DNA of 29,854 nt from positions 1-29,854 of IMG/VR virus record IMGVR_UViG_3300009786_001143. One strand, 5' to 3'. Below, piece after piece: positions 1 through 29,854 of this stretch (the first letter of the stretch is position 1; each line of letters opens with the position of its first letter). The notes beneath the pieces were generated by a model. That model saw only the letters and a list, made by a program, of their open reading frames with translations. It ran no database searches and had not been told where the DNA came from. The position numbers and the translations under genes are program-made. This DNA is from a virus.

Positions 1-1
1 A

Positions 2-310
2 TGGCAAACGGGAAGTTTAGTAAACATAGCAAAAGTATTTTGGTCAATATCACCTGCGGCCATTGCAAATAGCTCAACCCTAGTTTGGTTAGGAACCACC
101 CCTGCGGATGCCTTTCATTTATCTATGAATAGCAGTACTGGTGAATATGGTTATCAACCTGGTCAACCAGCGATTTATCATGCAGTCGCTCCGGCTGGAA
201 CTGCTGCCGGTGACGTGGGTTTTACAAATGCCGGGGCCAATGTGGGAACTGTAGTAATTGAATTTCATAAAATAGTTAATAATGCTACCGGTGCTGGTTG
301 GGCTGCGTAG
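2..310 (+). CDS. C-terminal part of an unidentified, probably virion-associated protein (5' truncated)
   Basis: The reading frame is open from base 2 to the TAG at 308-310, so the gene begins upstream of the window and only about 102 C-terminal residues are visible. They are rich in Ala, Gly, Thr and Val, with several GT/GA runs and a hydrophobic strand (VVIEF) near the end, and no Cys. This looks like a beta-rich phage structural domain but I do not recognise a family. It is followed at once by a tail-tube-like gene whose GTG start shares its last G with this stop codon (TAGTG), suggesting translational coupling and a shared virion role. The ATG at 125 lies in frame but is probably internal, because coding-type sequence continues upstream of it. 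Confidence 0.6.
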   Translation, partial: WQTGSLVNIAKVFWSISPAAIANSSTLVWLGTTPADAFHLSMNSSTGEYGYQPGQPAIYHAVAPAGTAAGDVGFTNAGANVGTVVIEFHKIVNNATGAGWAA

Positions 311-960
311 TGGCAGCTACTGATAATAGAGCAGGAGAGGTTGGTGGTTCTACCAGTTCTCCTGCTGTTACCGGAGTTATTTCGGCGACTAATAGGGAAC
401 CCACCGTATTTGATTATTCACAAAGTAATCAATTTAAGATATATTTTCCTATTTTTCCTACTACAGAATGGTTTGTGACAAGAGCTAATATTCCTGGGTG
501 TACATTGGGTCAGGCAGATCAATATACACCCTTTGTGGATATAGCAGTTGTTGGAGATAAAATGCAATATGATAATTTCAATTGCACTTTTATTGTTGAT
601 GAATCATTAAATAATTATATGGAAATGTATAACTGGGTAATGAATATAGGGTTTCCTTTTAGTGGCAAACAACAATTCAACAGAACAGATAGGCCCGACA
701 ATATGAATAGGAGTGCTAATTCTGACAAACGCAATCCTAAAGATGGAGTATATTATAAACTTAATGATAGAGATTTATATACGGATATAGTGCTAACTAT
801 TTTAAGTTCTAAAAATAATGCTGTGGCTGCGGTTCATATATATGAAGCGTTTCCTGTTAGTCTTGGTAGTGTGGAATATAGTCAAGCAGAAACAGATATT
901 TCATATGCTATGTGTGATGTTTCATTTGCTTATACTTGGTTTGATATAAAAGCTACATAA
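310..960 (+). CDS. Tail-tube-like (gp19 superfamily) virion protein
   Basis: A protein of about 216 residues. Its middle has the pattern I associate with T4-like tail tube and tube-junction proteins: a FPTTEWFV strand, then NIPGCTLGQ, an IAVVGDKMQYDNF segment, FIVDESLNNYMEMYNW and a GFPF turn. The C-terminal half has LTILSSKNN and a final beta segment ending FDIKAT. Such proteins stack as rings that line the contractile tail or join it to the baseplate. A GTG at 310 overlapping the upstream stop is the preferred start. A TTG at 298 would lie inside the upstream gene and has no better ribosome site. Family membership comes from pattern memory, so it could be tube, tube-junction or another gp19-fold virion protein. 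Confidence 0.6.
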   Translation: MAATDNRAGEVGGSTSSPAVTGVISATNREPTVFDYSQSNQFKIYFPIFPTTEWFVTRANIPGCTLGQADQYTPFVDIAVVGDKMQYDNFNCTFIVDESLNNYMEMYNWVMNIGFPFSGKQQFNRTDRPDNMNRSANSDKRNPKDGVYYKLNDRDLYTDIVLTILSSKNNAVAAVHIYEAFPVSLGSVEYSQAETDISYAMCDVSFAYTWFDIKAT

Positions 961-980
961 GTTTTTACAAGTTGTATTTA

Positions 981-988
981 GATAAATA
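981..988 (+). promoter_or_regulatory. Candidate T4-type late promoter (GATAAATA)
   Basis: GATAAATA differs by one base from the T4 late consensus TATAAATA that gp55 (encoded at 6101-6589) recognises. It sits in the 157-base gap before uvsY, just upstream of a predicted RNA structure. One mismatch in an AT-rich genome can arise by chance, so support is weak. Confidence 0.3.
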
Positions 989-993
989 AAAAT

Positions 994-1098
994 GAGATGG
1001 TCAAGTTGAATAATAACGGTATTTTATCTTCTGACTAATTATAGAATCGAAGAAATATAGAAACCTACAGCAAGGACGATTCAACCGCTGGCCATCTC
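994..1098 (+). promoter_or_regulatory. Structured leader RNA upstream of uvsY
   Basis: Bases 994-1003 pair with 1089-1098 over 10 bp (one G-U pair). After a small 1x3 internal loop, GTTGAA (1005-1010) pairs with TTCAAC (1080-1085). This closes a domain of about 105 bases covering most of the 961-1117 gap. Immediately after it, TCCC (1097-1100) can pair with GGGA (1106-1109), which is part of the uvsY ribosome site (AAGGGA). The two pairings compete for the same CTCC bases, so the leader could switch uvsY translation. This is a hand-made prediction with no known RNA family behind it. Confidence 0.4.
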
Positions 1099-1117
1099 CC
1101 TTTAAGGGAATTATATA

Positions 1118-1543
1118 ATGGATTTTGGTGAGTTACAACTTTTAGTTGATAAAGATTTAAAAATTGATGATACAGAATTAGATATGGAGTCTATTAGGAC
1201 TCCTCAATTGCATAATAAGTATCTTAAATATTATACAAAATATTCACTTCAACTTAAAAAATTACAAGACGATAGTAAAATACTCTATCGTGATAAGTGG
1301 GAGTATTATACTGGAAAATCTCCAGCGGAAGTTTATGCGAATAAACCTTTTGATTTAAAAGTTCTCAAAGCAGATGTTGGTATCTATATAGATGCTGATG
1401 ATGAGATGCAAGAACTTGGAAAGAAAATAGAGTATGTAAAAACTATAGTAAATTATTTAGAAAGAATATTGAGAGAGATTAACAATAGGAACTGGAATAT
1501 CAAGAATACTATTGCTTGGAAACAGTTTTTGCACGGTGAATGA
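1118..1543 (+). CDS. uvsY: UvsY recombination mediator
   Basis: A protein of 141 residues, close to the 137 of T4 UvsY. UvsY helps the UvsX recombinase replace gp32 on single-stranded DNA in recombination-dependent replication and repair. Family hallmarks are visible: a basic helical middle (KYLKYYTKYSLQLKKL), the core YYTGKSPAEVY followed by KPFDLKVLK and DVGIYIDADDE, and a C-terminal helix with LERILREINNRNWNIKN. The start has a good AAGGGA ribosome site 8 bases upstream. The gene overlaps uvsW by 8 bases, so the two are probably translated together. Its partner UvsX is encoded at 28846-29853. Confidence 0.9.
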   Translation: MDFGELQLLVDKDLKIDDTELDMESIRTPQLHNKYLKYYTKYSLQLKKLQDDSKILYRDKWEYYTGKSPAEVYANKPFDLKVLKADVGIYIDADDEMQELGKKIEYVKTIVNYLERILREINNRNWNIKNTIAWKQFLHGE

Positions 1544-2978
1544 AGTAACAATTGAAAAATTTAACGAGGCCTATCTTAGAGTCCGGTGTGAGCCGTCGAT
1601 TGGTAAAGAGCTATCAGAGTTTTTTACCTTTGAAGTTCCGAATGCACGATTTATGCCGTCGGTGCGAAATCGTATGTGGGATGGTCGTGTACGTTTATTC
1701 AGCCCTGCTACTGGTAAAATATATGCGGGACTATTACCGTATGTCCAAAGATTTCTCCAGGACCAAGGATATGGCGTTAAAGTTGAAGAGGTCTTCCGAC
1801 CAAAAGAAGTAGATAAAAAACTGACCAGAAAGTTTGTTAATAGTATAAGTAAGTTTAGGGCAAGAGATTATCAAGTAGAAGCCATACATAATATTATTGA
1901 ACGTGATAGAGGCGTTATACTTTCACCCACTGGGTCGGGTAAGTCTTTTATTATCTATGCTTTAATAAGATATTATCTGCTCAAAGAAACTAAAATTCTT
2001 TTAGTTGTACCTACCACATCATTAGTTGAACAGATGTATAAAGATTTCTCGGAGTATGGATGGTTTCCAGAAGAACATTGTCATAGGTTATATGCAGGTA
2101 AAGAAAAGGATTCTACAAAGGATGTAATTATATCTACATGGCAATCTATTTACAAGTTACCTAAGAGTTACTTTCATCAATTTGGTACAGTGTTCATAGA
2201 CGAGGCACATTTAGCTAAAGCCAAATCCTTAACTGGTATAATGACCAAACTACATGAGTGTAAATATCGAATAGGTTTAACAGGCACTTTAGATGGTAAA
2301 GAGGTTCACCGTTTAGTTTTGGAAGGACTTTTTGGAGTATGTGACCAAGTAACTACTACGGCAGAGTTAGTAAAGAAAAAGGTTTTATCTAACTTAGAAA
2401 TAAAATGTCTTGTATTAGAACACACCAAATCTAATAAAATTAAAAGAAACTATCAAGAAGAGATGGACTATCTAGTTTCTAGTGAGTCAAGAAATCTATT
2501 TCTTATTAATTTAATTTCTACCCTAGAAGGTAATTCTTTAGTATTGGCTCAGTATATAGAAAAACATTTGATACCTCTACACGAATTAGCGTCAACTATT
2601 GATAAACAAATTTATTTGGTATATGGTAGTACTCCAACAGATGAACGGGAAGAGATAAGGGGTTTGGTAGAAAACAGTAAAATTGATAGTGTTATTTTTG
2701 CGTCATATGGTACGTTTTCCACCGGAATTAACATCAAAAGACTGCATAATATTGTATTAGCAAGCCCCTATAAGTCACAAATCAGGGTTTTACAGTCAAT
2801 TGGAAGGGGTCTAAGAGTATCAAAAGACAAGGAAATGCTAAAAATATTTGACATAAGCGACAATTTGGTGTATAATAATAAGGAAAACTACACACTTTTA
2901 CACTTAAAGGAACGAGTTAGGTTGTATAACGAGCAGGACTTTCAATATGAGATAGTTCCGATAAAATTAAAAACATAA
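1536..2978 (+). CDS. uvsW: UvsW DNA/RNA helicase
   Basis: A superfamily 2 helicase of about 480 residues. In T4, UvsW unwinds R-loops and branched DNA and drives the change from origin-dependent to recombination-dependent replication. Seen here: an N-terminal domain with PNARFMP and RMWDGRVRLF, Walker A SPTGSGKS at about residues 130-137, a DEAH box at about 222-225, the GLTGTL motif, and a C-terminal RecA-like domain ending in the SIGRGLRV arginine-finger motif. I chose the GTG at 1536 because it gives the usual UvsW-like N-terminus (MNEVTIEKFN) and overlaps the uvsY stop. A TTG at 1512 would add eight residues of uvsY-overlapping sequence. Confidence 0.92.
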   Translation: MNEVTIEKFNEAYLRVRCEPSIGKELSEFFTFEVPNARFMPSVRNRMWDGRVRLFSPATGKIYAGLLPYVQRFLQDQGYGVKVEEVFRPKEVDKKLTRKFVNSISKFRARDYQVEAIHNIIERDRGVILSPTGSGKSFIIYALIRYYLLKETKILLVVPTTSLVEQMYKDFSEYGWFPEEHCHRLYAGKEKDSTKDVIISTWQSIYKLPKSYFHQFGTVFIDEAHLAKAKSLTGIMTKLHECKYRIGLTGTLDGKEVHRLVLEGLFGVCDQVTTTAELVKKKVLSNLEIKCLVLEHTKSNKIKRNYQEEMDYLVSSESRNLFLINLISTLEGNSLVLAQYIEKHLIPLHELASTIDKQIYLVYGSTPTDEREEIRGLVENSKIDSVIFASYGTFSTGINIKRLHNIVLASPYKSQIRVLQSIGRGLRVSKDKEMLKIFDISDNLVYNNKENYTLLHLKERVRLYNEQDFQYEIVPIKLKT

Positions 2979-2981
2979 ATA
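2974..2981 (+). promoter_or_regulatory. Weak candidate late promoter (CATAAATA)
   Basis: CATAAATA, one mismatch from TATAAATA, spans the uvsW stop and ends 7 bases before the ATG at 2989. A late transcript starting here would have almost no leader, and the downstream gene has no clear ribosome site. The match may be chance. Confidence 0.22.
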
Positions 2982-2988
2982 ATAGTAT

Positions 2989-3468
2989 ATGGAAAAGATA
3001 GAAGAAAAGTCTCCTTATAAGATACTTAAAATGATAAACGGTGATGATGTTTTTTGTAAAGTATTAAAAGAATACGATGATGCCTTGTTGGTAGAGTTAC
3101 CTATGTCGGTAATGAAACACCAAGTGCATCAAGATGAAGTGCATGTAGTAGAACATACAGGATTACATAGGTGGATTAATTATAGTAATGATTCCTCATA
3201 TGTAATTTATAAGGATAGAATTCTATCCTTCGGTACCTTAGCTCCTGAAGTAATCTTTTATTATAAAATGTTTTGTAAAAGGATTAGACATGAAATCTCT
3301 GATAACGAAAGTAAATCAGAGGAAACTATGATGGAGCAAATGAAGGATAACCTATCCAAAGTAGCTAAGTATCTGGAAGATTCCCATAAGATTGATGTAG
3401 AGTATGAAGAAGATAATAATTCAGAAGTACAAATGAATATGTTGGGATCTAAACCTACATTACATTGA
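2989..3468 (+). CDS. Sm-like small beta-barrel protein of unknown function
   Basis: A protein of 159 residues. The first 60 or so read as an Sm/LSm-like pattern: YKILKMINGDDVFCKVLKE, then a strand of the type DALLVELPMSV. The gene at 22109-22426 begins with a similar KLVRLKSGEDLVADI pattern and a matching second strand, so the two look like paralogues or two users of one fold. The remainder is helical and acidic. T4-like marine phages often carry such proteins near replication genes, but I know of no tested role. RNA binding would be a guess. The ATG has no obvious ribosome site. Transcription from the reverse promoter at 3503-3531 would run antisense to this gene. Confidence 0.6.
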   Translation: MEKIEEKSPYKILKMINGDDVFCKVLKEYDDALLVELPMSVMKHQVHQDEVHVVEHTGLHRWINYSNDSSYVIYKDRILSFGTLAPEVIFYYKMFCKRIRHEISDNESKSEETMMEQMKDNLSKVAKYLEDSHKIDVEYEEDNNSEVQMNMLGSKPTLH

Positions 3469-3502
3469 GCTGGTATTGGTTTTCCTCAAAGGTTGCTCTT
3501 TA

Positions 3503-3531
3503 AGTATACCATACTTTTCTATATTTGTCAA
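3503..3531 (-). promoter_or_regulatory. Perfect sigma70-type promoter on the minus strand
   Basis: Read on the minus strand, TTGACA (3526-3531) is followed by a 17-base spacer ending in TGG and then TATACT (3503-3508). This is the same architecture as the six + strand promoters in the window. Transcription would start near 3497 and run leftward through the 2989-3468 gene. No minus-strand reading frame of useful length lies there. The first ATGs on the RNA are followed at once by stops, so the product would be an antisense or small RNA. AAGTAT-ACC-ATACTT (3502-3516) forms an inverted repeat over the -10 box. Confidence 0.6.
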
Positions 3532-3550
3532 CCCCTAGGAGGAAATAAGA

Positions 3551-3850
3551 ATGACTGTTGAAGTCACAGCGTTTTTTGTCTCTGCTTTAATTACATTGAA
3601 TGCAGCGACGGGGTTGAGCCCATTACAAGGCTGGACCCAATTTATAATGCCATTTCAGAATAAGGAACATTGCGAAGCATTTGCCGCAGGCAATACACTA
3701 CCACTTATTATGCAACTACAAGGTACGATTGGAAATATGTTATCAGAGTTCCATGAATTCCGATGTATGACGGAACAAGAGAGTATTGATGCTAACATTG
3801 CATTAGGACATACTATACCGGAGAGACCCGATACTGGTAAGAAAATTTAA
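3551..3850 (+). CDS. Small exported two-cysteine protein, first of three in tandem
   Basis: A protein of 99 residues with a hydrophobic N-terminus (TAFFVSALITLNAATG) resembling a signal peptide or membrane anchor. It has two cysteines, one in NKEHCEAFAA and one in FRCMTEQ, about 45 residues apart. The next two genes share this plan: hydrophobic start, an aromatic followed by E-x-C after 20-30 residues, then a C near the C-terminus. The two Cys would fit a disulfide outside the cytoplasm. It has the strongest ribosome site of the region (TAGGAGGAA), and its stop overlaps the next start (TAATG). The function is unknown. An envelope role such as altering receptors or excluding other phages is only a guess. 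Confidence 0.65.
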   Translation: MTVEVTAFFVSALITLNAATGLSPLQGWTQFIMPFQNKEHCEAFAAGNTLPLIMQLQGTIGNMLSEFHEFRCMTEQESIDANIALGHTIPERPDTGKKI

Positions 3851-4128
3851 TGATAAATTCCTTTATATTAGTTTTTTCTTTGCTGACTACAGCAGATATT
3901 CACGCAATGTCTGCTGTAGCTCCCTTTTCAACTATAGAAGAATGTAATGCCCACGCTGCTGAATTATTCCGGGGATGGTCTACATTGAGGGAAGATGAGG
4001 ATAATAATTATCATCGCATGGACTCTACTATACACTATATGGAACTATATGATGGAGAGTGGGCGGCTTCGTGGTCATGTGTGCCAAATATACCAAGAGC
4101 TTTAGGGTTGCATAATATACCGAAATAA
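3850..4128 (+). CDS. Small exported two-cysteine protein, second of three
   Basis: A protein of 92 residues. The N-terminal 20 residues (MINSFILVFSLLTTADIHAM) look like a cleavable signal with an Ala-rich end. The mature part carries PFSTIEECNAHAAELF and, about 50 residues on, a second Cys in SWSCVPN. It matches the layout of its upstream neighbour (PFQNKEHC ... FRC) and downstream neighbour (QFENVERC ... LWC). Start and upstream stop share one base, so it is co-translated with the previous gene. I do not recognise the family. Three tandem diverged copies suggest duplication within the phage lineage. Confidence 0.6.
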   Translation: MINSFILVFSLLTTADIHAMSAVAPFSTIEECNAHAAELFRGWSTLREDEDNNYHRMDSTIHYMELYDGEWAASWSCVPNIPRALGLHNIPK

Positions 4129-4133
4129 ATAAA

Positions 4134-4343
4134 ATGGATCTAGTATTTTTGTTGATAATGATATGTCTTGCGAATGATGAGGGCGTAACAAAATGTGAGA
4201 AGAATCTTATAGATCAGTTTGAGAATGTAGAACGATGTGTTCAAACAAAGGAAGTTATTCAATGGGAGTTAGCACCACATCTTAAATCAAATATAGGGGT
4301 AACCCTGTGGTGTAGCGTAAATAGAAATGAAATTATAAAATGA
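4134..4343 (+). CDS. Small exported two-cysteine protein, third of three
   Basis: A protein of 69 residues and the shortest of the trio. A very hydrophobic start (MDLVFLLIMICLA) is followed by a segment with Cys in TKCEKN, then QFENVERCVQTKEV and a C-terminal LWCSVN. The last two cysteines correspond in position to the pair in the two upstream proteins. The signal is short and contains its own Cys, so it could be a membrane anchor or lipoprotein-like, though there is no clear lipobox. No good ribosome site is visible. Translation may depend on the upstream gene that ends 5 bases before. Confidence 0.5.
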   Translation: MDLVFLLIMICLANDEGVTKCEKNLIDQFENVERCVQTKEVIQWELAPHLKSNIGVTLWCSVNRNEIIK

Positions 4344-4360
4344 AATTGGCTCAGGAAACG

Positions 4361-4957
4361 ATGAAAGTTCTTTGTATAGACACCGATATTAATATTAATA
4401 AATTATCCAAACAAGTTCTTACAAAGGAAGTAGAGATTATAAAAAAATATTCTCCATTAGGTGGTAATGGAGAATTTACAGATGGCCAGACTGGATTAGG
4501 AGAAAATTCTTTAACATCTAGATTTTTCCATTTTAATGTGTTAAACTGGTTGGGAACAAAATCATTAAGAAAATGGATTCGTAAAGGATATGAGGCCTAC
4601 ACTGGAATAAAAGGTACAACATTGTATGTACAGTGTTGGGCAAATGTAATGAGAAGGGGAGAACAAATACAATCCCATAAACATTGTAGTTATAATGATA
4701 GAATAATTACATCAGACCGACATCTGTGTGGACATTTAAATGTTCAGGTAGATGGTTTAACATCTACATATTATGGAGGTAATCCTATTTTAAATGAGAA
4801 AAAGACTATGGTTTTTTTCCCAAACAATGTTCTTCATTGGACGGATAGATGTGATAATGATAAGGAAAGGATTACAATAGCCTTTGATGTTTACAGTAAA
4901 GAATATTTTAAGTATGATATATTTGACTATGCTAAAAACCATTGGGTGAGAATATGA
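4361..4957 (+). CDS. 2-oxoglutarate/Fe(II) oxygenase-like protein
   Basis: About 198 residues from the preferred ATG at 4361, which has an AGGA ribosome site 4 bases upstream. An ATG at 4340 overlaps the previous stop (ATGA) and would add seven residues. The C-terminal half reads as the phage 2OG-Fe(II) oxygenase family: a CWANVMRRGEQIQSHKH segment with candidate iron ligands H106 and H108, a STYYGGN turn, then MVFFPNNVLHW with candidate ligand H159, and ERITIAFDV whose R170 would bind 2-oxoglutarate. Such enzymes hydroxylate proteins, small molecules or bases, and the substrate here is unknown. It overlaps the MoaD-like gene by 4 bases. A role in oxidising a methylated base is possible but it does not look like TET/JBP. 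Confidence 0.65.
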   Translation: MKVLCIDTDININKLSKQVLTKEVEIIKKYSPLGGNGEFTDGQTGLGENSLTSRFFHFNVLNWLGTKSLRKWIRKGYEAYTGIKGTTLYVQCWANVMRRGEQIQSHKHCSYNDRIITSDRHLCGHLNVQVDGLTSTYYGGNPILNEKKTMVFFPNNVLHWTDRCDNDKERITIAFDVYSKEYFKYDIFDYAKNHWVRI

Positions 4958-5187
4958 AAATAAAATTAACAGGTGATTTTGCATTAGGTGTAGGCAAAAA
5001 AGAAATAGATATAAGTGGATTTACTACTATAAAAGGATTGCTCAATGTATTAGATAATACTCATCCCAATCATGGTTGGGGTGATTGTAATATAGCAATT
5101 AATGGAACTATGTATTCTAATTCATGGTTGCAACCAATTACAGAAGGTGATGAAGTAGTTATCATGCCGCCTATTGAGGGAGGATAA
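4954..5187 (+). CDS. MoaD/ThiS-like ubiquitin-fold protein with C-terminal Gly-Gly
   Basis: A protein of 77 residues starting at the ATG at 4954, which overlaps the upstream stop (ATGA) and has GGGTGAG upstream. The size, the beta-grasp pattern (MKIKLTGDF, an IKGLLNVL helix, NIAINGTM, then ITEGDEVVIMPPIEGG) and the terminal Gly-Gly are classic for sulfur carriers of the MoaD/ThiS family. In that family the terminal Gly is adenylated and thiocarboxylated by an E1-like enzyme to donate sulfur, or conjugated to proteins. No E1-like gene is in this window, so a host enzyme or a distant phage gene would be needed. The terminal glycine codons also form the ribosome site of the next gene. Confidence 0.75.
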   Translation: MKIKLTGDFALGVGKKEIDISGFTTIKGLLNVLDNTHPNHGWGDCNIAINGTMYSNSWLQPITEGDEVVIMPPIEGG

Positions 5188-5188
5188 G

Positions 5189-5557
5189 GTGAAAACATTA
5201 ATTATTGATATAGATGGAACTTTAACGAAATATATGAGTGAGGGACATAGGGCGGTGATAGATAATGCTCATGAGTTGTTACCTGGTGTATTTCACAGAA
5301 TGAAGAAGTGGGAGGCACAAGGACACAACATCATTCTTATTACTGGTCGTAGAGAGTCCGTAAGAGAAAGAACAGAATCAGAACTCCGCAGATTAGGCAT
5401 ACCCTTTGATATGTTACTTATGGGTATGGCAGACGAAGGCCGTATCCTGATAAACGATATAGGATCCATAGGAGACAAAGCCCATTCAGTAAACTTAGAA
5501 AGAGATGAGGGATGGAATTATGTTGATTGGGAAGAGGTGGGTCTTGACAACCTATAG
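5189..5557 (+). CDS. HAD-superfamily phosphatase
   Basis: A protein of 122 residues starting at GTG 5189, chosen because GGGAGGA lies 5-6 bases upstream. A TTG at 5174 would lie inside the preceding gene. HAD motifs are clear: DIDGT at residues 7-11 (nucleophile D7, acid/base D9), ITGRRES for the motif II threonine, and a late LINDIG Asp for magnesium binding. There is no large cap domain. The length and spacing resemble small phage HADs and the phosphatase half of polynucleotide kinase. The substrate could be a nucleotide, a sugar phosphate or a DNA/RNA 3' phosphate. The promoter for the next gene begins in its last codons. Confidence 0.75.
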   Translation: MKTLIIDIDGTLTKYMSEGHRAVIDNAHELLPGVFHRMKKWEAQGHNIILITGRRESVRERTESELRRLGIPFDMLLMGMADEGRILINDIGSIGDKAHSVNLERDEGWNYVDWEEVGLDNL

Positions 5558-5572
5558 GAATTGTGATATACT
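5544..5572 (+). promoter_or_regulatory. Sigma70-type early promoter before the deoxyribosyltransferase-like gene
   Basis: TTGACA (5544-5549), a 17-base spacer ending in TGTGA (so a TGN extended -10) and TATACT (5567-5572). Both boxes match the window's consensus set. The -35 box lies within the last codons of the HAD gene. The predicted start is about 5578-5580, which coincides with an ATG that opens an 8-codon leader frame. Confidence 0.75.
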
Positions 5573-5577
5573 TATAG

Positions 5578-5604
5578 ATGACTAAACATAAAAAGAGTCA
5601 TTAA
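5578..5604 (+). CDS. Possible 8-codon leader peptide (MTKHKKSH)
   Basis: An ATG five bases after the -10 box opens MTKHKKSH and ends in TAA one base before the ATG of the next gene. Its position relative to the promoter is like that of the apparently leaderless genes elsewhere in the window. ATGACT/AGTCAT (5578-5583 and 5596-5601) can also form a small hairpin, so the frame could be a by-product of that structure. Confidence 0.2.
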   Translation: MTKHKKSH

Positions 5605-5605
5605 T

Positions 5606-6079
5606 ATGAAAAAATATATTTATTTAGCAGGACCCATCGCGGACTGCGATTACCAAGAAGCAAATGAATGGCGTGTATATTGCCAAGAAAAGTTTGAACC
5701 AGGCATTGTGGGTATATCTCCTTTGCGTTGTGAACCCTTAGAAAAGGGTAAACGATACTCGGCACCGGGCAGTGTTGTAAAGATGTGGTCTGACCCTAGA
5801 GCTATTGCTACAAAAAACTGGTTGGATACTGAGTCATCTGATTTAGTACTTGCTTATCTTCCTAAAGAACTTAGTGATAGACGTCCATCTATTGGAACTA
5901 TTATTGAGATTGGTTGGGCAATTGGTTTGAGGAAACCACTTATCATTGTATCTGATGATAATTATTTAATGGATCATCCTCTTATCAAACACAATGCTTC
6001 TTGGCGTCTAAATAATCTTGATGAAGCTGTTGAAGTTATTTCTGGATTGTTTGGAGATTATATTTCACAAGTGGCCTAA
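5606..6079 (+). CDS. Nucleoside 2-deoxyribosyltransferase-like protein
   Basis: A protein of 157 residues. The N-terminus YIYLAGPIADCDYQEANEWR fits the nucleoside 2-deoxyribosyltransferase/Rcl family (a strand, then the G-P nucleotide loop and a W-R helix). GTIIEIGWAIGLRKPLIIVSD carries the conserved Glu that acts as nucleophile in that family, followed by the KP strand. Members exchange bases on deoxyribose or hydrolyse deoxynucleoside monophosphates. A phage could use this to recycle or edit nucleotide pools, or to remove or make modified nucleotides. It has its own promoter at 5544-5572 and only a weak ribosome site (AAAGAG). Family assignment is fairly firm, the substrate unknown. Confidence 0.75.
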   Translation: MKKYIYLAGPIADCDYQEANEWRVYCQEKFEPGIVGISPLRCEPLEKGKRYSAPGSVVKMWSDPRAIATKNWLDTESSDLVLAYLPKELSDRRPSIGTIIEIGWAIGLRKPLIIVSDDNYLMDHPLIKHNASWRLNNLDEAVEVISGLFGDYISQVA

Positions 6080-6100
6080 AAGGTCCTTAGGATAATTCTT

Positions 6101-6589
6101 ATGGCAAGAACAAAAAAAATACCAATACATTACGTTAATAATAAAGAGTTTTTAGCTGCAATAGTAGAACGACAAGATAAAATAAAAGAAATGGAAGCAT
6201 CGGGAGATGAGCCACCCCAAATTACTAATTATTTGGGTGAGTGTATTCTAAAGATTGCGAATCACCTATCATATCGACCAAACTTTATTAACTATACCTA
6301 TCGGGAAGAAATGATTTCCGATGGTATAGAAAATTGTTTGCAGTATATAGATAAATTTAATCCTGAAAAATCTACTAATCCATTTGCTTATTTTACTCAG
6401 ATTATTTACTATGCGTTTATTCGTAGGATACAAAAAGAAAAAAAGCAACAAGCTATAAAAGAAAAGTTGCTTAAAGAATCTAATATAGAATCCCGTATTG
6501 TGTTACAACAACATGATGATGATGTTAAATATCAACAACAGTTTGCAGAAATGATAGATAAGTATACCTTTCATGCCGATGAAGAATGA
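6101..6589 (+). CDS. 55: Late-transcription sigma factor gp55
   Basis: A protein of 162 residues, against 185 in T4 gp55, the small sigma that directs host RNA polymerase to TATAAATA late promoters together with gp33 and the gp45 clamp. The core LGECILKIANHLSYRPNF, then YREEMISDGIENCLQYIDKF and NPFAYFTQIIYYAFIRRI, is the recognisable gp55 / sigma region 2-like segment. An acidic tail follows. It has an AGGA site 9 bases upstream of the ATG at 6101. Its stop overlaps the gp47 start (ATGA). A perfect late box lies upstream of hsp20 at 10339-10346. Confidence 0.9.
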   Translation: MARTKKIPIHYVNNKEFLAAIVERQDKIKEMEASGDEPPQITNYLGECILKIANHLSYRPNFINYTYREEMISDGIENCLQYIDKFNPEKSTNPFAYFTQIIYYAFIRRIQKEKKQQAIKEKLLKESNIESRIVLQQHDDDVKYQQQFAEMIDKYTFHADEE

Positions 6590-7656
6590 AAGTAGCAATA
6601 ATTACAGATACTCATTATGGGGGAAAAAATGATAATCTTTCCTTTGCAGAGTTCCAACGAAGATTCTACGACAGCACTTTTTTTCCAATATGTGAAAGGG
6701 AGGGAGTTACAGAAATATTGCATCTGGGTGATGTGTTTGATAGGCGGAAGTATTCTAACTACCATACTTTGGCATTAGCCAAGGAGATGTTCTTTGATCC
6801 CTGTTACAATAATAATTATCCTATTCATATGCTTGTTGGGAATCATGACTGCTATTTCAAGAACTCAAACGAGGTCAATTCGGTCAGTTTGGTTCTCAAA
6901 GAATACACTAACATTACGAGTTATGAAGATATTCCAAGAGTCGCCGATATTGGTGGCCTTGATGTTTTGTTTGTTCCTTGGATTGCTCCTGCACATCGTG
7001 TAGAGGCTATCCATGAGATACAAACTGCCAAGGCAGATTTTGTCATGGGACATTTAGAGGTTAATGGTAATGAAATAATGCCTAACCTTTATTGTGACCA
7101 TGGATTAGAACGGGACATCTTCAAACGATATGAGCGTGTCTACTCTGGTCATTACCACCTACAACAAGACGATGGTCACATACGATATTTAGGTGCCCCT
7201 TATGAAATGAATTGGGGTGACTATGGTACTAAGAAAGGTTTCCATATTCTTGATACCGAAACAAGAGAGTTAGAGTTTTATCAGAACCCTAATAGACTAT
7301 TTAAAAAGATATTTTATGATGACGGTCATAGTTGTGATGAGATGATGAATATGGATCTCTCAGAGTATGAGGGTAGTTATGTAAAAATATTCATTATACA
7401 GAAAAATGACTTCTATAACTTTGACCGATTTGTCCAAAAGTGTTATTCAGAAGGTAATTTTCTTGACCTCAAGATAGTAGAAGATTTTAGTGACCTCAAT
7501 CCCAATGCTATAGCTGATGAGGAGTTAGAGGACATAGAAGATACTATGACGATGTTAGAGAAATATGTACACGAAATTGAAAGTGCGGCATTAGATAAAA
7601 ATAAATTGAATAGATTGTTAAAGTCATTGTATGTTGAGGCTAGTGAAGTTGAATGA
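6586..7656 (+). CDS. 47: gp47 recombination nuclease subunit (SbcD/Mre11-like)
   Basis: A protein of 356 residues (T4 gp47 has 339). Calcineurin-type phosphoesterase motifs occur in order: TDTHYG near the N-terminus, HLGDVFDRR, GNHDCY, MGHLEVNG and SGHYH. With gp46 it forms the phage SbcCD/Mre11-Rad50-type complex that resects DNA ends for recombination-dependent replication and helps degrade host DNA. The C-terminal part contains an acidic dimer/helical region (EELEDIEDTMTMLEKY). It overlaps gp55 by 4 bases and gp46 by 4 bases, so 55-47-46 is a tightly coupled set. Confidence 0.93.
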   Translation: MKVAIITDTHYGGKNDNLSFAEFQRRFYDSTFFPICEREGVTEILHLGDVFDRRKYSNYHTLALAKEMFFDPCYNNNYPIHMLVGNHDCYFKNSNEVNSVSLVLKEYTNITSYEDIPRVADIGGLDVLFVPWIAPAHRVEAIHEIQTAKADFVMGHLEVNGNEIMPNLYCDHGLERDIFKRYERVYSGHYHLQQDDGHIRYLGAPYEMNWGDYGTKKGFHILDTETRELEFYQNPNRLFKKIFYDDGHSCDEMMNMDLSEYEGSYVKIFIIQKNDFYNFDRFVQKCYSEGNFLDLKIVEDFSDLNPNAIADEELEDIEDTMTMLEKYVHEIESAALDKNKLNRLLKSLYVEASEVE

Positions 7657-9368
7657 TAATATTTAGAAAAGTGTCATGGCAAAACTTTTTATCTACAGGC
7701 AACACCCCCATTGAAGTAGAGTTGGATAAACATAATACCACCCTAGTCATAGGTGACAATGGTGCAGGTAAGTCTACCGTGTTGGATGCATTGACCTTTG
7801 GTCTGTTTGGCAAACCTTTTCGCAATATTAAAAAGGATCAATTAGTTAATTCGGTAAATGAAAAGAGTTGTTGTGTAGAAGTAAATTTTGATATTGGTAC
7901 AAAGAAGTTTCATATTATACGCAGTATTAGACCCAATCGTTTTGAGATTTATGTTAATGGTAAAATGTTAAACCAAGATGCCAGTGTCCGAGATTATCAA
8001 AAACATTTAGAGACTAATATTCTTAAACTAAACTACCGTTCATTTACTCAGGTTGTTATACTTGGGTCATCATCGTTTGTTCCGTTTATGCAATTGACAG
8101 CTGCTGCTCGGAGAGAGGTGGTGGAGGAAATATTAGACATCAAGATATTTTCTTTGATGAATGTAATATTAAAACAACGTATTAAGGATAGCAAAGAACG
8201 ACAACAAGAAATAACACACCAGTCTGATATGTTAAATACTAAAATATCTATGACTACTTCCCATATCACCAACATTAAAGAAAAGAGTAAAATGTCTGGT
8301 GATGTTTTGTTAAAAAAGATAGGGAAGAATAAAGAAGATATGGAGAAGTTAGACGAGGAGATAAACCGTTTACAGGGTTTGGTTGATTATTATGATACCG
8401 TCAGTGCACCAGAAAGGGAGAAGTTGCAGAATAACAAAGGTGAACTGATGCAGATGGAAACCAAGATACGGATGAAGACTCAAGGTTTTGAAAGAGACAT
8501 CAAGTTTCTGGAAGAGAATGATGAATGTCATACTTGTCACCAACCATTGTCAGAACATTACAAAAAGGAACACATCGAAGGGTTAAGCAACCAGTTGATA
8601 GCTACAACTTGTGGTCTGACCAAATTGAATGAGGAACTAGGCAACAACGAAAGTCACCTCAAAGTCCTTGACAAGAGGCGACCTGTAAGAGATGAGTCGT
8701 ATGTCGATGTGGCCAAACGCAAAACATCAATTGAAGCTATAAATCAATATAATAAAGATTTACTTAACCAGATAGAAGAACTCCGAGAGATAGATACAGA
8801 GTTGGTGGAAGATAAAACTAAACTGAAAATCTATGAAGAAGAACTTCAGATAGTAAAGAAAGAAAATGATAAGTTATTGGAGAATAATAATTATTTAACA
8901 ATATCTAAACATTTGTTGCAAGATTCTGGAATCAAGACAAAAATTATCAAACGGTATCTTCCGGTGATGAACAAGTTGATTAATAGTTATCTGTCGGCAC
9001 TAGAGTTTCAAGTTAAGTTTGAGCTTGATGAGCAGTTTAATGAAACTATTAAGTCTCGTTATCGTGATGTGTTTGGTTACGCCAACTTTAGTGAAGGTGA
9101 GAAGATGAGAATTGACTTGGCCTTATTGTTTACATGGAGACAGATAGCCAAGATGAAGAATAGTACCAACACCAACCTATTAATACTTGATGAGATATTT
9201 GATAGTAGTTTAGATGCTGCTGGTACGGATGAGTTTTTGAAAATCTTGAATACTCTAAGTCAGGAGAATGTTTTTATAATTTCTCACAAATCAGATTTGT
9301 CTGTAGATAAGTTTGATAATTTAATTAGGTTTGAAAAACGTCAACAGTTTACCCATTTAACCAGTTGA
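7653..9368 (+). CDS. 46: gp46 recombination ATPase subunit (SbcC/Rad50-like)
   Basis: A protein of 571 residues (T4 gp46 has 560). The ABC-type ATPase is split: Walker A GDNGAGKS at 34-41 with the Q-loop region after it, then long coiled coils interrupted by a zinc-hook CHTC (C292 and C295, CHTCHQPL), and a C-terminal lobe with the signature FSEGEKMRIDLAL and Walker B LLILDEIFD. The zinc hook joins two coiled coils to tether DNA ends. It works with gp47 encoded just upstream. The ATG overlaps the gp47 stop. The -35 box of the def promoter overlaps its final codon and stop. Confidence 0.94.
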   Translation: MIIFRKVSWQNFLSTGNTPIEVELDKHNTTLVIGDNGAGKSTVLDALTFGLFGKPFRNIKKDQLVNSVNEKSCCVEVNFDIGTKKFHIIRSIRPNRFEIYVNGKMLNQDASVRDYQKHLETNILKLNYRSFTQVVILGSSSFVPFMQLTAAARREVVEEILDIKIFSLMNVILKQRIKDSKERQQEITHQSDMLNTKISMTTSHITNIKEKSKMSGDVLLKKIGKNKEDMEKLDEEINRLQGLVDYYDTVSAPEREKLQNNKGELMQMETKIRMKTQGFERDIKFLEENDECHTCHQPLSEHYKKEHIEGLSNQLIATTCGLTKLNEELGNNESHLKVLDKRRPVRDESYVDVAKRKTSIEAINQYNKDLLNQIEELREIDTELVEDKTKLKIYEEELQIVKKENDKLLENNNYLTISKHLLQDSGIKTKIIKRYLPVMNKLINSYLSALEFQVKFELDEQFNETIKSRYRDVFGYANFSEGEKMRIDLALLFTWRQIAKMKNSTNTNLLILDEIFDSSLDAAGTDEFLKILNTLSQENVFIISHKSDLSVDKFDNLIRFEKRQQFTHLTS

Positions 9369-9393
9369 CATTTTCAATAGTATATGATAGGAT
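9365..9393 (+). promoter_or_regulatory. Sigma70-type promoter for def, with overlapping ribosome site
   Basis: TTGACA (9365-9370), a 17-base spacer ending TATGA (TGN extension) and TAGGAT (9388-9393). The start ATG of def is only six bases further (9400), so a transcript from here would start at or next to the A of the ATG. The -10 sequence AGGATGG also resembles a ribosome site for transcripts reading through from gp46. TGATAGGATGG is shared exactly with the promoter at 27802-27830. Confidence 0.6.
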
Positions 9394-9399
9394 GGAAGT

Positions 9400-9936
9400 A
9401 TGAAATTAGTAAAAGAAACAGATCCGATTCTCAAGAAGGTTTTACAACCGTTTGATTTTGAGAATCCTATTATGTCACCTCAAGAATTGGTTGCCGAGAT
9501 GCAACGTATTCGTAAAGAGAGTGGTGGAGTTGGATTAGCTGCTAGTCAGATTGGTATAGATGCTAGGGTTATTGTGATAGGTATGGGTGGTTTTGAGACA
9601 GAGGGTGTTGAGGATTTTGAAAGAGCATATTTCAACCCTGTGGTAAAGTCCCTTATGCCAGATGAGATAAAAATGATAGAGGGTTGTTTAAGTTTTCCAG
9701 ATTTATATATAGAGATAAAAAGAAAACAAAATTTAACTATATCATGGCACGATGTGAATGGCCTACCCTATGAGGAAAGTTTTGGTGGTATTACTTCCCG
9801 CATCATTCAACATGAATTAGACCATTTGGAAGGAATTGTTTTTACTCAACGAGCAGATAGATATCATTTAGAGAAGGGTAGAAAAGATAGAAAATTATCA
9901 CAACGTAGGACGAAAAGACTTGCCAAGAAAATATAA
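9400..9936 (+). CDS. def: Peptide deformylase
   Basis: A protein of 178 residues with all three deformylase motifs: GVGLAASQIG at 43-52, EGCLSFP around the metal ligand C96, and HELDH with ligands H138 and H142 and catalytic E139. It removes the N-formyl group from nascent proteins. Phage copies are common in marine T4-like phages, where they are thought to keep protein maturation going in infected cells. The C-terminus has a Lys/Arg-rich extension (GRKDRKLSQRRTKRLAKK) absent from minimal phage forms; in bacterial enzymes a C-terminal helix contacts the ribosome. The gene has its own promoter and a start that may be leaderless. Confidence 0.95.
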   Translation: MKLVKETDPILKKVLQPFDFENPIMSPQELVAEMQRIRKESGGVGLAASQIGIDARVIVIGMGGFETEGVEDFERAYFNPVVKSLMPDEIKMIEGCLSFPDLYIEIKRKQNLTISWHDVNGLPYEESFGGITSRIIQHELDHLEGIVFTQRADRYHLEKGRKDRKLSQRRTKRLAKKI

Positions 9937-10306
9937 AATATTAGATGTGTTAGCTGCTTCCTTTTCAAGGTATTTACCTTATAAGGAACCCGTCTTTGGT
10001 CAAATGGATGATAATGATTTTATTACTATTTTAAGTTGGCTTGAGGATTGGGAACCAGAGAAGGTTTATAAAGTAGCATATAAACATGCTAATTTGAAAC
10101 CTTTGCAGGAATATGATGATTGGTGTGAAGTTAGCAAACCTTTTCCTCCCCCCATGAAAGCACAACTTAGAGAGGCCATCGAATTACACCAACGAAATGG
10201 TAATTTACATGCCCTTAGAACCTATGCCTGGTTTTATGAGTATTATCCTAAGGTTTTATGGATGGTTTTCATACTAGGAACCGCAGGATATTTTTATTTC
10301 TTTTAG
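9920..10306 (+). CDS. Unidentified small protein with a C-terminal membrane segment
   Basis: Up to 128 residues. The middle is acidic and aromatic (NDFITILSWLEDWEPEKVY, then YDDWCEVSKPFPPP). The last 17 residues (VLWMVFILGTAGYFYFF) are a single hydrophobic helix ending at the stop, typical of a tail-anchored membrane protein. The TTG at 9920, which overlaps def by 17 bases and has AGGA 9 bases upstream, is the longest start. GTG 9947 and ATG 10004 are alternatives. I do not recognise the family. It lies between def and hsp20 and ends just before the hsp20 promoter. Confidence 0.5.
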   Translation: MPRKYKILDVLAASFSRYLPYKEPVFGQMDDNDFITILSWLEDWEPEKVYKVAYKHANLKPLQEYDDWCEVSKPFPPPMKAQLREAIELHQRNGNLHALRTYAWFYEYYPKVLWMVFILGTAGYFYFF

Positions 10307-10309
10307 GGG

Positions 10310-10338
10310 TTGACAACACCCTTAAAATGTGTTATACT
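10310..10338 (+). promoter_or_regulatory. Sigma70-type early promoter of hsp20
   Basis: TTGACA (10310-10315), a 17-base spacer ending in TGTGT and TATACT (10333-10338). Both boxes are at or near consensus and the TGN extension is present. The late box TATAAATA starts on the very next base. Confidence 0.8.
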
Positions 10339-10346
10339 TATAAATA
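10339..10346 (+). promoter_or_regulatory. Perfect T4-type late promoter of hsp20
   Basis: TATAAATA exactly matches the gp55-dependent T4 late consensus. It directly abuts the early -10 box, so hsp20 can be served by early and late RNA polymerase forms from starts only a few bases apart. The phage encodes gp55 and gp45, which late transcription needs. Confidence 0.7.
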
Positions 10347-10351
10347 GTGAT

Positions 10352-10402
10352 AGAGAAGTCGAAAGATTCTCTGTTATATATTAACCTTGCAGAAATGGAG
10401 GT
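10352..10402 (+). promoter_or_regulatory. Two hairpins in the hsp20 leader, the second covering part of the ribosome site
   Basis: AGAGAA (10352-10357) pairs with TTCTCT (10367-10372). With a bulged G and two more pairs it is capped by a GAAA tetraloop. Further down, ACCT (10384-10387) can pair with AGGT (10399-10402), covering part of the ribosome site GGAGG (10397-10401) that lies 9 bases before the ATG. A weak pairing over a heat-shock gene's ribosome site is the layout of RNA thermometers, but it is short and unproven. Confidence 0.4.
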
Positions 10403-10410
10403 AACTTAAA

Positions 10411-10851
10411 ATGGTTACAAGCAGAACAATAGCAAACATATTTGATCGGTCCGCCCTGGACCCCCACTTTGTAGGATTTGATAGTCTTTTTGACAGACTC
10501 AATTCCCACTATCAATTACACACAACGGCAAATTTTCCGCCCTATAACATCCGTAAGTTGGATGAGAATAGATGGCAGGTAGAAGTTGCGTTGGCTGGTT
10601 ACGATAAGAAAGATATCGAAGTCAGGGTTATTGAAGGTACTTTGATGGTGTCAACTGTGAATAAAGATACTAAGGTGGATGATAGTGAGTTAGTGCATCG
10701 TGGTATTTCTAAACGGCAATTTACCAGAACCTGGTCAATGGCTGATGATTCAGTGGTGCAAAACGCCAAGATGGAAGATGGTATGCTTTATGTTGAAATA
10801 GAGCGCATCGTTCCTGAGGAAAAGAAACCCAAGATTATTGAAATCAAATAG
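10411..10851 (+). CDS. hsp20: Small heat-shock protein Hsp20/IbpA-like
   Basis: A protein of 146 residues with a typical layout. The short N-terminal arm has VGFDSLFDRLN. The alpha-crystallin domain starts at about PPYNIRKL and includes the VEVALAGYDKKDIEV strand pair and a GTLMVS loop. A hydrophobic-charged C-terminus follows (KPKIIEIK, with an I-x-I-like anchor). It is an ATP-independent holdase that keeps unfolding proteins soluble. T4-like marine phages often carry one, perhaps for capsid assembly or host stress. It has stacked early and late promoters, leader hairpins, a strong GGAGG ribosome site and its own terminator, so it is an independent transcription unit. Confidence 0.93.
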   Translation: MVTSRTIANIFDRSALDPHFVGFDSLFDRLNSHYQLHTTANFPPYNIRKLDENRWQVEVALAGYDKKDIEVRVIEGTLMVSTVNKDTKVDDSELVHRGISKRQFTRTWSMADDSVVQNAKMEDGMLYVEIERIVPEEKKPKIIEIK

Positions 10852-10861
10852 GTTTTTTGAT

Positions 10862-10890
10862 GGGGTGTCCTTCGGGGCACCCCTCTTTTA
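10862..10890 (+). terminator. Rho-independent terminator after hsp20
   Basis: GGGGTGTCC (10862-10870) pairs with GGGCACCCC (10875-10883) across nine pairs, one of them G-U, around a TTCG tetraloop closed by C-G. TCTTTTA follows. It is the only strong intrinsic terminator I see in the window, and it isolates hsp20 from the methyltransferase pair downstream. Confidence 0.9.
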
Positions 10891-10892
10891 TT

Positions 10893-11444
10893 ATGAGAAT
10901 TAGGGTGAATTACACAGATACTATCACAAAAATAATAGAACTTCGCAATGAACTTATTGCCGAGAGTGGTATAGATGCTCTTGATAACGATACTATAAGT
11001 TTAGGAGTTTTTGCACCTATTATTAAAAAGATTGATCCTGACTATAAACCAAACTTTGCTCGAAATGGCCATGATGGATTTACTATTCAAGATGATAAAG
11101 AAATTGGTGTAGAATCTAAAACATCAAAAGTCAAAAAATATAAAAGGAAGAAAGGATATCCAAAGGCAACTTTTGCTTTTCATGCAAAAGGTTTAATATC
11201 GTATGATAGGTATGCATTTTGTACATGGGATAAAAATACTCTACAGCCTTTGAGTATATATTATGTCAAAGATTCAAAAAATGTCACAGCTATCAATGAT
11301 GAGTTAAAAATATTATCAGATGAGTGGTCTATACAACCAGCAACAGAGGCAGGATATGATGTAATTCGTATTGAGGAAATCATGTTGACTGATATGATTA
11401 AAACAACTAAAGACATTGACGGATGTAAGGTATATATTTTATGA
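10893..11444 (+). CDS. Unidentified protein, possible PD-(D/E)XK endonuclease
   Basis: About 183 residues from ATG 10893, just outside the terminator. A GTG at 10905 is an alternative, and no ribosome site is strong. A segment reading NGHDGFTIQDDKEIGVESKT has D61 followed 13 residues later by E74-S-K76. This is the spacing of the PD-(D/E)XK nuclease core, and a basic stretch (KVKKYKRKKGYPK) follows. The next gene, overlapping by 4 bases, encodes an adenine methyltransferase. An endonuclease coupled to a methyltransferase is the layout of a restriction-modification pair. I know of no named homologue, so the nuclease call rests on motif and context only. Confidence 0.4.
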   Translation: MRIRVNYTDTITKIIELRNELIAESGIDALDNDTISLGVFAPIIKKIDPDYKPNFARNGHDGFTIQDDKEIGVESKTSKVKKYKRKKGYPKATFAFHAKGLISYDRYAFCTWDKNTLQPLSIYYVKDSKNVTAINDELKILSDEWSIQPATEAGYDVIRIEEIMLTDMIKTTKDIDGCKVYIL

Positions 11445-11986
11445 GAGGTAGAAAGAAACAAGATAAAGAAGAACACGAATTTTATCCAACACCGATAGAT
11501 GCAGTAGAACTTGCGAGACCTCTTTTAGATCAAAATAAAAAGTGGTGGGAACCTTGTGCTGGTGATGGAAGAATTTTAAAACATTTCGATAATGTTATTC
11601 TTGGTACAGATTTAAAACCTAGATCACCAGAAGTTCAAGGAAGTGATTTTATGACAATGGATAAACCAGAAAACATTGAAGGTATTATAACAAATCCACC
11701 CTTTACTCTTGGTTATGATTTGATTAAAAAATCATTATATGAATGGAAAATACCAGCATTGTTATTGTTGCGAGTAGAATATATTGCTGCAAAAGCTAGA
11801 CAAGATGTTGTTAAACATATGACCGATATGCATATTGTTTCTGACTTAATAAAATTTGAAACTATCAATGGTAGAATAGTGAATGGAAATGGAACAGGTA
11901 GGTGTGCATGGATGTTGTTTGATCCAAATGAGACTCCAGAACATATAAGAATGAAATATGTATTGTATAAAAAGACTTATGAATAA
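11441..11986 (+). CDS. DNA adenine-N6 methyltransferase
   Basis: A protein of 181 residues. The start segment has FYPTP, followed by EPCAGDG at 37-43 (the SAM-binding F-x-G-x-G-like motif) and the catalytic TNPPF at 84-88, the NPPF/Y form typical of N6-adenine or N4-cytosine methyltransferases. FYPTP with EPCAG is characteristic of phage adenine methyltransferases. It overlaps the upstream possible nuclease by ATGA. It may protect phage DNA, or, if the neighbour is a nuclease, form half of a restriction-modification pair. The target site cannot be read from the sequence. Transcription must come from read-through or an unseen promoter, because the terminator lies upstream. Confidence 0.78.
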   Translation: MRGRKKQDKEEHEFYPTPIDAVELARPLLDQNKKWWEPCAGDGRILKHFDNVILGTDLKPRSPEVQGSDFMTMDKPENIEGIITNPPFTLGYDLIKKSLYEWKIPALLLLRVEYIAAKARQDVVKHMTDMHIVSDLIKFETINGRIVNGNGTGRCAWMLFDPNETPEHIRMKYVLYKKTYE

Positions 11987-12000
11987 AGTTACATCAGGTG

Positions 12001-12029
12001 TTGACTTTGGCAGATAATTATGTTATACT
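12001..12029 (+). promoter_or_regulatory. Sigma70-type promoter for the DUF3310-gp45 unit
   Basis: TTGACT (12001-12006), a 17-base spacer ending TATGT and TATACT (12024-12029), with the TGN extension. The ATG of the next gene is at 12037, seven bases past the -10 box, so the RNA should start within a base or two of the ATG. Confidence 0.72.
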
Positions 12030-12036
12030 TATAGAT

Positions 12037-12309
12037 ATGAAATACAAATTTGATGAAGATAGGGCGTGCAAAGAGTTGACGGAGTATATCAACACAACTT
12101 ACAATGCACATTACTCAACAGATAAGTACCAAGCAACAGATATGATTATTGATGCAGGCCACGGTGAAGGGTTCTGTATGGGTAACATTATGAAGTATGC
12201 CAAGAGATATGGCCGTAAGGGTGGAAAGAACCGTGCTGACCTTATGAAAATTTTACATTACGGTATTATTATGTTATATGTGGAGAGTTTGAATGATGAA
12301 ATTGAGTAA
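12037..12309 (+). CDS. DUF3310-type small phage protein
   Basis: A protein of 90 residues. The segment GFCMGNIMKYAKRYGRKGG followed by RADLMKILHYG matches the DUF3310 pattern (a C-x-G-N-x-x-K-Y helix, a basic turn, then D-L-x-K-A). T7 gp1.7, a nucleotide kinase, carries a related domain, so a nucleotide role is possible but not shown. I chose ATG 12037 because the in-frame GTG at 11998 precedes the promoter. No ribosome site is present, in keeping with a leaderless transcript. Its 3' end overlaps gp45 by 17 bases, so clamp expression starts from this promoter. Confidence 0.65.
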   Translation: MKYKFDEDRACKELTEYINTTYNAHYSTDKYQATDMIIDAGHGEGFCMGNIMKYAKRYGRKGGKNRADLMKILHYGIIMLYVESLNDEIE

Positions 12310-12952
12310 CGCAACGGTGGGTGTGCTGAAGAATTTTGCTGAGATTAATCAGAATATTTTGATTGAAGAAGGTAAACAGATTCGGACAATGTCCACAATG
12401 AAAAATATTTTGGCGTCGGCGGGTGTATCCGAGGAGTTCCCTAAGAATGTAGGTATCTATGATCTCAATGAGTTTCTTGGTGTTCTTAGTATGGCAAAGG
12501 ATGCTGACATTACTTTTGAAGAGAACCAACTTGTTATGAAGTCTGGTCGAACCAAGATTACTTATATGTATTCTGATACGTCCATTTTGACGTTGCCGCC
12601 AGAAACATTCAATGAACCAGAAATTGATTTGAATTTTAATATCGATAAAGAACTGTTACAAAATATTTTGAAAGCTTCAGCAGTAATGCAGTTGCCTGAT
12701 GTTGTTATGCACAACGGTAAAGTGACAGTAACTGACTTGAAAAATACAACATCTAATAATTTTTCTGTAGAACTTCCAGAGGATGTAGCTGAAAACGGTA
12801 CTTGGAGAATGTTTAGATGTCACTTTAAAGCAGAGAACTTGAAGATGTTACCGGGTGATTATGCTGTTAGAGTTGCAACAGCAGCTAATGTTAGTCAGTG
12901 GGTTGGTGAAGAAGCATCATATTGGATTGCTATGGAAGCAACTAATGACTAA
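12293..12952 (+). CDS. 45: Sliding clamp gp45
   Basis: A protein of 219 residues (T4 gp45 has 228). It has the N-terminus MKLSNATVGVLKNFAEINQNI, a NVGIYDLNEFLGVLS strand-turn segment, and the end GDYAVRVATAANVSQW then SYWIAMEA, all closely following the T4 clamp. The trimeric ring tethers gp43 to DNA and activates gp55-directed late transcription. Two ATGs in a row (12293 and 12296) follow a GGAGAG ribosome site, and the second gives the T4-like N-terminus. The gene overlaps DUF3310 upstream and the zinc-ribbon gene by 8 bases downstream. Confidence 0.93.
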   Translation: MMKLSNATVGVLKNFAEINQNILIEEGKQIRTMSTMKNILASAGVSEEFPKNVGIYDLNEFLGVLSMAKDADITFEENQLVMKSGRTKITYMYSDTSILTLPPETFNEPEIDLNFNIDKELLQNILKASAVMQLPDVVMHNGKVTVTDLKNTTSNNFSVELPEDVAENGTWRMFRCHFKAENLKMLPGDYAVRVATAANVSQWVGEEASYWIAMEATND

Positions 12953-13184
12953 CAGGTCGTTTGAACTACTTGCACACTTCAGTTGTGTGCATTGTAGTCA
13001 GTGGTGGTCTATCGCTAGTGAGATAGTGGATAGGGCACAAAACTATTTTAATCATAGGGACTTTTATTGTCCTTGGTGTGGTGAGGTGAATAAGCATGAA
13101 GCAGATACTGTGGGTGGAAAAGTATCGGCCAAGGAAGATACAAGATTGTATTCTTCCGCCGGCTATCAAAAAGAGCTTTTCTGA
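12945..13184 (+). CDS. Small zinc-ribbon protein overlapping gp45 and gp44
   Basis: A protein of 79 residues from ATG 12945. Two CxxC pairs, C14-V-H-C17 and C42-P-W-C45, separated by a 24-residue helical segment rich in aromatics, form a clear four-cysteine zinc ribbon. The last 30 residues are encoded in a different frame within the start of gp44, an 89-base overlap that is long for this compact genome. The ribosome site of gp44 (GAGGTG) lies inside this gene. T4 encodes RpbA and small proteins at the matching place downstream of 45. The zinc ribbon might bind DNA or RNA polymerase, but that is only inference. Confidence 0.6.
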   Translation: MTNRSFELLAHFSCVHCSQWWSIASEIVDRAQNYFNHRDFYCPWCGEVNKHEADTVGGKVSAKEDTRLYSSAGYQKELF

Positions 13185-14028
13185 GTTCGTAACGAATAAA
13201 GAAATTCCTAATTTGTTATTGTCTGGTGGACCTGGCGTTGGTAAGACGACGGTTGCTAGGGCTTTGTGTGAGCAACTGGAAACAGATTACCTCATCATCA
13301 ATGGTAGTGAAGAATCTGGCATAGATGTTCTTAGAAGTAAAATAAAAGGTTTTGCTTCTACTGTATCATTGACTGGTGGAACTAAAGTTGTGATATTAGA
13401 TGAAGCAGATTACCTCAATCCTCAAAGTACGCAACCCGCTCTCCGTGGGTTCATTGAGGAATTTCATAACAACTGTAGATTTATATTTACAGCTAACTAT
13501 AAAAATAGAATTATCGAACCATTACATTCTCGATGTTCAGTTATTGAATTCAAGATAAATGGCAGTCGTGATAAATTAGCTCACGAATTGCTTAATCGTT
13601 GTGGCAATATACTGAATGAGGAAAATATAAAATACGATAACAGGGTTGTAGCAGAACTTATTATGAAACACTTTCCGGATAACCGGCGAGTGTTGAATGA
13701 ACTGCAGCGGTATAGTGCTGCGGGTGAAATAGACTCCGGAATTCTTGTCAATCTTTCAGATATTAATTTGAAAGAATTGACCCTCCACCTCAAGAATAAG
13801 GAGTTTACCAAGGTGCGTAAATGGGTAGTCGATAATATCGACAATGACCCTACGAAAATCTTTCGTAAAATTTACGACAACTTGTATTATACTATGGAAC
13901 CGAGCACTATACCGTCTGCTATTATTTTAATTGGTCAGTATCAATATAAATCAGCATTTGTAGCTGACCAAGAGATTAATTTGTTGGCGTGTTTAACAGA
14001 AATTATGAGCCAATGTAGATTCAAATGA
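13096..14028 (+). CDS. 44: Clamp loader large subunit gp44
   Basis: A protein of 310 residues (T4 gp44 has 319) of the AAA+ clamp-loader family. Visible: the N-terminal WVEKYRPRKIQDCILP, Walker A GGPGVGKTT at about 45-53, Walker B VVILDEADYL, and the arginine-finger SRC motif (HSRCSVIEF), then the lid and collar domains. Four gp44 and one gp62 open the gp45 ring and load it at primer ends. It has a GAGGTG ribosome site inside the zinc-ribbon gene. In T4 the next gene is 62. Here gp62 is 7.2 kb away at 21250, after a block of cargo genes. Confidence 0.93.
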   Translation: MKQILWVEKYRPRKIQDCILPPAIKKSFSEFVTNKEIPNLLLSGGPGVGKTTVARALCEQLETDYLIINGSEESGIDVLRSKIKGFASTVSLTGGTKVVILDEADYLNPQSTQPALRGFIEEFHNNCRFIFTANYKNRIIEPLHSRCSVIEFKINGSRDKLAHELLNRCGNILNEENIKYDNRVVAELIMKHFPDNRRVLNELQRYSAAGEIDSGILVNLSDINLKELTLHLKNKEFTKVRKWVVDNIDNDPTKIFRKIYDNLYYTMEPSTIPSAIILIGQYQYKSAFVADQEINLLACLTEIMSQCRFK

Positions 14029-15266
14029 ATGATGCTTGGAGTGATAGACTAAAGCAAGAATACGGTGAGTGGTTGGAGAAATACAATCACAACGTAGAGG
14101 CTCTTAGTGATGAGGAGATGAAAAATCTCCTAGAGGAAGAATTATTGTTTACTTCCGATATGTCCGTAGAAGAATATACCCTTTGGCAAAAATGGCATGA
14201 GATACAACGTAAATATCCAACTAAGGAAGTATCAACTCTTTTTGGTAAAGAAAAGGTATTGATTGAAGGTACCCACATTATAGACAAAGCTAAATCTATG
14301 ATGTGGAAACCAAAATCTATTAATGATTATTTGAACTTGGAACCAGAGATGGTTCTTACAAATTATAATGATTGGTTAAAGGAACAGTTTACAACAGTAA
14401 GAACCTTTTGTCACACACAACGAAACAATAATAACATAGGTAGAAATATGTTTTACCTTGTTATGGATAAACTTACAGGTAAGTATCTTGGTGTGATTGT
14501 TATTACAGGAGATTTTCTTGACTTAGCACCCAGAGATAATTTTATAGGTTGGACCAGAGAACAGAGAAACGCAGGTAGATTGAAACATACTTGTATAGGC
14601 TCAACAATTTTACCAACCCAACCCCTAGGGTATAATTATGTAGGCGGTAAACTATTAGCATTATTGTGTTTGTCTGATGAAGTGCAGAACGAATGGAAAA
14701 GAAGATATGGTCAGACGTTGGTGGGTGTGACTACAACATCTTTATATGGTTCGTTTTCACAATACAATAATTTAAAATATTGGAATAAAAGAGGAAAGTC
14801 ATCCGGTTCTATTGTATTTGAGCCAACAAGAGACACCTTATATAAAGTTAGAGATTGGGTCCATAAACGTGACCCTGTTAAATATTGGGAATGGTATTTT
14901 GCTTTAGACGATAGAGGTAATAAACTTAAACGTGACCACAAATTTAGAATGTTGAATTGGGTTTATTCTCAGTTGAAGATAAAAGATACAAAGACGATGC
15001 ACCAACGTGGCATTTATTTTTCCCATCTTTATGAAAACTCATCAGAGTTTTTAAGAGAGGAAATATTAGAGACTAAATTAAGAAAACGATTTGACACCTC
15101 TACCGAACATTTGGTTAACCTTTGGAAAGATAAATATGCGAGTAAAAGAATTAAGTCTCTTATAGAAAGTAATAGAGTAAAAAAGGAAACTCTATTTTAT
15201 GATGAATTGATTTACCTTAGCTGGGAAGATACTAAGAAAAAATATTTACCGGATGTGGGTCGGTGA
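14025..15266 (+). CDS. DruA/DUF4338-like protein
   Basis: A protein of 413 residues. Residues about 140-265 follow the DUF4338 pattern: YLVMDKLTGKYLGVIVI, then APRDNFIGWTREQRNAGRL, a hydrophobic ILPTQPLGYNYVGGKLLALL stretch, the EWKRRYGQTL segment and a final LKYWNKRGKSSGS. DUF4338 is found in DruA of the Druantia anti-phage system. The 120-residue N-terminus is charged and helical, and the C-terminal 130 residues are basic and unassigned. A DruA-like core in a phage could be counter-defence, inter-phage competition or DNA/nucleotide modification. It overlaps gp44 by 4 bases and the following glycosyltransferase by 4 bases, and it starts the cargo block. Confidence 0.55.
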   Translation: MNDAWSDRLKQEYGEWLEKYNHNVEALSDEEMKNLLEEELLFTSDMSVEEYTLWQKWHEIQRKYPTKEVSTLFGKEKVLIEGTHIIDKAKSMMWKPKSINDYLNLEPEMVLTNYNDWLKEQFTTVRTFCHTQRNNNNIGRNMFYLVMDKLTGKYLGVIVITGDFLDLAPRDNFIGWTREQRNAGRLKHTCIGSTILPTQPLGYNYVGGKLLALLCLSDEVQNEWKRRYGQTLVGVTTTSLYGSFSQYNNLKYWNKRGKSSGSIVFEPTRDTLYKVRDWVHKRDPVKYWEWYFALDDRGNKLKRDHKFRMLNWVYSQLKIKDTKTMHQRGIYFSHLYENSSEFLREEILETKLRKRFDTSTEHLVNLWKDKYASKRIKSLIESNRVKKETLFYDELIYLSWEDTKKKYLPDVGR

Positions 15267-15943
15267 GGTGGTTCAGAAAAGAGATGAATAAAACTTTTGC
15301 AGTTGGTACGGATAGAAACCATGAAGATTTATTGCCATGGTGGTATTATAATATTAAGAAATACAGTCCTAAACCACATATAACAATAGCAGATTTGGGA
15401 ATGAGTCCGAGAATGAGAGAGTGGTCACAGGAACATAGTGATACTTTTTTGGAGTATGATATCAACGAAGGGCGTGCTTGGTTTTATAAACCCCAAGTTA
15501 TGTTAGATGCTCCTTATGAATATGTATGTTGGGTAGATTCTGATTGTGAAGTTATGAAACCAATTGATGATGTTTTTAATTATCCTACTGATACACAGAT
15601 TGCATTAAGTCTTGATATTATTAGAATGGGTGTGAATGAAGTTCCCCAAACAACTTCAACTCCTGTTTGGGCTACAGGGGTTAATTGTTCTAAAGGAAAG
15701 TCGGACATATTAAAGTATTGGGCATTTCGTTGTCAACATAGTACCAATAGAGGTGACCAAGAAGAATTGTTGCAAATGGTTAGAGAAGCTCCATCTTTAA
15801 ATTCTCAAATAGTTCAATTGCCATTAATCTATCAATGGTTGAGAATATCTTTAGCTAATGGATATGATAATCCAAATAAAAAGATAGTGCATTGGACTGG
15901 ACCTACTGGAAAAAACCATATTCGTAATAATTTAATGCCATGA
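15263..15943 (+). CDS. Glycosyltransferase-like protein (GT-A, DxD)
   Basis: A protein of up to 226 residues. It has an N-terminal FAVGTDRNHEDLL strand, an EYVCWVDSDCEVMKP segment with the metal-binding D92-S-D94, and late NKKIVHWTG, the His-rich end common in GT8-like enzymes. These transfer a sugar from a nucleotide-sugar donor. GTG 15263 overlaps the upstream stop (GTGA). ATG 15284, with AAGAG just upstream, would drop seven residues and is about as likely. It begins a run of sugar-related genes around the pilin gene. The target (virion, pilin, host envelope or DNA) is not visible. Confidence 0.65.
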   Translation: MRWFRKEMNKTFAVGTDRNHEDLLPWWYYNIKKYSPKPHITIADLGMSPRMREWSQEHSDTFLEYDINEGRAWFYKPQVMLDAPYEYVCWVDSDCEVMKPIDDVFNYPTDTQIALSLDIIRMGVNEVPQTTSTPVWATGVNCSKGKSDILKYWAFRCQHSTNRGDQEELLQMVREAPSLNSQIVQLPLIYQWLRISLANGYDNPNKKIVHWTGPTGKNHIRNNLMP

Positions 15944-16653
15944 AAACTATTTCTATATTAACTCCAACACGGGGTCGTCCTGGTAGATTAGGTGAATTTA
16001 TTAAATCGGTCTATGAAACAGCTACTGATAGACAGAGAATTGAAATGTTGATGTATGTTGACAGTGATGATGAAGCAAAAAATGCTTATATGGATTATCT
16101 TTTGTTTTCACAGGAAGAATTTTCAGAATTTCTTAGAGTTCATATTATTTTTGGTGAACCTAAAAGTGTATCTAAGTCTTGGAATGATTTGTATGAAAGG
16201 TGTTTAGGTGATATTATTATAATGGGTAATGATGACCTGTTATATAGAACTCCAGGATGGGATAGAACTGTTGAACAGAATAGTGATAGTTATCCTGATG
16301 ATATTTATTGTATGTGGATGAATGATGATATACATGGAGGAAATCATTGTGCCTTTCCTATTGTGAGTAAAAAGTGGTGTGATACCTTAGGTTATTTTAC
16401 ACCGGGCGTTTACAATTTTGGTTATAATGATACATGGATTTTTGAAGTTGCTCAGTTAGTTGGTAGAACTCAATGGCTTGAACATGTTCATGGTGAGCAT
16501 ATGCATTTTAGCGTAGGGAAGTCTGTTCAAGATAAAACTTATCTGGAAAATAGACAAGGTAAATTTCAAGGTGATGCGGCGATACATGAAAAGACTAGAC
16601 AACAACGTGTGGCAGATGCTCAAAAATTAAAGGAAGTTATGAATGAGAGTTAA
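15940..16653 (+). CDS. Family 2-like glycosyltransferase
   Basis: A protein of 237 residues. It opens with ISILTPTRGRPGRLGEFIKS, the nucleotide-sugar-binding start of GT2 enzymes. This is followed by MLMYVDSDDE, then LGDIIIMGNDDLLYRTPGWD with an NDD standing for the DxD metal site, and a C-terminal FGYNDTWIFEVAQ region typical of the acceptor side. It lacks membrane helices and would act in the cytoplasm. ATGA overlaps the upstream glycosyltransferase, and it overlaps the GNAT-like gene by 11 bases, so the three are co-translated. The acceptor is unknown. Confidence 0.7.
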   Translation: MKTISILTPTRGRPGRLGEFIKSVYETATDRQRIEMLMYVDSDDEAKNAYMDYLLFSQEEFSEFLRVHIIFGEPKSVSKSWNDLYERCLGDIIIMGNDDLLYRTPGWDRTVEQNSDSYPDDIYCMWMNDDIHGGNHCAFPIVSKKWCDTLGYFTPGVYNFGYNDTWIFEVAQLVGRTQWLEHVHGEHMHFSVGKSVQDKTYLENRQGKFQGDAAIHEKTRQQRVADAQKLKEVMNES

Positions 16654-17077
16654 ACAAATTAAATATGGTGACATCTGGCCTCTCAATCTTCCGTGGGAGG
16701 AAGATCCAGTTAGATCGGAACTCAATAGAGAATTTAGACACACTGCCGGCAGAGAAGTATTTACAAATGGTGGTGCTATTGTTTGTGTTGCATATTGTAG
16801 GGGTATTCCCAGCACGATAGCACATTTGGATACTATGACCGGATTAGACCACGCAATATTTTATACTGTGTGGAGTCGTCGCCCCGGTTCTGGTAGATTG
16901 TTAGTTATAGATACTTTAAATTATTTACAACTAACCAGAACGTGGATAAAAAGATTTGTTACACTGTCTCCTAAGACAGAGATGGCTCGTAAGTTTCATC
17001 TAAGTAACGGGGGAGTTTTGGTGAGGGAAAATGTAGACTCACTAAACTTTGAGTATGGTGGTGATAGAGTCAATTGA
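16643..17077 (+). CDS. GNAT-like acyltransferase-type protein
   Basis: A protein of 144 residues. The central strand VCVAYCRGIPSTIAHLD, a GSGRLLVIDTLNYLQL segment, and FVTLSPKTEMARKFHLSNGGVLVRENVDSLNFEY resemble the last strands of a GNAT fold. The 'FHLSNGG' end corresponds to the place where GNAT proteins describe the acceptor ('F..xNGF'). The usual Q/RxxGxG/A acetyl-CoA loop is not clear: the nearest is RRPGSGR. T4-like marine phages carry such proteins. Phage Mu Mom has a GNAT-like fold, but I have no direct sequence support for a Mom activity. It lies between a glycosyltransferase and the pilin. Confidence 0.4.
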   Translation: MRVKQIKYGDIWPLNLPWEEDPVRSELNREFRHTAGREVFTNGGAIVCVAYCRGIPSTIAHLDTMTGLDHAIFYTVWSRRPGSGRLLVIDTLNYLQLTRTWIKRFVTLSPKTEMARKFHLSNGGVLVRENVDSLNFEYGGDRVN

Positions 17078-17086
17078 GAGGTTGAT

Positions 17087-17623
17087 ATGAAACAGAAAGG
17101 ATTTACATTAATAGAGTTGATGATTGTGGTAGCAGTGATTGGAATCTTAGCAACAGTAGCAATTCCTTCTTATAGCAATTATACAGTTAAGGCTAAAATT
17201 TCAGAAGCATTTTCAGTTATAGGTCCTTGGAAGATGGAGATGATGGAATATTTCTTTATGAATGGAGAATTTCCTAAAAAAGGATGTAATTCTTGTATCG
17301 GTATGGGATCAGATGGTGATTGTGGAGCATCCTTACGAGCTGGTAAAAGTTGTTCCTTTGGAAAAAGTGGAATAGGAACCTATGTTCAAAATATTCATAT
17401 TGGAGGTCGAGTTGAATTGAAGGAAGACCAAGATTTGATTATAACTTTCAATGACAATGCTGGTGCTGCTGCTGGTAAGCGGATAGCTTTACGAGCAGTT
17501 AATAGCGGCGGTGTAATTGCATGGGTATGTTCCTCTATGGCCTCTATGGATCCTTCTGCATTAGATTTAAAATACTTACCTTCAAGTTGTAATAAATATA
17601 TATATTGCCCGGCCTGCGGATGA
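17087..17623 (+). CDS. Type IV pilin (PilA/PilE-like prepilin)
   Basis: A protein of 178 residues. The N-terminus MKQKG followed by [20 protein letters not shown] and [16 protein letters not shown] is a canonical class III signal. A short basic leader ends in Gly5, cleavage falls before Phe6 (to be N-methylated), Glu10 is in mature position 5, and a hydrophobic helix packs the fibre core. The globular part has several cysteines, including a Cys-rich NSCIG...DCG...SC loop, and the C-terminus ends in KYIYCPACG. Host PilD and assembly machinery would be needed. A GAGAGG ribosome site is present. It is flanked by glycosyltransferases. The presence of a major-pilin-like gene in a T4-like phage is unusual. 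Confidence 0.9.
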
Positions 17624-18405
17624 AAAATTTAATAGTCATATATAGAATTTTATACGGAACTGATTTTCTGGAACGATCCATTAGCAGTGTAAGAGAAGTA
17701 GCAGACCAGGTATGTGTTTATTTTTCTGATGAACCTTGGTCTAGGCCTCAGAATTTTATAAGAATAAATGATATAGAGGTAACTCCAAAACAGGTTATCC
17801 AAGATATGGATGACGATAAGGTACATGTAACATTTCAACATTATGATACTCCGAAAAATCAATTTAAATTGTTGGCAGAATTATCTATTAGACACCACGA
17901 TATACATTATATGACTGTCTTTATGGAACCTGATATGGTGTGGGCGCCTGGTATGTTTAGAAAATTTATTGATGAGTTTGAATCACATCGCTCTCCTTAT
18001 TTGTATGCCCCACAGATAGAATTATGGAAAAGTATGGATTGGAGAATACCGATGAGAAATAGATTTGGACCTGCCGCATATAAAGGAGAAATTCCTAACT
18101 TGGGATTCGGACAGTTTTCAGAACAAAGTGTAGAACCTGTTTTGTCTCAGACGGGTTGTTATAACTTTGGGTTCTGTCTTAATGAGAAGACAATGGAATA
18201 TAAACATAAGGCAGCTTTAGATTTTTCTGCAAAGATAGGAGATTCGGTGCCAGCAGAAAATTGGTACTTTGATAAATGGTTACATTGGACACCACAGACA
18301 ACAAATTTAGAACCTTCTAGGAATCATACTCATTTAATTCCTAGAGCAGAGGCATATGAAATGCCTAAAGAAATGCGAGACTACATGAATGCTAATACCA
18401 CCTAA
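17620..18405 (+). CDS. Glycosyltransferase-like protein
   Basis: About 261 residues from ATG 17620, which overlaps the pilin stop (ATGA). A TTG at 17605 is in frame but lies in the pilin. The N-terminus [20 protein letters not shown] and the segment [18 protein letters not shown] (with EPDM standing where GT-A enzymes carry DxD) suggest a GT-A-like nucleotide-sugar fold. The end has [15 protein letters not shown]. It could be a glycosyltransferase that acts on the pilin or virion. The position directly after the pilin and the coupling overlap hint at the pilin but do not prove it. No family name can be given with confidence. Confidence 0.45.
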
Positions 18406-19429
18406 GTCGGCTGAAGAACACAAGTTTACCTCTACAGGTATCAAGTTTTGGAGACATCCAGAACAGATGAATAATTATAAGAATGGTAATCCCAATACAG
18501 TTATTTCTACCCACATATCACCAGAAGGTGCGTGTAATTTAACTTGTGCTTATTGTTCTGTTACCTATAGAGATACCCATTCTCGTATTGAGATGGATGT
18601 TATAAAAGATTATGTAACCAAACTCAAGACAAGAGGACTCAAGGCTGCCATTTTAACTGGTGGGGGAGAACCAACATCATATAAACATATTAATGAATTG
18701 ATACGATGGCTTAAATCCCAAGACTTAAAGGTTGCATTGATAACTAATGGTACATTAACACGACGAATTAATCCAGACATATGGCCAATGTTGTCATGGG
18801 TCAGGGTATCTATTAATGTATTTCCTCATTGGGAAGTAAAGATTAACTTACCCACGGAACACTTTACAGGTGATACAGTCATTGGTTCTTCATTTTGTTA
18901 TGATGAAGATTATGATTTAGAAACAATGAGAATGGTTTCTAAGATTGCAACCAGAATGAAAGCTAAATATATTAGACTGTTACCAAATTGTTTATTGCCT
19001 CAAGAAGAATTATTGAAACGCCATGACTTGGTAGAAAAATTAATAAAAGATTTGGATGACCCCAGGTTCTTTCATCAGTTTAAAATACATGGTGCACCAG
19101 ATAGTGTTACTTGTCACCAATCTTATTTCAGACCCTATCTTTCAGAGGAGGTACACCATGAAACTGGGCAACCAGGTTCAGTATTTCCCTGTGATAGTGT
19201 AGTATTGAATGACCAGAATACAAAGTTTATGCAAAAGTATTCCTTGTGTGCTCCTGGTGATATACTTGATTATTTGGATAAGAAGATAGACCAGCAATTT
19301 TCTATTGCGGAACAGTGTACCGGGTGTGTTTTTACAGATAATGTGAATATGTTGAAAGGTTTTATTAATGGTGAGATAGATAAATTTAATGAGTTTAGCA
19401 GTCCGTTGATGCATGAGGAATTTGTATGA
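18389..19429 (+). CDS. Radical SAM enzyme
   Basis: A protein of 346 residues with CNLTCAYC at 49-56, the CxxxCxxC motif that binds a 4Fe-4S cluster for SAM cleavage. AAILTGGGEPTSY provides the SAM-contacting GGEP, and ALITNGTL is the later strand. In the last 110 residues further cysteines (SVFPCDSV, YSLCAPGD, EQCTGCVF) suggest a SPASM-like auxiliary cluster domain. Such enzymes modify peptides, sugars or other substrates. It overlaps the upstream gene by 17 bases and the methyltransferase by 4. It may act on a sugar, or mature a protein or peptide, but the substrate is not visible. Confidence 0.85.
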   Translation: MLIPPKSAEEHKFTSTGIKFWRHPEQMNNYKNGNPNTVISTHISPEGACNLTCAYCSVTYRDTHSRIEMDVIKDYVTKLKTRGLKAAILTGGGEPTSYKHINELIRWLKSQDLKVALITNGTLTRRINPDIWPMLSWVRVSINVFPHWEVKINLPTEHFTGDTVIGSSFCYDEDYDLETMRMVSKIATRMKAKYIRLLPNCLLPQEELLKRHDLVEKLIKDLDDPRFFHQFKIHGAPDSVTCHQSYFRPYLSEEVHHETGQPGSVFPCDSVVLNDQNTKFMQKYSLCAPGDILDYLDKKIDQQFSIAEQCTGCVFTDNVNMLKGFINGEIDKFNEFSSPLMHEEFV

Positions 19430-20043
19430 TAGAGTTTGACCGTGAATATTATGAACAAGGTCCTATGACAGGTAAAAGTTTATATACTAATTATCGATGG
19501 TTGCCAGAATTAACTCTTCCATTGGCTCATCATATAGTTTTAGATTGTAACTTAGATAAACACCAGACGATTTGTGATTTTGGATGTGCAAAGGGATATT
19601 TGGTATATGCTTTACAATTATTAGGTTATGATTCTTACGGTGTTGATATTAGCGAATATGCTATATCAAAAGCACCTAAAGAAGTTAATGGTCATGTAAC
19701 TTGTATTGAACCTTTGGCAGAGTTTGGTTTTTATGATTGGATTATCTGCAAAGATATTTTAGAACATATACCTTATGAAGATATTGATAGTCAATTGATG
19801 ATGTTGCGGAACAGTTGTAAGAAGATGATGGTAATGGTTCCTTTGGGTGATGGTGAAAAATATTTTATTAAGGCTTATGAGAAAGATGTTACCCATGTTA
19901 TTAGAGAAAATTTAGATTGGTGGATTAATCTATTTGAATCTGTTGGATTTAAGATAGCTAAAGCTAGTTATGAGATGGGTCCCTACAAAGAAAACTGGCA
20001 AATTCATCCTACTGGTAATGGTTTTTTTATGTTACAAATTTAA
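19426..20043 (+). CDS. Class I SAM-dependent methyltransferase
   Basis: A protein of 205 residues. TICDFGCAKGYLVYALQLLG is motif I of Rossmann methyltransferases and SYGVDISEYAI gives the acidic residue for the SAM ribose. YDWIICKDILEHIPYEDID is the motif IV region of small-molecule/sugar-type methyltransferases, and MVMVPLGDGE a later strand. The substrate is not clear; the setting between a radical SAM enzyme and a UDP-sugar dehydrogenase suggests a sugar or glycan. It is coupled to the upstream gene by ATGA. It is separated from the dehydrogenase by only 31 bases with a GGAGAG ribosome site. Confidence 0.8.
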   Translation: MIEFDREYYEQGPMTGKSLYTNYRWLPELTLPLAHHIVLDCNLDKHQTICDFGCAKGYLVYALQLLGYDSYGVDISEYAISKAPKEVNGHVTCIEPLAEFGFYDWIICKDILEHIPYEDIDSQLMMLRNSCKKMMVMVPLGDGEKYFIKAYEKDVTHVIRENLDWWINLFESVGFKIAKASYEMGPYKENWQIHPTGNGFFMLQI

Positions 20044-20074
20044 AATTGAGGAAATTTATTGTGGAGAGTTTAAA

Positions 20075-21250
20075 ATGAGAGTAGGTTTTGTGGGCATAGG
20101 CAATTTAGGTAAAGATGCTGCTGAAGTTATGGCACAACATTATGATGTTGTTGGTTTTGATATCAGACAAGAGATAGATACTACTCTTAATATGACTAAA
20201 ACTTTGGCAGAGGCTGTAGAAAATAAAGATATAGTTTTTGTGGCGGTGCCCACACCCCACCATAAAGATTATGATGGAAGATATCCTACTAGTCATCTAG
20301 AACCTAGAGATTTTGATTATACAGCAGTTAAGACAGTTGTTAGTTCTATTGATAAGTTGATAAATGATAAGACTCTTATAGTATTAATATCTACTGTCTT
20401 GCCTGGTACAGTAAGAAGGGAGATTGCTCCCCTAGTTAAGAATGGTCGTTTCATTTATAATCCCTATTTGATAGCTCAAGGTTCAGTTAAGTATGATATG
20501 ATTTATCCGGAGATGATTATTATAGGAACAGAAGATGGTGGTGAAAGTAAAGATGCTAAGATGTTGAAATGGTTTTATAATAAATTTGTATTTAAAAGGA
20601 CACGAATTGTAACTGGTACTTGGGAAGAGTCTGAGGGTATTAAGATATTCTATAATACATTTATTTCTACCAAGTTGGCATTAGTTAATATGATTGCTGA
20701 TGTATCAGAAAGTATAGGAAATATGAATGTAGATGTTATTACTACTGCTCTCAAAGAATCTACAGATAGAATTATGGGACCCAAATATATGTCGGCTGGT
20801 TTAGGTGATGGTGGTGGTTGTCATCCTAGAGATAACATTGCTCTTAGATATTTGGCAAAAGAGTTAGATTTGGGTTATGATTTGTTTGAAGCTATTATGA
20901 CTACTAGAGAAAAACAAGCTAAGAAAATGGCTGAAAAAATTATTAGTTTTAATAATGATGTATGTATTTTGGGTAAAGGATTTAAACCAGGAGTAGACCA
21001 AGAGGTAGGTTCTCCATCAATTTTATTGGGTAGTTTTATAGAACATAAAGCCTTTCATGTATATTGGGATGGTCATCCTGATGAGGTAACTTATCCATTA
21101 ACCTATGTTATGCATCATCATGAACAATATTCTACTTATGATTTCAATCCCGGAAGTATTATCTTTGATCCATTTGGCAAAACTTACCATACGGAAGAGT
21201 TGACAAACAAGGGCATTTCGGTGTATAATTATGGAAGAGGTCCCACTTAG
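20075..21250 (+). CDS. UDP-glucose/GDP-mannose dehydrogenase-like protein
   Basis: A protein of 391 residues from ATG 20075, which has GGAGAG upstream. An ATG at 19970 would overlap the previous gene by 74 bases. It has an NAD-binding GFVGIGNLG, STVLPGTV, NPYLIAQG (in place of the usual NPEFLREG), and the catalytic GGGCHPRDN with Cys249 (usual GGSCFPKD). A late GKGFKPGVDQEVGSPS segment matches GxAFKPxTDDxRxSP. The family oxidises UDP-glucose (or GDP-mannose) to uronic acid in two steps, making donors for glycans. The catalytic Cys is kept but the nearby residues differ, so the substrate may too. It is the last gene of the 7.2-kb cargo block. Confidence 0.82.
   Translation: MRVGFVGIGNLGKDAAEVMAQHYDVVGFDIRQEIDTTLNMTKTLAEAVENKDIVFVAVPTPHHKDYDGRYPTSHLEPRDFDYTAVKTVVSSIDKLINDKTLIVLISTVLPGTVRREIAPLVKNGRFIYNPYLIAQGSVKYDMIYPEMIIIGTEDGGESKDAKMLKWFYNKFVFKRTRIVTGTWEESEGIKIFYNTFISTKLALVNMIADVSESIGNMNVDVITTALKESTDRIMGPKYMSAGLGDGGGCHPRDNIALRYLAKELDLGYDLFEAIMTTREKQAKKMAEKIISFNNDVCILGKGFKPGVDQEVGSPSILLGSFIEHKAFHVYWDGHPDEVTYPLTYVMHHHEQYSTYDFNPGSIIFDPFGKTYHTEELTNKGISVYNYGRGPT
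21200..21229 (+). promoter_or_regulatory. Possible internal sigma70 promoter before gp62-regA
   Basis: TTGACA (21200-21205) and TATAAT (21224-21229) are perfect consensus boxes but are 18 bases apart. They lie inside the end of the dehydrogenase gene. RNA would start near 21236, about 14 bases ahead of the gp62 GTG start and including its AGAGG ribosome site. The spacing differs from the other promoters, and the boxes are in coding sequence. Confidence 0.45.
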
Positions 21251-21639
21251 TGTATGATTTAAAAGATTATTTAAACTCCGTAAATTATAAAAAGAATAAT
21301 TTGATGCCGGAGGATGGTGATGAGTTTTGGGAGAAAAAATATCCCACATTCATTGTTAATAAATGTTTGTCTGGGTTTGCTGATACAGTTTTGTTTGCTA
21401 ATGAAATGAATGGGTTCCATCATATGGATAAGAAATTACAGTATGATTTTTATCTGCACGGATTGCCTAAGAAGAAACGATTTTCTCCATGGATGAAACC
21501 TTCTAAGGTACAAAATTTAGATTTAGTTAAAGAGTATTTTGGATATAGTAATGAGAAAGCTAGAATAGCACTTACTATTCTGAGTGAGGACCAATTAGTA
21601 ATAATGAAAAGGGCATTGTCTAAAGGCGGAAAGAAATAA
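21250..21639 (+). CDS. 62: Clamp loader small subunit gp62
   Basis: A protein of 129 residues, shorter than T4 gp62 (187) but like the short form of marine T4-like phages. It has FIVNKCLSGFADTVLFANEMN, LDKKLQYDFYLHGL-like sequence (here MDKKLQYDFYLHGLP), KKKRFSPWMKPSKVQNLDLV, and KEYFGYSNEKARIALTILS. It caps the gp44 tetramer in the clamp loader. GTG 21250 shares its first base with the stop of the dehydrogenase. In T4, genes 44 and 62 are adjacent and coupled, but here gp44 ends at 14028, 7.2 kb away. A tandem unit with regA follows. Confidence 0.85.
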   Translation: MYDLKDYLNSVNYKKNNLMPEDGDEFWEKKYPTFIVNKCLSGFADTVLFANEMNGFHHMDKKLQYDFYLHGLPKKKRFSPWMKPSKVQNLDLVKEYFGYSNEKARIALTILSEDQLVIMKRALSKGGKK

Positions 21640-21641
21640 AT

Positions 21642-21681
21642 ATCTCCATAATCATGATCATAATGTGATAATAATGGAGAT
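21642..21681 (+). promoter_or_regulatory. Hairpin sequestering the regA ribosome site
   Basis: ATCTCCAT (21642-21649) pairs perfectly with ATGGAGAT (21674-21681). Inside, ATCAT (21651-21655) pairs with GTGAT (21665-21669, one G-U pair). The only ribosome site of regA (GGAG, 21676-21679) is in the 3' arm, so folding would block its start at 21687. T4 RegA represses its own translation by binding its mRNA near the ribosome site. Here the structure may serve that feedback. Confidence 0.6.
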
Positions 21682-21686
21682 TAATC

Positions 21687-22094
21687 ATGGAAGAATTGGA
21701 GTGGAATCCGGATTTGATGTTGGAAATCAAATTGGCAGAACCAGATGATTTCTTAAAGGTTAGAGAAACTTTATCCCGCATTGGTATAGCCTCCCGTAAA
21801 GAAAGAAAATTATACCAGTCGTGTCATATATTACATAAACAAGGTAGATATTTTTTAGTTCATTTTAAAGAGCTTTTTGCTCTAGATGGTAAACCCTCAA
21901 ACATTAGTATTAATGATGTGCAACGTAGAAATACAATAGCTACTTTATTATCTGATTGGGGATTGGTGGAAATTATGGGGAACGCTGAGGATAAGGCACC
22001 TTTATCACAAATAAAGGTACTAACTTACAAAGAGAAAAATGAGTGGTTGTTAGAAACAAAATACAATATAGGAAATAAAAAAAAGGTTGTTTGA
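21687..22094 (+). CDS. regA: RegA translational repressor
   Basis: A protein of 135 residues (T4 RegA has 122). After a ten-residue N-terminal extension it follows T4 RegA closely: LEIKLAEPDDFLKVRETLSRIGIA, KLYQSCHILHKQGRYFLVHFKELF, then RRNTIATLLSDWGLVEI and EWLLETKYNIGN. RegA binds ribosome sites of early mRNAs, its own included, and shuts off translation. The 21687 ATG has a GGAG site 7 bases upstream held in a hairpin. An ATG at 21717 would give the T4-like length but has no good ribosome site. Confidence 0.92.
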   Translation: MEELEWNPDLMLEIKLAEPDDFLKVRETLSRIGIASRKERKLYQSCHILHKQGRYFLVHFKELFALDGKPSNISINDVQRRNTIATLLSDWGLVEIMGNAEDKAPLSQIKVLTYKEKNEWLLETKYNIGNKKKVV

Positions 22095-22108
22095 GAGAGA
22101 AATATATT

Positions 22109-22426
22109 ATGGCAATAAAATTAGTTAGACTTAAAAGTGGTGAAGATTTGGTAGCTGATATTGATATCAATACCGATACAGTGACTTTGGAAAACCCAGC
22201 AATGATAATGCCTGTGGGTAATCCAGATCCTGGTGGACAAGTTCAAATGGGTTTCGGGCCGTGGGTTCCTTTTGCAAAGAGTAAGACTTTTGAAGTGCCA
22301 AGGGAACATGTTGTTTTTATTGCAGACCCTGCTGATGATATAGTAAATAATTATAGACAAATGTTTGGTTCTGGTATAGTAGTACCCGAAGTAAAAGTAA
22401 ATACTAAACAAATCTTGACTGGATGA
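22109..22426 (+). CDS. Sm-like small beta-barrel protein
   Basis: A protein of 105 residues. AIKLVRLKSGEDLVADIDIN followed by VTLENPAMIMPV is a Sm-like strand pattern seen in marine T4-like phages. A PWVPFAKSKTFEVPREHVVF segment continues it, and a tail ends with a short VNTKQILTG. I chose ATG 22109 over an in-frame TTG at 22091 because the TTG gives no better ribosome site. It lies between regA and gene 43, so a link with RNA or polymerase control is possible but not shown. The protein at 2989-3468 appears related in its first 60 residues. The -35 box of the gene 43 promoter overlaps its last codons. Confidence 0.6.
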   Translation: MAIKLVRLKSGEDLVADIDINTDTVTLENPAMIMPVGNPDPGGQVQMGFGPWVPFAKSKTFEVPREHVVFIADPADDIVNNYRQMFGSGIVVPEVKVNTKQILTG

Positions 22427-22443
22427 TGGATATGTGATATACT
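22415..22443 (+). promoter_or_regulatory. Sigma70-type promoter of gene 43
   Basis: TTGACT (22415-22420), a 17-base spacer ending TGTGA, and TATACT (22438-22443), with the TGN extension. The gene 43 ATG is at 22450, six bases beyond the -10 box, so RNA would start on its A and be leaderless. The inverted repeat at 22426-22449 overlaps the -10 box. Confidence 0.72.
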
Positions 22444-22449
22444 ATCCAT
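22426..22449. repeat. Inverted repeat over the gene 43 -10 box (possible operator)
   Basis: ATGGATA (22426-22432) and TATCCAT (22443-22449) are perfect 7-base inverted repeats separated by 10 bases, and the -10 box lies between and within them. The second half-site ends on the base before the gene 43 start. A dimeric repressor would block the promoter. Because the transcript should start at 22450, the RNA would not carry the hairpin, unless it reads through from regA. Confidence 0.5.
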
Positions 22450-24966
22450 ATGTCTGAAAACTTTTACACAAATATAATTCTTAAAGGTGATACCCTTTAT
22501 CTGCGTGCCATTAGTAATGGCAAACGGATTATGGAGAAGATAAAGTATAAACCTACTTTATTTGTTCCCACTAAGAAAAAAACAAAATATAAAACCTTGT
22601 CTGGTACGACAGTAGAACCGGTCAAGTTTAATAGCATTTATCAGGCTAGAGATTTCCTAAAGAACTATCAAGAACAGCCCGACTTGGTGTATGGCCAAGA
22701 GAGATTTCAGTATTGTTATATATCGGATAACTACCCAGGCATTATAGAATGGAATCAAGATAAGATTCTAACTCTATCTCTTGATATTGAGGTGGCAAGT
22801 GAGAATGGTTTCCCTGACCCCAACCTGGCAGAGGAAGAAGTCCTTGCCATTACTGTCAAGAACTATACCACTAAGAAGATTATGGTGTGGGGTATCTACG
22901 ACTACAACAACACCCGTGATGATGTTGAATATGTGCATTGTGATGGTGAAGGGGAGTTGCTTAGGGAGTTTGTTTCTTTTATGGAAGCAGTTCAACCAGA
23001 TGTTATCACGGGTTGGAATACCACCTTCTTTGATATTCCCTATCTCTGCCTTAGAATAAAAAAACTCTTTGGCAATAAGTTTATGCAAACTTTATCACCG
23101 TGGAAAGTGGTGACTGAAGAACATACTTCCACATTTGGAAGAGATGTAACACGATATAATATATGGGGTGTTTCTAATCTTGATTATCTGGACTTGTATA
23201 AAAAGTTTACATATACTGACCAAGAGTCATTCACATTAGACAACATAGCTTTCGTTGAGTTGGGTACTAAAAAGGATCCCAATCCCTATGATACATTCAA
23301 AGAATGGTATACTAAAGATTATCAATCGTTTATTGATTACAACATCAAGGATGTGGAACTGGTCGATGCATTAGAGAATCATCTGGGTATGATCCAGTTA
23401 ATGTTTACGATGGCATATGAAGCTAAGATTAATTATAACGATGTTTATTCACAGAATCGTATGTGGGATGTTATCATCTTTAATTATCTTAAAGAGAAGA
23501 ATAAAGTCATACCACAACGAATGAGGAATGATAAGACTGCGAAGTATGAAGGTGCTTATGTAAAAGATCCCCAAGTCGGTCAACACAATTGGGTGATGTC
23601 TTTTGATTTAAATAGTCTGTATCCTCATTTGATTATGCAGTATAATATTTCGGTAGAGACTTTGATAAAGGAAAGTTTCCCTCATAAAATTTCAGTTGAT
23701 AAACTTTTAGATAAAGAAGTAGATACCAGTATGTTGCCCGAATTGGGATTGACTGTTACTCCCAACGGTGCTTGTTTCCGCACAGACATTAAAGGGTTTC
23801 TACCAGAGTTGATGGAGAAGTTCTACAATGACCGTGTGAAGTTTAAAAAGTATATGCTCGAAGCTAAACAACGATATGAGGATACGAAAGACGAAAAGTA
23901 TTTAGCACAGATATCAACTTATCATAATATTCAAATGGCTCGTAAGATTGCTCTAAATAGTTCTTACGGCTCTATGGGTAATGAATATTTCCGTTATTAT
24001 GATGAGAGATTAGCTACTGCTATAACAACTGCCGGTCAACTCAGTATTAGATGGATTGAAGGAAAAGTAAATGATTATATTAACAACATACTACAAACAA
24101 AAGGTGAAGACTATATTATTGCATCCGATACAGACTCTATATACGTTACCTTTGATAAAATTGTACGTCAAACTTTTGAAAACAGAAGTGACACATCTAG
24201 GGACACAATCACCAACTTCTTGGACACTATCGCTAAAGAAAAAATCCAACCGTTTATTGATGAATGTTATAGAGACCTTGCCTCGTATATAAATGCTTAT
24301 GAAAATAAGATGGAGATGGACAGAGAAGTTATTGCTGACAAAGGAATTTGGACTGCCAAGAAACGATACATCTTAAATGTTATTGATAGTGAGGGTGTAA
24401 GATACGCCGAACCACAAATCAAGGTGATGGGTATCGAAGCTGTTAAGTCATCAACACCACACGCTTGTCGTGAGCGTATCCGTGATTCATTAAAAGTTAT
24501 TGTAAATGAAGATGAGTTTAATGTGAATAAGTTTATACAAACTTTTCGTAAAGAATTTATGGCACTGCCTGTAGAGTTGATGGCCTTCCCCCGCTCAGTA
24601 AATGGTATTCGCAAGTGGGGTGATAAGTCCACAATATTCAAGAAAGGTACACCTATGCATATCAAGGGTGCCATCATCTACAATCATTTATTAAAGAAAC
24701 ATAAATTGACACATAAGTATCCGTTGATTATGGATGGTGAAAAGTTAAAATATGTATTACTTAAAACACCCAATGCATTGCAATCAAATGTCATTGCGTT
24801 TCTTGGTGAGTTGCCCAAAGAATTTGATTTACATAAACAGATAGATTTTGATAGACAGTTTGAGAAATCTTTTGTTGATCCCATTTCATTGATATTAGAA
24901 TGTATCGACTGGCGAGTAGATAGAAGTTATGGTACACAAGTTACATTGGAGGCGTTGTTTGGATAA
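22450..24966 (+). CDS. 43: Family B replicative DNA polymerase gp43
   Basis: A protein of 838 residues (T4 gp43 has 898). It has the 3'-5' exonuclease: Exo I with D112-I-E114 (LDIEVASENGFPDP), then the Exo II region VITGWNTTFFDIPYL and Exo III DYNIKDVELV. The polymerase motifs are A DLNSLYPHLIMQYNIS from D386, B RKIALNSSYG at about 498-507, and C DTDS at 560-563. It copies the phage genome with gp45, gp44/62 and gp32. The end LEALFG fits a clamp-binding tail, as in T4 gp43. No ribosome site lies before the ATG at 22450, which is six bases past a -10 box. Confidence 0.96.
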   Translation: MSENFYTNIILKGDTLYLRAISNGKRIMEKIKYKPTLFVPTKKKTKYKTLSGTTVEPVKFNSIYQARDFLKNYQEQPDLVYGQERFQYCYISDNYPGIIEWNQDKILTLSLDIEVASENGFPDPNLAEEEVLAITVKNYTTKKIMVWGIYDYNNTRDDVEYVHCDGEGELLREFVSFMEAVQPDVITGWNTTFFDIPYLCLRIKKLFGNKFMQTLSPWKVVTEEHTSTFGRDVTRYNIWGVSNLDYLDLYKKFTYTDQESFTLDNIAFVELGTKKDPNPYDTFKEWYTKDYQSFIDYNIKDVELVDALENHLGMIQLMFTMAYEAKINYNDVYSQNRMWDVIIFNYLKEKNKVIPQRMRNDKTAKYEGAYVKDPQVGQHNWVMSFDLNSLYPHLIMQYNISVETLIKESFPHKISVDKLLDKEVDTSMLPELGLTVTPNGACFRTDIKGFLPELMEKFYNDRVKFKKYMLEAKQRYEDTKDEKYLAQISTYHNIQMARKIALNSSYGSMGNEYFRYYDERLATAITTAGQLSIRWIEGKVNDYINNILQTKGEDYIIASDTDSIYVTFDKIVRQTFENRSDTSRDTITNFLDTIAKEKIQPFIDECYRDLASYINAYENKMEMDREVIADKGIWTAKKRYILNVIDSEGVRYAEPQIKVMGIEAVKSSTPHACRERIRDSLKVIVNEDEFNVNKFIQTFRKEFMALPVELMAFPRSVNGIRKWGDKSTIFKKGTPMHIKGAIIYNHLLKKHKLTHKYPLIMDGEKLKYVLLKTPNALQSNVIAFLGELPKEFDLHKQIDFDRQFEKSFVDPISLILECIDWRVDRSYGTQVTLEALFG

Positions 24967-24987
24967 TTTAATAAAGGAGTTTTTAAT

Positions 24988-25914
24988 ATGAGCAAAATAA
25001 TTGATGAAGAACGAAGAGCAGAAAGTATAAGAGTATTGGGTTTTGATCCATTTGAACAGGAATACCAATCTCTACCTATAACGGATATAACACCAGCAAT
25101 GGCGGCATATATTCTAAAATGGCACAATAATGATAATCGTAAGATTAAAGCTTCACAAGTAAATGCCATAGCTAATAGTATGAGAAATGATGGTTGGTTA
25201 AAAGATGGTGGACATCTTACCTTTAATAAGGAAGGTAACATTACGGAGTTTCAACATCGTCTTGAAGCTATTATAAAAGAAGGTGTTACTGTTGTGGCAC
25301 CTGTTGTTCTTGGTGTTGAACCAGAGTGTTTTACTAAAACCGCTTCACCGAAACCTCGCCGTCCAGAAGATGAAATCCAGAGGAAATATCCCGATGCAAA
25401 GGACAGTGAAATTACTGTTGTTAGGGAAATCCAAAAGCGCCGCCAAGCAACTAAACTTGATATGCAAAATGCAATTGAATTATGGGAACAGTGGCACAAG
25501 GTTGTTCAAGCAGGCGATAAACTAATTGATGGATTTTTTGACAGGGTTGATGCATTTAGTCACTATCGAAGGAATTTTGCTGCATGGGCATCGTTGATGC
25601 ATTGGCATGGTCAGGATAATATTGTAACATGGTTTTTAGACATGTTAGAGAATCAAGTCTTGGATGATGAAGGCACACGTTTAACTAAAGACTTTATGAA
25701 GATGAGTCAACATACATTTGGTATGACAAATACAGGCCGTGCAGATTTTGTATATTTTATGTTATGTGTGTGTTCAGACCGAATGAAGAAATCTCCTGAT
25801 GGTAGGATACAACTCAGCAAAGGAGTTAATGTGCTTAATCACGAAGACCTTAAACATAATGGAACTTATAGAGATTTCTTATTAAATGTTGATAATATTC
25901 AGGAAACCCCGTGA
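24988..25914 (+). CDS. ParB-like domain protein
   Basis: A protein of 308 residues. The first 130 have the ParB-like pattern frequent in phage: LPITDITPAMAAYILKW, HNNDNRKIKASQVNAIANSM, a GWLKDGGHLTFN strand and EFQHRLEAI (residues 88-96), which stands for the G-x-x-R-x-x-A box in the form FQHRLEA. The C-terminal half is helical and unassigned. ParB-fold proteins can act as nucleases, NTP-binding switches or DNA binders, and they recur near phage DNA-modification genes. It has the region's best ribosome site (AAAGGAG) and overlaps the methyltransferase start by four bases (GTGA), so the two are made together. The function in this locus is not known. Confidence 0.65.
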   Translation: MSKIIDEERRAESIRVLGFDPFEQEYQSLPITDITPAMAAYILKWHNNDNRKIKASQVNAIANSMRNDGWLKDGGHLTFNKEGNITEFQHRLEAIIKEGVTVVAPVVLGVEPECFTKTASPKPRRPEDEIQRKYPDAKDSEITVVREIQKRRQATKLDMQNAIELWEQWHKVVQAGDKLIDGFFDRVDAFSHYRRNFAAWASLMHWHGQDNIVTWFLDMLENQVLDDEGTRLTKDFMKMSQHTFGMTNTGRADFVYFMLCVCSDRMKKSPDGRIQLSKGVNVLNHEDLKHNGTYRDFLLNVDNIQETP

Positions 25915-27107
25915 CATATAAACCCTACACTATGCAAGACGTACATGATGCATCTGCACAAGAGAAGTTCAAAGTCATCTCCACCTTTGCGGGTGGGGGT
26001 GGTTCTTCTACTGGTTATAGATTAGCTGGCGGGAAGGTTCTTGTCATCAATGAGTTTGTTGAAGAAGCACAAAAGACTTATGCAGAAAATTATCCTGAGA
26101 CAGTTATTCTTCCAGGTGATATTAAAGAATTGACAGGTAAGAATTTCTTAGATGCAGCTGGTGTTGATGAAGGTGAGATTGATATATTAGATGGATCACC
26201 ACCCTGTTCAGCATTTTCTGTTGCAGGGAAATTATCTCACAATGTGCGTGAAGAAGAACGTGTTGACCTGTTTGGTAATGTGACTGTAGAGAAGGTTGCT
26301 GGTAAACATTCTGATGGTTGGGGTCAGACCAAAAACTATTCTGATGGTAAAATGGTTGAGAACATTGAAGACCTATTCTTTGAATTTCTGCGTGTTGCAA
26401 AAGACATCAAACCAAAAGTCATTGTTGCAGAAAATGTCAAGGGGTTGACGATAGGAGAAGCCAAAGAATATTTTAATAAGATACTCAATGAATTTGGTAA
26501 TATAGGATATCAAGTATGTGCTCAAGTTTTGGACAGTAGATACTTTGGTGTATCTCAAACAAGAAGTAGGGTTATCTTTATTGGTGTGCGTCACGATGTA
26601 ATGGCTAAGTTGGGATTAAATTTTATGACTATATCTCAAATATTTCCTCAACCAGATGCAGATGTTATTCCTGTTAAGGATGTAATGATTGATTTAGTTT
26701 ATGATACAGAAGAAGTGAAGTACCTTACAGAGAAATTTACCAACACAGCATACTGGAAATATACTGGTAGTAAAATGCCTATTGATCCCGATAAGGTTCT
26801 TACAGGAGCAGATTACCATCCTAAAGGGCATCACTTCAATCTTAAAAGGGTATCACAATATCAACCCTCTCCTACGATTACGGCTATGGGCTCAGCAGAT
26901 ACAACAGCTGGTGCATTTCATTGGATTGAGCCAAGGAAGTTGACTTTGGGAGAATTAAAGCGTATAATGAGTTTACCGGATGATTTTAAATTGACAGGTA
27001 AATGGAATCAAAAAGCAGAACGATGCGGCAGAATGGTTCCACCGAGAATGATGGAGCGTATTGCCTCGGCAATTTATACTAATGTATTGGAGAAATATAA
27101 TGGCTGA
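25911..27107 (+). CDS. DNA (cytosine-5) methyltransferase with Arg in motif X
   Basis: A protein of 398 residues. The motifs run in order: I FAGGGGSSTGYRLAGG from about 26, IV DGSPPCSAFS with catalytic C99, VI AENVKGL at 173-179, VIII QTRSRVIFIG at 216-225, IX PSPTITA region at 319-325, then LPDDFKL and motif X CGRMVPPRM at 372-380. In normal C5 enzymes motif X has GNxVPP, where Asn contacts the cofactor end of the pocket. Here it is G373-R374. It flips a cytosine and attaches a methyl, or, if the cofactor is carboxy-SAM, a larger group. Its stop overlaps the CmoA-like start by eight bases, so the two proteins are co-produced. It begins at GTG 25911. Confidence 0.9.
   Translation: MTYKPYTMQDVHDASAQEKFKVISTFAGGGGSSTGYRLAGGKVLVINEFVEEAQKTYAENYPETVILPGDIKELTGKNFLDAAGVDEGEIDILDGSPPCSAFSVAGKLSHNVREEERVDLFGNVTVEKVAGKHSDGWGQTKNYSDGKMVENIEDLFFEFLRVAKDIKPKVIVAENVKGLTIGEAKEYFNKILNEFGNIGYQVCAQVLDSRYFGVSQTRSRVIFIGVRHDVMAKLGLNFMTISQIFPQPDADVIPVKDVMIDLVYDTEEVKYLTEKFTNTAYWKYTGSKMPIDPDKVLTGADYHPKGHHFNLKRVSQYQPSPTITAMGSADTTAGAFHWIEPRKLTLGELKRIMSLPDDFKLTGKWNQKAERCGRMVPPRMMERIASAIYTNVLEKYNG
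26940..26968 (+). promoter_or_regulatory. Possible internal promoter within the methyltransferase gene
   Basis: TTGACT (26940-26945), a 17-base spacer and TATAAT (26963-26968), inside coding sequence, with RNA starting near 26975, about 125 bases ahead of the CmoA-like gene. It has no TGN extension, unlike the other promoters. It could add extra transcription of the CmoA-like gene but may be accidental. Confidence 0.35.
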
Positions 27108-27795
27108 CTTTACCTTTGCTCATAGGCAAGAAGGTTTTGATGAACACATTGATTGGAGTATCAGGGGTTATAGTAATTTATTGGATGATGTTGTAAGTCT
27201 CTCACGATATTTTGTTGAGGGAGATACTAATGTATTAGACATTGGTTGTTCTACGGGTAAACTTACCGCACGTATTTTGGAACATAACTATGGGGCTTGT
27301 CCTGATGCTAAGTATGTAGGGGTAGAAGTGGCCGAAGGTTTCTTTGGTAATCTTGAAGACAGAAAGTTGGAGTTGGATGAGAAATATTCTGACACCTCTG
27401 TTGATTTTATTTACGATGATATCCGTAATTATGAATTTGAGAATTGTTCTCTAATAACGTCCCTTTTTACCTTACAGTTTATGCCTTATTCTTGTAGGGA
27501 AGAGGTCATTCATAATATATATTATGGTCTTAACTGGGGTGGTGCATTTATTTTTGGTGAAAAGATTGATACATCACACAGTCGTATAGAGAATATGTTA
27601 CGCACCACTTATTACGAATTTAAAAATAAGTCTTTTGATTATGAGGATATTATGCAGAAAGAATTGACCTTAAAGAATATGCTTAAACCCAATTCATGGG
27701 ATGAGATTGAAAATATGTTAAATAATGCTGGTTTTAAAGCAGTGCAAAGCTTCTGGCAGAACCATTTGTTTATAGGCGCAATAGCAATTAAATAA
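27100..27795 (+). CDS. CmoA-like (carboxy-SAM synthase family) methyltransferase-fold enzyme
   Basis: A protein of 231 residues (bacterial CmoA about 247) from ATG 27100. It aligns with E. coli CmoA throughout: GFDEHIDWSIRGYSNL (CmoA has FDE and RSVPGYSN), VLDIGCSTGKLTARI for SAM, DIRNYEFENCSLITSLFTLQF, IYYGLNWGGAFIFGEKI, YYEFKNKSFDYEDIMQKE and AGFKAVQSFWQNHLFIGAIAIK. CmoA turns SAM plus prephenate into carboxy-SAM, which CmoB uses on tRNA wobble uridine. CmoB is not in this window, and the neighbour is a C5 methyltransferase. One position is odd: CmoA has Arg in QKR (R199, which I recall as a carboxylate contact) and this protein has Glu188. So the product may be carboxy-SAM or another SAM analogue. 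The gene overlaps the methyltransferase by 8 bases. Confidence 0.8.
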   Translation: MADFTFAHRQEGFDEHIDWSIRGYSNLLDDVVSLSRYFVEGDTNVLDIGCSTGKLTARILEHNYGACPDAKYVGVEVAEGFFGNLEDRKLELDEKYSDTSVDFIYDDIRNYEFENCSLITSLFTLQFMPYSCREEVIHNIYYGLNWGGAFIFGEKIDTSHSRIENMLRTTYYEFKNKSFDYEDIMQKELTLKNMLKPNSWDEIENMLNNAGFKAVQSFWQNHLFIGAIAIK

Positions 27796-27801
27796 AAACG
27801 A

Positions 27802-27830
27802 TTGACATTATTAGATAAATGTGATAGGAT
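27802..27830 (+). promoter_or_regulatory. Sigma70-type promoter of the glucosyltransferase-like gene
   Basis: TTGACA (27802-27807), a 17-base spacer ending TGTGA and TAGGAT (27825-27830). The ATG at 27838 is seven bases further. TGATAGGATGG is identical to the same element before def (9386-9396). The AGGA also resembles a ribosome site for read-through RNA. Confidence 0.62.
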
Positions 27831-27837
27831 GGTATAG

Positions 27838-28845
27838 ATGAGGATCGTTTGTGCTCGCTTGAGAAGTAATGTGACCTATACTGGTCCACTAGAAACTGTC
27901 TTGGATAGTTTCTTTGAACTGTATGTGAGATGGATGAAAGACAATTCACAACATAACTATGATACATATAATTTAAGTTTTGATAAAAGACAACGGCCAC
28001 AACGCAACGCTGAGGTGTTCAAAGATGCTGATGTAGTAGTGATCCCTTCCGATAGTGAGTTTAGATACCACGGCGAAGTACAGCTAGATCCACGAGACTT
28101 GGAGACATCTAATAACTATATTGAAGAAATTAAACCACATATGGAAGGCAAACATATTATTATGTGGCGTTCAGATAGAGGTGATACAGAAGAATTATAT
28201 AGAGAGAAAACATTTAATGGTGTTACTCTCGGTGATTTCAACACAATAGATGAGATAGATTTTCCTGCTAACATACACGGCATGAAGTATCATTTTATAC
28301 AGACATTGAAAAACCCATTGGCTCAAATGTTGCCAATTAGAAAGGATAAAGATTTTGCTTATTGGGGTAGAATGAAAGATGGTGATGACCGAGGTAAAAT
28401 TATTAAAGGGGTGTACAGAGATAAAGATATTACTCAAGTATTGATTGGGGGATTTCCTTCAGGCGTTAAGCGAGATGCTAAGTGGATAAAAGAATGGAAA
28501 GTATTGTACCCTATGATAGAACGAGCCAAGTGTACTCTATGTTTTAATTGGCGAGACCCGACAGCAACAACATCAAGGTATCCGGAAGCATTATCTGTAG
28601 GTTTAATACCCTTTGTATGGCAAGACTATGATAAGAACAATACCTATAACATAGAATCTTGGCAACGTGTAGATAGTTTTGAGAAATTGAAAACTAGAAT
28701 ATTAATGTTGCGTTATCGTGAAGCTTGGGAAAGCAAACTTGATCTGTGTAGACAAAATTATAAAGAGATACTTCCTACACAACAGGAGTATTATGAGATG
28801 TTCACAAAGAGGATGAATAAATATGTTAGCGAGGGAGAAAAGTAG
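27838..28845 (+). CDS. GT-B glycosyltransferase resembling T4 beta-glucosyltransferase
   Basis: A protein of 335 residues (T4 beta-GT 351). The order of features follows T4 beta-GT: an N-terminal Rossmann-like half (MRIVCARL...; VVVIPSDSEF), a linker, FAYWGRMKDGDDRGKII (T4 has a GGSFRSGQRESK loop at the corresponding place), then CTLCFNWRD...TTSRYPEALSVGLIPFVW, where R247 and E250 line up with the R-x-x-E (R269, E272) that grips UDP in T4. A helix ending LKTRILMLR follows, as in T4. In T4 beta-GT adds glucose to 5-hydroxymethylcytosine in DNA. The donor and acceptor here are unknown. It sits just before uvsX, the same place as beta-gt in T4, with its own promoter. Confidence 0.6.
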   Translation: MRIVCARLRSNVTYTGPLETVLDSFFELYVRWMKDNSQHNYDTYNLSFDKRQRPQRNAEVFKDADVVVIPSDSEFRYHGEVQLDPRDLETSNNYIEEIKPHMEGKHIIMWRSDRGDTEELYREKTFNGVTLGDFNTIDEIDFPANIHGMKYHFIQTLKNPLAQMLPIRKDKDFAYWGRMKDGDDRGKIIKGVYRDKDITQVLIGGFPSGVKRDAKWIKEWKVLYPMIERAKCTLCFNWRDPTATTSRYPEALSVGLIPFVWQDYDKNNTYNIESWQRVDSFEKLKTRILMLRYREAWESKLDLCRQNYKEILPTQQEYYEMFTKRMNKYVSEGEK

Positions 28846-29853
28846 ATGTCAAATTTCTTAAAGAATGTAATTAGGGAAACAGGTAATGAATATGCTGCGA
28901 TTGTTAGTGATGGTCTTAGTGCTGCTGATGTTAGCGGCTATGTGGATACCGGTAGTTTTATTTTCAATGCTCTATGTAGTGGCTCTATCCATGGCGGTCT
29001 ACCTGCGAATAAAATTACAGCCATCGCCGGAGAGTCCGCAACAGGCAAAACTTTTTTCTTGCTCGGGGTTTGTCAGTCGTTCTTGGAGAAGAATGTAGAT
29101 GGTAATGTAGTATTCTTTGAGTCAGAGTCCGCTATCACAAAAGATATGATAGAGTCACGGGGTATCGATTCATCACGAATGCTTATACTGCCAATTACTA
29201 CCGTACAGGAGTTCCGTTATCAAGCTCTACAAGTGCTTGAAGCGTATGAAGCAGACGAATCTAGAACGCCTCTAATATTGTGTCTTGATAGTCTGGGTAT
29301 GTTATCAACTACCAAAGAGATAGAAGACACAGAAGCAGGTAAAGAAACAAGAGACATGACCAGGTCACAAATAGTCAAGGCAACCTTTAGGGTATTGACC
29401 TTGAAACTGGGCAAGTTAGGTGTACCGTTACTTATTACAAACCACACTTATGATGTTATTGGGTCAATGTTCCCACAGAAAGAAATGGGTGGTGGTAGCG
29501 GACTCAAGTATGCAGCATCAACTATCATCTACCTTTCTAAGAAGAAAGATAAAGATGGAACAGATATCGTTGGCAACATAGTACATTGTAAAACATACAA
29601 ATCAAGACTAACAAAAGAGAACCAGATGGTTGATGTTCGGTTGTCTTACACTAAGGGTCTAGATAGATACTATGGGTTATTGGAACTTGGAGAAAAACAT
29701 GGTATTTTCTCCAAAGTTTCCACAAGATATGAAATGCCGGATGGTGGTAAAGTGTTTGGCAAACAGATACTAGCTGAACCAGAGAAGTATTTCACAGAAG
29801 AAGTTATGGCCAAGTTAGATCAAGCTGCTAAGATAGAGTTTTCTTATGGATAA
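28846..29853 (+). CDS. uvsX: UvsX RecA-like recombinase
   Basis: A protein of 335 residues (T4 UvsX has 391). It has the RecA core: Walker A GESATGKT at 62-69, the FESESAI catalytic region, Walker [12 protein letters not shown], a switch [13 protein letters not shown], then [11 protein letters not shown]. It pairs strands in recombination-dependent replication with UvsY (1118-1543). Ribosome site GAGGGAG precedes the ATG at 28846, which directly abuts the TAG of the glucosyltransferase-like gene. The gene is complete: TAA at 29851-29853 is one base from the window end. Confidence 0.93.
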
Positions 29854-29854
29854 G

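What the first reader, a model, noticed from the sequence alone, without database searches (positions are those of the whole stretch)
4954..5187. MoaD/ThiS-like sulfur carrier or ubiquitin-like protein in a phage
The protein ends in Gly-Gly after a beta-grasp pattern, the form needed for activation by an E1-like enzyme. It lies between an oxygenase-like protein and a phosphatase. It might capture the host sulfur-transfer route, modify nucleotides, or be attached to proteins as a ubiquitin-like tag that blocks host processes. No E1 is nearby.
Basis: partly seen in the sequence, partly recalled or inferred. Interest (0 to 1): 0.65.

Follow-up and report, generated by a model that had tools for sequence, protein, structure and literature searches.

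The report
Phage-borne MoaD-type sulfur-carrier protein
A marine T4-like phage carries a small gene for a MoaD-type (ubiquitin-fold) protein with an intact Gly-Gly tail but no activating enzyme of its own in the known sequence, so it probably plugs into the bacterium's own sulfur-transfer machinery.

Summary
Window 4954-5187 (+) encodes a 77-residue protein of the ThiS/MoaD family (PF02597, E 9e-10, well over the curated cut-off). It ends exactly in Gly-Gly, and its AlphaFold model matches MoaD, SAMP1 and CysO structures best. Fifteen relatives occur in IMG/VR and none was found in 50,697 phage records. All lie in phage contigs, all end ...VIMPPIEGG-stop, and the tail varies only synonymously. 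The window is a 29.9-kb fragment of a T4-like marine phage. The gene sits in three different loci in different relatives and is missing from the same site in close relatives: it is accessory cargo without a fixed partner. No E1 (ThiF), MoaE or JAB gene was found in any of the 16 fragmentary records. I therefore read it as a MoaD-type sulfur carrier activated by the host's MoeB/ThiF-type E1. The thiocarboxylate then most plausibly feeds a host acceptor such as molybdopterin synthase; that step is inferred. A ubiquitin-like tag or an E1 decoy is not excluded but has no positive support. A CysO-like role with the PLP enzyme found next to some relatives is not favoured, because that enzyme is just as common without the gene.

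The parts
4954..5187 (+). MoaD/ThiS-family protein, 77 aa, C-terminal ...VIMPPIEGG then TAA
   Evidence: PF02597 E 9.1e-10; AlphaFold2 and PDB fold matches to MoaD/SAMP1/CysO; 15 homologues
5161..5184 (+). codons of the C-terminal tail IMPPIEGG, the part that MoaD inserts into its E1
   Evidence: amino acids invariant, synonymous changes in 7 of the last 9 codons
4944..4950 (+). GGGTGAG, Shine-Dalgarno-like stretch just before the ATG, inside the end of the upstream gene
   Evidence: read from the sequence; not conserved before the start in the relatives
4340..4957 (+). 2OG-Fe(II) oxygenase-like gene overlapping the MoaD start by 4 bases (ATGA); not next to MoaD in relatives L002-L004 and L006
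   Evidence: PF13759 E 1e-6, phrog_81 E 1.4e-14; absence at the site in relatives
5189..5557 (+). HAD-type phosphatase, backbone gene of these phages, also present in relatives without MoaD
   Evidence: PF25109 / phrog_415; empty site in L029, L030, L031, L035

Best explanation
The gene encodes a MoaD-type sulfur carrier. Shown: it has the family's sequence, the predicted fold and a strictly conserved free Gly-Gly end, it is under purifying selection, and it is an accessory gene that moves between loci in T4-like marine phages with no fixed neighbour. Inferred: the host's E1 (MoeB/ThiF type) adenylates its C-terminal glycine, a host sulfurtransferase converts it to a thiocarboxylate, and it donates sulfur to a host acceptor. 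The most likely acceptor is host molybdopterin synthase (MoaE), so that molybdenum-cofactor supply is maintained or raised during infection. The confidence given is for an E1-activated sulfur carrier that uses a host E1; the specific acceptor (MoaE) is nearer 0.3.
For: Family: PF02597 above cut-off in the window protein and in L005 and L006; the nearest NCBIfam models are MoaD models (L006 48.7 bits against 49.5 for moaD_arch). Fold: MoaD chains lead both structure lists (VIA-align Z 10.0 for 6jbz_B). Tail: IMPPIEGG invariant at amino-acid level only, so it is not merely the ribosome-binding site of the next gene, which differs between loci. A pattern for this tail finds exactly these 15 contigs in IMG/VR. 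No fixed partner: three loci, empty site in close relatives, and a context-A gene (L006) nested among context-B sequences at 100/100 support. No ThiF, MoaE or JAB in the 16 records, while ThiF and MoaE ring in 14 and 11 of 14 control genomes, so a host supply is plausible. The best hit among plasmids is a MoaD/ThiS gene beside a molybdopterin-binding xanthine-dehydrogenase-family subunit (about 31% identity, weak).
Against: The records are fragments of 4 to 42 kb, so a phage E1 elsewhere in the genome is not excluded. The acidic residue before Gly-Gly (PPIEGG) differs from the PPVSGG or PPVTGG of the MoaD proteins compared here, so fit to a standard MoeB is untested. The protein falls below the MoaD equivalog cut-offs. 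The host is unknown, so it is not known to make molybdenum cofactor.
Confidence: 0.5

Rival explanations
1. CysO-like carrier: the protein carries sulfide for a phage PLP enzyme (cysteine-synthase superfamily), making cysteine or another thio product, as CysO-CysM do in mycobacteria.
For: A PALP-family gene (PF00291) lies directly downstream of the MoaD gene in L005, L007 and L008 and nearby in L015 (the L005 match is below Pfam's cut-off). CysO structures are among the fold matches. MoaD + JAB + cysteine synthase operons are known in bacteria (PMC1779556).
Against: The PALP genes belong to more than one PHROG and follow the methyltransferase about as often without MoaD (4 of 6 against 5 of 11, Fisher p 0.62; L115 lacks MoaD). 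A relative in Erythrobacter phage ZS04 lies within a gene annotated as DNA methyltransferase. None in the window. No JAB found.
Confidence: 0.12
2. Ubiquitin-like modifier or E1 decoy: the Gly-Gly end is activated by a host E1 and joined to proteins, or it ties up an E1 used in host defence (CBASS Cap2 or Bil type).
For: Same fold and tail as SAMP1 and Urm1, which do both jobs. Phage accessory genes often serve takeover. E1-dependent conjugation is used in anti-phage defence (PMC10097602, listed).
Against: No E1 or JAB found in the records. The closest matches are sulfur carriers. No direct evidence.
Confidence: 0.13
3. Sulfur donor to a phage modification enzyme: it feeds the 342-aa N4/N6-methyltransferase-like protein, or another nucleic-acid modifier, located just upstream in most relatives.
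For: Overlap of stop and start codons with that gene in L005, L007, L009, L011 and L015.
Against: The methyltransferase family occurs in about 98 contigs and has MoaD in its neighbourhood in under ten of the loci examined. The window, L002-L004, L006 and L010 have MoaD without it next door.
Confidence: 0.08

Closest known systems
MoaD, small subunit of molybdopterin synthase
   Same: fold, length class, ...PP-x-x-GG end, best structural matches (2q5w, 1fm0, 6jbz)
   Different: no MoaE, MoeB or other cofactor gene nearby; Glu before Gly-Gly; below the MoaD equivalog cut-offs; only 29% identical to E. coli MoaD
SAMP1 / archaeal MoaD-like proteins
   Same: the moaD_arch and SAMP1 models match along the full length in L005 and L006
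   Different: shorter loop between helix 1 and the next strand (77 or 83 aa against 88 to 91 model positions); conjugation not shown
CysO of Mycobacterium tuberculosis
   Same: fold, Gly-Gly end, PLP enzyme next door in some relatives
   Different: no JAB hydrolase found, PLP enzyme not consistently linked
Lambda and T1 tail assembly protein I (TAPI)
   Same: a ThiS/MoaD-related domain in a phage (PMC1779556)
   Different: TAPI is a tail-assembly gene with an extra C-terminal domain and a JAB/NlpC partner; here the gene is stand-alone and accessory, with an exact C-terminal Gly-Gly

Membership tests
ThiS/MoaD family (PF02597) | profile match above the curated cut-off | tested here: met
   39.4 bits against 22.5; L005 45.8, L006 39.7
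ThiS/MoaD family (PF02597) | beta-grasp fold | tested here: met
   AlphaFold2 model and PDB matches; predicted, not solved
ThiS/MoaD family (PF02597) | free C-terminal Gly-Gly | tested here: met
   stop codon directly after Gly-Gly in the window and all 15 relatives
MoaD proper (molybdopterin synthase small subunit) | NCBIfam equivalog cut-off (TIGR01682) | tested here: not met
   28.6 bits against 66.15; a MoaD-like protein, not filed as MoaD proper
MoaD proper (molybdopterin synthase small subunit) | MoaE or other cofactor genes in the same replicon | tested here: inconclusive
   no MoaE in 16 fragmentary records; the host may supply it
MoaD proper (molybdopterin synthase small subunit) | adenylation by MoeB and thiocarboxylate formation | not testable with these tools
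   needs biochemistry
CysO-type carrier | operon with cysteine synthase and JAB hydrolase | tested here: not met
   PALP in only some relatives and not enriched with MoaD; no JAB found
Ubiquitin-like conjugation system | E1, E2 or JAB partner encoded nearby | tested here: inconclusive
   no ThiF or JAB in 16 records, but these are fragments and E2 was not searched separately
T4-like marine phage (Kyanoviridae-like) | T4-type replication genes, nearest isolate in that group | tested here: met
   gp55, UvsW and gp46/47-like genes; DNA polymerase 55.5% identical to Methylophilales phage Melnitz

The most novel reading that the evidence does not exclude
A phage-encoded ubiquitin-like protein that hijacks a host E1 to tag host proteins, or to jam E1-based anti-phage defence, during infection.
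Probability: 0.1. Interest if true: 0.85.

Novelty: new member of a known kind. Interest (0 to 1): 0.42.

Why it matters
A stand-alone MoaD-type carrier in lytic T4-like phages would mean that some marine phages tap the host's E1-dependent sulfur relay (molybdenum cofactor, or another thio product). It also gives a small, easily tested handle on whether phages use ubiquitin-fold proteins against their hosts. Sulfur-relay genes including moaD have been listed in a viral metagenome survey (PMC12092443), but I found no analysed example in T4-like phages.

Tried and rejected
Partner by neighbourhood: rejected, because none is constant. Phage E1, MoaE or JAB: none in 16 records. Isolate phages with the gene: none; Melnitz and S-SSM4 lack the family. 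Stenotrophomonas phage TS-12 seemed a precedent (MoaD with MoeB), but the stretch is a complete moaA-moeB-moeA-moaE-moaD operon with a transporter and a Crp-type regulator, which looks like bacterial chromosome in the record; not used. Close cellular source: a genome-contig scan with the MoaD alignment found none. Host by the phage pilin: a second scan found none. T4 late promoter TATAAATA: one match, fewer than chance, none near the gene. Drawing relatives' genomes was not possible for a virus record. The idea that the conserved Gly-Gly codons are only the ribosome-binding site of the next gene was rejected: the codons vary synonymously and the next gene differs between loci.

Full report
What is there. 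The ORF at 4954-5187 on the + strand starts with ATG, encodes 77 residues and ends ...VIMPPIEGG followed by TAA. Pfam's ThiS family matches at E 9.1e-10, 39.4 bits against a curated 22.5, to the last position of the profile. NCBIfam ranks MoaD models first but below their cut-offs. An AlphaFold2 model on 15 natural homologues has mean pLDDT 78.5 and the beta-grasp order of elements. Foldseek's leading matches are MoaD, SAMP1 and CysO; VIA-align puts mycobacterial and E. coli molybdopterin-synthase small subunits near the top, Z 10.0 to 8.1, above ubiquitin at about 7.

Where it lies. The window is a 29,854-base virus record with T4-type genes: UvsW, late sigma factor gp55, gp46/47-like genes, clamp loader, DNA polymerase, plus peptide deformylase and Hsp20. 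Its DNA polymerase is closest, 55.5%, to Methylophilales phage Melnitz, Kyanoviridae. Melnitz and Synechococcus phage S-SSM4 have no ThiS-family match in their whole records.

Relatives. Protein and alignment searches give 15 IMG/VR contigs, and a DNA pattern for the tail IMPP[I/V/M]EGG-stop gives the same 15 and no others. No record among 50,697 phages has a comparable gene. Thirty positions are invariant in the 15-row alignment, including the whole tail. Median dN/dS over pairs is 0.26, and 7 of the last 9 codons vary while their amino acids do not. The Gly-Gly end is therefore selected as protein, not as the ribosome-binding site of the next gene.

Context. In the window, L002-L004 and L006 the gene sits between small ORFs and a HAD phosphatase. 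The 2OG oxygenase is at this spot in the window only. Close relatives L029, L030, L031 and L035 have the HAD gene directly after the preceding backbone gene, without MoaD: an empty site. In most of the others (for example L005, L007, L009, L011, L013, L015) it follows a clamp loader and a 342-aa N4/N6-methyltransferase-like gene, in several with overlapping stop and start codons. In L010 it lies between two A-type-carrier-like genes, one of them confirmed as PF01521. L006, in the first context, groups with the second-context sequences at 100/100 support, so the gene has moved between loci. The methyltransferase family occurs in 98 contigs, mostly without MoaD. The PLP enzyme that follows MoaD in some relatives is not significantly more common with MoaD than without (Fisher p 0.62; small numbers).

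Partners. No ThiF, MoaE or Prok-JAB gene was found in any of the 16 records. These are fragments, so absence is weak evidence; but ThiF rings in 14 of 14 control genomes, so a host E1 is likely to be available. The best plasmid hit is a MoaD/ThiS gene next to a molybdopterin-binding xanthine-dehydrogenase-family subunit, at about 31% identity.

Interpretation. Shown: a MoaD-like protein with an intact, selected Gly-Gly tail, mobile within T4-like marine phages and without a fixed partner. Inferred: a gene without a fixed phage partner works through host proteins. MoaD-family tails are activated by E1 enzymes of the MoeB/ThiF type (established knowledge), so activation by a host E1 and sulfur transfer to a host acceptor, most likely MoaE, is the simplest reading. 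Not shown: activation, sulfur loading, acceptor, host, time of expression. The Glu before Gly-Gly is unlike the Ser or Thr of the MoaD proteins compared here and may mark a different E1 or acceptor.

Known background. ThiS/MoaD-related domains in phages are known from lambda/T1 tail assembly protein I, which is a different gene in a different setting, and bacterial operons join MoaD-like proteins with cysteine synthase and JAB (PMC1779556). moaD is named once in a list of viral sulfur-relay genes (PMC12092443). I rate it a new member of a known family in an unusual place.

Noticed in passing
window 17087-17623: A type IV pilin gene (PF00114 E 2e-11, N_methyl motif) among glycosyltransferase and sugar-metabolism genes of a T4-like phage.
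   Followed up: partly
window 14025-15266: A DruA-family protein (Druantia, PF14236 E 4e-20) directly after the clamp loader, at the place where relatives carry the methyltransferase-MoaD pair.
   Followed up: no
L005 2177-4236; L115; L148; L182: A methyltransferase-like gene and a PALP-family PLP enzyme recur near each other in many marine T4-like phages in both orders; in Erythrobacter phage ZS04 the PALP match lies inside a gene annotated as DNA methyltransferase. A possible DNA-modification pair.
   Followed up: partly
L002 8697-9515: A 4Fe-4S protein with weak QueG/reductive-dehalogenase similarity inserted between gp47-like and gp46-like genes, absent from the window.
   Followed up: no
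L247 8479-8775, L207 539-853, L300 12245-12541: A different phage protein family of about 100 aa that also ends in a MoaD-like tail, KMILVPPVAGG.
   Followed up: no
L313 (MW302330.1 24500-34000): The Stenotrophomonas phage TS-12 record holds a complete molybdenum-cofactor operon with a Crp-type regulator; it looks like bacterial chromosome in a phage record.
   Followed up: partly

What the first reader, a model, noticed from the sequence alone, without database searches (positions are those of the whole stretch)
24988..28845. Putative cytosine-modification operon at the T4 42/beta-gt position: ParB-like, C5 methyltransferase, CmoA-like, glucosyltransferase-like
Between gene 43 and uvsX, T4 carries gene 42 (dCMP hydroxymethylase) and beta-gt, which modify cytosine. 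Here the core genes are in T4 order, and the same gap holds a C5 methyltransferase, a CmoA homologue and a GT-B protein with a T4 beta-GT-like R-x-x-E. The first three genes overlap (4 and 8 bases), so they are expressed together. I infer a replacement route in which cytosine is altered after synthesis, using a SAM analogue made by the CmoA-like enzyme, then possibly glycosylated. I am not aware of a described natural phage system of this kind.
Basis: partly seen in the sequence, partly recalled or inferred. Interest (0 to 1): 0.95.

Follow-up and report, generated by a model that had tools for sequence, protein, structure and literature searches.

The report
Phage carboxymethylcytosine locus beside T4-like glucosyltransferase
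A marine T4-like phage carries the recently described enzyme pair that puts a carboxymethyl group on DNA cytosine, sitting in the place where T4 keeps its own cytosine-modifying genes and next to a T4-like DNA glucosyltransferase, which looks like a swap of DNA-modification cassettes rather than a wholly new system.

Summary
Between gene 43 and uvsX lie an unknown ORF, a C5-methyltransferase, a CmoA homologue and a GT-B protein, with the stated overlaps. The main inference (Cx-SAM from CmoA, used by the methyltransferase to carboxymethylate cytosine) is very probably right, but published: CmoA/CmoX/CmoY of Synechococcus phage S-B43 (PMC12783734, December 2025). The window's enzyme keeps the Cx-SAM contacts named there, including the key Arg (R374). 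In 13 phage genomes that I compared, 7 with this Arg all have CmoA and 6 without it have none. CmoB and CmoY were not found in the fragment.

What differs: the fourth protein is no CmoY-type ligase; its predicted fold matches T4 beta-glucosyltransferase best among solved structures. In relatives it travels with a DruA-family protein (GNAT fold; phage Mu Mom is the top but tied match), not with CmoX. A close relative has DruA where the window has ORF1-CmoX-CmoA, and the window keeps DruA's last codons as a scar. So CmoX-CmoA seems to have replaced DruA beside a resident glucosyltransferase, whose acceptor is unknown. 'ParB-like' for ORF1 is not established. New variant of a known kind.

The parts
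24988..25914 (+).
   Evidence: PHROG 5931 of unknown function E 8.4e-20; no PF02195 at E<=1; absent between gene 43 and CmoX in close relative L163
25911..27107 (+). CmoX: DNA cytosine-C5 carboxymethyltransferase (predicted)
   Evidence: PDB 8yf3 (SpCmoX) E 5.6e-138; 224 of 372 aligned residues identical, Cx-SAM contacts F26 E48 F49 D70, nucleophile C99 and R374 conserved
27100..27795 (+). CmoA: Cx-SAM synthase (predicted), phage type with Glu at E. coli Arg199
   Evidence: TIGR00740 E 1.5e-36; 54.6% identical over 98% to the S-B43 CmoA region; Glu at 199 also in SpCmoA
27796..27837 (+). Scar of a displaced DruA gene (27801-27818 = IDIIR-stop) with promoter-like TTGACA-17-TAGGAT at 27802-27830
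   Evidence: 35 of the 39 bases before the GT start identical to L008 and to L019, where they hold the DruA 3' end; promoter-like match 10 of 12 with TG, scan as a whole not clearly above chance
27838..28845 (+). GT-B protein, structural relative of T4 beta-glucosyltransferase (predicted DNA glucosyltransferase)
   Evidence: AlphaFold2 pLDDT 88.1; Foldseek best 1bgu E 1.1e-6; VIA best T4 BGT Z 18.4; R247, E250, D113, K180, R185 in 33 of 33 rows
22450..24966 (+). gene 43, family B DNA polymerase (flank)
   Evidence: PF00136 E 7.1e-29
28846..29853 (+). uvsX recombinase (flank)
   Evidence: PF00154 E 4.5e-15
14025..15266 (+). DruA-family protein, GNAT fold (possible maker of the GT acceptor)
   Evidence: PF14236 E 3.7e-20 over cut-off; PADLOC DruA E 7.4e-19; AlphaFold2 pLDDT 85.2; VIA top row phage Mu Mom Z 10.6, tied with other GNATs

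Best explanation
This is a CmoA-CmoX locus in the T4 42/beta-gt position of a marine T4-like phage. CmoA turns SAM plus host prephenate into Cx-SAM. CmoX attacks cytosine C6 with C99 and transfers the carboxymethyl group held by R374, giving 5-carboxymethylcytosine in the finished DNA, probably as shielding against restriction. The pair, with ORF1, has displaced a DruA gene next to a resident T4-BGT-type glucosyltransferase. That enzyme stays under selection and probably glucosylates some DNA base, but whether 5cxmC or a product of the remaining DruA is not known. Shown here: gene order, Cx-SAM contacts, Arg/CmoA co-occurrence, GT fold (predicted), signs of the cassette swap. Inferred: all chemistry in this phage.
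For: The SpCmoX structure (8yf3) is the best PDB match; the contact residues named in the paper and R374 are conserved. The Arg column is R in 120 of 126 CmoX-family loci, not covered in 4, Leu in 2, several loci being pieces of the same contigs. In 13 phage records titled complete genome, the 7 with Arg all have CmoA and the 6 with Leu or Met have none (Fisher 0.0006). CmoB 0 of 14 and 0 in the window. GT fold: T4 BGT first in Foldseek and VIA. Swap: L008 (gene 43 98%, uvsX start 99%) has DruA-GT; scar. GT dN/dS 0.16 between the window and L006, both CmoX-linked. Chemistry proven for S-B43 (PMC12783734).
Against: No chemistry has been measured for this phage. CmoA scores under the TIGR00740 cut-off and has Glu for Arg199, which holds the carboxylate in E. 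coli CmoA (PMC3663124, passages); but active SpCmoA has the same change. No CmoY, the partner in S-B43, in the window or the matching contig, so the end product may differ. The record is a fragment, so absences are weak. Most loci are incomplete contigs, and the statistics ignore relatedness.
Confidence: 0.82

Rival explanations
1. The four genes form one pathway: 5cxmC made by CmoA-CmoX is the acceptor of the GT, giving a glucose ester (or another glycosyl form) of carboxymethylcytosine in place of the CmoY amide.
For: GT sits directly after CmoA and has a predicted T4-BGT fold; no CmoY in the 46.6 kb examined; GT kept under purifying selection while linked to CmoX; the combination is also in L006, with CmoA 90% and GT 96% identical.
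Against: 76 of 81 GT loci show no CmoX, and 13 of 13 GT records examined whole have no C5-methyltransferase; the GT goes with DruA-family proteins (13 of 13; window lineage too); 13 of 13 CmoX records of other lineages have no GT (a search without a positive in the same call); a promoter-like site of its own.
Confidence: 0.2
2. The GT acts on a base made by DruA (a GNAT-fold, possibly Mom-like, DNA acyl- or aminoacyl-modifying enzyme); the phage then carries two independent DNA modifications.
For: DruA in 13 of 13 GT records and in the window's twin G001, in 0 of 13 CmoX records in which no GT was found (Fisher 5e-8 without regard to relatedness); DruA directly upstream of the GT in 36 of 81 loci; DruA in the T4 gene 42 position; GNAT fold with Mu Mom as top, tied row.
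Against: Only a fold and a neighbourhood; Foldseek gives no GNAT match under E 0.001; 23 of 32 census loci with DruA in the gap show no GT there; in 5 of 13 GT records the DruA match is under the family cut-off; the short GT contigs L085 and L005 show no DruA, though they do not reach its position; the phage DruA could serve defence or counter-defence.
Confidence: 0.4
3. The C5-methyltransferase is an ordinary 5mC enzyme and CmoA serves tRNA.
For: PF00145 member; best PADLOC match is a type II methyltransferase model; bacterial CmoA acts in tRNA modification.
Against: Arg at the motif X position; SpCmoX with the same Arg accepts only Cx-SAM (PMC12783734); no CmoB in 14 CmoA records or in the window; no tRNA gene in the window.
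Confidence: 0.04
4. The GT glycosylates something other than DNA (host surface or a virion protein).
For: Generic GT-B rows follow in Z (15.2 and below); 15% identity or less in the VIA list; the best-ranked viral models have no functional name.
Against: Both T4 DNA glucosyltransferases head the VIA list and BGT heads the Foldseek list, and the gene lies at the beta-gt position among replication genes.
Confidence: 0.25

Closest known systems
CmoA-CmoX-CmoY system of Synechococcus phage S-B43 (PMC12783734; PDB 8YF3)
   Same: CmoX 60% identical with the named Cx-SAM contacts; CmoA of the phage type; CmoA close to CmoX; no CmoB found
   Different: No CmoY ligase found in 46.6 kb (in S-B43 it lies between CmoA and CmoX); an ORF of unknown function and a T4-BGT-fold GT flank the pair; locus lies between gene 43 and uvsX
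T4 gene 42 / beta-gt cytosine modification
   Same: Same position between gene 43 and uvsX; a BGT-fold enzyme with R-x-x-E next to uvsX (in T4, segA lies between)
   Different: No thymidylate synthase-family enzyme (PF00303 in 0 of 15 records, the window's twin G001 among them); cytosine altered after replication; acceptor of the GT unknown
Phage Mu Mom and Druantia DruA (GNAT fold)
   Same: Window DruA: PF14236 over cut-off; GNAT fold with Mom as top, tied VIA row
   Different: No evidence of Mom chemistry; among ten window proteins scanned with PADLOC, only DruA, and CmoX through the C5-methyltransferase fold (DruM models), match Druantia models in the rows shown
5mC/TET/TAGT hypermodification (recalled) and TAGT family PF20691
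   Same: TAGT genes occur in 28 of 81 GT loci
   Different: No TAGT in the window or G001; no C5-methyltransferase in 13 GT records

Membership tests
CmoX (DNA cytosine C5-carboxymethyltransferase) | SPPC motif with nucleophilic Cys | tested here: met
   SPPC at residue 96, C99 aligned with C98
CmoX (DNA cytosine C5-carboxymethyltransferase) | Arg at SpCmoX R350 (HhaI N304 position) | tested here: met
   R374
CmoX (DNA cytosine C5-carboxymethyltransferase) | CmoA in the same genome | tested here: met
   ORF3 adjacent
CmoX (DNA cytosine C5-carboxymethyltransferase) | Uses Cx-SAM and not SAM; modifies GC | not testable with these tools
   needs an enzyme assay
CmoA (Cx-SAM synthase) | NCBIfam TIGR00740 equivalog cut-off | tested here: not met
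   126.3 of 193.3 bits; S-B43, whose CmoA is proven, also falls under it (115.6 bits)
CmoA (Cx-SAM synthase) | Arg199 salt bridge | tested here: not met
   Glu in the window, in SpCmoA and in the 88 loci aligned, so it does not decide activity in phage CmoA
CmoA (Cx-SAM synthase) | Other cofactor contacts Y39, D62, G64, S66, D117, E164 | tested here: met
   identical in the window; D89 is Glu and N132 is Leu, as in SpCmoA
CmoA-CmoB tRNA pathway | CmoB | tested here: not met
   TIGR00452 in 0 of 14 CmoA records, 2 of them complete phages, and not in the window; window record is a fragment
CmoA-CmoX-CmoY hypermodification | CmoY amide ligase | tested here: inconclusive
   profile of 58 CmoY finds none in the window and contig G001, controls L087 and L152 found; genome incomplete
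T4 beta-glucosyltransferase | BGT fold | tested here: met
   predicted model
T4 beta-glucosyltransferase | R269-x-x-E272 pair (role recalled) | tested here: met
   R247/E250 aligned with them and in 33 of 33 rows
T4 beta-glucosyltransferase | Asp100 catalytic base (role recalled) | tested here: inconclusive
   D113 is in 33 of 33 rows and follows a strand as D100 does, but the sequence alignment does not pair them
T4 beta-glucosyltransferase | Detectable sequence homology | tested here: not met
   hhalign probability 0.24%; phmmer of the PDB lists no BGT
T4 beta-glucosyltransferase | Transfers glucose to hydroxymethylcytosine in DNA | not testable with these tools
   needs an assay
ParB N-terminal domain (PF02195) | Profile match | tested here: inconclusive
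   none at E<=1 for ORF1; PHROG 498 (DNA methyltransferase) weak, E 0.0057; hhalign negative
DruA (PF14236) | Curated profile match | tested here: met
   72.7 bits against 27
Druantia defence system | DruA with the other Druantia genes | tested here: inconclusive
   DruA, and DruM models on CmoX (E 1.6e-49, behind a type II methyltransferase model at 1.5e-66), among ten window proteins scanned; for three of these proteins only the best 25 rows were shown

The most novel reading that the evidence does not exclude
The gap between gene 43 and uvsX in marine T4-like phages is a slot for exchangeable acceptor-making cassettes (T4: gene 42; relatives: a Mom-like DruA enzyme; here: CmoA-CmoX), each feeding the same BGT-type glycosyltransferase. 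In this phage the result would be a glycosyl ester of 5-carboxymethylcytosine, and in its relatives a glycosylated DruA-made base: two undescribed DNA modifications and a first function for DruA.
Probability: 0.17. Interest if true: 0.85.

Novelty: new variant of a known kind. Interest (0 to 1): 0.5.

Why it matters
The core chemistry is known since December 2025, so the finding chiefly shows that its genes also sit at the classic cytosine-modification locus of marine T4-like phages. New and testable are: a CmoX locus with a DNA-glucosyltransferase-type neighbour and no ligase found; a swap of CmoX-CmoA for DruA with a scar; and a strong link of a BGT-fold enzyme with DruA, a protein whose function in Druantia defence is, as far as I recall, unexplained.

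Tried and rejected
Considered and rejected: ordinary 5mC plus tRNA-modifying CmoA (Arg at motif X, no CmoB found). A hydroxymethylase elsewhere that would feed the GT: PF00303 in 0 of 15 records. The GT as a fixed member of the CmoX unit: 5 of 96 loci, 0 of 13 longer CmoX records. Loss of Arg199 as a sign of a dead CmoA: rejected, SpCmoA shares it.

Led nowhere: sequence-only searches for the GT and hhalign against T4 BGT; deeper search for ORF1 relatives (one search returned pieces of the same five contigs) and PDB profile search for ORF1; DruA by Foldseek alone (no match under 0.001). Promoter and terminator scan: 39 and 5 sites against means of 31.0 and 3.6 in shuffles, so not clearly above chance. 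Paper searches: glycosyltransferase with carboxymethylcytosine and phage, at least two of three terms, from 2025, listed five of 647 papers, none of the five holding the word carboxymethylcytosine; DruA with Druantia and GNAT, 0 papers; DruA with phage, DNA modification and glycosyltransferase, one review, listing only. The word glycosyltransferase does not occur in PMC12783734. The library holds no preprints.

Rows dropped before counts: six loci that repeat the window or its twin contigs (L001, L002, L003, L164, L165, L183); repeat loci and those without a full-length match; the HTVC008M row in the GT model; L085 and L005 (GT, too short to reach DruA) in the Fisher table.
Full report
WHAT IS THERE. 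The window is a whole virus record of 29,854 bases; T4-like phages are far longer (HTVC008M 147 kb), so I treat it as a fragment. Gene 43 (22450-24966), ORF1 (24988-25914), ORF2 (25911-27107), ORF3 (27100-27795 from its ATG), ORF4 (27838-28845) and uvsX (28846-29853) follow each other on the + strand. The flanks are those of T4, where 42 and b-gt lie between 43 and uvsX. The stated overlaps of 4 and 8 bases are right. ORF2 is a C5-methyltransferase (PF00145, E 3.5e-56). ORF3 is CmoA-like (TIGR00740, E 1.5e-36; PHROG 4752). ORF4 matches no family above noise. ORF1 matches PHROG 5931 of unknown function; its only Pfam row is at noise level (E 0.11). 'ParB-like' rests on no profile match.

THE CARBOXYMETHYL ROUTE IS PROBABLY RIGHT, AND PUBLISHED. 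PMC12783734 (outline, and the text from abstract through Discussion; word search) reports that Synechococcus phage S-B43 CmoA makes Cx-SAM, that the C5-methyltransferase homologue CmoX makes 5-carboxymethylcytosine at GC, and that CmoY adds glycine. An Arg (R350) at the HhaI N304 position holds the carboxymethyl group; the wild type accepts only Cx-SAM. The authors list 5,615 CmoX candidates, 4,257 CmoA, 2,251 ligases and 1,660 ParBc neighbours. The window's ORF2 hits this structure (8yf3) at E 5.6e-138, far ahead of HaeIII at 3.4e-22. It is identical at 224 of 372 aligned residues and keeps F25, E47, F48, D69, C98 and R350 as F26, E48, F49, D70, C99 and R374. In residues 235-335 of SpCmoX, where target recognition would lie (inference), identity is 50 of 101, so GC specificity is plausible but not shown.

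A TEST OF THE ARG. I took eleven further phage records that carry a relative of ORF2 (chosen by me from the 60 rows shown of 82), plus S-B43 and S-CRM01. Seven have Arg (Mcat8, TurkishDelight, PaBG, Yoloswag, SNUABM_28, S-CRM01, S-B43); six have Leu or Met. A search of the whole records for TIGR00740 finds CmoA in exactly those seven, all under the family's curated cut-off (Fisher 0.0006). S-B43 was the authors' own case, and some of the others are related, so the figure overstates independence. Among the loci in hand the column is Arg in 120 of 126, not covered in 4, Leu in 2 (L225, L229). Some Arg loci show no CmoA. I searched 11 contigs whole, among them the two Leu contigs and one DruA contig: 2 have CmoA, and these are the two longest (55 and 25 kb); the other six Arg contigs, about 13 kb or less, show none.

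CmoA. The phage CmoA proteins differ from E. coli CmoA at Arg199, which forms the salt bridge to the carboxylate (PMC3663124, passages). It is Glu in all 90 rows aligned: 88 loci, the window and SpCmoA, the last also being locus L082. SpCmoA is active, with a kcat ten times that of the E. coli enzyme (PMC12783734), so the change does not mean inactivity; easier product release is my guess. CmoB (TIGR00452) is in 0 of 14 CmoA records, of which S-B43 and S-CRM01 are complete, and not in the window. A CmoY profile of 58 sequences finds nothing in the window or in contig G001, whose genes in this region match the window's at 100% and which extends it to 46.6 kb; both controls were found. CmoY-type genes are in 62 of 96 CmoX loci.

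THE FOURTH GENE. An AlphaFold2 model from an alignment of 33 has pLDDT 88.1. Foldseek's first PDB match is T4 BGT (1bgu, E 1.1e-6; next 8.8e-5). VIA-align 2 puts T4 BGT at Z 18.4 with 294 residues and 4.0 A, T4 alpha-GT at 15.9, other GT-B proteins at 15.2 and below. R247 and E250 align with BGT R269 and E272; these, D113, K180 and R185 are in 33 of 33 rows. Sequence comparison alone shows no homology. I read it as a DNA glucosyltransferase with moderate confidence.

THE GT DOES NOT BELONG TO CmoX. After dropping six repeats, 96 CmoX loci contain the GT in 5 (L004, L005, L006, L085, L103, all of the window's lineage) and DruA in none; 81 GT loci contain CmoX in those 5, CmoY in 0, DruA in 69, TAGT in 28. 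These loci are the best 80 of each scan plus a few, and cover up to 21 kb each (25 kb for HTVC008M). Thirteen GT records, HTVC008M complete among them, hold no C5-methyltransferase (0 of 13) but DruA in 13 of 13, 8 over the family cut-off. Of 19 further records DruA is in 3: G001, the window's twin, and L008 and L019, all with GT. Of the 16 without, 13 are CmoX records in which a whole-record search finds no GT (0 of 13; that call had no positive control of its own, but the GT was found in G001); L085 and L005 carry the GT but do not reach the DruA position; L093 is 10.9 kb. Thymidylate synthase family: 0 of 15.

A CASSETTE SWAP. In a census of the 80 loci with the closest gene 43, 32 have DruA after gene 43 (9 of them with the GT), 19 have CmoX (2 with the GT, both of the window's species; five of the 19 at 40-49% identity), none has both, 29 have neither, 17 of these with under 1.5 kb to look at. 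L008 (gene 43 98% identical; its 98 residues of uvsX 99%) has DruA-GT where the window has ORF1-CmoX-CmoA-GT. L163 (gene 43 97%) has CmoX directly after gene 43, without ORF1. Between CmoA and the GT the window keeps IDIIR-stop, the end of DruA; 35 of 39 bases equal L008 and L019. The stretch contains a promoter-like site (scan not clearly above chance), which could be why it stayed. The GT evolves under constraint between the window and L006, both CmoX-linked (dN 0.018, dS 0.11, ratio 0.16; CmoA 0.10).

WHAT DruA MAY BE. The window also has a DruA at 14025-15266, 27% identical to the L008 one. Its model (pLDDT 85.2) is a GNAT fold: VIA's first row is phage Mu Mom (Z 10.6, 186 residues), tied with acetyltransferases at Z 10.1 (about 145 residues). 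Foldseek's best is an acetyltransferase domain at E 0.012, so the match is weak. PMC10853773 (one passage) already calls DUF4338 a GNAT domain. Mom modifies adenine in DNA (recalled). DruA as the maker of the GT's acceptor is inference.

VERDICT. The locus is a new variant: CmoA-CmoX at the T4 42/beta-gt place, no ligase found, beside a T4-BGT-fold enzyme that in relatives is DruA's neighbour. What that enzyme acts on is the open question.

Noticed in passing
L279 and L282 (Erwinia phages Yoloswag and SNUABM_28, CmoX gene): A long insert that looks like an intein sits inside the catalytic SPPC motif of CmoX, between SPP and a second Cys.
   Followed up: no
L225, L229 and L273 (Melnitz-3); L275-L277, L280, L281: CmoX relatives with Leu (first three) or Met (the rest) where CmoX has Arg and HhaI Asn; no CmoA in the six complete records among them, nor in contigs L225 and L229. 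Their cofactor is unclear.
   Followed up: partly
GT loci such as L007 and L071: TAGT (PF20691) in 28 of 81 GT loci; a gene cluster whose tested member is cytidylyltransferase-like lies directly upstream of the GT in 19, perhaps for the sugar donor.
   Followed up: no
window 17087-17623: A protein with a pilin domain and N-methylation motif (PF00114 E 2.2e-11, PF07963 E 1.3e-9) among phage replication genes.
   Followed up: no
window 15940-21250: A run of possibly sugar-related genes: GT2-like (PHROG 14945), radical SAM, methyltransferase, UDP-glucose/GDP-mannose dehydrogenase-like.
   Followed up: no
CmoX loci L086, L089, L100, L109, L126 and others: Loci without CmoY often have other genes of unknown function before CmoX (clusters c30, c41, c64, c113), possible other tailoring enzymes.
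   Followed up: partly
phage CmoA aligned: Glu in place of E. coli Arg199, Glu for Asp89 and Leu/Ile/Val for Asn132; the term Arg199 has 0 occurrences in PMC12783734.
   Followed up: partly
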